From NCBI GenBank assembly GCA_014526335.1, contig JACTAT010000013.1:4966182-5030181 (forward strand): a DNA stretch of 64,000 nt. The letters are read 5' to 3'. Origin of the DNA: Chrysaora quinquecirrha (Eukaryota; Cnidaria; Scyphozoa; Semaeostomeae; Pelagiidae). The translations under genes were made by a program, and so were the position numbers. The notes under the pieces are model-generated. The model had not been told where the DNA came from. It saw only the letters and a list, made by a program, of their open reading frames with translations, and did not search any database. This document shows, piece by piece, positions 1 to 64,000 of the stretch; position 1 is the stretch's first letter; the number at the start of each line of letters is the position of its first letter.

Positions 1-2046
1 CCCTTCTCAAATAACTGGGCAATTCAAAGAAAATAAGATAAAGACTAGAACTTATCTATCCTTCCTTGCTCGTCTGCCTTTCAGAGAAACAGATTTACCA
101 AATTTGTGGAATGTTGCAGTTGTTGTTGTAATGGTTGGTTTAAGTACTTTGTGTATTACCTTTGCACGCTAGCGAATCTGCGCACTATTTGTGGTTGCTG
201 GATAGGGACTACTGTGGTGGTATTTTTGCCTGCAATGGATACTCACTTTTTTGGTGGGTTATTTTCGCTGATAAGATGGGTTATCATGCTTGATTTTGTG
301 GTATTTTTTGCGTACTGTGGGGCATATGCACTACCGTGGTACCGCGTAATAACCCACCACAGTACTGCGTATCCACCACAGTACGCAAAAATACCACCAA
401 ATCAAACATAATAGCCCACCACAGTAGTGCGTATCCACCACAGTACACATAAACTACCAACACAGTAGGCAACAGCAGTGCCTATCCACCATAGTAGTGC
501 GTATATTCGCTACGTGATTTGTAACCTTTTGATGGCATTGAACAGGTCGATGGTCAAACCAGCACGCAAAGGAGAGGAAACAAATTGGCTTGAGACACTG
601 AATCGTCAAAGCGCAGCCCAACAATTTTGCAGCACATGGGGTAAATTGTACATGGGGTAAATTATGGAGAGGCGACGTGGTCAACAACATTGCAGCAAGA
701 TTAAATTTGTTTTTTTCAGTCAAGCTATGCCCTCAACATGGGGGTCCAGGACAAACTTTACAGTGCCTAAACCTAGGATGGGATGGGGTACTTTAAATTC
801 TATTAGGCACCACCACTGTTATTAATTTAAATTACCACCCTGTACTTAATATAGAGCATAACGTCAAGATTTTCGACAGCCACATCCTAAGATGCATCTC
901 AAAAAACTCCAAAATGCCTTTGAAGGAATCTTGACTATTGATTGACAAACTTCCATTAAATTCAAAAATTCTAAACAACTACATCTAAGATCTAGTAAAA
1001 CATAAATTTCATTCAGGAGAAAGATTTCTCGTTAGTTAATATCAAATTCTGTAAATTAATTATTAAGAAGAAAAAATTTAATTCTTCATCTGAAGAGCAA
1101 CAGCAGCGAGTACTTTGAATAACCTTGGATATGGGGCAAAGTTGAAAGAATATACCTTGTTCAACTAAGCGCACCCCGTCAGATGCAATGGGGGGCTGGT
1201 TTATCCTAAAAAAGGACCATGACACTTTGGAAAATAGCACAGGGATTTACCGATTGATCTTGTTTTGGTGCGAAACTTAGGCATGTATGTAGGATAGGAA
1301 AAAAGGCGCGAGTATAGAAATATTCGAAAAAATATTGAGAGATATAAAAACCAACGTTGATACACAAATGGTTTTTCATATCAAATGCTTTATTTTCTTT
1401 TCTAAGCTCATTCCCTCCAGCGCATCTTATAAAATAGCGCACCCTCTAAGTTCGAACAACATAATAAGCGCACTGCGCACCGTAGTGCTTAATCGAATAA
1501 TTACGGTTCAGTACAGTAAACCCTGCAAACAAGAAAACACTTTTCTGAAAAGCAGATCGAAATGCGAAAGTATGGAAGCAAGAAAATATAGAAGCAAGAA
1601 ACAGTGAACCAGGAAACAAGAACATACTTTTCTAAAAAGCAGATCGAAATGGTAACGAGGCAAAACAGTCAAACAATCCTTTCGGCACCAATTTCAAGCC
1701 ATGCATCAAAATTATGCTGCAAACTTATCCTATTAACCGTTAGAAGTACCTACTCTACCTCTACTCCAAGAAGGTGAGAAATATTTGTGGTTTTGTCTTG
1801 TTTTCAGGAATAATATCTTTTTTTGACCCTTAATCCTTAGGCGATAAGCTTTTTTTCTATGTTCCTATTTGCCCCTATTTGCCAGGCTTTGCTGCAGCAT
1901 GACTGGCTCAGGTTTTTACCCAGCGATACATAATGGCGTAATAAATCGTTATAAATGATATAAAATACAATTTGTAGCTAATTAAAGAAAGGCATTTTCG
2001 TTCGTTCACTTGAATGCTTTTAGAATTCCATATCTTTAGTGTTCCT
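1..2046. other. Gene-free flank downstream of the PARP14-like gene
   Basis: I see no conserved coding exon here. The open frames are short, uninterrupted by convincing splice sites, and translate to low-complexity or repeat-derived peptides. The left end carries a small TIR-bounded repeat (165-514). The rest is AT-rich sequence without recognisable features. It probably includes the 3' UTR of the minus-strand gene that ends at 2047. Confidence 0.5.
165..514. mobile_element. Short TIR element of the CCACCACAGTA family
   Basis: The left end reads GCACGCTAGCGAATCTGCGC and the right end is its approximate reverse complement (TAGTGCGTATATTCGCTACG). The interior is built from short repeats around CCACCACAGTA(G)TGCGTAT in one orientation on the right half, and from the complementary TGTGGTGG motif on the left half, so it is a small fold-back. 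The same interior and terminal motif recur at 36754-37345 and 55160-55345. It looks like a non-autonomous element. No transposase is visible. Confidence 0.5.
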
Positions 2047-2930
2047 TCACCGAAAAAGCAGCAAATACTCAGGGTAGCACTGATTGTCGTTGAAAGCAAC
2101 AAACATACTTGGACTCCCTGTGTTATCTGTCACTGTATCGTATCCAGCTGGTGGAATTTTCATTCCTCTTTGACCTTGGGCGTACTGTCCAACAAGAACC
2201 TTTGCAAGTAACATATGTCTGTAGCCTTGACCATCCGCTTGACCTGAATACCTCGTAGAATACGAGGAAGTCTTTGCAAAATACACTCCTTCACCATACA
2301 TAGTGGCTGTTTAAAAAATTAACAGAAACATTTAAAGTTGAAATCTCAATAGAGAGCTACCGTAGACAAGTGCAAGATGTGCTACTGAAGTGATTATAAT
2401 TATTGAAAGGACAAATAAACTTGACGCACAGACTTTAGACCTAGCTTCGATTAGTTAAGCGATGTCTAAGTTAAGGGATTGTTCAGTAAGACAAAGCAAC
2501 ATAAGAAAATCGAGAAAAATCCTCTCTCCTGATCAAAGGGGGATGGTGGTGGAGCTTGTGAAAAGATAATACATACCATTACGACCGGCGAAACTTCGAT
2601 TGAATCCAAAATGACTGATTTGATCGCAAGTGTTTGGATCTGTGCCATGGAATAAGCTCATTTCATTGCTGCCATGAGTACTGGTCTTCTCCATACTGTC
2701 TTTCTTTGCTCGATAGGCTTGATAAAGACCGGGATTCTGAATTCTTCTTATTTTATGATAATTTCTTATTGTTCCACCAGAGCTACTTTCAAATATCTTT
2801 TTCACATCTTGGAATTCTTGAGAGTTAATCGCCAGCTCAACATAATGATAGCTCTTTTCGAGTCCGTTCCCCAATTTCGGCATCGAGTCCCAATGTGATG
2901 GGAGAGCAAACGAAGATTCCGAATGAATAT
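2047..2930 (-). other. PARP catalytic (ADP-ribosyltransferase) domain, last two exons
   Basis: Exon 15 (2930-2577) encodes the start of the fold, with the NAD-binding histidine in LFHGT. Exon 16 (2306-2047) carries GEGVYFAKTSSYS with the triad tyrosine, and ends YPEYLLLFR-stop. The third triad position is hydrophobic rather than glutamate. In this family that predicts mono-ADP-ribosylation rather than chain formation. The two exons join in phase 1. The stop codon follows the last conserved strand directly, as in PARP14 and PARP10. Confidence 0.88.
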
Positions 2931-5900
2931 CTGAATACAAAAAAGAAAGAATTTAGCCCCTCAGCCACTGTTTGCCTCAGGACCTCTCCCATCTCTCCCA
3001 TGGGAAAATGTTGGCTGAATGTTGCCAATAAGCTACTTTTTCTCCAGAAGACGTATACTGTAAATCCTCGAATAAGCCCCCGGGGGCTTATCTGCAAAAA
3101 TGAATTTCACGGTGGGGGCTTGTGCGAGGGGAGGGCTTATTATAAAGTTCAATGGTTCAAGTAATCTGCCAAAAGAATAGCAGGGAGAAAAATCTGTACT
3201 CTTTTATGAAAATCAGCTGTTCGCAAACAGCCAGCGGCTGATTATTGGTTGAATTGATAGTAAAACCTGTCATGACTAACTTGTGCATTACAGACAGAAG
3301 CAAATTCATAAATCCTTCGGATAATTGCCCATGGGGGCTTATTCGAGGGGAGGGCTTATTTGCGAAAATGAATTCTTAGGTGGGGGTTTATTCAAGGGGA
3401 GGGCTCATTCGAAGGTGGGGGCTTATTCGAGGATTTACGGTACGAAGTCTGAAAATTCAAAAATTCTCGTGATGGTTACTCAGCTTTATATCAAACGTTC
3501 GTCTTCTTTTATAAAAATTTTTCGTTCAAAAAGATCCTTAGTTACTTATTTTCAACTAAGAGCCTTGTTTTCAAAATTTACGAAAATTGCTTTAAACAAA
3601 ACATCTAATTCAGATTCGCATTCAACACCTTTTCGGTTTAGTTTTTAGGTAAATCTTAAGCCTCTGCCCTCTACATTCGCTCAAAAATTTCAATCAAGGA
3701 CATCAAGGTAGAGAATAAGCAAGAGCTAAATATCTATGACTAAAATCGTCGTTTTACCTCTGGTTAGCTCCTTTCTTTCGATTTTCAAAATTTCACCATT
3801 CTCGATATTCTTGACAGTCAAATCATCAAAGTTGATTTCATAGGAGCATTTCTTTCCATCATCGTTGATCATCTCAATTTCAAAACTTTCGTCCTTCTCT
3901 TTGTAATGTTGTTCGATATTATAATTCAATTTGGCATCATAAGAAACTCTGCTGCCATCCCTCTGTACCTCGAACCATTGGATATAATCCTTTAGGTTGT
4001 TCTCTTTTTCTTTTTCTGACTCTCCTTGCAACGCTTCAAATGCCATTTGATGACATTTCCCCAGCATATGTGTTGTATCTTCAAGGTATCCAGTCAATGT
4101 TACTTTTCCAGTGTTCTTATCAACTGAGAACATCACATCTTTCTTTTGCGCTTCTCTTCTTATTCGACTTATCTGCGAATCAGAAAGCTTTTTAAACTGC
4201 TCTATTTGTTGATCAATTGGCTTGATGTTTTCATCCACAATTTGCTCCAATCTTCCACGCGCTTTTGCTATTCCTCTTTGATTAGTCGAGTAAATTACCA
4301 AATTCAGGGGTGTGAATTCGAATTTGGAGGCGTTTGGAGCTCTTACTGAAGCAGCAGCTTTTGCAGCCGATTGGCTGGCGTTTGAGCTGGAAAACAAAAG
4401 CGAATTAAACTGATCTTTTAACCAATTCGACAAGCCGGGTTTGTTTACTCTAAGATACTTTTCAGGATTTTCAATTACACAGATTAACTCTTGCTTGAAA
4501 TCTGCCAGCATTCGCTCTTCGTATATGATTATTCTGACTTTGCGGATGTGTTGCAGTGTGTCATTGCAACATATTTCAGCCAATGCATGAAGTATCATCT
4601 TTGCTGATTCTTTTGCACTTTTCCCAATCACTCCTGTTCCAATTGCTGGTATTGACACGGATGAAATTCTTTCCTTATCGCATTTCTCAAACATTTTCTT
4701 TGTTGCTTTTCTCAGACCTTCATAATCTTCTGATTTGGGATAAACATGTGCAACGTATTTTGCTTGCATTTTACTGGTTTTCAGCAAGCAAGTAGTGCCA
4801 GGTTTCTGTTTGGCCATTCGCCTCGCTGCTTCTTTGAATTCAGGCCCTTCCTTTTTAATTATCGATTTGCCAACAGCTCCACCAAAAGTAAGGTCTTCAT
4901 TCCCAATAACCACGATTGCATCAGACATCTCACGGGTTATATCTCCTTGATCAATCTCTAGCGTGACTTTTCCAAGCTGAAGGCCTACGTTGTCTTCATC
5001 AAAGAAATCGAGTAGCTGATTCGAGGCTGCTGATCTCCTTTCACGAGTTTTCTTCATTGTGTCTCGAGTTTCTTGAGTCTCGTTGATACTAGAAGCTGGC
5101 GTGCTGGACGTGGCATTTCTTGACTTGAAAACTTCATTAAAAGCATCAATAGTCAACTGATCTGCATGATAAGTGACAAATTTCACTTTATTCAAGGTTC
5201 CTCTAGACTTGCTTTCTCTCCCAAATTCTTCCACGCACGTCTTCAAGATCTCTGCAACTTTTTGACGGGGAAATTTCAGTGTTCCTGTTCCCAAAGCAGG
5301 AAATGCGATGCTCTGTGCCTTTCGCGATGCTGTATCTTTAAGAATGTTCTGGACCATTGTTTTAAGACCCTGAGAAAAAAAATTGCTTAGGCCAGACAGT
5401 AAAGCTCACAGGATATCGCTAAAATTTGTAACATAATCTGATGATGATTTGAAACACCCATGATTATTGAAGCGACAGCTAGCTTCTATCTAACGCCCTG
5501 GGAGCCTAAATTCCAAAGTTACACCAACATTACCTAGCATGTTGTGTGAAATGCTAGCAACGTTTGGCCACCTTACTGGGTGAGCCAACATATTACTCAG
5601 TGAATGTAATGTTGTTCGACATGGAACCAAACACAAATAGTAAAGATTCTTCAACAAAGACCAAGTTTCTGATAAAGATCGTTTGCTGGACTGTTTAAGT
5701 CTATGGTTTAGCCAACCCTGCCATAACTGCAGCCAACAAGCAAAAGGACATAGGGTGAAATTTTTGGGTGTAACATTTGCGACATTTTGCCAAGGCCTTA
5801 GCCACAGACTGCATCAGGCTACCAACAACCAAGGCCGTCAAGAGGCAGCGTTGGTACTGGAATAACAAAACCCAACGAATGACGTATATACGGTTAGTTT

Positions 5901-8900
5901 TTGCTTTGCCTACGACCTAACAGTTGGTTAAAAATAAAACAGATTGAAAATTACCTTTTCGGCTGGGCCGCCTGCCACACCATCGTACTCTCCACAAACA
6001 GCATGATGAACAAATTGACATTTCAGGTTGCCAGCATTTGTCACTGCAAAATCCCACGCAGCCAAAGCACCAGACCTTTTAACATATTCATTGCATAGCT
6101 CTTGTAGCTTGTTTCCTGCAACATTGCTCAAGCCACGTGCACATGGATTCTTTGAAAGATTAAGGTCACCCGATGCTGAATTTACAATCACATCAACCTT
6201 TAAAAAGAGAAAATATCAGAGCTATTGTGTGAGCTTCCTTTTCCGACAGGCTGTTTCTGACGTTGCCCAACTAAATATCAAAGGCTTGTCATGATAAGTG
6301 GTGACTATCATGTCTAATACACTGCAGAGTTCTGTTTTTTTGATCAACGATAACATGTAGAAATCCGGATATTTTATCCAAAGTAGCATTTTTAGCATAA
6401 TCGCGTCGATAAAAACGGAAATAATATAACGATTGTAGGTAGGAGGATAAGCATAGCTTAGTGTCTACATTTTTCGATACATCATCGACCAAACAGCGTC
6501 ATGTCTTCGAAATAAAAAAAACTTCGACAGTAACAAAAACGTACAACAATCAAACATCCAAACAGTCAGATGCTGACTTGGATTGGTAAACTAGGCTGTT
6601 GCTATCATGCCACTTCTCCTCTAGGTCAGCAAGCAAGTTGACTGAAGGCTTTCGAAAAGTGACAACGACAAGATCTGAGCCCATGATCTATTGATATTGA
6701 ACCGAACACCTTGTCAGTTCTTGCCATTGGCAAGTCAGCCAGGACAACACAGTTCCTTGCTGTATGCGACTGATCCGCTGGCTTCTTGATTCAGTGAAAA
6801 ACTCGATTTAAGTTTGACTTGAATTAAGGAATACAAATGTAAATGTAGAAATACCTGCTGCTGAGCCAAATCACCAACAACAACCTCAATAGCGATTTCA
6901 CTTGACGAAGTTCTTCTGTTAGAGGTATTAAGTGAATTATTTTCTTCTTCTGGGACGTTTGATTTAGCCCTGGCTTGTGGGATAGTTGGTCTACTCTTCC
7001 ACGAATAGCTATTGGTTGCTGGTGATGCTACTGGCTTTGGTTTTGCTTTTCTATAATTCCTTGATTTACCAAACATTCTGTCAAATTCTTTGCGAAATAC
7101 CTCAACCGTCTCATGATCATTATTCACAAAGTGAATTTCCCTAATTGCCTTCAGCGAATTCGACTCAGAAAACTGTAAGGCGGTTTTGACTAGAATCTTT
7201 GCACAGAGATCTTTTGGGAATCCAAAAACACCACTGCTAATGGCTGGAACAGCAACTGTGGTTAACTCTTCTTTATCGCATAGGATCAAGACCTCTTCCA
7301 TTGCTTTTGCAAGTTTCTCTACACATCTATCTTTTATACCCTGTAATTCACGCTCCCCAATGTACCTCATGCCAGATGGCCAACGTGGGCCAACAGCATG
7401 GATGACTTTTTTGCATGGTAGTGCTCCTCCATTTGTAACAACAGCTTTACCATCATCTACCTCTCCATGCATCCTGACGTATTCACGGCATTCATCTTGT
7501 ATTTCTTTTCCACCTGCAGATGATATTGCACCGGCAACACCAGCACCAAGCCATAAATTATTGTTCGCAGGATTGACGATTGCATCAACCTCATGACATG
7601 TTATGTCATCTTGAAACACACTAAGTTCAAGTCCTTGGTCCGTTCGGAACATACAGATCAAGTTAGACGCTGTGGATGTAGACGACTTACTCGGGCTGAT
7701 GCTCTTTCCAACCTCTTCGTCAGTAAAGCTTGAAGTAGTGTCTTTTGACTTTTCGATGATGACGACATTCTCTTCATTTTCAATGTTGCGGACAGCTTCT
7801 TTCATGTGTTTTCCTTGGAGCAGTTTTGTCACTCCTGGTCGTTCGAGTAGCATGTCTTCCCTGAAAATGTGCCGAGCCAATTCTTCCAAATGCTCTAAGG
7901 CAGCATTCACAGCATTACCAAGGCCAGATACGAGAATCCCAGAAGAATTGGAATTTGATTTGATTTTCACTGATTCTTCTTTTCCAGCGCGTTCTATTTC
8001 TTTGATTTCATATGATTTCAGCTTAAAAATTGCAAGGCTCTTGCCAACAGACGTACCAAACGTTTTTGTGTAAAACGAATTCTCTTGTAGAAATTCCACT
8101 ATTTGTTCTTTTGCTATATTGCACATCTGTAACTCCCCATTTATTTCAATATTCAATTCATCAAAGGAAATTGTCACGTCAATCGAGTCTTTCAAGTTAG
8201 CAAAAAATTTTGAACCTTTATTATTTGACAGGAGATTTCCTTGCTCGCTTGAGGCTTGTATATGCACATCACCATAATTTTCATCGAATATTTGAATGCC
8301 TCTTCTGAGGAAATCTTCTGTGAAAGCTGAGAATTTTATTTCTTTGCTTTGGTGATGAGCAGAAAATACTATCTTTGTGTTCATGGAATTGATTTTTCTG
8401 ATTGCATTTGCTCTTCTCCTTTGGTCTGATAGATTAATGCATAATCCTAGACTTCGTTGTAATGTGCGGTCAGTAGCAAACATGATTTTGCACATGATTT
8501 CATGTTGTATTTCCTTGATACTTGCTTTTTCTCCTGATAAGATGAGATCATTGTTGCTTTTTCCACTTTTACTCCAGAGTGCTTTTCAATCTCATCAAAA
8601 TAGCCTGTGAAGCTTAAAAGTTCAACACGTCTAGGAGGCAATGGAAAACGATTCTCAACAACGGCTTCTCTTTTCTTCCTCTCTTCTATACGTTCCATGA
8701 TTATATTTTCCATTTCTAATCTTTTTCTCTCCACTGATTCACGCTCTCCAGTGATCCGCATTCCTTTTGCAAACCTCTCGATAACACAGCCACTTGGATG
8801 CTTCATCATTTCCCTAACTTTTTTGTCGTCCTCAACTGCCGGATCGTAATCGACAAAAACAGAGACAAATCCGTCGTAGAACTGCTGAAACACACTTCTA

Positions 8901-11900
8901 GGATCAGAAACTTTTCGATCGGGTGTAAAGCATGCAAAGACTTTGGTCGTTTCTTTGTTGTTCTCTTGAAAACGTTCGCGCTTTTTGTATACATCAGACT
9001 TTAGAAGACTGTCAAATTCTGCCTTTCGGGTACTCAAGATGAAATCAAGAACGAAGGGATCAACTTCAATTTTCATTTCCTCTGGAGCTTTGTTTAGAAT
9101 ATTCCATGTGTGATCTAAGAAGGAAGGAGAAATAAAAAATAAAAATCAGCATGAAATACGCAGGAGAATAGCACTAATCAAACTACGTGTCTCGTTCGCG
9201 TTTTAAATAGGCTGGCTCAACGACGTCGTTGTCATCCTATAGGGAGCTGCAGAAGACTTGAAAACTCTCAAAGGGTCAACAAAGCTTACAAAGGGTCTAG
9301 CAGACTACCGCCACCTGACCCTACACCTATTCTTATACGTTAGCTAACGTACATTATATGGGATGATTAACGGAAACTAGTTAGCATAAGGTAACATAGA
9401 CTGATTTTTAAAAGTGGAGAAAGATCTGGATCTTACATGAAGAGTGAGCGAACATCAACATCTCATTTGAATAACTACTGAGCTGCCCAGGCTCAACAAA
9501 TTTGGGACAGCCATTTATAAAACGATCAATAACAGAGGGTCGATGACTTGAAGAATAAATGAATGAATGAATGAATGAATGTAGGCTACCCATTAAAAAA
9601 TGTTGACTTAAACAAGTAATCCATCCTAACAGTGGCAGCGGTGGCAGCATTTAGATCGGATCGCTACGATCTCAGAAGGAGATAAACTAACGAGGCATTG
9701 ACGTTCATTGTGACGCTGCCGTGGCTGAGGCTTGAACCCGGACCACATTTAACTCACTTAGCCATAGCGCATTCGTGGTATCAGAAATGACTCTCGATCA
9801 AAAACAGAAACAAAAGCATCGAGGATACACTTACCTGTCTCAAAATGTGGAATAAACTCATCGATTTTCAGCTCAGCACCATCAAGTACAATCCGGTTCT
9901 GAAGCACCTTCTCCGTTGCTGCAACAACAATATATTTTGTCAATAGATGCTACTTTGTAAGGTCGGCCTAATAGAGAGAAAAGGTTGCTAGAGCTTTGCA
10001 GTTAGATTCACTTACCTGCTCTGTCTGAGAACTGCACGATAGCATAACCGGTTCCTTCTTCATAAGCGACTTCCTGGACTGAGTCAAATCCAGCCAAGTT
10101 TGGTTTTTCCAATGTTAGCTGAAGTCCATCTAATGTTGTCTTGTCTGCTATGTTGCTTATCAACAGTGTTTTGCAAACTGGAACTTCCAAAATCTCTGTT
10201 TTTGAGCCATCCAAGCTGTTTCTCTTTTGGTGTCTTTCTTTAACGACTTTCCAATCTTAAAGAATAACAGTGACTTAGATAATTTAGCGAGCAGAAGGCT
10301 CAAGCTTCAAGTTGTTTTAAAAAGTGACATTAAAACCACAAAGTGAAATTTTAAAAAAAGTCGAGCATCGTTTTCTTGCATAAAAACATCAAAAATAAAA
10401 TATGATTAAAATCAAAATTAAACAAGCTCGTACCAATTTTGTTTGAGAAGACAGCCAGAACAGATTTTCTATCGTGGCTAAAAACAACTTCCTTCACTTC
10501 CAATTTTGAAATATTTTCAAGGTAGCATACCACAGAGTCGTGCGTAGTTGCTAGGTTGACATTTCCCAGTATCAGTTCGTTTTCTTTGATTTGTTTCTGC
10601 TGATACCTTCTCGCTTTTAATTTTATCTTTTCAAGAAGAAGATCATCTCTGGACAAAATACGATCGGCACCTAAATAAGGCAACGTGAATATTACCTTAG
10701 TCTTTAATCTTCACGGCAATAAACTCAAAAGTGACAAATAAGGTTTCTTAAAGGCGGTATTTTAATTGTTATTGCCTTAAAACTTAACAAACCCCAGTTT
10801 TCTGAAATTTGCATAAGTGCTATTTACTTGAAATTTGCTTGCGATTTTACTTGCAAGTGGCTTTCATGCAAGGATTTCACAGTGTTAATGGTCTTGAAAT
10901 TTATGTCATGCCTTTTACCCGTCAACTGAGCATGGGAGATGAAAATTTTACAAATGAATTCATAAAGATTTTTGCATACATGATCTTTGAAGCCTGGTTC
11001 TCATATATCGCAGACCGTCGGCGATCATGGCCTTGCGATGCTTACGATTTATGAGAACATGAATTTTCAATGATCGACGACAATCGTCGACCGTCGCCGA
11101 TGAACCAAAACAGTTTGTTTCTTGCGATCATCCGCGACGGAAAATCCATATGAGAACATCATTGGCGACCATCGGCGACCAATTCTTGGTCATATCAAAA
11201 CGAAGTTCTTCGTTTTCTTGGTCATACATTATAGCACAGGGCGGTGGATGATTCATCATCGCAGACAAGCAGGATATGAGACCAATTTCCTTTCATCAAA
11301 TATCCAGAGGGATACAATGAATCGCTAGCTTCATGCTCGTTTTTTCATGAACTATTTCTTTGTCATACAAACCTCAGAGAAACCATGACCCAAATCTATA
11401 GAAGACTTAGACTTATTACATGAGTCCCTCTCTTCGCAAACAGCAACAACAACAACAACTACAAACAGCTGTTTGAGCAGTTTTGAGGTCGGTCGTTAGT
11501 GTAATAAACAGCTGTTTGAGCGGTTTTGAGGTCGGTCGTTAGTGTAATAAATCTATAGAAGACTTCGTCTCTAGCACCTACGACCCAACTAACCCCGTGG
11601 TCCATGATTCCCTAAACAGATTCCTTCTAGACTAAAAGGCTAGGTACTTACTTTCTATATGACGAAATGTTACCAAGGGGGGAGACGCTGCCAGATCAGA
11701 TTTTTCAATCTCACCACCACCTGACCTTGCAGGGTTCTCTAAAAACAGCATCAACAGATCTTTATCAATATTTTCAATATTTCCATGAATTTCAACCGTT
11801 CTTTGGGTTTCATCTGTCTCTGTCTCATCTTCAACTTTGAAACTATCTTTTTTTTCGAATATGCTCACGCACATTTCGATGCCTTTATAAAAGTGTTTTC

Positions 11901-14900
11901 CTTTCTTCAATACTCTGTCTGCAACTAAAAAATGGAAAAGTAGATGGTATTTGAGTGATTTGCAATAAATAGCTTTTTAAGGCTCAGCGTCCAATCATGT
12001 TGTAACCTCTGAGAAACTAAGGCCCTGGCCAAACGATCAAACATTGTTGGTCAAACATTTAAATTTACCTCTCAGGCAAAATGCTTGACTGTTTGACCAA
12101 TGTCGCAAAACAATGCTTGTCAAACAATTTTGTTGGGCAAGCAAAACTGTTTTTGAACAAGTTAAACATTGCGCAGTGAATTTAGCTTATCTTTGATTGT
12201 CGAAAAATGTTTTGTGATCGTGGCCAAATGGTCAAACATTATTGTTTATAAAGCAAATCTCAAATGTTTGACAAACAATGTTTGATCGTTTGGCCAGGGT
12301 CTAATAACGACAGATTATCTGTGAATGTCTGACAGTGACAGATTAAAAATTTTCGCTTCCCAACTGCTATTTATAAACAGGTAATACAATGAAAGAAAGA
12401 CAAAATAGTGGTCGATTTCGGGGTCGTATTAAACCAGAACCGTTGGCTAAACACAAAAAATAACCTACAAATGTTAACCCAATTTTACCGTCCAGTATGG
12501 GTTTCGTCTATCGTCTCTTAGAATACTTTCCTTGCAAGAGCAAAACCCAAAAGTACTTCAGGTGAAAGTTCTAATGATAAGTCCTTACCATCTTGCTCTT
12601 TAAAAGTAATGATAAAATCACTATCTTTTTGTAATATTTCTTCAATGTCTCCTCCACCAGAGAGTCTTTCATTCTCAAAGAACATTTCCAATGCATCAAC
12701 ACCAAATTTGCCTGTGAAATTCCCAGTTACTGTAATACTCTTTTGAGGATTATCTGAAGGAACTATGATTGACAAGTCAAGCAATTTTCCTTTTATTTCA
12801 ACCCTTTCCTTCCTTAGAACTCTATCGACAACTGTGGAAAGAAAATGAATTTAGACTTTAATTTTCACTTGAATACTGACACCCAGAAGGTCCACAGAAG
12901 GCCTACACGAAAATTTTAGCTATGATATCGAAAAGTTCAAGGGGCAGTTGGACACAGTTATTATGTTTTAAAAAAATCTAAAAGTTTTTCGTTCTAAGAG
13001 AGGCTTCAAAATATTAGCAAAATGAAACTCACACTATGTCCTTAAATTTCAATCGCTTTGAAACTATTCATGTACAGTCCTTACACTCTTCAGGGTATGA
13101 AACAGTATCAACATGTCAAGTGAGGCTGGCTGTTCTATAAATTTTCTCAATTAAATGTTCTCAATATGTTCACACTTCTTCACTACTTAAGAAACAGCTA
13201 TTTTCCACCTAATTTGTCTAGAATGGCCCTAGTGAATATCAAGCAAACTCAGAAGAATGAAATGACTAGCAAAACCTTTTAACATCTTGAAGATGCTGAA
13301 TTAAGCCCGATTTTAGCGAGATCAGCCTGAGTTTGCTCTCTTGCTTTCAGTAAGATCAGCCTCAGTTTGTTCTCTTGCTTTCAGTAAGATCAGCCTCAGT
13401 TTGTTCTTGGCTTGTTCCTGTATTGTTTCCAAATACAGGCTCAAGTTCTTTTGAAATTGTTATAAAAAAAGGGTTTAACAATAGTGCAAAAGTCTATCTG
13501 GTCTATCTGATTCTGACGTTCAATCCTAAATAAGCTCGTAGACAAAAGAGCCTCTGGTTTGCTTTTTTGGTTTACTAAATTAACTCATTTGAAAATAACG
13601 AGAAATACTCAGTAACTCGCCTGCAGGATCCTTGAAGTCAATAATAGCAGAATTTCCGACCATTTCAACAGACTGAATTTCTCCTCCACCTGACTTCCTT
13701 TCATCTTCAAAGAAAAGCTCAATGTAACTCTGATCAAGTCCTTCATGCAGCCCTTTAACCATCAGTTTTTTGTGAGTTTTTTGCGTTGTTTTGTCTTCAG
13801 ATGATGAAGATATTATCGAAGCTGCTTCTAACAAGATAAAAAGTACTTTTATTTGTATAACTTAAAGTAGTTAATTACAACAAGCAACCACTCTTGGAAA
13901 AGGTCATTTCGCAAAAACTCAAATAAATGCAAAGCATAAAAAACTGACGTGAGTAATCAGTCAGTCTAATCATAACAATCATGATTAGACTGATTGATTG
14001 ATTGACAGATGACAGATGGTCAACAGTGAGGTTTTCATAAGTTTAAGATCTGGGACTGGTGTATTTAACAGGAGTACGGTCAATCATCCACACCAGAATA
14101 TGTCAAAACATATTCAGAGTGATCACAGGCTAAGAAGATTCAGCACTACAGACGTCTTTCGTTTTGTCTCGATTAAGTAGCGACAAACAAATACAGTTGA
14201 CATCCACTATCTCGAACTCTCAAGGGAAACTGGAATTTGTTCGAGATAGCGAATGTTCGAAATAACGGATGCCCCATATAAATATAAAAAATTATAGTTT
14301 TTAAGTCAGAAAAGGAACCCCTATTGACATGCAGGGTTACTGATCCCAAATTTCATCAAACAAGTCTGGTATTTTTTAACATAGGAGTCAAAGCTCATCT
14401 GCTTTCATCCCTACTAATGGTGAAATTGAGACAATGGCGATGCAGCACATCTCGAAAGAGAACAACTTCATCTATTGTAGACATGGGCAGCATATCACTT
14501 AGCTGCTGCCATTCCCGCTCCGCTAGGCGAACTTATACATATTTTCATCACCCCATGTAATGTCTGTGCAGTACGGTGGGGATGTGCAGTACGGTGGCGG
14601 ATATTCAGTACGGTGGGGGATGCCATGATTGCCGTGGGGAGGCATCTTGGAGTACGGTGGTGGATGTGCAGTACGGTGGGGGATACCATGATTGCCGTGG
14701 CGGATGTTCAGTACGGTGGGGGGATACCATGATGACTGTGGGGGGATACCATGATTGCCGTGGGGAGGCATCATGATTGCCGTGGCGGATATTCAGTACG
14801 GTGGGGGATACCATGATGACTGTGGGGATACCATGATTGCCGTGGGAGGCATCTCGGAGTACGGTGGGGATGTTCAGTACGGTGGGGGATACCATGATTG

Positions 14901-17900
14901 CCGTGGCGGATATTCAGTACGGTGGGGGATACCATGATGCCTGTGGGGATACCAAGATTGCCGTGGGAGGCATCATGATTGCCGTGGCGGATATTCAGTA
15001 CGGTGGGGGGATATCTCTGAGTACGGTGGGGGATGTTCAGTACGGTGGGGGTAAAATATGATCTAATCAACTAAATCATGGTAAATCAGAGACGGGGGCT
15101 AAATATTTCTGCTTCAGCAACAATCGTCGAGCCTCTCTCCATTTCAAGCGATATTCTTAGCTTCTCAAAGCTCAATGGGATACAAATGGGATACAAGTAC
15201 TTCGTTTCGCAAATTTTGGTTGATTTCAATACTCAAACTTTCTTGTTTCATTTTTTTATTACCAAAGTGCTAAAGAGCTACTTTGCAGATTGACGAAAAT
15301 ATCAAAATTTGAAAATTTCTTTTCCATAGTTTGTTAGTGTTTCTTAATAGTAAACGGATCTCATGGAATAAAGGCGAATATGTGAAAGAGATGTTTTCAC
15401 TGTTTAAAAGTACAGCATTTCATGCATAATTTTGCTGTGGCAAATGCAATTTTAACAAGTATTTGCTGGCAAGCTTTTGAAAACTTAAACGAAACAAGAT
15501 CGTGTACCTTGAGGCTTACGAAAGACGTTGTTTGAAGTGTAACGTAACCTCTCCAATTGTGGCTCCAATAACAATCACACAATTTGTCTTCTTTGAAGAG
15601 CTTTACATTGTGGGATGCGTTTATAAGTTGCAAATACTTGTAATATTCATCTTACCAGATTTCAACTAAATACTAAATGAAACCTCCTACGAAAACAGAG
15701 ACATTTTCATAAATGTTGATGTCGCTCGTTGCAAACTTTATCATTCAAGTTATAATGAATTGTCCAGAGTTTCAGCAATATTTTTGGGTTTTGAGTATAA
15801 TTCTAATTGTGTAACAAATGGACCGCCAATTCAAGCAATACTTGCTCAATGCACCAAGTAAGGCTAGCAGTTTGAGTATTGAAATCAACCAAAATTTGCG
15901 AAACGAAGTACTTGTATCCCATTTGTATCCCATTGAGCTTTGAGAAGCTAAGAATATCGCTTGAAATGGAGAGAGGCTCGACGATTGTTGCTGAAGCAGA
16001 AATATTTAGCCCCCGTCTCTGATTTACCATGATTTAGTTGATTAGATCATATTTTACCCCCACCGTACTGAACATCCCCACCGTACTCAGAGATATCCCC
16101 CACCGTACTGAATATCCGCCACGGCAATCATGATGCCTCCCACGGCAATCTTGGTATCCCCACAGGCATCATGGTATCCCCCACCGTACTGAATATCCGC
16201 CACGGCAATCATGGTATCCCCCACCGTACTGAACATCCCCACCGTACTCCGAGATGCCTCCCCACGGCAATCATGGTATCCCCCACAGTCATCATGGTAT
16301 CCCCCACCGTACTGAATATCCGCCACGGCAATCATGATGCCTCCCCACGGCAATCATGGTATCCCCACAGTCATCATGGTATCCCCCACCGTACTGAACA
16401 TCCGCCACGGCAATCATGGTATCCCCCACCGTACTGAACATCCCCACCGTACTGCAAGATGCCTCCCCACGGCAATCATGGTATCCCCCACCGTACTGAA
16501 CATCCGCCACCGTACTGCACATCCCCACCGTACTGCACAGACATTACATGGGGTGATGGTCTCGAGAAGGCCTGAATCATCATTTCTGATTAATTCTCCA
16601 ATATATGATTTGATATCAATATGATATGGTTCAACATCCAACATTACTTCTCTTATTTTATGACCTGGATGGTCCAAAACACCCTTCGCAGCTATGGGAG
16701 AACAAATGTTTAATTTATTATTTTACCACCAATACCATATTACGGCAAACATATTTCATTTTGAAGGTTAAGATTAATGTTTCTTATCGTAGTAGGGCGT
16801 GTAAGATAAACAATATTTCACGTCATGTTATATTGCATCGCAATGACGAAAGATCAAAATCGTCCCATAGGTATGCGACGATGAGCGAAAATACTGACAA
16901 CCGACACACCACAAATTTAAAAGACAAGGTGGTCAGAAGTGGAGATTAGAAATCTGCTAAACATGGTTCAGGGATAGAAAGATTTCTGAGGCAATAAAAC
17001 AGTTTGCAAGTTGGAGACCCAAGACGACCGATCAATATGAGCAGTACTGTCGAGAGGAGAATCCGACAGGGCAAAGGTTCGGGGTCTGGACTCGAAAGGG
17101 GCCAAAAAAATTTAAATTATCTTTATGCTTCCCCCCAAACAGTGAGTGGGCCTAAAAGGATACATTTCAACGAGTACTAGGAAAATTGCAATCAAATTCA
17201 CCTTTCTCTGTATCAAACTTGATAACAGCTTTTGAGTTTTGAATATCAATATTTTTATACTTCCTCCTCCATATCTTTCATTTTCAAAATAGAGCTGCAA
17301 TAGTTCCGCATCAATTTTTTCAGTTAGTCCTGACACCATTACTGCAGTTTCGTCATATGCAGATTTAGGATCATAAACTTTTACAACAGCGTCCTTTCCT
17401 TTGAAATTGGGCTGCTTCTCAGCTAGTACTGGAACAACTAAAAAAAGGCATCCAAGAAAGTGGCCGACAACAAAGAGAGGTGTTCTGACTCAATAAGGCT
17501 CACAAAATATCCTTTAAAATGAATCAGATTTCCAAGGGACTTCGATGAAAGCGATATGACTTTATGCGATCTCCAAAGAGAGATTTACCCATCAAATTGA
17601 AAGGAAACTTTTACTTGACAAAATGATACATCAAAACTTCTGAAGAACACCAATCAGTTCAGTCCAGGACCGTCAGAAGCTGGGGGGTTGGGGGCCTTCA
17701 GCCCCCCAATTATTTTTAAAGGCAATAGTATGGTGTCATAAAATCATTACGTCATCAAATACTTTTCAATTGTTCAGCCCCCCTCAGTCTGAGATTCCTT
17801 TGGCCTTGCAGTCTACGAATTCAAGAAGTCTTTTGGTTTAAGCACTATGCAAATAACCAATCTGCATAAATAGCAACATTTTAATAGACATTTTAAAGTT

Positions 17901-19609
17901 TTTGAAATCTAGAAATGTTGGGCAGAATATCCCTAGTACCAAAAATAAACATACAGAAGGGCCTGTTGGGCTTCCTGATCAGGAGTGTTTGTGTTACATA
18001 GCTACTTGGATAGTGGACTACAAAAAATAGAGCATACCTCCTGAATCAGTGAAGGTTAGCAAAAAAGCTCCAGAACAAATGCATTCAATATCTGCTACCT
18101 CACATTTTACACCTATATATCGAGGGCTTTCAAAATACAGCTGCAAGAATTCTTTGTCCACTTCTGACGAATGAAGAACCAGCAACTTTAGATTATCTTT
18201 CTTGGGTTCAATTGAACCTTAAAATTAAATATGGCAACAGATTACAATGTGATAAGGAGAACAAGAAATATTGTAATAGAACTGGAAGGAAATCTTATAC
18301 CTGTTTCAAAGGTTGCACAAAATTAGAGGGATGAAAAATAGTAGTTTCAGTGAGTACATGGCAATAAAATAAAGGCACGAGGGTCAAAAACAGAACAGAA
18401 AATAAAGGGGTATTGTCGTTAATACCATACTTGGATTAAATTCCAAGGGCAAAATTAATTTGAAAAATTTTTGGTTTGCGTATTTCAAATTTTTTATGCT
18501 GTTGTTGAATGAATCTACAGAAGGTTTTTTATGCATTCAACAGGGATAACATTCCATAGTCAGACTGCCCAGACAAAAAATAAGGAATAACAATGCAATA
18601 AGGAATGTGAATAAAAATGTGATGAAAAGACAGAACAACCTTCAGTAAGTTGACATGTGGAGTTTTCTGAAACAGCAGTTTCTTCATTGATTTTGTCCTC
18701 ACATTCATTTGCAGGTGGGTTGCATTCTGACAAAGATGAAACTCCTCCTTCCATCTCTGACTCGTGAAGGAAAATCTGGAATTGTTTTCCCATGTGACTG
18801 AATTGTCCTTTGGAACTTAAATTTCTGATAGCTGAAATGGAAAAAAAATAGAATAAGTTGCTGGTTTAATGAGAAACTTTAGATTATAATTGTCTTTTCT
18901 GAGAAGGAAAACATATTAAAAAACCGTGGCAAGGGGTAGGGATAAATTCCATCCATACTTAGTCTATTAACCTAAACCCAATCTTCTTGCTCTAAAAGTT
19001 CATTGGATATGAAATGGTTAAAGGAATACAAACAAAATCTAAAATGTTGCATTGTTCACCATTTCAACGGAAATTTTTGGCAATTGATCCGAAACAAAAG
19101 CAGCACTTTTATCTCCAAAGCTGATTAGGCAAAACAACTTTTTTATGTTTTCAACCACCATAAAAATTGCAAAGAAAGACAAAAATTCATTGGAAATTAA
19201 CGACATTTTCTCAAAACAGACAAAATATTTTGAGAAAAAAAGTAGGTATCAAAAAAGTTTTGTTGTAACAGATAGAATCGATCGACACAGATAACAAACT
19301 GTTTGAAACTCGGTGCTTACCTCCAGCATCCCGTATATCAACTCCAACTTCGAACTCATTTCCACTGAGAAAATCGACTTTAGTGAAGCGAAGACCTTCT
19401 TTGTTGGCAATCCCCATTTTATATTCACTGTCTAAAGCTTCTTTAATTAACTTCGATGGCTGCGAAGCTTTCAGAAATTCCTTCTCAGGCCAGATTTTCA
19501 GACGAAAAACAATCGAGCTGCTTTCGATTTCACCAACACTGATTTTGTCATTTTCCGTTTTTAGGGCTTTGCTTTCACCTTGTTGGTTTTTCTTCTTCTT
19601 TTTCGCCAT
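2047..19609 (-). CDS. PARP14: PARP14-like macro-domain mono-ADP-ribosyltransferase (16 exons)
   Basis: Exons on the minus strand, in transcript order: 19609-19321, 18831-18640, 18217-18038, 17437-17202, 16691-16548, 13827-13621, 12831-12589, 11924-11652, 10670-10434, 10255-10016, 9918-9835, 9114-6855, 6197-5955, 5369-3758, 2930-2577, 2306-2047. The predicted protein is about 2,350 residues. It begins MAKKKKKNQQ, continues with a run of RRM-like units, then a KH-like region, three macro domains, a WWE domain and a PARP catalytic domain. This is the vertebrate PARP14 order with a much longer RRM array. The family ADP-ribosylates proteins and nucleic acids and reads ADP-ribose, mostly in innate immune signalling. 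Exon phases match at all junctions if one base is added at each of two A5 runs (17252-17256 and 8558-8562). The exon 6 donor is GC (13620-13619). The middle of exon 5 and its donor are the least certain part because of the inverted repeat. Confidence 0.85.
3058..3440. mobile_element. MITE, Tc1/mariner-type, TA target duplication
   Basis: Terminal inverted repeats CTGTAAATCCTCGAATAAGC and its complement at the right end (ending GGATTTACGG) are flanked by TA on both sides. The interior repeats GGGGGCTTATTCGAGG-type blocks. It lies in the intron between exons 14 and 15 of the PARP gene. Diverged relatives are at 36490-36745, 60618-60706 and 62601-62790. Confidence 0.7.
3758..3992 (-). other. WWE domain of the PARP14-like protein
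   Basis: The end of exon 14 encodes YIQWFEVQRDG followed by an alternating polar and hydrophobic stretch ending in KIERKELTR, the pattern of a WWE domain (W and E residues near the start, strand-rich body). WWE domains bind ADP-ribose units. In PARP14 this domain lies immediately before the catalytic domain, as it does here. Confidence 0.75.
4457..4973 (-). other. Macro domain 3 (degenerate binding loop)
   Basis: Within exon 14, LEIDQGDITREMSDAIVV starts a macro fold and PAIGTGVIGK forms the second ligand loop. The Asn that normally follows DAIVN is replaced (IVVIGNEDL), and the glycine loop is FGGAVGKSI. In PARP14 and PARP9 the later macro domains are readers rather than hydrolases. The altered first loop suggests weak or altered ADP-ribose binding. 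Confidence 0.8.
5099..6905 (-). other. Macro domain 2, split over three exons
   Basis: The fold begins at the end of exon 12 (IAIEVVVGDLAQQQ), continues through exon 13 (6197-5955: VDVIVNSASGDL, then LQELCNEYVK and FVHHAV) and finishes at the start of exon 14 (IAFPALGTGTLKFP and KVKFVTYHAD). The phase is 0 at both introns. The VIVNSA loop keeps the Asn that contacts the distal ribose. The second loop has the usual GTG. Confidence 0.8.
6261..6330. repeat. Interspersed repeat fragment (ACTAAATATCAAAGGCTTG)
   Basis: The segment CCCAACTAAATATCAAAGGC followed by GATAAGTGGTGACTATCATG recurs at 23931-23998 in the same orientation and at 28015-28075 in the opposite one. It is a dispersed repeat of unknown class, inside the intron between PARP exons 12 and 13. 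Confidence 0.55.
7061..7634 (-). other. Macro domain 1 (intact ADP-ribose-binding motifs)
   Basis: Exon 12 encodes LSVFQDDITCHEVDAIVNPA and WLGAGVAGAIS, then CKKVIHAVGPRW and VAVPAISSGVFGFP. These are the two ligand loops and the surrounding strands of a canonical macro domain. The VNPAN Asn and the glycine-rich loop are both present, so ADP-ribose binding is likely. Of the three macro domains this one is closest to the family consensus. Confidence 0.88.
9646..9775. repeat. SINE-like fragment
   Basis: The stretch TGACGCTGCCGTGGCTGAGG, then CTTGAACCCGGACCACAT and CTCACTTAGCC, resembles the better copies at 21392-21560 and 56434-56545. Those copies look like a tRNA-derived SINE with a GTTCGAAC B-box. 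Confidence 0.4.
11393..11565. mobile_element. Small insertion flanked by a 16-bp direct repeat
   Basis: AATCTATAGAAGACTT occurs at 11393-11408 and again at 11550-11565, bracketing about 141 bp. Inside are a CAA microsatellite and a 43-bp tandem duplication (11466-11508 and 11509-11551, starting CAGCTGTTTGAGC). The flanking repeat looks like a target-site duplication of the length made by retrotransposition. It lies in a PARP intron. Confidence 0.5.
12021..12301. mobile_element. MITE with TAA duplication (Harbinger/Tourist-like)
   Basis: It starts GGCCCTGGCCAAACGATCAA and ends with the complementary TTGATCGTTTGGCCAGGGTC, flanked by TAA on both sides. The interior is rich in AAACATTGTTGG-type words. 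Relatives sit at 24578-24969 (TTA duplication), 32645-33050, 50314-50540 and 52337-52785 (TAA duplication). A three-base TWA duplication with such termini fits PIF/Harbinger MITEs. Confidence 0.72.
13321..13410. repeat. 34-bp tandem repeat, about 2.6 copies
   Basis: Units of 34 bp starting ATCAGCCT[GC]AGTTTG begin at 13321, 13355 and 13389. The third is truncated. They lie in the intron between PARP exons 6 and 7. Confidence 0.75.
14195..14290. repeat. Tigger-like terminal fragment
   Basis: TATCTCGAACTCTCAAGGGA and TTGTTCGAGATAGCGAATG match the termini of the mariner-type element at 53417-55678. Only one end is recognisable here. It sits just beyond the left arm of the large inverted repeat. 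Confidence 0.5.
14546..16558. mobile_element. 2-kb fold-back element: about 690-bp inverted arms around a 630-bp loop
   Basis: The left arm (about 14546-15239) and right arm (about 15869-16558) are near-perfect reverse complements. Each starts CATCACCCCATGTAATGTCTG at its outer end. The outer 500 bp are a minisatellite of CAGTACGGTGGGG, ATACCATGATTGCCGTGG and related words. The inner 180 bp are unique sequence (GACGGGGGCTAAATATTTC to GATTTCAATACTCAAAC). The loop 15240-15868 has no recognisable gene. No transposase is present, and I found no clear target duplication. It lies between PARP exons 5 and 6, and its outer end abuts exon 5. A related shorter array is at 21186-21345. Confidence 0.85.
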
Positions 19610-20258
19610 TTTACAACTGAAAATAAGCTTAAGTACTGTATTATGTCAGATTCAGATGATTTCAGACTCTCCGTTGATCCGAGCTCTTCACTGTGCAACA
19701 GCAGAAACTGAAAAGGGGGAGTTGACAGATGTCCGAAGTTTTTGTCCTTCTAGATCACATAGGGATACCAAAATCTAAAACAACAAGGGTTGCGATGATT
19801 AATTAAGACCACTAAAGAGAGCATATTTTGAGCTTGAAAACGCTCCTTTAAAGTAAAAATTAGTATCAATATTCAATAATCTATTTTTACCGCCCCAAAT
19901 GTCTGAACTGAATGACATTTCATTAAAAATCGTTTTGAAAAAATTGTCAACCCTATGGAATCTCAAAATGACTTCTTGGAATTCGCATAAGGTGGTTCCC
20001 CGAAGTCTTGAAATGACTTTCGCTTTCGAACTAAGAATTTCGGGACTTCCCCCTTAAACTTGAAATGTCTCTTTGTTTCTGGGTTTTTCATAATATTTTT
20101 TGTGATTAAAAGTATTGAAAAAAAAGAAATTATGGTTAAAACCTTTTCCCGAGAGCTAGTTTCTTTACCTCTGCAAGGAAGCGATTTTCAAAATTCCTTC
20201 CTTTATCACTTGTGAGGTGGAGTGAAATGAACTTTAGACTTTCATACATATAGGCAAA
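19610..20258. promoter_or_regulatory. Divergent intergenic region between the PARP14-like and glutaredoxin genes
   Basis: The two start codons (19609 minus, 20259 plus) face away from each other across about 650 bp with no other gene. A shared promoter is possible. I see no certain TATA box or CpG cluster. This call rests only on the head-to-head arrangement. Confidence 0.4.
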
Positions 20259-20837
20259 ATGGCGACCAACCAGTGGATGAGCTTCGTAAAAAAGCTGATT
20301 GCAAAAAACAACGTTGTTGTTTTCTCAAAATCTTTCTGACCATTTGCTTCAAAAACAAAGGAAATCCTAAAGTTAAATGGAGTGAAATCTTTTCATGTCC
20401 AAGAACTAGATCTCCATCATGACGGACCAAGTATCCAGGTCAGATGCATTTCATTATAGAACAGTCAAGATTTTGGGCCTAATTGGGCCTAAGCATCTTG
20501 TGGCTGTGGCAGGTAGATGATGCAGACCCCAGGCTGAGCTTGGTGCCTCGTGCCTTTCTTTCTTGCCAGTCAACAAGACTTTGCACCACACCTTGAATAA
20601 CTTCATGCTTCATACGACTTCATTCATAGTATCTCATCCCAGGTTCATGATTTTTGTTTAGGCCTGTTGTTTCTTTTTTCGCAGGACGCACTGAAATCTT
20701 TGACAGGAAAAGCAACAGTTCCTCACGTTTTTATAAAAGGAAAATTCATTGGTGGCGGGGACGAGACAGCTTCGCTGAATGCTTCAGGAAAGTTGCAAGA
20801 AATACTAAAAAACAATTCTCAAAATAAAGAAGATTAG
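20259..20837 (+). CDS. GLRX: Glutaredoxin with in-frame TGA at the catalytic cysteine (probable selenoprotein)
   Basis: Two exons, 20259-20438 and 20685-20837, joined in phase 0 by a GT-AG intron, give 110 residues, the usual size of a dithiol-type glutaredoxin. Exon 1 reads VVVFSKSF, then TGA (20337-20339), then PFASKTKEIL. In glutaredoxins this position is the nucleophilic Cys of CPYC or CPFC, so the TGA replaces exactly the catalytic residue, at codon 27. The second Cys of the motif is Ala, giving UPFA, a monothiol-like site. Exon 2 has the glutathione-binding TVPHVFIKGKFIGGGDE and a normal C-terminus. Nothing else is broken, splice sites are intact, and a SECIS-like hairpin follows at 20947-21029. 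I therefore read TGA as selenocysteine. The alternative is a pseudogene or truncated product from a single TGC/TGT-to-TGA change. Glutaredoxins reduce glutathione mixed disulfides. The gene is head to head with the PARP gene. Confidence 0.8.
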
Positions 20838-20946
20838 ATAGACTATATACTCTTTTGATGAAATGAGAATTTAAGAGAGGTAAAACTGGATGGAGATGAT
20901 GAGACTGAATAACACGTTAACTGTATCATGTATAGATAGCCCGAAA

Positions 20947-21029
20947 ATCAAGCTTTATGACGGAATAAACATAGCCTGTGCCATGCATGGAAGTTTACTC
21001 CTGAAAGAAATAATAATTTTTTGCTTGAT
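20947..21029 (+). promoter_or_regulatory. Candidate SECIS element in the glutaredoxin 3' flank
   Basis: A hairpin 110 bases after the TAG stop has the parts of a eukaryotic SECIS. The basal helix is ATCAAGC (20947-20953) with GCTTGAT (21023-21029). The non-Watson-Crick quartet is ATGAC (20957-20961) facing TGAA (21002-21005). The upper helix is GGAATAAAC (20962-20970) with GTTTACTCC (20993-21001), nine pairs with one A-C mismatch. The 22-base apical loop contains AUAGCC and can form a further mini-helix. The usual unpaired AA of the loop is not clearly placed. CC is present instead, as in a minority of SECIS elements. An AATAAA lies within the helix (20964-20969), so the real poly(A) site matters. 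Confidence 0.55.
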
Positions 21030-21185
21030 GAGTGTATGATAATGAAAATAGATACAATGTACGGTCTTCTTTGTCTCTTTGTTCCGGGAATTTTCTTTCA
21101 GACACCTAACATCGATGGGATCAGCAAAATTCCTGGAAATAACTAACGAAAAGCATCGAACTTCTGTCGGGTCATCACACTTCAC

Positions 21186-21345
21186 CAATATCCTCCACTG
21201 TACTGATGATATCCCTCCACTGTACTGATGATATCCCTCCACTGTACTGATGATATCCCTCTACAGCACTGAATATCCATATCCACGTGAACATCCTCCA
21301 TTGTACTGCACACCCTCCACTGTACTGCACAGACATTACCCGGGG
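21186..21345. repeat. Minisatellite related to the large inverted repeat
   Basis: Tandem units CCTCCACTGTACTGATGATAT are followed by TACTGCACAGACATTACCCGG. The end motif TACTGCACAGACATTAC is the same as the outer terminus of the fold-back element at 14546-16558, so this is a solo or degraded copy of that family. Confidence 0.6.
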
Positions 21346-21391
21346 ACGGTTAATTCAGTTTCTGAAATTTGTGGAAGTAACTGAAGGTGAA

Positions 21392-21560
21392 GGTGAAATG
21401 GTGTTTTAGCGCCAGTCGCTAGGATCTCAGTAGTAGGTTAACTAATCGAGACCTCGACCCTGGCTGTGACGCTACCGTGGTTGGGTTCGAACTCTGACCA
21501 CACTAAGCTTCTGACACCACGAGTCAGCTAGATTACACCACGACGCCACAGCACCTTCAT
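21392..21560 (-). repeat. tRNA-derived SINE
   Basis: Read on the minus strand, GTGGTGTAATCTAGCTGACT resembles a pol III A-box region and AGAGTTCGAACCC a B-box, with tRNA-like spacing. Partial relatives are at 9646-9775 and 56434-56545. It is not an intact tRNA gene. Confidence 0.55.
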
Positions 21561-23382
21561 CACAGCAACTGAATTTGCTTCAAGTTTTCTGGTAACTTTA
21601 TTGCAAACCCCCGCAAACGCTGAACAGTTTTGCTTTGCATTGCAGTAAGCCTGGTAAAGTCGTAGCAATCTTACGCACTGCACGATCCGTCACGACATCG
21701 ATGGAAAACATATCGCAACTGAAGTATAAATCGTGACATTTGAATCCGATTCTGCAATCACGACACAACGATCTTTTACATTTCAAGATAAAAATCATTA
21801 TGACAGTTGAAAAACATAATTATGACAATTAAATTATAAAAATTAAGTACAAATGAAAAACTCTACAAAAATGTACACAAAAGTAAAAAAATATATAATT
21901 TCCTATAATTACTATTTTGATACGATAGACTCAAATTGATAATTTCACCCTCTATTGTTGGAATTTTAGAATAAATTTCACATAGAATCCTTATGCTCAA
22001 GTTTAACAGTATTGTAATTCTGAAAAGTGCTAAGTAAACTACATTGGTCTTTTTATAAGAAACCTCAAAAGCAAGATTTCTCGTGTGGATTTCAAACAAT
22101 TCTTCATTATGTTGCTTCTTGTGCTACCTAATGGTATACATCCGGGGCTCTTCAGTTGGTTTTGGCCAACTGAAAAATGCCCGGCTAATATGCTCAAAGC
22201 GAAACACATACTACAAGGTAGATGTTTATTTTAATTAAGAACAACCTTCATAAGAAACACCAGGCTGTAATTTGGGTCACAATGTTTTGATATCCCCGAA
22301 ACTTTGAGATATGCACAAGCAAACTTCACCAGCTGAAAGCCCTTGCCACGAAACGCACTTTAAACATGTTTTTGAGAAGAGTAAACCCCAGTGGTGATTT
22401 CTAAGGGAGCCCCCTTGTTAAAATTACTTTTGATTTAGAGGGGGCTCACCCCCCAAACAATTTTCCATTTTTATCGTACTTTTGAAATCTCCTGTTGTCC
22501 TTTAGGTCACTAAAACATGCTCAAAGATCTTGGCGTTTAGTGTACATTATTTTTTATTTCTCTTTTCCCTAGCATCTTTTTGAGTTGTGTCGATTCGTGA
22601 AGACCAAATTGCTTGCGTTACTCTTGATTTATGTTCTTTGCTTACCCCGGATCTTCCTATTTTCATGCATATTGAGGATTCTTTAATTGCTCTTTACAAA
22701 GTTTGGTTGTTTAAGCATTAGTAATCGTATTTTCACCCATTAAAATATGGTTGTAGTCACAAGAAACAACACACTCCTCCTATGACGTCATCGTTGGAGC
22801 CCCTTGTTGATTTGTTTAGAAACCACCACTGTTTTACCCTTTATAAAGGGGGGATAATGTGTTTGAGAAAAATCGCTTCAAAGTTGTGAAAAATCGCTTC
22901 AAAGATAAAAAAACAGGCAGGGTGACGTCGAAGCCAAGTGTTCTTATGTATGATAGAAGCGTATAAGGGGCAAAATTTTTTTAGGTTTTAATTGCCTTTT
23001 TAGTCCATTCAAGAAAAGTCTCTTGACTTCCAAGAAAAAGGGCTTGTGTAGTTTCTTATAAAAAATGAGTCTACACAAAATTAGAATCTATGCATTTAAT
23101 TAAATTTCATTTCATAGTCAATTACCTTAGCTCATTTCCAAACTATTTAAAAGAAAACTGATAGAGGTATTTATCAGATAATTCATTTTCGAGCCCCCTT
23201 TCACCAAAGAAGCTATATAATAGCAATAGCTATAAGGGAGCATTTCATGTCAAATCATACCTTTGTCATTTCAAATCAAAGCATCACATGCTTTCTGACA
23301 TATTCATTTGTTCTTTCAGGCTTTAAGTATAGGAAAAACTCGTACCTTGGATTAGTATATTTGTGTTATGCTGTCTTTACCT

Positions 23383-26300
23383 TCATAGCATGGCATGAAT
23401 TGCACTAACGATATCACCAACTGGCGTCTGAAATCAAAGAATATTCTTTCTGATTCGTTTTAACAACTCCGTATATGGTGAAAAGAAAACAGGGTAGATC
23501 TCAGACCTGGGAAGAGGGATATATCTGGTATGTGTCTCTGTGGCGCACTTGTTAGCGTACAGGACTCGCAATGAAAATCAGCCACAGTCTTTCCACTTGT
23601 GATTGCAGAGATGAAAACCTAGGGCAATTCGTAAATACAAATTTGCCTCTCTCTATCCAGGTGTATAAATGGGCACCTAGTCTGTAGTTATGAGTGCGGT
23701 GTGTTGCTGCACCCTGCTATATGCTATATGCATGCACCCAGATCAGGTGTAAAGTCTAAAGTCGATTGAGCAGCCATAGGCTAGTAGTAGACTTAAACGG
23801 CAACTTTACTTCATTGAAGCTTAGCTTCGAGAAAAGCTTAATAGATGGCGAAAATTCGGGACAGTCAAATGTTTCTCTTTAAAGAAACCACATTTCTCAT
23901 TGCCCGATGATGGGAGACAGACCTCTCCCGAAGCGTTGCCCTACTAAATATCAAAGGCTTGCTCTGATAAGTGGCGACTATCATGTCTAATACGGTTTTT
24001 TGTTGTGCTTGTTTAAAGCCTAGTTTAAATCCACCAGTGGCATAGAAAGTTCGATTGTATCATTTGCCTGCCCGCTTGGCGATTTTTGTCACAGATTTAT
24101 TCAATACATAGCACTACAATGTCAACATGAGTTAGATGACATCAACAAAAATAGTTCAGTTACCTTATACTCTTGGAAAACATGACATGCATACTTTCCT
24201 CTGCCTTGAGAAACAATGATGCCAAAATAATCTTTGTCACTGCAAAATAAAAAAAATCATAAACTATTAAGAGAACAGAAGCACAACCAAGTTTGCGTAA
24301 GTCGTAGTAATCAGTTAAATGCATACTTAATTGGTAGAAATTTATGTAGACGCCTTTGTCCGGCTTAGCGGAATGGTTAACGACAGGCGTATGTCGTCAT
24401 TGCGTACAGCTGGCGTACAGTCAGAGTGGTCAGAGCTCATGCCATCGGCGATGTAATTTATAGCCATCCAGAATCCCTGAACGAACACAGGAACAATAAC
24501 AGAAAAATCCCTGAACAGACTTCTACTGATCAATCAAGAATAAAGTCCGAATGAAAAAGCCAGTAATAAGTCACTTAGGCCCTGGACAAGTGAACTGAAC
24601 ATTGCACTGGACATCGTCTAAAATCAAGTTAAATGCAAAATCTAGTTCATTCGGCCACCTTGTTCAATCACTGAACATTGTCTAGTGAATGTTTGATTTG
24701 GGTTTAAAATTTTTTCGGAACACAAATTATTCAGTGGTATGTGCAGTTCATTTGCCCAAACAACTGAACAAACACTGAACATTTATCCGATTACGCACCG
24801 TTAAATAATGGTAAATGTTTTGTCTCAAATCTTGCACCAAAACAAATGCATGAGGTTGAAAATTGCAAATCTTGAGTAAAATTTTCAATTCATTTAGCCA
24901 CTAGGCATTGAACATAGCGTAAAATGTTCATTCACGTTCAGTGAAATATTCAGTTGATTTGCCGGGGCCTTATTCAGCTGAAAATAGATCATGTTTTTAA
25001 TTAGATGCAAAAAGTGATACAAACCTTGTAATGCCACAGTACGACACTGTGTCTAAGTCGATAACACGTGTAGAGAGTGCTGTTCGCTGTGAATCACTTA
25101 ATGTTAGACCATCTTTTGTTACCTCAAGAAAGCCAATCATCATTGCCCCACAAGACAGTTGCTGCATAGAAGAGAAACCTGAAGTCAATGGTATGTGGAC
25201 AATACATTATACAATTTTCGATAATTTACAGAGCAGGGTAACATACTGTTTCATTTAGGTGTTGGGAGTTTGGCATTAGTCTTCTTCTCCTAAGGTCCAC
25301 CATTCCATAAGGGAACAAAGGAGAATGAAAGGGAACTATCGATTTTCGTTCTTCTGCAGAATGGTTGACCTTAGGAGAAAGAAATCGAGAAATAGAATCT
25401 GGGCAAGTCTCCTTATACCTCAACTGACTCCTGTACTGTTTCGATGCCAGTTCCAAGTTCAACTTGTACACATCCAAAGTATTTGATCAGATACTCATTA
25501 GCACCAGCTTGAAGAATTGGGATCTTGCTGTCTTGATTGGACTGACCTGTATCATCCTAAAAAGCGAAAAAGGGCATTATTGAAGTTCAATGCAAAGGGG
25601 GTAACTAGACTTATTATTATCTGAGTCGTTAGTTAATCTGGAAATTTCTATACATTTTTTTACAGTAACCATTTTCTATTACCTTGCAAAGAAAGAATCA
25701 GTCAATTTAGGTAAGATTTAATAGTATAATTAGACAGTTATAACTATCTGGTTTCGAATGATTGCATTTCAAATAAGGCAATGTCACTTGCCCTATTGTT
25801 ATCATTTTAGAATTTTATGACAGTGTTGCTAACACATAACGGAAACAGATAGCAAGATAACAAGACAACGGAAAAGTTACAAGTAAACCCGCAAGCAAAC
25901 CTTGACTGAGTGAAAACACTCCACGCCGGACCTTGATTTTGAACCTGATAACTGGACCTTTAAACAGGACCCAGGAACAGGACTTTCATTGGATCAGGAG
26001 GCAGGATCCTGGATTAGGACAAGGAAACAGCAATCTGGATTTGGACCAACGTTAAGGGCTAAAAACTAGAAAAAACAACCATACACATCTGCAGATAGGA
26101 AAAAGATTCTCAAAAACGTGAATGCACAGTCCTTTGAAAGTGAAGGTTCTTGCAATCCGCCATGCAAGGCGGAGGTCCTTGTAGGGCGCTGGTCAGAGAC
26201 GGGCAAGGGCTTGTATATAGAGAAAACATAAATTCATCTTGCCTTCTTTTTAGAATCTCTTTTTTGAAGCTTCTGGAATAGTCCTTGCACACTGCTTTTC

Positions 26301-29300
26301 AAAGCACTGCTCTAAAATAAGGAAATACTTTTTCATATAAAAAATCACGAATCTAAAATAATATGTTCTTGATACACAGGAAATATTTTGTCGATAAAAA
26401 CCTTAAAAAAATTTTGGCTACTGATTTTATAATACCTTTTCTTTGGTAGAAGGTTTCTGTTGAAACTGAGGTGCACTGGGTTCGACTTCTTGTCCACGAG
26501 ATCTTTCTTCTGCGTTTTTGTGCAGAAACTTTTCATACCGGAGCTACAAGGAAACATATTTAACAATACACCTTTTCAACCTAAAGCTTTGTTTTTAAAT
26601 TTACGACAACTTTATCGTACAAAAATTTTGACCCAAGATTCAGATTGAGCACACTACCATTAGTTTTTAGGCAAATTGTCTTGAAACGCTGATTTCATCC
26701 TTGTTTTAAAGTTTCTGCCATGACAACTAAAAAGGTTTTGGCAGTTATGATACTATTACAGCAGTAAAACGTTTCCCATAAGTATTCTGCAATACACGCA
26801 TATTTTTTATAAGGAAGTTCGGCTCAGGGTCAGTACTGAAAATTCCTTAACTGATGGTGAAAATTGAGTACTCAATATTCCTTAGCAATTCCTTAACTTC
26901 TTACTTTGTGATTCTTAAAAACAACCAATGTTCAAGGAAATATGGGTCATAAAGGCTTCATTTTTTTAATCGAAATGCTAAGTTAATGAACAAGTCAGAT
27001 TCCTTAGTAGTCTCGGGTCCAGTACTAAAAATTCCTTACGAGGGGCATTTCACTCTGCAAAAAGGCGTACGAGACTTCCATTAAAACAAAAGGACTTTCA
27101 AGGGACTTCCGAGAAAACAATAGGACTTTCAGCAAAGGTGTACGAGACTTTCAAGGAGTGAATTGCCCTCGTAATGATCCTGGTGTATTAAAAAGGCCCT
27201 GGTCATAGAAGTTCGAGGGGACCCCTTGGAAGCATAGCCCTGGAGCCAGGCCCGTCTCTCAACGACCCTTGTGATAAAACACCTCTCTTTATCAGACGAA
27301 ATAAGGTAAACTTGTTTAGATGTAGCTTCTTACTTTGCAGGCCTCTTCGATAGCTCTAGTTAATGTCCCAGCATGTGGAATGCAGCAGAATACATGACAG
27401 ACAAATGTCTCCATTCCGACAGCCACAATGTAGCCGCACATCCTACAAAAATATAAGTGACAATTAAAAATAAGCTTTGGGCCGTAGCATTAGCCGATCA
27501 GAGATTTTCACGAACGATAAATCGAAAATACCAAGAATTTTATGACGGAGATAACGGAATCGGTGTAAGAAAAGAAAGAAATTCAATCTAATTATACCTT
27601 TCATCTTTTGCTACTCCAAGAAACGAGATAAATCTTACTCTATCTTCCATTAAAACTTCTTGAGTCTAAAAGTATTATGAATGGACATAAGTTAATCAAT
27701 AAAAGTAAATAAATTAGCGTAGAAATCACTTCAACGTAATGCTAACAGCACACGAGTTATCAACTCAGAGTTATGGACAAGAGTAATGGAAATTACATTA
27801 AGACACTTAGCAATAAGATCAAGCAAGCGAGCAAGTAGTTTTTTACTGCCGCACAGCTGATGTGGACTTGCAAGAACAGCTGAGTGGACTGTCAGCTTGA
27901 AGTTAATTATTCCCATAACAGAAGGATTGACCCAACGCAGAAAGGGCCTATCTAATAAGAACCCATGCGTCTTAACCATTAATCTACATCATCGTGTAAA
28001 TTTGTTTTTACTACCGTATTAGACATGATAGTCACCACTTATCATGACAAGCCTTTGATATTTAGTTGGGCTAACTAAATATCAGAAAAGGCTTGTCATG
28101 CATATTTTAACATATGTACTGGTGGGCCATTTGGCCCACCAGCCTTGATAAGCTGGCCCACCACTGACGACAATTTTTGCCAAATCTGGCACACAGCTGT
28201 GTGGGCCCTTTCAGCAATCTAGTAAATGACCTGGAATTGTTTCGATACAATAAAACTGAAACACGTTTTTTTTTACTACAAAATTGTATTGAAAACATAA
28301 AAAAGTTGTTCACTTCTCCAAACGAAATAATTGATGCCAGCAGGGAATTGGTCTGTGACGTTTTGTAGGGCCCCACAATGACCGATATGCAAAGTTTTCG
28401 TGAGCCAATTCTAAATTGCTAAAATAGACGTTTTAGAGGGTCTAGCACAAGACTTTTCTTCGCCGCCCAACCATGGTGGGCGGCAGTTTTGGTCTTCCCC
28501 TTGAAGTTTGCAGACGTCTTAACTCGAAACAGCGAAAAAAGTGCAAAAGCATGTTTCTCAAATTGAAATGCAAGCATAGTTCCCCTCAGCACATCTATCA
28601 ATTAATAACTAATACAGCTGAGCGTATTTAAGATGAATTCTTTATTAGTGGAGTGGTTCATAAACTTTATCTGCCACACCCTGAGCCGGGCCCTTTTGAT
28701 TTGCTAGCTACCCTGCAATTGTGGTGCCAGACCGCCCCTACATCTATGTGGACTTTCTCCGGGCTGGCAGTTAAAAAAAATTATAAGAATTTATTGGGCC
28801 CCATGTCACCTTTGGCCAACCACTGAAAATTTCTTAAAATATGCATTGAGAATTTTGTACAAAAGGAAAAAAGCTTGTCTTCATCATGCTTTTGAAACAA
28901 GGCCAAACGGTAAAACTCTTCGGTAATATTACACGTCAATCATTGGGCAAAACATTTCTTGGTAAGCAGAATTTCAATAAAAATATGGGAAGCCTTCACA
29001 AACATGTTTTACTTGTTTCAAGCAAACAATTTGATCAGCATTGTTTTGCATTGCGTCAAAACAGTCAATAGTTTGACGAGTAAAACTGTTTAATGTCTGT
29101 CTGCAAGGTACATGATGAACAGTATGGATAAGCTTGCCAAGGACTAAACCTCGTTATTTTACCATTATAATAGATCTAGTCACAGTGAATTGAATTCAAC
29201 TTACCGAGCAATCAATTGTCTTAATTTCTGATATTGTGATTTCTACCAGAACGGTTTTCCAGTCAGTTGGCTCTCTTACTGTTATCAATTTATTCACAGC

Positions 29301-32300
29301 TTTATTCAGTGTATCGATCCCTGAAATAAGATGACGTCACACATTAACTGGGTAAGCCATCGGAAAACTTTTGATATAAAATACATAGCTAATGCTTAAT
29401 GCCTAACAAATGAAGGGTGAGAACAGCGGGGTAGGAAATTTCGGGAAAATTCAATAAACAGGTAGGGGTCAAAATGAAACATCAGCACGCTCAGTTTTCG
29501 GATTACACACTGTTCATTTTATTAACAAGATAGCTCAAGTTCCAAAAGTTCCTTATTTTTGGACCTCTTTTGATTGAATTGTAGTACCAAAAATTCCTTA
29601 TTTTTAACTGAGAGACTGAGAGACTTCTATGTGTGCAAAGCTGGAAACTTCTGAGTGAAACATTTGATACATACATAACATACAATTTATGAGGGTTCTG
29701 ACTGTAAATAAATGGAACCGGCTTCCTAATTCCTGATTGTTTGCTGTCATAAAAATATTCAAAATTGAAAACATTCTTAACGATTTTTTTCTTTGGCACT
29801 ATAAGTTCTTTAAATTTTTCGACCTTCTTCATGTCGGTTCTTTAAAAAATGGTTCTTTTAAAAAAGCGTATAAACATAAACACAGAAATAGAAGGTCACC
29901 TGAAGATTTTGGAACTTCTGTCCATCCAATGTATTTGGCAGAAAACCTTTTCTTTTGCTCGAAATAAGGTTTCTCATTAAATGCTGTGTTGCCTGGAAAA
30001 TAAAATTGGTTTATTAAATTATTTGAATGCCCTTTAGAGATTCGATATGTCAGACGTAGCTCTAAAGAACACGCAAAAACATTAATGTCAGGCATTTTGA
30101 TAGCCTGCGAGCAGACATTTCTTTACTGTGGGGGAGGGAGATGAAAACTCTAAAACCGTGAAACTTTTACAGTCCTTCCTCCTCTCTCCCCGCAGTAACG
30201 AAAACTCTGCACACAGGATAGCATTCTGAATGTTTCGCAGAAGGTCGAGCAAACAATATAAACATAAAAAAATCTTGCCCGTATGCAGCCTTCTGTAACT
30301 GCGGAGAGGAAATGTGAAGGAGAAAAGAGCGAAAACTTTTCCAGTAGGATGGAAATCATACTCATGTCTAAACAAAAGTCCATATGTGAATACATTTCAC
30401 TCTTTCCTCCTCCACATTTCCACTCTGCAGTTACAGTAAAGGCTGCAAGCAGAAGAAAAATAATCTTGCTCTAATAGAACGGTAGAAAAATCTAAATAAT
30501 AAGTTATTATACATGGTTGGAATGGAATAAGAATATAGAGTTTTCTCTTGAATATTACAGAGCACCTGTTCGATAAGACCTAACCATACTAACTTTGTGC
30601 CTCTACGCCATCGTCGCCATTTTGGACAGAACAGTCCATTTGAAACTACGCGAAAGGCCGTAAGAATTCACAAGTTAACTTCAGACGACAGAAAACAGCA
30701 AAATCGTTTTATGAAGAGCAACTATGAACTAGTATTGACCTTGATAGAGATTAGTGAGATTTTAAATGATGCATAGCAACAGATAAGGAAACCATAGAAC
30801 CCGATCAGATGTTATAAATAATTGAAGACGAAATTCAGGCAAGATAGCTTCATTTTGATTGTAACATGAAAAGTATGTTTTTGGAAGAAAAATAAGTTTT
30901 TATTGGAGAATTTAAGAACTCTTATTACAGAGGCAGGAATTCTGATATTAACGCTGATTACTATTTTGTGTCTCATAGTGCTCTCTTTCTCCATATACTA
31001 CGAGCTGATATTAAGAAAATCTTTCAGGACAGTCTTATACTGAAACCTCCTGCTAGTATCAAAATGCTGAATTTACCATTCTGAATATTCAACTTCTAAA
31101 CTCCAGATAATCTGTGACTAGCGAATGATAATGGGTATTATGGTCGAAACGAAGTTGTCAAGCAATGGTTCTCTATTATCTTCTATCCTTGACGTGGAAC
31201 AAAATATGTATAACCTTACTGTGAGTATTTAATGATTGATTGAATGAATGATTGATTGATTTACTGATTAATTGATAGATTAATTGATTGACTAAGTGAG
31301 TTATCAAGTGATTTATTGATTCGTGGTTGATTGCTTGGTTGGTTTATCATCAAGGGAGTGCCTGACTGAGTCAGAATGGCCAAGCAACGGTTCTTTCTCT
31401 ATTATCTCTTGACATGAACTAAAAAATCTAACCTTGTGGCAGGTATACTTACTGATTGATTGACTGACTGATTGATTGTTTGATTGATCGATTTGATTGA
31501 TTGCTTGGTTCAACACTGATTGATTGATTGATTGCTTGGTTGACTGAATGCCTGAATGATTTGTTAATTGATTGACTGATTGATTGTTTGATTGATTGAT
31601 TTGATTGATCGCTTGATTGGACAATTGACTGAATGCTTGAATGATTTGTTAATTGATTGACTGATTGATTGTTTGATTGATTGATTTGATTGATTGACTG
31701 ACTGATTGATTGATTGACTGGATGATTGACTTACTGATAGATTAACTAACTGACTGATTGATCGACTGATTTGTTGATATTGTGATTAATTGATCAACTG
31801 ATCAGTTACCTCTGGCACTGGAAGAAACAGGAGCATTCAGTAAATCCGACGCAGCCTTTTGCGTTTTTGCATTCTTTTCTTTGGCACGACGCTTTTCTTC
31901 GAGAACACGATTGCAAATAGCGTGAAGCGTGTTGGCGATAGATCGGCCTGACACGTTGCCATGACAGCGAAACATGTGACACTTGTGCTTGTTCGTTTTT
32001 GGATCTCTTGCAATGTATGCGAAGTCTCTGAAATTAAGAATTAGAGCTGTGAAGGAGAGGTCGGTTTAAAACAGCAGCAGAGACAAATGTTAATTTGACA
32101 CAATAATGCCTGAGAGAACTCGCTATACTAAAGAGATGGTGAGGCAAGACAAGGTTTCCTTCAGAAAGCCAAAACATCAACTAAGGTATTGCGTATCAGT
32201 ACCAGAACTTGTTGTTATATGCAACTAGCTCCACTTTATGAATGCTAAATGCTAAATGCAATTTTTATATATAGAAATGTGCTTGGCGTCCTCGTTACTT

Positions 32301-35300
32301 ATCCACAGAAATCCACCAGAAAAAGCATAACTTTCCATCCTTTAAAAACGTCATAGAAAAGATAAAGAAAACTAAATTCTGTAATCGATTAATATAATAT
32401 GCATACCGTTGATCCTCTTTCCCAACTCCCCAAACACGCATTTTTGCGATCGGTTGCACGAGAAGTAAGGCCTTTGACTTTGGTTCAACAAGTTTAAGCG
32501 ATTCTCCTTCAAGGATCAGCTTGATATCTTTGCCCTGACAAGAAAAACTTGTAGTTAAATTTATTATCCACATACTTACTTTTTTATACCTGATTATTCT
32601 TACTTCTTATCCCGACCCATCCGCGGACCAATCGCCCACCCTTAGGCCCTAGCCAAACGGTCAAACATAGTTGGTGAAACATTTGAAATTTGCTTGTCCA
32701 ACAAAATGAATGTTTGATTGTTTGGTCACATCACAAAACATTGCTTATCAATCAATTTTGCTTATGACAAGCAGAAAATATTTCTGAAATTTTTCAAAAA
32801 TCTTGCCTTAACAAGCAATACTTTGCGACGTGGCCAAACCATATTGACGATATTGATATTAACGATAAAAAATTGTTTGCAAATTAGGATGAAACCCCGA
32901 TGAAACTGCTAAGGCTTGTGAGACAAACTTATGAGACAATATTTTGTAGCAAAAGTCTGCAAAAATCTATTTGCTGCGGGGTCAATTTATAACCGGAGCT
33001 CACGAATCTCAAATGTTTGTACAACAATGTTCGATCGTTTCGTCATGGACTAAAGATCATATAGAAACCAGGCTTAAGGGAAGATGCCAAGTTTCTTTTC
33101 TCACCTCTCCCCATGTTTCAGCTATTTTCCACAAATCCTTTCTTTGCTCCGCAAGCGATGAAATACAATGATTGACAGTATCTGCTAAGACATTACTTGA
33201 CATGAGATCTTCTTCTACATCTGTCCATCCCATCGAATGAACTGGAAAGCTTATTGCTTGCTGATCAAGGAAAAAGCAAAACTCACATGTAGGCCCTGTT
33301 TCTGATAACGGTTTTACATTTTTTCATTTACAGTACATGCTCGATTATCCGAACAGGTTGAACTGCATTTTACGGTAGGTCGTTCGGATAAGCCAGAATT
33401 TCGGATAAACGAGCACGAAAATTTCACTTGCTAACCTTTCAAGTTTATTGTTACCGCCCAAAACCCTTTTAAGGATGGCTCAAATGTATTGCAGACGACA
33501 TTAGTAGAAATTTTTCGACGTGAAGTAGCAATATTACAACCGAATATGTTGTATATATATACAGTAATATAGCTAATGTTGCAAGGCCACAAATTTCTGC
33601 AAGTGTATCATTCCAAGTTTTGAGAGCTGTGTAGTGAAAGCCGTTTCTTCGCAAATTCAGTCTTATATCTACAGATTTGGAGATTTTTAAAGCACCTCGT
33701 ATTTTAGAACGAGTGGAGAAGCCTCGATTGGTATTAATCTCATAGGCTTTCACCTTTCAGGGCAATTTTTTAGACCTTGTGTGTCATACAGTGTACCTGC
33801 CTAACGGAACAGAAAATATTTTGTTCGTTTAACCACTTCTATTGACTATGGTTTAACCAGGATGTTGAGCAGCTATGTTTTATTCTGGTGTTTGTTATTA
33901 ATGAAAATGCCCGGTCTTTAAGACGTTATAAAGCAGGTAGTTTTGGCTTTGACCATGTTTTGACTGACTACACGTTTTTTTTTATAAGAAACCTAGCTCG
34001 GGGCCTAGTTCTAAAAGTTTCTTAATTTTTGGCCCAATTTTAGTTCTAAAAGTTTCTGAACAGTTTCTTAACTTAATGGAAATAAATTGCAGTAAAAACG
34101 ATAAAAAACGTGAATATAGCAAGCAAATTATTAATATTATTGTATTACAAAGAATTAGCCATGCTGGTGGGAGAAATCGCACGGAAATGCTTGAGAATTG
34201 ATTACTACTTCCACAAATGTGAAATTAGTATGTTGGAAAGCTGGCACAAAAATTTCTTAAGTTTCTTAACTCCTTCCTCCTAGTTCTAAAAGTTTCTTAA
34301 CTTTTGGGGTGTCTAGTTCTAGGTTTCTTATAAACCGGTTTCTTATAAAAAAAATTACGTGTATTCCAGATAACATCGGCATAACGCAGGTGACTCTCGA
34401 TCAACCCACAATCCCGCATAATATACATTAACTAGTTTGGACTTCTGGAACATGACATAAAAAAATAAAGAAATTTTAGTAATCTTACCTTTGGCTTATC
34501 ATGAGGTGACTCTGGTCTTGCTTCAGGACTACAAAACAATCAAGAAAAATCAAAATCAGGATAGGAAATTTCAGCTTGCACTGATTTACCCTTGAATGTG
34601 ATATTTCTTGCATAATACGAAATTATACTCTGCTTGAAGTGCCTATTGATTTGAAGATTAAAAAAAATAAGGGAACTAGTATTTTAGGTTCAAGAACTGA
34701 ACAACTTGATATTCTGAGCGATAAATTTAATGAAAGTATACAGATGTTTGGGATTTCAAGTTTAAATGTGGGAGGAACTGAGGAACAAGAATTCCGATAT
34801 GTAAATAGACTTGGAGTTTTCTTTAAAGCAAGGGACGCATTGGCGAGGAACCTGAGCTTGCAGTTTATTGGATGAAACACAGAGGGCTCGTAAGAAACTG
34901 CTGAAAGGCGTAGATAAAAAGCTTGAAGCTAATGAGACAGAGCAACAATATTTTGCAACAGAAAATCAGCAAAAATCTATTTCCCACGGGTTTACCCATA
35001 ACAAAACCTCAGGCAAAGAACGTGTTTTCAGTTTCGTTGGACCCCAAAACAGTAATCGTGACCCTTTAATCTGCCAATAGACTTTCCACGAGTCCATGCA
35101 CTCGCTCACATTGTTCATCAAACGACAGAGTGGAGACTTGCCTTGTTTCCACTCAAAAAACCCAGACTGATAGCCAACTGTGACCTTCTATTGTTCTTAT
35201 AGGCAAATAGCCTCTGGATTTTACAATCCTATTTGCTGTCAGCATACGATTGTCCTAGACATCTGAGGGGTCTTAAGGGTCTTGGGGTTTCGATTTGACT

Positions 35301-38300
35301 GTGGGCTATACACAGAACCCTGCGTTCCCATCTCCTCTTTTGAGAAACCGGTACATTCATAACAACTATGATGAATCTTCTACAAAGAAAATTCTAAAGA
35401 TTTATACAGACTATTTGAGGACTAGCAGAAGAAATTGAATCAAAACTATCATCAGTCTGAGACATCAAGAAGCCATTTAAAAAATAGCCTTTGGAAGAAG
35501 GTTGATGTTTTTCATAAAGAAAGGTTCTATTCAGCATTCATGAAGATTTTGTTTTATTTTTGTTCGCTAGTTTTTGATTAAAAGAGTGATATTTTCAAAA
35601 ACACACAATTCATTTACCTTTTACTTTGCATTCCTTTATCTTGGATTTCACTTACACTCGGACTTTGTGATGAGTTCGTATCAGAAAATGAAGGTGATAT
35701 CGACCGTGATGACGAAGAAGGTGTCTGGTGGTAAAGAAGATTTTTCATCAAATATCAATAACTGTTAGTTTTTTTTACAAAACAAAAAAGCACTTATAGC
35801 CGCATGATAGCTATACTTATAGCTCTGGTTTTCAGGGCGTTCCTTTCGTTCAGTTCACAAAGTAAGAGATCCGTGGTTGAGAAAATGTCCGCACTACAAA
35901 ACCGCGAAAACCGAGGTTATTGAATAGACTTGCTTCCCAAGTCCCTAACTTTCGCTCACATTGAATTGAATTGATGTTGTTGTTGTTCGCTTCAGTCTGT
36001 TAGTTTAAGCGTCTAGCAATTCAATCCAATAGACCATTTCAACTAAAGGCCTCGTTTTCAAAAATATTGAAAATTAGGTCATAGAGAAATTTCGACTTCA
36101 GATTCGAATTAAGCACCTTCGTTTCAGTATTGAGGCAAATTTTTACGCTCCTAGTTCTTACGATGTTGATTCTATAGCGATTAAAAGTTTGAAAATTTAT
36201 AAGGGTTTTGACCGTTTAAAATGACTGAGGGTGTAAAATTTCACCCCCAGCGATTTTTCACGGTCAAACCCTTTATAGATTTTCAAACTTTTAACACCTA
36301 TAAAATCAATATCTTAAAGACTAGAAGCATAAAACTTTGCCTGAACACTAAAAAGAAGGTGCTGAATTCGAATCTGAAGTCGAAATTTCTCTATGACCTA
36401 GTTTTCAACTTTTTTGAAAACGAGGCCCTTAGTTGAAATGTTCTATAGCGATAACTACGACTCGTGTAGTAAGTCTAGTTATTGAATACCGTATTTCCTG
36501 AAATAGGCGCCCACCCTCGAATAAGCGCCCCTTTGGATTGAACTGCCCATCAGGTTGGGCCCAGACACTCCTTTGATAGTGTATGTGCAAGCCCCTGATG
36601 GAAGGAATTAAGAGAATCACTTCGCTAGTTGCTGCAAAATTAAGTTTTCGTTTTCGGAACGTGAGTTTATTTCTAAATTTGCAAATAATTGCTCGTCTTT
36701 GAGACTGACTTTTAAATAAGCGCTCAGGGCTCTTAATGGAAGCCAAAACCTACACCACCGCAAGCATAGTAAACCACCACAAGTAGTGATTATCCACCAC
36801 AGTACGTCAAAACTGCCACCACCGCAAGCATAGTAAACCACCACAGTGGTGATTATTCACCACAGTAAGCCAAAACTGCCACCACCGCAAGCATAGTAAA
36901 CCACCACAAGTAGTGATTATCCACCACAGTACGCCAAAACTGCCACCACCGCAAGCATAGTAAACCACCACAACTAGTGATTATCCACCACAGTAAGCCA
37001 AAACTACCACCACCGCAAGCATATTAAACCACCACAGTAGTGATTATCCACTACAGTACGCCAAAACTGCCACCACCGCAAGCATATTAAACCACCACAG
37101 TAGTGATTATCCACCACAGTACGCCAAAACTGCCACCAACGCAAGCATAGTAAACCACCACAAGTAGTGATTATCCACCACAGTACGCCAAAACTGCCAC
37201 CACCGCAAGCATAGTAAACCACCACAAGTAGTGATTATCCACCACAGTACGCAGAAACTACCACCACAGTATGCAATTAGTACCACCACAGTAGTGATTA
37301 TCCACCACAGTAGTGATTATAGATTCGCTAGCGTGAGGTTTAAAGATATATTATCTTAAGGATTAACACTAAGATGTCTATCCCTCGAAAAAAAGATCCA
37401 ATTTTGATAATTTCAACTAAAGAGTTACTATCAGCTTTTCTTATTGCCTTATAACCAACAAGTTGAGACATCAGGAATTTGAGACAGAAAATCATCTAAG
37501 CATTTCTTGAACACATCTCGCGATACCCCAAACAAGTCCCTACGATGTTTAGGTAGTAGGTTGAACAGCTTTAGACCCTGGATACACAAATTTCCTTCTA
37601 TTAGTCAACATATCTTATGTTGTCCAACAATGCTGAACGTGAATGTTAAACGTACAAAAATAGATCCTGTTTTAGCTATGGAGTTTTCAACAAAAATGGT
37701 ATGATGTGGTGTGGCAATGACTGTTTCAAGCCTTTATTGTTTCCCTCACATGTCGAGGAAGAAGGCACTTGAAGTTTCTTATTCTCACTTCTGAAATTTG
37801 GATGCCTTTGTACTCACAAACCCTACGTCTTTGCCAGGTATTCCAAAACAAGTTCTTAACATTAATCAGAATAACAAAACTAGAAGACACAGAAATTAAA
37901 AGGCTTCACTCACAGCTGATAATACGGGTCTTTCATATTGAATAGTTCCTGTCCATATATGCCAGTAGTAAACCTCGTTTCCATCTCGCACTTCCTGCCA
38001 CCCTTCTGGAAGTTCATCAGATATCAATGCTTCGGCTTTTCGCATCAACTCGCTCATGTCTTCATATGAGTTTCCAACTGAAAAAGACACTCTTCGTTAA
38101 TACATAGAGATAGAACAGGGGCTCAGTCTATCTGATGCCCTGCAGCCCTGCAGCACATACAGCACTAAAGTCAAAACCGCTAGAAACACAGTACTATTGG
38201 TATGTTTTTCGCCGAAGACTGACGCGATTTACTGATATCAGCATGACGTTTCAAAAAACTTACTTTCAAAATGTTGACCGCTTGGTCACATTGAAAAACA

Positions 38301-41300
38301 TTGGCTTTTTGCCTTCGACAACATTAAATATTATCGCTTTTTTTCAAAATTGGAGACTCTTATTTTGTAACATCTCAGAAGTACTAGTTTCTCGTTTCTT
38401 AGAAAAATGAATATAGCTAGATACGAAAGGCCTTGGGGATTATGTTGAAGAGTTACCTGAATCCTGGCTTTCTTTTGATGTCGATGCAGTATCCTCTAAT
38501 GAACTCTCAGCACTGGATTGCCCACTTCTCGTACTATTGTTTTCAACAGAGGACACAGCGGACTTGTCATCTTTTTGCGTCGGTGAGAAAACCGTCGAGA
38601 TAGTTTCGTGTGATTTCATTCTGCGATGTTTCTTCTTGAACGATCGTTTTTCCGGGGAATTCAAGGCAGCACCATTGGTCAAATCAGTATTCAGATCACG
38701 TGACTTGATATGCAAATCCCCCGAAAGATTCCTGCGATGTCCTTTCGTTCGTTTCTCGTTTTGAGGTTCACCGATAACTGCATACGAGGAAGTTCAGTTC
38801 TTCATTCGAACGATAATTCTTTTCATCAGATAACAAAGCGTCTCTCGTTCTTGGCGGCAATGGGGGAAGTTCATGAACCAGCAAGGCAGGAGCTGATTTC
38901 TTCCTACGAGCTGGAAAATAAGAAATATCACGAGTTATTTTACGCGTTTTTATGAGCAATCAGTTCATAAACCAAGGGGAGGGTAGTGACCACATGTAGA
39001 CTTACTATACAAGTCTCTAGTTTGCGCTCCCCTACTTTTGATTCGTCACTCCACACTGAGCGATTGTAGAAAACAACAACAACAACATCGAGCAAAGAAG
39101 CAGGACTTATGTAGTGAGTCTACATCATATCTTCACATAAAGGTGCGTATTAGACTTACTACACAAGCACAAGTCACACTACTTCCCTCGATATTGTTGT
39201 TGCTGTTTTCTAGGATCGTTTCAGTGTAGAGTGACAAATCAAAATAAGAGAATTGCAAATTTTCACCAAAAGTATGGGATGTCTGGTTAAGAATACTAGA
39301 CCCAAAAAGTTGCTTCAAGCAAAAATTCGTACCCAAAAACATGGCACGCACACCCAAGTGTCAAAATGTGGTCCCTAATCCCTGGGTTCAGTAAGTGGTC
39401 ACTAGACCTGTTACAAAAGGCGAGCCTCAAACAGTTCTCAGTAGTTCTAACAAAAAGGTGTGTTTCGACAAGCGTGATTTCTCTAGTAGAAGTCAAAATC
39501 AGCTAGACCTTTCTCACTTCACACACATATCCTCACTTTTAGGCCGTGTCCACACGTATAAGGATACTTTTGGAACCACAAAAACCTTAATGTTTTCTGA
39601 ATGTTATGAAAAAAGCCTTATGGCAAAACGTATTGAATAAAAAAGAATTACTGTGTTAATAATCTTAGGTTAAATTGACTTGCTAGAATAATGGACTTAT
39701 GGCTTAAAATTGTGAAGAACAACGTCTGGCCAGAAATTTGGAAATACAATTCCAAAATCTAATGAATTTGAAATAGCTACAATAAAAAAATCTGAGAAAA
39801 TGTGTTTCTAAAAATAGAACAGATGGGTAATATTACTTGGAAATCTTATATAGCCTTTACTGAAAATCCAACTGCTTTTTAGTGAAAATCCCAAATGCAA
39901 CGTTTCGTGCATATAGTGCGTATTTGGGTATATAGATGGTGTGGCGAATGTTCAAGTCCTTCGGTTCACGATCGGTAGGTCGTTGGTTTGGATCTCGTCC
40001 GGACTACTTTAAACAAGCCTACACTGAACTCAGCTGTCCATCCTTCCGATGTCGGTAAATGAGTACTCAGAGTATTCGTTCTAGAATATGCAGTCTGGGG
40101 GCACAAGTTGCAGGTCCAAATCAGCGTTATAGCTGTAATTAATTATCCCCGACCTGCGTTAAAAATATAGATTTCTTGCTTGCTTGCTGCTTGCTTGCCT
40201 TTAAGACATTTTTTAAACATATCTCTTGATTGGCAATTCTCGCGAGCAAAACTCTGGCAAAGCTTGTCAGTTGTTTGATGAATAACATACACCAAACTGA
40301 TGTCAAACGAAAAAAATTCGCAAATCAAAACAAGTAAAACAGCAAGCCAAACAAAGGCCAAACAGTGTTGGACTGGAAATAAAACCTCACCTCGAAATCG
40401 TGGTCTGAAGCTACTGGTCCGTAGTATGACCGAACAGCAATAAAACAAAGTTTGTAGTTGTAATTATAATAACTCTCACAAAATCCTGCAATAGTATTCT
40501 GCACAGAAAGCAACAACTTTGAGTCGTGAATCTTCCACTGCAGGTTACAAGTGCGAATTCTTATCTTTTAACCAAATGATTAACTTTGTTATGAGAATCG
40601 ATCAAAAATTAGTGAAGCGAGGTCAGACATCAAGCTATCCAGCTTAGGACGAATTCAATTTTATGTTGATTTTATAGATTTAGGACAACGCCTATCGGAA
40701 CTCGCATCCACAATATATTTGGCTAATTCTACTTGTTTCTGCACAGATGTCAGCTGATTTATCTTCTACCAGAATGCTAATCAGAATCCGCTGTTCTGTA
40801 CACACATGCAGCATTCTTTTCAATGATTTCATTAAAATTTGCTATCAAAACAACCAACCGAAATTCTTCGCTTCTTTGTTACGTCATCGATAACAGAAGA
40901 TTTAGCAGGTACTGTGGGGACTTAAACTGAAATCTCATTTCATATGATAACTTATGCAGCAGCAGCACCGCTTTTAAATAGTGAACAGCTTGTGGATGGG
41001 TATGAAACAAATTTATTTACATTTCGCTTCGCTATTTTTCTTAATTTCTTTGAAGAGAAAGAGACTTGAAACGGTTGCACAGGTAACTGATGTGACGTCA
41101 TTTTCCTAATGAACTAAAGTTGCCGCTCGTTAGTTTACTACTAGCCTAGGGCTACTCAGTCGACTTTACATTTCACCCCTGGTCTTGATGCATATAGCAT
41201 GTTGCAGGGTGCAGCCACACACGGCGCTCATGTCACACGACCAGGTACCCATTTATACACCTGACTAAAGAGAGGCACTTTTATGTTAACGCATGTCCAA

Positions 41301-44300
41301 GGTTGTTATCTCTGCAGTCACAATTTGAAAGACCGTCGCTCGAACCCAAGATCCTTCCAGGCATCATCATATAGGTTACGGGCATTCCCCATACATGCAA
41401 GAACATTTGCATTATCCTCCTGATATGTCAGGGGTATGCAAGTAATTCTGGAAAAAAACGCCTTACTCTGCAAACCAATGTGACGTCATTTTGCAAATGA
41501 AAAGATACTGACAAACAATACAGTTCCAAGTCACCTAGCCATCATCAAATAAGTTGCAGGGCTTTCTTCTTTAAGTTTGTTCATATAGCAGGGCTTATAA
41601 GAGAGGAGAACTTACTTAAAAATTGTTTCTTAAAAAGTTTCTTTATACTAATAGAAATTTCGAAAATTTCGTGAAATAAGAGTTTTAATGTGAACGTTCT
41701 CATGAAAGGTTTTAGTGTTCTTTGAAGTCAAAATTAGAAAATTTGTATTGACCCAAGTATGATAGTAAGTATTACTACAGTATCAAGTATAAATAATTAT
41801 TGACCCAAGTATGATAGTTTTGGAGATTATTTTTACGTAAACATTACAAAATGCACATCAGAAAACAGAATGCTGCATTTAAAGCGGGAATAGTTTCTTA
41901 GTTTTTTCATACTTCTTAGACGATATAGAAGAGTTTCTTGATTTGTAGAAAAAGACATATATAGTTTCATATAGTTGGTCTCTCATAAAAATATAAGTGT
42001 ACTTCATTTAGCTTGTTCGACAAACACAAAAATTTCAATAGAAATAAGAAGGAAACATGAATTTAAAAACCGATCAATAATTATAAGCACGACTCACCAG
42101 CAAACGGCTTGGGCACAGGTGGGGGAGCCCCTTTTCTGCTCTCAGGAATATCGACAAAAAACTTTGAGTTTCCAACTTTTGAAACATCTTGTTTGATTTG
42201 GTTGTTTGGAACTTCGTTTTCGGCGTTTCCAGTAGCAGAGCTTGAGATAATTTCAGTATTTTCAACATTTTGTTGACAGGGTTGTGCTTCGGGAGAAACG
42301 TCATCAGATGGGTTGATTATACCCTTTTGCGATCGTTTTTTCTTTTTACTAAAATCGACAACAGCATATAGCTGACTTAAGTCTTTTTCGTTAGGCCTTG
42401 TATCGGCAGGATCATCGTAAATCTCAAATCTCGGCTCTTCAGGTTCATCGGTCCTTTTATCACTATTATATCGCTGTGGCAATTTCGGTGCATATCCTGC
42501 ATCACTGCCGTTACGATTTCGCGAAGCATCGAAACCGGTGCCGATTTCGATTTCGGCATACGGATCGTCATCAGTCGCTACAGGTGCATGAGTCGTAATT
42601 TCGTCTTCCCACTGAAAATCTTCGTTATTTAAATCATCGGATAAAAGTTCTGTTTCTCGAAGGTCGTCGTTCGCCGGACCAGCGGTAACTCCATCGTCTG
42701 TTACTATCGCCGGCCTAAATTCGATCGAGGCGTAACTATAATTAGCATTCCGCTCTTGATTAGTTGTTCGAAATGACGACGGAAGCCTTGGACAAGGGAC
42801 AGGAGCCCTTCGAGAGGACCCAGAATGTTTTTTCTGACTGATAACACGTTCTGACATATTCTCACGTATGTATTTTCGCTCTTTTGATGTCAACTCACTG
42901 TAATCATCAGCAATAGTTTCTGTATCAAAATACAAAGAATTTGAGCTTTCCAGCTTGGTAAACAGGTCTGAGTTCTCCAACCATTTTGATACAGAATCTA
43001 AAACACAATAATCTAATATGAAATCAAATTATCTAAAGGAAAGAAGACGACAAACATCTAAACAGATGACATATCAGGCAAATATTTACGCACATCTTCA
43101 AATAAATTATGACTTCGGTAAACTTGATAAGTGAAGAAACGGATAAAAGTGCATCCATTCAAACTCAATTTTTAGCAAATTTGCCTTTGACCTATTAAGT
43201 TCGAGGGGTTCGGAGCTGAAAGTTTCTGCTAAATAGCTACACCTGTTTTCCTTATAAGAACTTCTTCATAATAACCTCCATAAGAATCACTCGTTCCAAA
43301 AAGATATCCCAAAAAAATCCCCAAAAAGGCATTTTAAAAATTTGAATGGACATATTAAGAAACTTTTTGTACTGGGAGGGTTCTTTTGTTTCCAAAGCCG
43401 GAACTTCACCAAGGAAATTCTTCGCGCAAGATAAGGGAGAACCAAGCGAAAGATTTATTCTCTACTCATGCCAAATACACCATGTTCTGTTCGTCGGCTC
43501 GTCGGAGCGAATGAAGAAGACTAGGAAATAGTGGAACCTGTATTAACGGACATTCGGACAGCTCTGTAAAGCGGACACCTCCGTACAACGGACAATTAAA
43601 TTTTCTCACAGGTGTGGAATTTCGACTGTTTATTGCTTCAAATGAACATATGAAGAAGAACAACAAGGAAATTTCATTACCTCTGTTTCTTACATTTTCG
43701 TTGAATTCTGAACTCCTCTGCTTAGTGGGACATTCCTGTGGAAAGAAGAGAATTTAATGAATATACATTGCCTCTTATAATCACTATATACCCTAGCATT
43801 AATATCGCTTCGATAACTGAAGCACAATGATGTGCTGTTGACTATATAAGATAGCAGCTAATGAGTGGGTTAAATTGGCGATTTCTTCCCCGTCCTAAAG
43901 TGGCATAAAAATCATGTACGATAATGCCACACTTAATTTCCATTTCAAAATTTATAGCTTGCAACTTTTTCTTCAACAGGCACAGCTGATAGATGCTCAG
44001 ATGACTGCAGTGGATCGAGACTCGATTAGGCTCGAGACTGCGAAACAAGTGGTAGCAAAAGTGTCGCCAAAAGTCATATGAGAATGCGGCAACCTTTGCA
44101 CAAAGTAGAAACGAATTCGTTGCGAAAAAATAGATTTCGAGGCAAATCAAAAAATGCGACAATTGGCACACTCTAGAAAAGGTCTGCTGGTTAAGTGGCT
44201 GATTGACTAAGGGGATGCCTTCGTCTCTTGATATAACGGTCATAGGCCATCCATCCTCCCGGGCTCGGTAAATTTACGATACCTTTGGTCTTTACTCTCA

Positions 44301-45106
44301 AACAATGCTGTCAAAACTCTAGAATATCTATCTGGAAAGAGGTAAAAAGCAGCATTTCCACATATGCTCCGCAGAGCTGTACAGGGTACAGATGCCTATA
44401 ACCCATAATCTGCATTACTTTTAATCTAATAGCTTCCAAATTGCTTGCTTGCCGCTATCTTTTAACAGCAGTGCTAAATTAATGTGTTTTACTAAGAAAC
44501 CGCTTAATAAGTTGGGATTACATAAATGTTAAGCAACTTGAGGGTTAAGCGAAGAATCTGTAAGCAACCATACGGATAAGTTGCTTTTGTTAGTTAAACT
44601 TTTTAAGTTCAAATCGTTTTGTTTTTACATAAATTTTAATCTTGCCAATTTGAACTACCGTAGCAGGAAAAGCGCCGAATTTTGATGTCTTTAACAACAA
44701 AAGCACTAAGTGCTAAGAGAAAGAGCTAAGACAGTGTTAAATAACCCATAACCAACTCTTAGGACTGAAGTCTCAGATACTGTAAGCAGCTTTGAGGGCG
44801 TCGAGGGCTGGCTCTAAGTCAAGAAAATTGGTAAAAAAAAACGGTATATTGCAACATTTAACCAAAGCTAGACCTAAACATTGCAATATTTCGATGCAAT
44901 TATAAACTCAAGCGATTACAGTGGTAATCTGAAAGATCTGACGATAAAACATAACAGAATACTTGTCAAATATTTCTTCCTCTCGAATCTCGTACCTCGT
45001 CATGATAAACAGTGTTACAATTTCCACAAAAGAAATAATCGCATAAAATGCAATAAAAAGATGCTTCCTTTTTCTTGCAAATGCCACATTTATTACGTCT
45101 TGCCAT
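23383..45106 (-). CDS. APBB1: Fe65/APBB-like adaptor with zinc motif, WW and three PTB domains (20 exons)
   Basis: Exons: 45106-44996, 43735-43681, 42997-42098, 38910-38457, 38077-37914, 35724-35618, 34528-34489, 33260-33105, 32534-32407, 32027-31810, 29992-29900, 29320-29205, 27665-27598, 27442-27334, 26543-26436, 26311-26243, 25556-25419, 25161-25025, 24239-24164, 23427-23383. This gives about 1,090 residues. Fe65 proteins are cytosolic and nuclear adaptors whose WW and two PTB domains bind proline-rich partners, LRP and the APP tail. The WW exon and PTB1 and PTB2 match that layout well, e.g. VWGVGKEDQRDFAYIARDP and RVRFISFLGVAKDE. Extra here are a Cys-rich first exon, a long Tyr/Pro-rich exon, and a C-terminal third PTB reached by a GC-AG intron after 26243. 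If that intron is retained, translation stops at 26234-26236, giving an ordinary two-PTB Fe65. Exon 4 contains a frame change (see findings). All other phases agree. Confidence 0.85.
23536..23815 (+). repeat. SINE copy, plus orientation
   Basis: GTGGCGCACTTGTTAGCGTA resembles a tRNA-type A-box region, followed by a conserved body (GTATAAATGGGCACCTAGTC and GTAAAGTCTAAAGTCGATTG). A copy in the opposite orientation is at 41125-41370. Confidence 0.55.
24578..24969. mobile_element. MITE of the GGCCCTGGCCAAACG family, TTA duplication
   Basis: It begins GGCCCTGGACAAGTGAACTG and ends CAGTTGATTTGCCGGGGCC, with TTA at 24575-24577 and 24970-24972. The interior repeats CTGAACATT-type words. It lies in the Fe65-like intron between exons 18 and 19. 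Confidence 0.65.
27041..27175. repeat. MITE-like repeat, GGGGCATTTCACTC termini
   Basis: The left end GAGGGGCATTTCACTC and right end GGAGTGAATTGCCCTC are inverted. The interior has GGCGTACGAGACTTC and AAAACAATAGGACTTTC. Other copies: 47503-47612, 48880-49010, 60290-60378 and 62053-62182. Confidence 0.6.
28015..28075. repeat. Interspersed repeat fragment, inverted copy of 6261-6330
   Basis: GTATTAGACATGATAGTCAC through CAAGCCTTTGATATTTAGTT is the reverse complement of the copies at 6261-6330 and 23931-23998. Confidence 0.55.
29510..29875. repeat. Dispersed repeat, second copy at 63590-63975
   Basis: Shared words in the same order include TTTTTGGACCTCTTTTGA, TGTGTGCAAAGCTGGAA and GTGAAACATTTGATA, then TTCCTGATTGT or TTCTTGATTGT. 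Simpler relatives built on AAGTTTCTTA and GGTTTCTTATAA occur near 34000-34350 and 41600-41950. The class is unknown. Confidence 0.6.
30108..30452. repeat. Two adjacent small fold-back repeats
   Basis: At 30281-30451, GCAGCCTTCTGTAACTGCGG is matched by the complementary CTGCAGTTACAGTAAAGGCTGC. At 30108-30222 a diverged pair uses the same theme (TTTACTGTGGGGGAGGGAG with CTCTCCCCGCAGTAA). They lie in the Fe65-like intron between exons 10 and 11. Confidence 0.55.
31226..31800. repeat. TTGA/CTGA microsatellite
   Basis: This is a long imperfect tetranucleotide array of ATTGATTGACTGATTG type, with two longer duplicated blocks (GAATGCTTGAATGATTTG type). It ends directly beside the donor side of Fe65-like exon 10 (31810). 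Confidence 0.9.
31810..33260 (-). other. PTB1 of the Fe65-like protein
   Basis: Exons 8-10 encode FPVHSMGWTDVEEDLMSSNV, TWGEGKDIKLILEGESLKLV, RVWGVGKEDQRDFAYIARDP, then HKCHMFRCHGNVSGRSIANT and CNRVLEEKRRAKEK. The GKDI and VWGVG strands and the CHMFRC strand are typical of Fe65 PTB1. Phases 0, 2 and 1 agree with the neighbours. Confidence 0.87.
32645..33050. mobile_element. MITE of the GGCCCTGGCCAAACG family
   Basis: It starts GGCCCTAGCCAAACGGTCAA and ends CGATCGTTTCGTCATGGAC, with TTA on the left and TAA on the right. The interior has the family words AACATTTGAAATTTGCTTG. It lies in the intron between Fe65-like exons 8 and 9. Confidence 0.6.
33335..33425. repeat. Tigger/pogo-like terminal fragment
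   Basis: The segment CATGCTCGATTATCCGAACA with TCGGATAAACGAGCAC has the internal symmetry seen at the ends of pogo/Tigger elements. No transposase is adjacent. Confidence 0.45.
36490..36745. repeat. Repeat copy (CCTCGAATAAGCGCCCC family)
   Basis: ACCGTATTTCCTGAAATAGG, CCTCGAATAAGCGCCCC and TTGCTGCAAAATTAAG occur in the same order as in the copy at 62601-62790. It is related to the TA-flanked MITE at 3058-3440. Confidence 0.6.
36754..37345. repeat. CCACCACAGTAGTGATTAT minisatellite with a TIR end
   Basis: At least eight units of about 60-65 bp are built from ACCACCGCAAGCATAGTAAA and CCACCACA(A)GTAGTGATTATC. The right end, TAGATTCGCTAGCGTG, is the terminal motif of the element at 165-514. The left terminus is not recognisable. 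It sits in the intron between Fe65-like exons 5 and 6. Confidence 0.8.
37914..38077 (-). other. WW domain exon of the Fe65-like protein
   Basis: Exon 5 encodes LPEGWQEVRDGNEVYYWHIW, then TGTIQYERP. The first signature Trp, the YYWHI strand (Fe65 has YYWHI too) and the final Pro are kept. The second signature Trp is Tyr (QYERP instead of QWEPP), a variant that can still bind proline ligands in other WW domains. Confidence 0.88.
39040..39243. repeat. Fold-back repeat with about 56-bp arms
   Basis: TTTTGATTCGTCACTCCACA through AACAACAACAACATCGAG is matched in reverse complement by CTCGATATTGTTGTTGC through GTGTAGAGTGACAAATCA. The spacer contains GACTTACTACACAAG-type words. It lies between Fe65-like exons 3 and 4. 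Confidence 0.65.
39925..40200. repeat. SINE-like repeat with CTTGCTTGC tail
   Basis: A tRNA-like start (TGTGGCGAATGTTCAAGTCC, GGTTTGGATCTCGTCC) is followed by CTGTCCATCCTTCCGATGTC and a tail of CTTGCTTGCTGCTTGC. A relative at 44230-44460 shares CCATCCATCCTCCCGGGC, TCGGTAAA and the CTTGCTTGC tail. Confidence 0.45.
41125..41370 (-). repeat. SINE copy, minus orientation (pair of 23536-23815)
   Basis: ACTACTAGCCTAGGGCTACT through GTACCCATTTATACACCTGA is the reverse complement of the plus copy. It lies about 17 kb away in the same gene, so the pair could fold together in the pre-mRNA. Confidence 0.55.
42098..42997 (-). other. Tyrosine- and proline-rich scaffold exon of the Fe65-like gene
   Basis: This 900-nt exon (phase 1 on both sides) encodes an acidic, apparently disordered segment. 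It has three similar tyrosine motifs, YASIEF, YAEIEI and YAVVDF, each a YxxI/V site in an acidic setting of the type bound by SH2 domains. It also has proline motifs APVPCPRLP, APKLPQR and PPPVPKP suited to SH3 or WW partners. Exon 4 adds ELPPLPPRTR. Vertebrate Fe65 N-termini are acidic but, as far as I know, lack this Tyr motif series. Confidence 0.7.
43535..43607. repeat. Mariner/Tigger-like terminal fragment
   Basis: GTGGAACCTGTATTAACGGA and CATTCGGACAGCTCTG with CGTACAACGGACAATTAA resemble the ends of pogo-type elements. Only one end is seen. Confidence 0.45.
44230..44460. repeat. SINE-like repeat, relative of 39925-40200
   Basis: It shares CCATCCATCCTCCCGGGC, TCGGTAAA and CTAGAATATC, and ends near a CTTGCTTGC tail. 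Confidence 0.4.
44996..45106 (-). other. First coding exon of the Fe65-like gene: B-box-like zinc motif
   Basis: Starting at ATG 45104-45106, this 37-codon exon encodes CGICKKKEASFYCILCDYFF and CGNCNTVYHDE. Cysteines at 7, 10, 19, 22, 27 and 30, with His 35 and Cys 39 from the next exon, follow the spacing of a B-box zinc finger. The donor at 44995 and the next acceptor are both phase 0. The start is chosen because it is the first ATG in frame before the Cys cluster. An additional upstream non-coding exon is possible. Linkage to the Fe65 exons rests on phase and strand only. Confidence 0.62.
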
Positions 45107-47502
45107 GATTTTTAGCTCCTGCTTACGCAGCAAATCCAAACAAGCCGGCATTAAGATCAAGCACGATATTTCAAAGCATCTATCTTGTTGAGAAGGAAAT
45201 GTTTCGTGACCTGTAATCTGGCTTGAAAAAGGTGTTTTAGCAGATAGCAACGTTTTCTAAACTATTGCCTTTGAGTCCTAATATTTTGACCGCAATTAAC
45301 TGAACGATGAACATGCAAAACAGATGTCAGGCATGACCTTATAGATTTGCTTTAAGAGTAACCTCAATGATACCGCCTATTTGCCTTCCGATTTCGAGCT
45401 AAGAGGTTAATGAGCAATCAAGCTTTGTTTTAGTTGAAGTATATTTATTAGCAGCACGAAGTAACTGATAAATTAACTGCATGCAAGAGACTCGCTATGC
45501 ATAATCTCTGAAAGCAAAGGCAGGCTGCGTCGACGTTCAATTTGCAACATTAACCACCGTCTGTGTGTGTGTCTAAGTTGAAAGGAGTTCATTAGCAGCA
45601 CGATGTAACAGATGAGAGAAATGCAACAGTCTTTCTATCTGTTCTACTACCTGAAATCTTCAGGTAGCAAGCTTCGAAGTTTGGTAATACGGACGTCTGT
45701 CCTGTCTAACTAAGTTGAAAGGAGCAGCGTGGTGCAATACAACTGACGGAAATCAACATACTGGCACAATCGTAGCTATCGCCACTATAGTCATCGATAC
45801 ATCTTAACAGGCAAAGGCATTAAGTGCTGGCAGCTTCGCACAATCTCTCGGATCCAACAACATCCAGATTCACGCCACCAGAGAATGAAAATACTTGCAT
45901 TTGGCTAACAGTACAATTCTAATACAAGTCGTCTAGTTTTCTGTTGATTTCAAGCGATTTTATTCAAGCCTTTCCCTTTTCCATCAATAGTTTTCTTGCA
46001 CAGTTCAGCTACTTTTAGGCTGACTTTAAGCGATTTTAAATGAAGCATTTTCTTCCACTACGTCTTGCGTTTATCAAACTGAAACTGAGCAGGTGATTAG
46101 GTTGAACTTATAAGTATCATATTGAGTACAGAACAGGTATTTGACTGCTTACCAGTTGATAAATAAGCTTGTTTTGTTTCAAGACTAATGAAGCAAAGCA
46201 GGTCGCTTAATGCAGAACAGAGAGGCACGTGTGGATTTTCTCATGACTTACTGTTTTATTAATATTTATGAAGCTTTCAGATTATACAGCATTATAGCTG
46301 TTACATGATGCTTTGTACCCATTTCATACTTGGTGGTGTGTTAAGGCAAAATTAAGGTGTTTTGAATTTGCGGAATTCTCAGCGTTCATTCTATATCCTC
46401 CACAGAGACACACAAAAGTAATAAGCTGCTGTGAAGGAGAATGCAGCAACCCCATTTGTACCACAGATGGATAAAATACAAAGAGCAGTGAGGCCCAAAG
46501 GTACCTGTGGACTAACTCAGGGGGACGACATCCTTTTACTTAGTAAATATTAGAAAACACCCATTTGCTGCTAAATAACACATTAAGACAGAATGAAGTG
46601 TTTAAGAATGGCTCGAGTTACACAACAGAATCATTAAGACAAACATTCTAGTGCATAGAAAGGACATGTTATATCTAGTCCTTCTCCTCCCATTCCTCTG
46701 TATTGATCATTGCCAGTTTCTTTTCACTCAACTTGCAATGATTGGTCAGTAAAAAACTAAGAGAATGATAGGTATTGAATCATCTACCATTTCCAAGGAC
46801 TGTTGCTCATTTAGAAATTTGTTGGTACTACACCTCACTGATTTGTTAAGAATTCATCTCTGGTCTACTTCTGCATGCTTATACTTTTAACAATGAACTA
46901 GAATAAAATATCAGTTTGTTGCTTATGGCCAACATCAACTTTAAGACAATCAAAGTTGATTTCCTCAAATCTCAACTGTCTAATTAATTTTGGTCCTAGT
47001 ACCACCACCACACAAATCTGCCAAAATATTGGCAATTTTGGCAGAGGCAACAAAACAAGATTGTTATATATATGCTCTGTTTGCCATTAAACGAATTATA
47101 TGCATGTAGATTGCAATAAAGATGTAGATTCCAAGAGCAGATGTTTCGCAGAGAAATCCAAAGAAATTCATTTACAATTGTCAGGAAACATATAATATAG
47201 CATCTTTTTCACATAGCTTCTAGCCTTTTTAATTTGATGTTTTGATGCAATCTATGATGTCACTTAATTAATTCTATTGCAGCAGTAGCCAATCAAATTC
47301 CAAGACCCATAAAAGGTCAAATGTGGGTAGCATAGTTTCACATGCAGGCCCATTCACCTTAAGACAAGACTGGTAAATAACAAGTAGCAAGACAGTTTGA
47401 TGTGAAAATGGTCTTTTCTCTCTCACAAAGGTGTTGGTACAGGGTCTATTGGATTAAATTTATAAATTGGGCCATTTTTTGCAACCTAATGTGCCAAGGA
47501 GC

Positions 47503-47612
47503 ATGTCACTCTTCAAAAAGGTATATGAGATTTCTTTGAAAACAGAAGGATTTTTGAGGGATTTCTGTGCAAACAATAGGTTTTTGAGCTAGGGTGTAGG
47601 AGTGAATCACCC
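47503..47612. repeat. MITE-like repeat, copy of 27041-27175
   Basis: AAAAAGGTATATGAGATTTC and GGATTTTTGAGGGATTTC, then GGAGTGAATCACCC, follow the family order. The copy is diverged. Confidence 0.5.
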
Positions 47613-48879
47613 CTCCTTTTCAGAAGACTGACCTAGTGGCCCTGGGCCCCTTGCTTATAAGAATGCACCTCAATCTTGCAGACAATATCTTGTGAACTTT
47701 TTTCAATTCTGTCAGAAACCATTATGAAATTCAGGGGTTAATCTCAGCTTAGCAGGACATAGGTAAGTGGTAGGGTACCTAGTTATTCTTTAAGTTCAGC
47801 TGGATTGGATTGATGGGGCTTAAGTATGTTTTGAATCATATAGTAATCAATAATCATCCCTCACACTCCCTCATTTTTGCGAAATTAAAGTTGTTTCCAA
47901 AAATCCTGACCTTGAAGCACAAGCCTGTCTGGCCAGGCCACCTTCCGCAATGGTTGAAAAAAAAGGGGAAAAACTTTTCCAAAATGAGCCGGTTCTTCTT
48001 TTTGCAATTGAGTGAAAATTATCCATTCATCCTTCACAAAATTGCGCTAGACTGTGAAAGAATGCAAAATTAAATTACATTATTCAAATGGAGCGCAAAC
48101 AAGATGCATGACAGCTGTTTTCTTTCCCAAAAAAGACCATTTGGACTTCCAGTGGGCCTAAGCTAAAAGCGCTTGTCAATTCGTTTAGACTAAAGTCCAT
48201 ATCTTATCGGTATTAATTCAAATTTAAGAATATAATGTGAACATTGAAAGTCTTAAAACTGTTTTATAAAGGCTTAACAAGTAAATACCTTTGTCCAACA
48301 TCGATTTTTGAAAATATCTCATCCGCCAATGCAGCAAAGCAGGTTTGACAAGGACCAACATCAAACCGTCCGCACGAAAAATTTTTCCTTCCTGATCTTT
48401 TGATGATAAAAAATACTTGCGATTTCTTCTATTGTTCTCTTTGTTATTGCATCATGTGAGACAACAACAATAAACAATAATAGACAATAGATTTATGGGA
48501 AAAATTACAAACCCTCCCGTTCAGCACGTGATTAGAGAGAGACAAGGTGTGAAAAGGGGGAAATGTTCAACAGTGCAACAAGGGGGGGGACTAACTGCGA
48601 TGCCTTCTGAAAACTTTGAACGTAGAAGAAAAGAGAGGACATGAAGTTTCAAGAAAATATCTGTAATGCTTATTAGATAGCTTTATGTTTCTGCAAAACC
48701 AAAAGTTATTTTATTTATGAGGAAAGTCTCAATCCCCAACCCGGAAAACACAGAAGAACATCATAAATGTGTTACATTACGAATGGGACAAAAATTAATA
48801 ATGGGACATCTTCATACAGAGGACACCTTGAACAGTCGAGATGATTTCAAAGTCGGAGGGACACGGAAGTTTAGGAGGC

Positions 48880-49010
48880 AGAGGGGCATTTCAATCTTCT
48901 AAAAAAAGCGTACGAGATTCTTATTGAAACAAAAGGATTCTTACAAGATTCCTATAAAAACAATGGAGATTCCAATTGGAGGGTGTAGGATATTCCAAGG
49001 AGTGAATAAT
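48880..49010. repeat. MITE-like repeat, copy of 27041-27175
   Basis: GAGGGGCATTTCAATCTTC, GCGTACGAGATTC and AAGGAGTGAATAATC follow the family order. Confidence 0.5.
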
Positions 49011-50313
49011 CATTGGCGCTTGCAACAAGGCTACACACATTGGAAATATGTTTTGGGAGAGGAGGGGTACTTTTTCCATCATATTGAAATCTTGAAGGAT
49101 GGTGCTCCTTTCAGCTCGCTGCTGGTTCAGTCGTCGCTTGTTTTTTCTCCAAAAGGACGACGGACGTCGCAGTGAGCCTCCAGTGAGCGCACGGAAAAAA
49201 CATGTTTGCAAACATTTTGTGCGAACCCCGTGCGAACACGGGATGTCTGTTGTTGATGGCGTTTACGTGATTACTGTACCATTCAAAAAGATCCGGACCT
49301 TTTTGTTCAACATGACTTCACAACTTCCCAAAAAGTTACGGTCACTCGGTCCTCGATGGAAAGGATGGATAGAAGGTCAATTGGAATGGAACAAAAGAAA
49401 ATCTCATGCTGCACCCAAGTCAGACCTATTTTTTATTGTTAAGTGGGGAAGATTTGAAGGTAGGGGTAATTTTGTCTTGAAGAAGAATAAACACTTTTCT
49501 GGATTGATTCTGATGCTTCGTTCGTGGCGTAGAAGCTGTGGCTCCGTGACGCTAAGGAAAGGAAAGGAATAAACCCAACAGTGAGACAGTGCGAGACTGA
49601 GACAAAAATTATTCTTATAAAATGTTTTGAAATCATTCATTATTCAATATATTAAATCACTCTGCGCAATATATTATTATCTTCGCTATTTTTCAATTAA
49701 TGCTAAATGATTTATTAAAGATCTCGATTAAAGGTTTAGAATCATAAATATGTATGAACATATGTACAATCTGATTCTTTAAATCAAAAATTCAAACAAA
49801 TGTTGAAACAAAATCGAACATTAAAATGTGATACAGTGAGAACTTTCTTTTTAAAACAAATACGACGAACGCATTATGTTAACTTAAAAAGTTTAAAGTG
49901 AAAAAGCAATGTGTAAAATCAGAATGATTATGTAGTTGGAAATTCTGAACATGAACAAGAATGTGCAGAACAATTTGTAATTCTTGGAGAAAAGATATGG
50001 CAAAACTAGGAGACTTGTCGCGCGCGACACTAGATATATGGGCGTGTCTCCCAGGGTGGCTAAACATGCGAGTGACAAGCGAGCAACATATCCCCTGAGT
50101 CATTTGCATGTAAAATAGTTTCTGAAATGTTTCTGTTGTCTCCCAGAAACTTTTGTGTGTCTCTTGCTACAAATTTTGTCGCGCGCGTCAAAGTTTCCGA
50201 GGTGGCTAAACTTGGAGACACCGAGGGGACACCAATGTATCAGGGATATCAATGGTGTGCGCGACATGTCTCCTAGTCTAGTCAGGCCTTTAGGGGCGGT
50301 TATGAAATAAAGA

Positions 50314-50540
50314 AGGCCCGGGCCAACCTTGCAAACATTGTTGGTCAGACATATGAGGTTTGTCCATTGGATCTTATCGTTCAAACATTGCTTGACAAGA
50401 AACAATTTGCTTAAAATTATCTGCTGATAACATAGTTTCGTCAACAATTGTTTGAACGCGGGCAAACAGTCAAAACACTGTTTCACAAGCAAATATCAAA
50501 TGATTGACAAAACAGAGTTTAATCGTTTGCCCAGGTTCTA
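50314..50540. mobile_element. MITE of the GGCCCTGGCCAAACG family, diverged
   Basis: It begins near GGCCCGGGCCAACCTTGCAA and ends GTTTAATCGTTTGCCCAGG, with family words such as ACATTGTTGGTCAGACAT. The target duplication is no longer clear. Confidence 0.5.
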
Positions 50541-50814
50541 AAACATATTGATGTACAGTGACCAAAAGAATTGGAATGCTAAGCTTTAGAACAATGAAGT
50601 TCTAGAACAATTGTCATGAGCGTTTGAATGGAAACCACTAAGGCGTGAAATGAAAACATTCAAAGTGTGAAAGTGCGTTTGAAATAAAAATCTTGAAACA
50701 AAACGTTGAAAAAGTCAGGTAAGGATTGAAATGAGAACGGTTCAAATACATACATATGTACACTTCAGTGTGAAATTGTTATCCAAAATCTCGACTATTT
50801 GAAATTAAAACGGC

Positions 50815-51290
50815 AAGGTGTGAAATGAAAACATTCAAGTGTAAAATGAAATGAACATCTAGGTGTGAAACTGCATGAATGAAACGAAACATCTAACAAA
50901 GCATATAAACAATTGAGGATTGAAATGAAAACGGTTCGAATGCATACAATTCAGTTTGAAACTGTTATAAAAATGGTAGGGGTTTGAAATTAAAACGGCA
51001 AGGTGTGAAATGAAAACATTCAAGTGTAAAATGAAATGAACATCTAGGTGTGAAACTGCATGAATGAGACGAAACATCTAACAAAACGTACAAACAATTG
51101 AGGATTGAAATGAAAATGGTTCGAGTGCACACAATTCGATTTGAAACCGTTTTAAAAATGGTAGGGGTTTGAAATTAAAACGGCAAGGTGTGAAATGAAA
51201 ACATTCAAGTGTAAAATGAAACTTTCTAGGTGTGTAACTGCGTGAATGAGATGAAGCATGTAACATAAGTTTGGAATGAAACACTAGAAC
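50815..51290. repeat. Tandem repeat of about 185-bp units
   Basis: The block CGGCAAGGTGTGAAATGAAA, followed by CATTCAAGTGTAAAATG and TCTAGGTGTG, starts near 50810, 50994 and 51180. Within each unit a shorter theme, GTGTGAAATGAAAAC, is itself repeated. No coding or satellite function is apparent. Confidence 0.75.
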
Positions 51291-51616
51291 GTGTTTCTCT
51301 GGCTAGTTATTGAACTCCTATTGGTTTATTAATTGCGTGTTTCCAAGGACGTATGGAATTAAAATTAGAACAATCGAAAATAAGATCTTTTTGAAGGGGC
51401 AACAGAAGCCCCTGTGCTTTTGAATTAAACGTAACTTACAGAAGAAAAGTGCCTATCACTTACTCTTTAGTGCAAAATGCCAAATGAAGGGTGGGGACGC
51501 TTATCCATTTCTCAAATATACTTTTTACGTTTATTTAGCACAGATGAGTATATATATTAGATGAGTATGTAAAGAATGTGTACATCGGAATGAAAATTTG
51601 CAAACAGTGCAAAAGT

Positions 51617-54600
51617 CTAGAAAAACTTGTGAAATGGTCTTAAATCAGATTCTTCGTTACCCTGTTCTTCATCTGCTATTTTTTCTTTTTCTTCTTTATT
51701 TGTCTCTTGAGTATGTTTGTGTACTGCAATATTTGACTTTTTGCGTCCACGGCCTTTCGATACTAATCCTTTCTTGTTGGCACGTTCGATAACTTCCTTC
51801 ACGGTTGGCTCAACAAACTATAAAGAAACACAATTTTCTTCAGTTAACAAGAAAAGAGGAGTGCTAGGAGCGCTGGTTGAAAAATGCAAGAGATAAAAGA
51901 TAATTGCATTTCAAAGCAGCTTTGCTCTGCTCGACGGCACTGTCGACCTTGGAGGAAAATATCTCCTTATAACTATCTCCTTACTAACTACAGCAGTACA
52001 CCCGCTATAACTCGAACCTCTAAGCACAGTACTCCAAGGGACGGATGAAAATGGTTCCAGTTAACAAACATTCGAATTATGGGGACTCTAGATAACTCGA
52101 AGTTAACGGTGAAACAAAAATTTATTCGAGTTATAGAGAGTTTGTAAGGCTTAATACAGATCAAATGTGTTTGGCGAAAAGTGCAGTCTTTTAAATGCAG
52201 AATAGAAGTTCCTTCGGGTCTAGTGCCCAAATTAATTTTGATCACTGTTCATGTAAGTGCTTGATTTGACGAAAGAAAAATTTGATTCCATTCATAAAGT
52301 TTTGTTATGGTCCCCTTCACCTATAACGAAGTCTAAGGCCCTCACCAAACAATCAAACATTGTTGATCCAACATTTGAAATTTGCTTGTCAAGCAAAATG
52401 TTTACCGTTTGGCCACGTCCAAAAACATTGCTCGTCCAACATTTCTTGCCTGCGTCAAGCAAAAAATGTTTTTGAACTTTTTCAAAAACATCAAGCAAGA
52501 AGTTTTGCTAATTTTTGCTTGCCAAGCAATGTTTGATTGTTGGCCGCCTTTCCAACATCGCCTGTCAAACATTTCTTCTGTTTTTGACAAACTGCAACAA
52601 CTTGCAACATTTCATAACCTAGCAACATTTCTTAGCAACAAGGCGTTCGTACTTGTGCATTAGCAAAAACATCTTTGGTGGACAGCAATGCTTCTGGGCG
52701 TGGCCAAACGGTCAAACATTTGTTGCAGAGCAAATTTGAAATTTGAAATGTTGGACCAACAATGTTTGATCGTTTGGCCAGGGCCTAATATCAGAGAGAA
52801 AGGGCCGAAAGGAGATAAAAAAACAGCTTGAGATAAAGAATGTTCGAGTTTCGAGTTCGAGTTAAGTAAGAATTCGAACCTGTCTTTTCAGCAAAGCAAC
52901 GAAGCATCCGTTCATATATGAAGATGGTTTGAGTTTCAGGTATTTCTCACCTTCAAGACAAAGACAATAAATTAGCTTCCGAGGATGTAGGTAAACAGGC
53001 AGGCCCAGTTACGCTTTATCGGATAACTATCGTTGTTTCTTTATTTTCATATCGGTTATGCTGTTTAATTACACTAATACGATGCCATATCTGGTATCAA
53101 TCTTCCATCAATTGTGCATCATCTCGATGAGAAAGAATCAAAACGGTTGTTGGTAACAACTAGTCTCTGGATTAAAGAAGAAGAAAAAGAATCGCCGAGC
53201 CTATTTACGCAGGACTAGCTCAGAAACAATTACAAATAGGTCTTCTGTTTACACGGGACATGGTTAATCCAAACTTGTCTAGATTTGCTACTGTTCGAGA
53301 AAAGGTTTCCCACTCGGAACCGTTTTTATGAGCATTTGCTTTACAGAGCGTTCCCAAACATGCAAAGGTTACTGATTCAACAGGTTCCGGGTCCATGTAA
53401 ACAAAAAAGTCAATTACAGTCGAGTCCCGCTATCTCGAACTCGCACGGGAAATGAAAATTTGTTCGACATAGCGGGACTTCGAGATATCCGGACTCTGAA
53501 TTTTTTCGATCAAAAAGCGGTCATCTGTGTGTAAAAGTAGAATATAAACCAAGGAAAAGACCTCATTTGTCTCAAAAGCTGCCATAAACATCCAATTTAA
53601 CTAAAATAGTACATTATTGAAGCTTGCTTCATATTTTGCAGTACTTCTTCACAGTACACTGTAAAACAGATCGTCCATGAATTTTAGGGAAAACGCCCCT
53701 AAATTGTATTCGTCCCCATTTTAACACTAAATTGTCCCTTGTTTGTCCTTTAATATTGTGGACAAATGATGTTATTACTGATTTAGTGTCACCTCTACAT
53801 CTTACCCCTAAATCGTCCCTAATTCCAAACTACTCTTGTCCCTACATTGTCCCATAATTATCCCGAATATTTCTGACCCTAAATGACTTTATTGTTCTCC
53901 TTGGCGAGTTTGTCCCTAATTTGTCCATATTTTTTAAAATTTTGCAAAATTCAATAAATAACAGCGCGTAAAATCAAATTTCTAACGGTCAACGTCAACA
54001 TCGGATCAAAGTAGAAAGTTTCAAGGCAGGAAGAAAGAGAGAGGTGCTTGGGAGCAACTTCTGTTGAAAGCCAAAGCTGAATTAAGAAATTGGTAAGTGA
54101 ATCAATGAATATATTCTTAACAATCTGCTAGGGTTCCTGGTTATCCAAGAATGCAAATTTAATGTTTCTTTTGGCATTTTAGACAGTGAACTTAGGCATC
54201 TTGACCTTCGTATTTGAAATTTTTATCTTCAAAAACGAAACAAGAACGATTTTTCTATAGTGTGAATCTTCATGAATATTGGTGATATTTAGTTAGTGGG
54301 GAGCAAACATAAAAGTTATGGTACTGGGAATGACGGATTAGAGAAATTAAGGGCGTTTGGCATCAACTACAATTTTTCGGTTAGCTCAACTATTAGAGCT
54401 TTTCACCTTCAAAATTACAAAATTTTCCATCTGTTCAACCGGTGCCTAACTGAAATGCGGAAAGAAATGCGCAAAGGTACGGCCGAAGTTATCATTTACT
54501 GTTTGTTTTTTTTTAGATATGCTTATTGCTTGATGCTTAAATAGATGGAGGACCACTGCAAGAAAAGAAGAAACTGGCTTTTTCAGATGCGGTATTCGTG

Positions 54601-57600
54601 AATGGCAAGATTGAATGTTGAAGAGTTAAGACAAGGAAAACGAGGAAAGACTGCTGATGGTTGACAGAGGTCTAAGAAACACAAAGACAATACAGTAGTT
54701 CTAGTGAAATATGTTGACACAGACGTTTGAATATTTAGATTATATTGCTACAAGTTGAAAGAGACTTCACCGAAGCTATCATAATTTTGATGTTAGTTAG
54801 ACTTTATTATTAGCTTCAACTAGAGTGTTGGTTTTCATGTAATAACTTAGACTCATTGTAATGTTTTTGTAAGTTACAATTGATACATGAATGGAGATTA
54901 ATTACTCGAAATCTCTAGTGGTATTTCTCGAACAAAAGGTAACATTTTTCAGTGTCCATAAATTTTATGGATAGTTCAGGGACACTTTAGGGACAATCAG
55001 GATTCCCTATACTGTAGGAAATTAACCTTAAAATTTAGGGACGAATCATGGACGAGTTATGGACAATTCAGTGTTAAATTATGGACAAAAAATGGTCATA
55101 GTTTATGGACAAAAAACTCGATTGTCCATAATTATTGAGGACAAAATGTTTTACAGTGTATGCAAAAAACACCACCACATAAAGCATAATAACCCACCAA
55201 ATCAAGCATAATAACCCACCACCGTAGTGCGTATCCACCACAGTACGCAAAAAACGCCACCATAGTGCGCAAAATATACCACCATAGTGCGTATCATACA
55301 TAGTAGTGCGTATCCAACACAGTAGTACGTGTAGATTCGCAAGGGGGACAACAGCTGACCAATATGCAGTCTGTGTACAGAAAATCACACCATAAATTTA
55401 GTTCCTGAGTGCCTGTGGTAAATGGCAAGCGTGTAAACTTTAGAGATGGCAAAGGATTGAAAGTCCCTTGCAAGATAATAATTGTCGGATAACCTAAGTT
55501 GACATTAATCTTAAAAAATGAATTATCATTGTTATAATAAGTAAAAATTGAAAATTTTTGTGACGTTTTGTTCGAGATAACCGGGTTTTTCCTTATAGGA
55601 AAACGATGGGAAATGGGAATCTGTTCGAGATAGCGAGTTGTTCGAGATAACCGAGTTCGAGATAGCGAGGTTCGACTGTAATATAAGTACAAACTTGAAT
55701 GGTTCCAAACAGTACCGGCCAAAGAAACTTCGCTAAACTGGATGCAAAGGTGTTTTGCGAGGTCCTGGTCTAATCCAGCTCGCTTATGGTGTCAGCCGCT
55801 GCCCTCCTTTGCCCCGAATCGCTTCCCGCTGCCTGGATACCTTAACTATACACTTACTGCTAATGAAATCTGCCTAGAATGGAGATATGGCAATATAATA
55901 TAAATAGCATTATCACTTACTGCTTTCGAGGTATCCAGTATTCATTGCATCATTGTTGTCTTCGATTTGTTTTCGCAAGCTCGATACCAAATCAGGCAAA
56001 AAATAAGAAAGTTGAAAGGGACTTTTTGAAGTAGTCTCTTCTCGGTGTTCTTTCAAGATTCTCATGACCAAATCCTCGTTTTCAGCAGCAACATCTGATG
56101 ACGTAAAATACAAAACAGACTGCACTTGCGTGAATTTTAAGGCTTGTCTTAAAATGATGCTTTCTTCACTGATAATTGCCTTTTGCTTTCCAGCATCAAT
56201 CTTGCTGGTGAGCAATTTTGCAGCAACATTTCCTTCTTGTAATACGAAATCAACAGGACTGACAACACCAGATTTCGAACAAGGGACATTGCACATTATG
56301 ATTCTGACTTTCTTAAATCTTTCATCATTGTGTGCGATGTTAGTGAAATTGTCTTCAATCAGCTCGAAATCTGATTAGGAGAGTCAAGGGCGCTTTTCAA
56401 ACATTAAAAAATACACGTGAAGCTGAAGATAAAAATTAACGAGACCTAGACCCTGGCTGTGATTGTGCTGTGGCTGGAGCTCGAACTTCGACTAAACTAA
56501 GTTCCTGACACCATGAGTAAGCTGGATTAGACGACAAGAAACATTTGGAAATTAATCATACAACCTTTTTCTGAAACAAACTAGCAGTCGGGGTCACTAG
56601 TAGAAACTTCTTTCAAAACCCAAACACCATACCCGTCCAGCTTCACACTTGTTTATGAGTCTTTTGAGTTTATGAAACTTCCTTTTTTACTGATTCGGTC
56701 TTTTTCTAATGTTTTGAAACTGACAGTGTCAAACTAAAGTTTGAAAGAAACTGCTACGCAGAAAAAGCAGGACTCTATGACTTAGAGAGTTAACCGGCGA
56801 TTTCATTGAGCTCTCTAACGTTTATACTGATGTTCATGAGTGTCAAACGGAAAAAGTTTGAACGTTACCACAATGGTAGGAAGCTGCTTGTTTTGAAAAG
56901 GATACTCTTAACACCGCTTGCTATCATTTTCTGCTCCAGTTCTACACTCGACCGACTGTGACAGCCACAAATAAACAGCTTTCTCTCCGGGTTGATAAAC
57001 GCAGCAAGATGCGCCGACAAGGAAGCTATGAGGAATAGAACATTATTCATTAATTTGGAATATCTATTAGAATTGGAATTAAAACAATAGTCTCGCCTTA
57101 GAGAAAAGTATCAATATCTTCATGAAACAGCTTTTCATTAACCTTACTTTTACTGTCATTTGCTTAATTTCATCTTCATTAAACAGCGTCGTCTCCATTT
57201 TAAGTAACGTCATCTTTATATAACGATAGTCTTACCTTAAAGTAGCTGACAGCAATTTCATCAAACTAATGTCACTGTCAACGGCCTAATGTCATCTTCA
57301 TTGACCTAATTTCATCTTAATTATACGAGCATCATCTCAATCAAAGTAATGTAATCTTCACAAAACAATAGCATCATCTTAAACTAAGGTAGAGTCACTT
57401 CCATGAAGCTGAAAGTATCTTCATTAACGCAGTGTCAACTTCATGAAACTGATGCTGTTTTTTCTAAGACAACATTATCTTAAATTAAACCTACATTATC
57501 CTATATCTTCACTTAAACAAATAAAACTTATGCAGCAGAGTTTAACAGGATAACTTTTACCTGATTCAGGGTTTGTCAGAAGAACATCATCACCATCAGT

Positions 57601-60600
57601 CATAAAGGACTTCATTTCTCCAGGAATCAAAGAGCTCGCTTTGTCTTTCTGTGCCGCCATTTCTACAAGCAGGGACTTCATAACTTCTACAATGACGTAT
57701 TTTGATTTGTCCTTGAAAAAGCAAGTAAAGAGATTAAAGAACTTTTATACGCATGTACACATTCATTATACCCTACCCCTGACTGGGCAATATGAGAAGT
57801 TCTACTTCCAGGGGTGAAAAGGTAAAACAAATTGATTAAATAGCGATAGCTATTTTTTTGCAGACAAATTTGATTAACGTCAGCTTTTCTCGAGAGAACT
57901 CCTGAATATCGTGTTCCGAATGTCTCATAAGAAACGACGCAATAAAGAACATTGATTAACAAAACATAACAAGTCTAAGATTCTCTCTTCATAATCTCCT
58001 GCGTTACTAAATCAACTGTAATTATAGTTCACGTGGTGCAATCTCCTGATCATTATAATTTATGTTAATTTATTGATTGACAGCAACAACATTATACTGA
58101 AGTATCGTTAGCTTGGCTTATGGGGACCTACGATATACGATATAACTAACACCAACTAGCTGTAACTTGCTAACTTATGTCTACATGTCAACAGCTAGTC
58201 AGAACCTATAGGATACAATTGATCATGGTCACAAGAACGCTCAGGTCGGCTGCAACTGACGGGAGTCAGTGGTCAACTAATCGGGGACCAGCTGCCGTCA
58301 ACCTTTTTGCCAACAGGTTGCCAGAGCGCCCATTTCGACAGGTCAGTTGCGATAAATTAGTTACAAATATCAACTTGCTCTGACATTGCGCGAGGCCGAC
58401 AAAGCCTGGCTTTAAAAGTATCGTTCTAATTCGGTGCACAAAAACGGTCTTCAATGCACAGCAGCATCACGGTTTCGCACTTCTTCCCTTCTCGCTTCAG
58501 ATGTAACTTCATAGGTATGAGGGGGTCATTGGGCATGACGGTTTGCGGTTTTTCGACATTTTGAAAGCGGTTTTACGGTTTTAAACTTCAAAAAGTACGG
58601 TTTTTCGGTTTTCCAATTTGCGATTTCGGTGCGGATTTACGGTTTTAAGAAAACACATGTACGTTAGTACGGTTTTTGGCTAAAAAATTTTGCAGTTTTA
58701 CGGATTTTGCCCCCCTATGACCTCCCAGGTATTGCTACTGTGAAAATGTTGCTCTTTCGCATCAATTTTTCTTCAAAATCATCCGCATTGAAACGAGGCT
58801 TTGTCAATGCAACGTCACAGCGAAACAGAAACACAAATGCTCTCTTCGGGAGGAAAAAGCGAGGCAGAAAAGTAAGCCCAGAACGACAACAGGTAGATGA
58901 CCGTTCGATTACGTCCGTTTGAGCGTCAATAGCGATAGCTAACTATCACTCAGGTAATACGTCTATACGCTGTCGCTTAATAATTCCAAAGACACAATAA
59001 TATGATCATAGAAAACGTCAAAATTCAAAACGAATAAAAGAAGCAACAAGCTTGCTTACCTGTGGGTACAACCACAAATCCATAGTAATATTATGCGAAT
59101 AAACATCATCTTTACAGTCTTTCGAGAAAGCGAGCATATCATCGAAATGAGGATCTCTCCGAAACATTTTACCAGTCAACTCCATTAAATCACAAGTTTC
59201 AGCAAGATTAAATCCTTCATCTACTAGCATGTTAATTGCATTATCCGTACTGGACTTTAGCGTGTTCACTCTGGCGTACAACGGCTGTTGCCGCGCGAAT
59301 TTACCGGTCTCTTTCACGTCGGCAGATAGTAGATCTTCCAAACACAGCGCGCATTCCTTGATCCTGCTCCGTGCAAACGCTGCACATATGTGAATTTCGT
59401 GAGCTACTATCGCATCTTGAATCTCTCGTATAATTTCGATTGGGTTTTCTGTATCTTCAGCGATTACAATACGCTTTGAGTCACTGAATCTACAATTGTG
59501 TTCATAGAAGTCCATCAACATCACCATCACCTTGTTGTGGTGCCTTGCTTCAAACTAATAAGATGAAGAAGAACAAACAAGTTAGAGATAGCTCATACGT
59601 CGCGTTCCTGCCGTGCAGAACTAATCGCAATTAACGGGACTTCTGTGCGTGCTGCGCTACTAGGCTACGCACAATTTGGAGAAAAAAACCAGCGTCAATT
59701 TCAACAATAGTTTAAACTCTTATACACTGGCTACTGTTTTGAAGAGTTTTCAAATTCGGTAACTTTCAAAGTTTTCAACTCAAACCTTACAAACTGGCAA
59801 AACCACGTCTATTTCCAGGGTTTTGATTCAGAAAATGTTTCCGTGTTTCCAAATAAAAGCTTCTCCTCATTCAATGAAATGGTTTTGGAGGAGGATGTCA
59901 CACCACCCACCCCCTTAGTCATTTATCTGCTTTCAGGTAGATGAGGGCTAACAGATGTAGTACAAAAACTTAGCAATGAATTTGATGCAAAGAAAGAGAG
60001 CAACAATTAAACTGAAGAACATTAATTTTCAGCCACATTATTGGGCCCCCTGAATACAACTAGCACCAGCCAGGGGCATAGCATGGGGCACAGGGAGCAG
60101 TCCCCCTGTTAAAAGATGTCATGTCAGAATGTATTCCTCCTCTAAAGCCTTCATTTTGTGGTACATTACTTGTATTTGTAAGTTTTGGTTGGAAGGTAAT
60201 TTGGTTGGGGTCCCCTTAACCCCAACACTGTATATGCCTCTATATAGGTAGCTGAAATATTTATTCTTGCTTAAAATCACATCCAAAATCATATAAAAAT
60301 CTTCTTGGTACAAAATAAATGGAGATTCCAGCCAAGGGTGTACACAAGATTCAAAGGAGTGAAGTGAATTGCCCCTTGGTGGCAGCCCCAAGCATTACCC
60401 CTATGTTAGACAAGGTTTTCTCACCCTAGAATATGCTGAGTAGAAGTGGCTGTCCAGTAACACATCTTTTAGAACTTCCTCATCTGAAACCAGAAAAATG
60501 TTTTTATTATAAATATTATTACAAATATTATAAAAGGTCACAAGTATGAAGATGGGGTCATGCAGGGCAAAAGGTCCACTATATCAAACCCAGGAGCGTT

Positions 60601-61280
60601 TCACCACAAATCGTTGAATTGCCCCCCCCTTGAATAAGCCCTCCCCTCCAAAGTAATGAAAAGTAATTTAGCCCTCAGGGGAGGGCTAATTCAAGAATTT
60701 ACTGCAAGCTAGTAATGTGGTAATGTGCAGCAAGCGCTGCACACAACAAAAAAACTGTACAAAAACAATGAGACAAACAAAGGAAAAATAATAGCATAAA
60801 CAAAATTGTTTGTTTACATCGTTTAGTGCAAAAAGCAACACTGTAAGCCCTTCTCTTCTGATATTCATCAATAAACGATGGGATTGATGCAGAAGATATT
60901 TCTCCTTTTAGATAACTGAATATTTCTCCAGCATTCTCGTACATTTTGTGACTGAACTTGTTTCTTGGGGGTTTTTGCTCTCTCTTCTTGCACTGTTCTT
61001 CTCCTTTCTCGTCCTTCTGAATTCCCATAGGACCAATCATTTCCTTCACATCTGATAAAATCCCTTCATAGGTCCCATTTGGTTTGCTTGACGATGCCAG
61101 GTTCAATTCAGAATTCTTCTTTGAAGATGACTGCTCGCTGTTCTTCCCATTTCCTCCAGTTCTTGAACCTCCATTAGGCCTGTTTTTCTTGCTGTTTGAC
61201 TTAGGCCGAGGACTATTTTTACTCTTTCGTCCATTTTTCGGTGACTTTGGAGGAAAGCTGTCATCACCTGGCCTAAGCAT
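51617..61280 (-). CDS. NSUN7: NSUN7-like RNA cytosine-methyltransferase family protein (8 exons)
   Basis: Exons: 61280-60818, 60483-60425, 59554-59060, 57711-57561, 57025-56906, 56370-55921, 52950-52880, 51817-51617. They sum to 2,010 nt, or 669 residues, and every phase agrees. The order of conserved blocks is that of animal NSUN7: YSVAFCTKRYEEVLKD (exons 1/2), QPLYARVNTLKSSTDNAI (3), DKSKYVIVEV and DDVLLTNPES (4), KLFICGCHSRS (5), KKVRIIMCNVPCSKSGV (6), KLKPSSYMNGCFVALLKR (7), EPTVKEVIERANKKGL plus a basic tail (8). The family is related to m5C RNA methyltransferases. Vertebrate NSUN7 is linked to sperm motility and enhancer RNA. Here motif IV PC is kept (Cys 56279-56281), but the motif VI TCS is TSS (Ser 56099-56101), and the SAM loop is degenerate. 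The N-terminal Ser/Lys-rich tail is unconserved. A repeat-laden 2.97-kb intron separates exons 6 and 7. Confidence 0.88.
51998..52140. repeat. Mariner/Tigger-like terminal fragment
   Basis: GCTATAACTCGAACCTCTAA and TTCGAATTATGGGGACTC with GATAACTCGAAGTTAACGG resemble degenerate ends of the same kind of element as 53417-55678. Confidence 0.45.
52337..52785. mobile_element. MITE of the GGCCCTGGCCAAACG family, TAA duplication
   Basis: It starts GGCCCTCACCAAACAATCAA and ends TTGATCGTTTGGCCAGGGCC, with TAA at 52334-52336 and 52786-52788. It is one of the longest copies and lies in the intron between NSUN7 exons 7 and 8. Confidence 0.72.
53657..55158. mobile_element. Nested TIR element, CACTGTAAAACA ends, TA duplication
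   Basis: Exact 12-bp inverted ends CACTGTAAAACA and TGTTTTACAGTG are flanked by TA. Subterminal blocks repeat the theme of GTCCCTAAATTGTCC on the left and TTATGGACAATTCAGTG on the right. A short plus-strand open frame (54296-54544) shows no transposase motif, so the element looks non-autonomous. Confidence 0.72.
55160..55345. repeat. CCACCACAGTA minisatellite copy
   Basis: Units of CACCACCGTAGTGCGTATCC and ACCACAGTACGCAAAAAACG end in GTAGATTCGCAAGGG, a degenerate form of the terminal motif at 165-514 and 36754-37345. It directly follows the nested element. Confidence 0.7.
56434..56545. repeat. SINE-like fragment
   Basis: ACGAGACCTAGACCCTGGCT, GGAGCTCGAACTTCGAC and CTGACACCATGAGTAAGC match the copy at 21392-21560. 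It lies just upstream of NSUN7-like exon 6. Confidence 0.5.
57150..57490. repeat. Degenerate short-unit repeat (TCATCTTCATTAAAC theme)
   Basis: About ten diverged units of roughly 30 bp carry [AT]TGTCATCTTCATTGACCTAA-like words. They fill the intron between NSUN7 exons 4 and 5. Confidence 0.55.
60290..60378. repeat. MITE-like repeat, copy of 27041-27175
   Basis: GGAGATTCCAGCCAAGGGTG, ACACAAGATTC and GGAGTGAAGTGAATTGCCCC match the right half of the family. Confidence 0.5.
60618..60706. repeat. GAATAAGCCC-type MITE fragment
   Basis: TTGAATAAGCCCTCCCCTCC and GGGGAGGGCTAATTCAAG form a small inverted pair related to the element at 3058-3440. It lies in NSUN7 intron 1. Confidence 0.55.
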
Positions 61281-62052
61281 GATTTTAAATCACTCTGCTT
61301 TATTTTTCAAAGAACAGAGAACCGAATCGTGATTTATCCAGGCGTTAATTGTTTGCGATTCCTGTTCGACTTGTTTAGCAAATGGTTGTCTAAACATTAC
61401 CAGGACAACGTTGCGGTTTTATTTGCAGAAGCCTTCAAAAAGTCAACAGAAACTATATCCAATGGACAGATTGTTTTCCTCCAGCAGAAAATGGTCTGAC
61501 TTTTTGCTCCAGGTAAAAGCATAAGTTTTTGCCGCATAAATTTTGCCTCAAAATTCAGGAAATCAATTTGACGAAACAACACAAGCTTGCGTAAATCGCG
61601 GTATTGCGGTAAAAAATAACGCCGCAAATATAAAGTTGAAATCAGCGTTTTCATAATTGTTCATCCCTAAAAATCTTTCTTTCATGAATTAAACATTAAA
61701 ATGCGGCACAAATGAATTATTTACTTCAAAACTGGCGAGATAACAAGCAACAAATTGTAGCTGCTGTTCGCTTCGCCAGGAGTTGGAAAGCGAAATGGAG
61801 GAGCGGAGCGGTGGAAAGAAAAGTGAACGACGACGTTTAATTCAAAATAGCAGTCCTCAAAGAAAATTACCATGCTAATTTCGAATTGCAGGAATAAATG
61901 AGATATTCATATCATTAATTTGAAATATATCTTTGCACTTATAAAGGCATATTGCAGATAGGCTAGATATAAAATTGTGCACACAAGCCGAACCTAACAA
62001 AAGCGGGTTTTCTTGTTTCGACGGTTTCGACCTTCCCCACCAGACGAATTCA

Positions 62053-62182
62053 ATGGAAGGGCAATTCACTCTTTGGAATCTCGTACACCCCAGCTGGAAT
62101 CTCTATTGTTTTTGTAGCTACATAAGAACCGTTTTTTTTCAATAGGAATCTCGTAAGCTTTCGAGAGGTGAAATGCCCCCTT
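62053..62182. repeat. MITE-like repeat, copy of 27041-27175
   Basis: GAAGGGCAATTCACTCTTTG at the left and GAGGTGAAATGCCCCCTTC at the right are inverted ends. The interior has AATCTCGTACACCCC and AATAGGAATCTCGTAAG. Confidence 0.65.
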
Positions 62183-62600
62183 CAATTTTACCAGCGAAGC
62201 AACACTTTTCTAAGCTAACCTAAACTATTTACTCACCCCACCCAAACCTCCCTCAACAGCAAAAAAGAGCAACAATTATTTTCCCATATTCGGAAAAATT
62301 TCGTTTCGAGGAGATACAATTAATAAACTTGAGTAAAAACAGCTAGGATCCTGTTGACTTATCACAGGGCTACATATCACAAATGAGCATAAAATATTTC
62401 CATTGAAATTTTTAAGAGTAAATAATTTGACTACAAAATAGCCAATACTGTATAGCAAAGCAACGTATGCAAACATTTTTATATGAAATATTATAAAAAC
62501 ATAATCTAGTTTATGAATACATATTACACAGGTGATGGTGTGAAAAGTAGCCAATCTTCTCAAACGGATTGGGCTTAAATTTAATACAACCTCTTGACAT

Positions 62601-62790
62601 ACCGTAGCTATATCCTCGAATAAGCATCCTCCGTCGAATAAATGCCCCCCCCATTAAATGCCCCATTTGGATTGTGCTGCTGATCAGGTCCTGGCAACCC
62701 TTTAACAGTGTTTGTGCAAGCTCTTGGTGGGATGAATCAAGAGACATCTTTTGTCAGTTGCTGCAAAACTTGCTTTTCGCAAGACCGTTA
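62601..62790. repeat. Repeat copy (CCTCGAATAAGC family)
   Basis: It matches 36490-36745 in order: ACCGTAGCTATATCCTCGAA, CCATTTGGATTG, GATCAGGTCCTGGC, GTGTTTGTGCAAGC and TTGCTGCAAAACTTG. Confidence 0.6.
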
Positions 62791-63589
62791 GATTATTCAT
62801 CAATTTTGAAATAATTGCTCACCTTTGAGACGCACATAAGAACCTACGTTTTTGTACACAGCATGTTAGGCATATTAAGGTTCTTAAGTAATGAGGTGTA
62901 TATACCATAATCAGGGTGGAGGTTCTCAAACGAGGGTCTTAAGCAATTGCAAGGAAAAAAAAAGCATGGTTCAAGATTTAAATTCAGGCCCTGCTTCTCA
63001 ATGTTCCGAATGCAATGTTTTGGAGTCCATGAAAGAGTTGTATCTAAACCCTAGTAAGTGATTTGAGTCACCTTAATTGAGAACCTCTTTGGATATTAGG
63101 CTAAAGTGGTTCTTACTTATGGGGTAGAAAATACATAATTCGGTATAATTCCAGGCTGCAGGTTCTTAATAAATGAAGGTTCTTAAGCGAGGGTTTTTCT
63201 GTAAGCACCCCAGACGCTTAACAGAGAAAATGCTAGGCTAAAACAATCCTACCCTACTTGCTATGCTAAGACAGTCCTACCTACAAGGTTGTCCAAACTT
63301 AAAATCAGCACTACTACAACCATCAACCATCAAGTAACCAGCTATCTCCGACTTGATTTGATTTGATTTGATTTTTCAAACCTTGCATTGGAAGTGCTTT
63401 CAAGTGCTACACTTCAGATAACTTGTCACCTAAGAAAAATAGAAAGTCTTAGGTAATAAAGACTAAAGAAAATAAAATATTGAAAAGCTAGGTTATGGGA
63501 AATGGAAACGGACTGGACTTGGCATATTCGAGATTCTTGGTTTCTCGTAAAGAGTTTCTTATGATAGTAGCTATACACGCGATGTATTA

Positions 63590-63975
63590 TAGGAACCTAG
63601 CTTAAGGTCTAATTCTTAAAGTTCCAAATTTTTGGACCTCTTTTGAAACAATTATAGTTCCGAAAGTTTTCTTTAAAGTTCCTTACTTTTTACTGCAAAT
63701 TAAGTGTCATGGCTATTAAAGAGAGACTTGTATGTGTGCAAAGCTGGAACTTCTCAGTGAAACATTTGATATAGCTATGCGTAACATGCAGTTTGTATCA
63801 TTTTCGACTGCAAATGGATGGAACAAGCTTTCTAATTCTTGATTGTCTGCAGTGGTATAAATATTCAACACTGCAAAGTTCTTCAGTGACTTTCTTTTGT
63901 AGTAGTATAAGTTATTTAAATTTCGGGCCTTCTTGGTTCCTTATAAAGTGGTTCCTTAGAAAAGAGCGTGTATAT
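63590..63975. repeat. Dispersed repeat, copy of 29510-29875
   Basis: TTTTTGGACCTCTTTTGAAA, TGTGTGCAAAGCTGGAAC, GTGAAACATTTGATA and TTCTTGATTGTCTGC occur in the same order as in the other copy. Confidence 0.6.
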
Positions 63976-64000
63976 AGTATAGCAAACTCACCATTAGTCG

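Follow-up and report, generated by a model that had tools for sequence, protein, structure and literature searches.

The 64,000-nt window, the whole stretch of DNA analyzed here, carries a two-exon glutaredoxin (Grx) gene on its forward strand (Table 1). The spliced frame measures 333 nt and is interrupted by stop codons at only two places, codon 27 (TGA) and codon 111 (TAG). With Cys put for the TGA, the protein matched Pfam family PF00462 (Glutaredoxin; E 1.9e-16, 60.4 bits versus a cut-off of 22.9). The best match among solved glutaredoxin structures was 5zvl_A (E 1.9e-21), in which the first Cys of the CPFC site lies opposite codon 27; Thioredoxin-glutathione reductase (TGR) was also among the solved-structure matches. 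The second active-site Cys position is occupied by Ala, so the site would read U-P-F-A. Lys24, the TVP motif, and the GGGD motif are all present and presumably form parts of the glutathione site. The profile match and the TVP/GGGD motifs point to a class I glutaredoxin, which would possess a nucleophile at its active site only if the TGA encodes selenocysteine (Sec). By our own arithmetic, a single stop placed at random among the 110 codons has a chance of ~1/110 of falling at codon 27. An earlier note on this DNA had described a two-exon, 110-codon glutaredoxin with a clean GT-AG intron and a single in-frame TGA, a description confirmed by the spliced frame, the PF00462 match, and the structure matches; its details of 110 codons, TVPHVFIKGKFIGGGDE, and a UPFA site without a second Cys are equally correct.

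Table 1 Features of the glutaredoxin locus and its surroundings (window positions).
Feature	Positions	Strand	Description
Grx exon 1 (codons 1-60)	20259..20438	+	ATG at 20259; Pfam PF00462
In-frame TGA (codon 27)	20337..20339	+	Nucleophilic Cys position; Sec reading would give U-P-F-A
Grx intron	20439..20684	+	GT-AG, 246 nt
Grx exon 2 (codons 61-110, then stop)	20685..20837	+	TVP and GGGDE inside; TAG stop at 20835-20837
SECIS candidate	20957..21006	+	ATGA (at 20957)/GA quartet, 12-position helix II, 9 standard pairs, 18-nt apical loop starting AGCC
NSUN7-like neighbor gene	55913..61289	-	35 kb downstream of Grx

Head-to-head with the glutaredoxin lies the first exon of a large minus-strand gene (~2047-19645), the two start codons being ~650 nt apart. 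This gene is PARP14-like by eye, with macrodomain-like stretches, repeated short domains, and a PARP-like 3' end; a Pfam search of its first exon gave no match. Two related tandem arrays in opposite orientation (14588-15051 and 16057-16519), ~1 kb apart and built of units of ~40, 62, and 82 nt, e.g. ATTCAGTACGGTGGGGGATACCATGATTGCC, are located, in our reading, between exons of this large gene. Another tandem array, at 36740-37312, consists of nine 64-nt units with 92% matches. For the NSUN7-like gene, 13 matches were found among 7998 scored candidates (those with most words in common), the best being EukProt record gene7536-8373_t at 78%, followed by records at 56, 49, 44, 41, and 41%; the best named matches came from Acropora muricata (40%) and Nematostella (39%). 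The animal assignment of the glutaredoxin is based on these matches, which point most likely to a cnidarian that is neither a stony coral nor a sea anemone. The record number of gene7536-8373_t is close to that of a glutaredoxin relative described below (P0002, number 7531), suggesting a conserved Grx/NSUN7-like gene order, where the assignment of both records to one EukProt species rests on a name format that P0030, protist-like by eye, also has.

A protein search with the single glutaredoxin sequence returned 10 proteins, and a search with a four-member alignment returned 94. Aligned with the window protein, 88 of the 94 have Cys in the codon 27 column, which, together with the alignment to 5zvl_A, confirms the earlier placement of the TGA at the nucleophilic Cys of CPFC. 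The six exceptions comprise three fragments without the codon 27 region (P0003, P0091, and P0093), which were left out of the tree, and three proteins in which this position is either W (P0001) or lies in a missing or garbled segment (P0002 and P0009). In a FastTree phylogeny of 92 sequences (95 less the three fragments), the window gene groups with P0001, P0002, and P0009 in a clade with a support of 1.0. These relatives are 51-70% identical to the window glutaredoxin in the alignment and, taking their protein records as they stand, a readable Cys at codon 27 is missing from all four clade members.

The three clade-mates depart from Cys in different ways. P0001, a 107-residue protein from a JGI contig (SKSFWPFAARAK), aligns with 92% of the query at 61% identity and is conserved on both sides of codon 27. 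A gene caller working under code 4 prints TGA as W, and the W of P0001 may represent such a TGA, though TGG is possible. P0002 (EukProt gene7531-8370_t) is 70% identical where aligned, with INFVK joined directly to KTKDIF and the 20-residue stretch in which the TGA would lie absent, a gap that looks like a gene finder splicing round a stop. P0009 (EukProt gene279-9929_t) matches well on either side and is garbled across the active site; at the protein level, both P0002 and P0009 are conserved in part. The earlier note had proposed, as a check, that TGA in some orthologues and a Cys codon in others would support Sec; such an alternation was not seen, all three clade-mates being without a readable Cys. 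It had also named loss of the frame in related species as a sign against its reading, and the protein records indicate that the protein is kept in the relatives. Among the 94, Ala replaces the second Cys in two, P0001 and the Cys protein P0051; the latter (C-P-F-A) was considered as a Cys orthologue and rejected, as it falls outside the clade in the FastTree phylogeny.

The last 50 residues of the fragment P0003, from a 2012-base NCBI contig, are identical to the protein encoded by window exon 2 and are preceded by what appears, in a by-eye comparison, to be a diverged version of the end of the intron. The nearest Cys glutaredoxins in the own genome (a 328-Mb assembly of 740 contigs) are the paralogues L040 and L041, which have a CPYC site and, across 64 residues, are 50 and 48% identical to the window protein. 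Scanning a contig collection with A1 gave 36 loci, bacterial glutaredoxins of at most 43% identity, which were set aside, and none of 63 pattern stretches in viral contigs was a relative.

The genome contains several components for Sec synthesis and use, among them tRNA-Sec, one of the three (with SBP2 and EFSec) whose absence the earlier note had listed as an argument against its reading. Two tRNA-Sec copies were found, each at 79.1 bits (gathering score, 47), and ARAGORN calls both loci tRNA-SeC with anticodon tca. A further 46 matches fall below the cut-off, most of them (39 to 44 bits) in close series on contig C290 at ~14.48-14.50 and 14.83-14.84 Mb, which are probably clusters of another tRNA gene. 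Exon matches to SepSecS numbered 12, on contigs C320 and C502, and probably represent two copies or two haplotypes. GPx was found at ten places; six have an in-frame TGA, accompanied in two cases by a TAA, and in all four sites read (L055, L056, L060, and L061) the TGA occupies the Sec place within NVASF*G or NLASQ*G. The Rdx family (PF10262) had no match in the own genome, for which split exons are a likely reason.

A candidate SECIS hairpin begins 120 nt after the glutaredoxin stop. Flank and window were scanned for RTGA...GA hairpins, and the near 3' flank holds one plausible site, the candidate of Table 1. The other two candidates of the first flank scan, at 21387 and 22950, were dropped for a 4-nt loop and for three helix pairs, respectively. 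The wider scan of both window strands gave ten such hairpins, five of them inside the two tandem arrays. The Rfam SECIS models matched neither at the glutaredoxin (E up to 10) nor in the stretches of any of six GPx loci (E up to 5), and their silence at the latter makes them uninformative at the former. In a structure-only score, the glutaredoxin hairpin reached 9.9, where 80 background window stretches have a median of 8.5 and a 90th percentile of 10.8; the hairpin of GPx locus L065 (10.6) likewise lies within background, and those picked at L066, L067, and L068 scored 11.5 to 13.8. At L068, a hairpin with AAA (11.5) was used instead of the top-scoring one (14.1), and no hairpin was chosen at L064 or L069, the latter containing a run of N. 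On structure alone, the glutaredoxin hairpin is unremarkable. Two similar Sec GPx loci, L066 (3401, 3553) and L067 (2385, 2538), have two SECIS-like hairpins each; PMC3473315 mentions that one GPx gene of Nematostella carries two SECIS elements.

Comparison with the L065 GPx hairpin singles out the same site. When the 52-nt L065 hairpin was slid along both window strands, the single best match fell at position 20956, with 31 of 52 positions identical and 29 at the next-best site; a 56-nt version also matched best at the glutaredoxin hairpin, with a narrower lead (31 versus 30). The four other GPx hairpins tested by sliding did not pick out this site. As a null, 400 random 52-mers were drawn from the six GPx loci; 32 matched best or tied in the 300 nt after the glutaredoxin stop, 30 of which consisted entirely of N. 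With these 30 removed, two of 370 remained, both at 30/52. The glutaredoxin and L065 hairpins have in common a 12-mer and an 8-mer as well as their spacing and geometry, and the pattern ATGACGGAATAA-N18-30-TCCTGAAA occurs twice in 328 Mb, at these two sites, with no match for a backward control. The chance expectation is ~0.02 matches in the genome by our own arithmetic, and one of the two matches is present by construction, the pattern having been written after both hairpins were known.

Compared in ungapped register (MAFFT alignment A2 introduces a gap that throws the 3' arm out of register), each hairpin has a helix II of 12 positions, 9 of them paired, and a loop of 18 nt, and the pair at helix position 9 is reversed between the two, A-T versus T-A. 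A eukaryotic SECIS carries AUGA...AA...GA; the apical loop starts with AAAC in L065 instead of the AGCC of the glutaredoxin hairpin. Replacement of AA by CC occurs in some animal SECIS elements (SelM, SelO). The L065 hairpin lies ~730 nt beyond its GPx stop and is itself no more than a likely SECIS of that GPx; the glutaredoxin hairpin is a candidate SECIS element. An AATAAA at 20964-20969 lies within it, and polyadenylation there, if used, would cut the hairpin. A common dispersed repeat, AGGTGAAATGGT.TTTTAGCGCCAGTCGCTAGGATCT, is carried by the downstream flank of the glutaredoxin (~21380-21430) and by an intron of the L065 GPx (reverse strand, ~1035-1085).

From these sequence comparisons, the window glutaredoxin is very probably a working selenoprotein gene in which UGA codon 27 is decoded as Sec. 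The earlier reading of a Sec glutaredoxin with a UPFA site is supported by a clade without a readable Cys, by the tRNA-Sec, SepSecS, and TGA-containing GPx genes of the genome, and by the matched hairpin. In the mechanism we propose, Sec would be made on tRNA-Sec by SepSecS and inserted by the ribosome at codon 27, presumably directed by the 3' UTR hairpin 120 nt past the stop, to yield a class I glutaredoxin whose active site reads U-P-F-A. Its selenol would attack glutathionylated substrates (or peroxide), a selenenyl-sulfide would form with glutathione held by the K24/TVP/GGGD site, and a second glutathione would release the selenol. The resolving Cys is absent, which leaves only the one-residue (monoselenol) route, and dithiol reactions could be left to the Cys paralogues L040 and L041. 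PMC10298544 reports that glutaredoxin gains GPx activity when selenium takes the place of its sulfur, for which Casi 2008 is also cited, and this makes peroxide removal a fair second role.

No damage is simpler than one nonsense codon, and the gene might instead be a pseudogene, inactivated when a Cys codon became a stop but still intact elsewhere; Cys paralogues are available to carry the function, and the SECIS is still a candidate. We consider this improbable, given that the relatives in the clade, at 51-70% identity, likewise show no readable Cys at this position, that the exon 2 protein is identical in P0003, and that the sole genome-wide partner of the GPx hairpin pattern sits just 3' of the glutaredoxin. 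The disturbance of three other records at the very same codon (by W, omission, and garbling) speaks against a sequencing or assembly error for TGC or TGT in an ordinary C-P-F-A glutaredoxin. Although one genome copy stands behind the codon, such an error would also reduce the hairpin match to coincidence, and we regard it as very improbable.

Least probable of all is readthrough of the UGA with another amino acid, for instance Trp or Arg, and no SECIS. The W of P0001, taken at face value, would agree with it, as would the C that follows the UGA, a leaky stop context. However, a glutaredoxin with neither Cys nor Sec here should be inactive by known chemistry, and Sec insertion is the simpler account given the Sec system of the genome and the hairpin. 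Beyond the Sec reading itself, we tentatively suggest, as a scenario that is rather doubtful in its full form, that the gene belongs to a lineage-specific group of animal (cnidarian) monoselenol U-P-F-A glutaredoxins that acquired their SECIS from a GPx gene and act mainly in deglutathionylation or in removing peroxide with glutathione, not in disulfide exchange.

If the Sec reading is true, glutaredoxin joins the animal selenoprotein families, and the window gene is a natural counterpart of engineered selenoglutaredoxin. Such a gene is easily missed because gene finders stop at the TGA or splice round it, and the P0002 and P0009 records look like examples of this mis-annotation. It would also be a selenoprotein gene whose SECIS resembles a single GPx hairpin from its own genome, so that ideas on how Sec is gained by genes could be put to the test.

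Several known proteins bear comparison with the window glutaredoxin. The dithiol glutaredoxins L040 and L041 also keep VP.VFI.GK.IGGG, but their site is Cys-Cys and their exons break near codon 72, whereas the window gene is broken after codon 60. TGR likewise contains a glutaredoxin domain and is an animal selenoprotein, yet its Sec lies at the C-terminus of a reductase, whereas the window protein is a lone domain of 110 residues. In bacteria, the SECIS lies in the coding region. Selenoprotein glutaredoxins are reported from a few bacteria (Kim 2011, cited in PMC13188914) and likewise have Sec at the first active-site position; their motif, listed there as UxxC and in the text as U/CXXC/S, differs from the UxxA of the window protein, whose gene is spliced and has a SECIS candidate in its 3' UTR. 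For animals, PMC3473315 gives 21 selenoprotein families in six marine invertebrates, including Nematostella (30 genes), with no glutaredoxin among them, and our search of open-licence main texts, as far as these were available (including PMC13059024, PMC10298544, PMC2398784, PMC11007844, and PMC3281104), found no animal Sec glutaredoxin. The closest parallel in eukaryotes is the algal Sec-containing form of glutaredoxin, which PMC7539508 places in SAR algae and haptophytes and not in Plantae, in contrast to the animal gene described here. A Sec glutaredoxin is therefore a known kind of protein, of which the window gene may be the first animal case.
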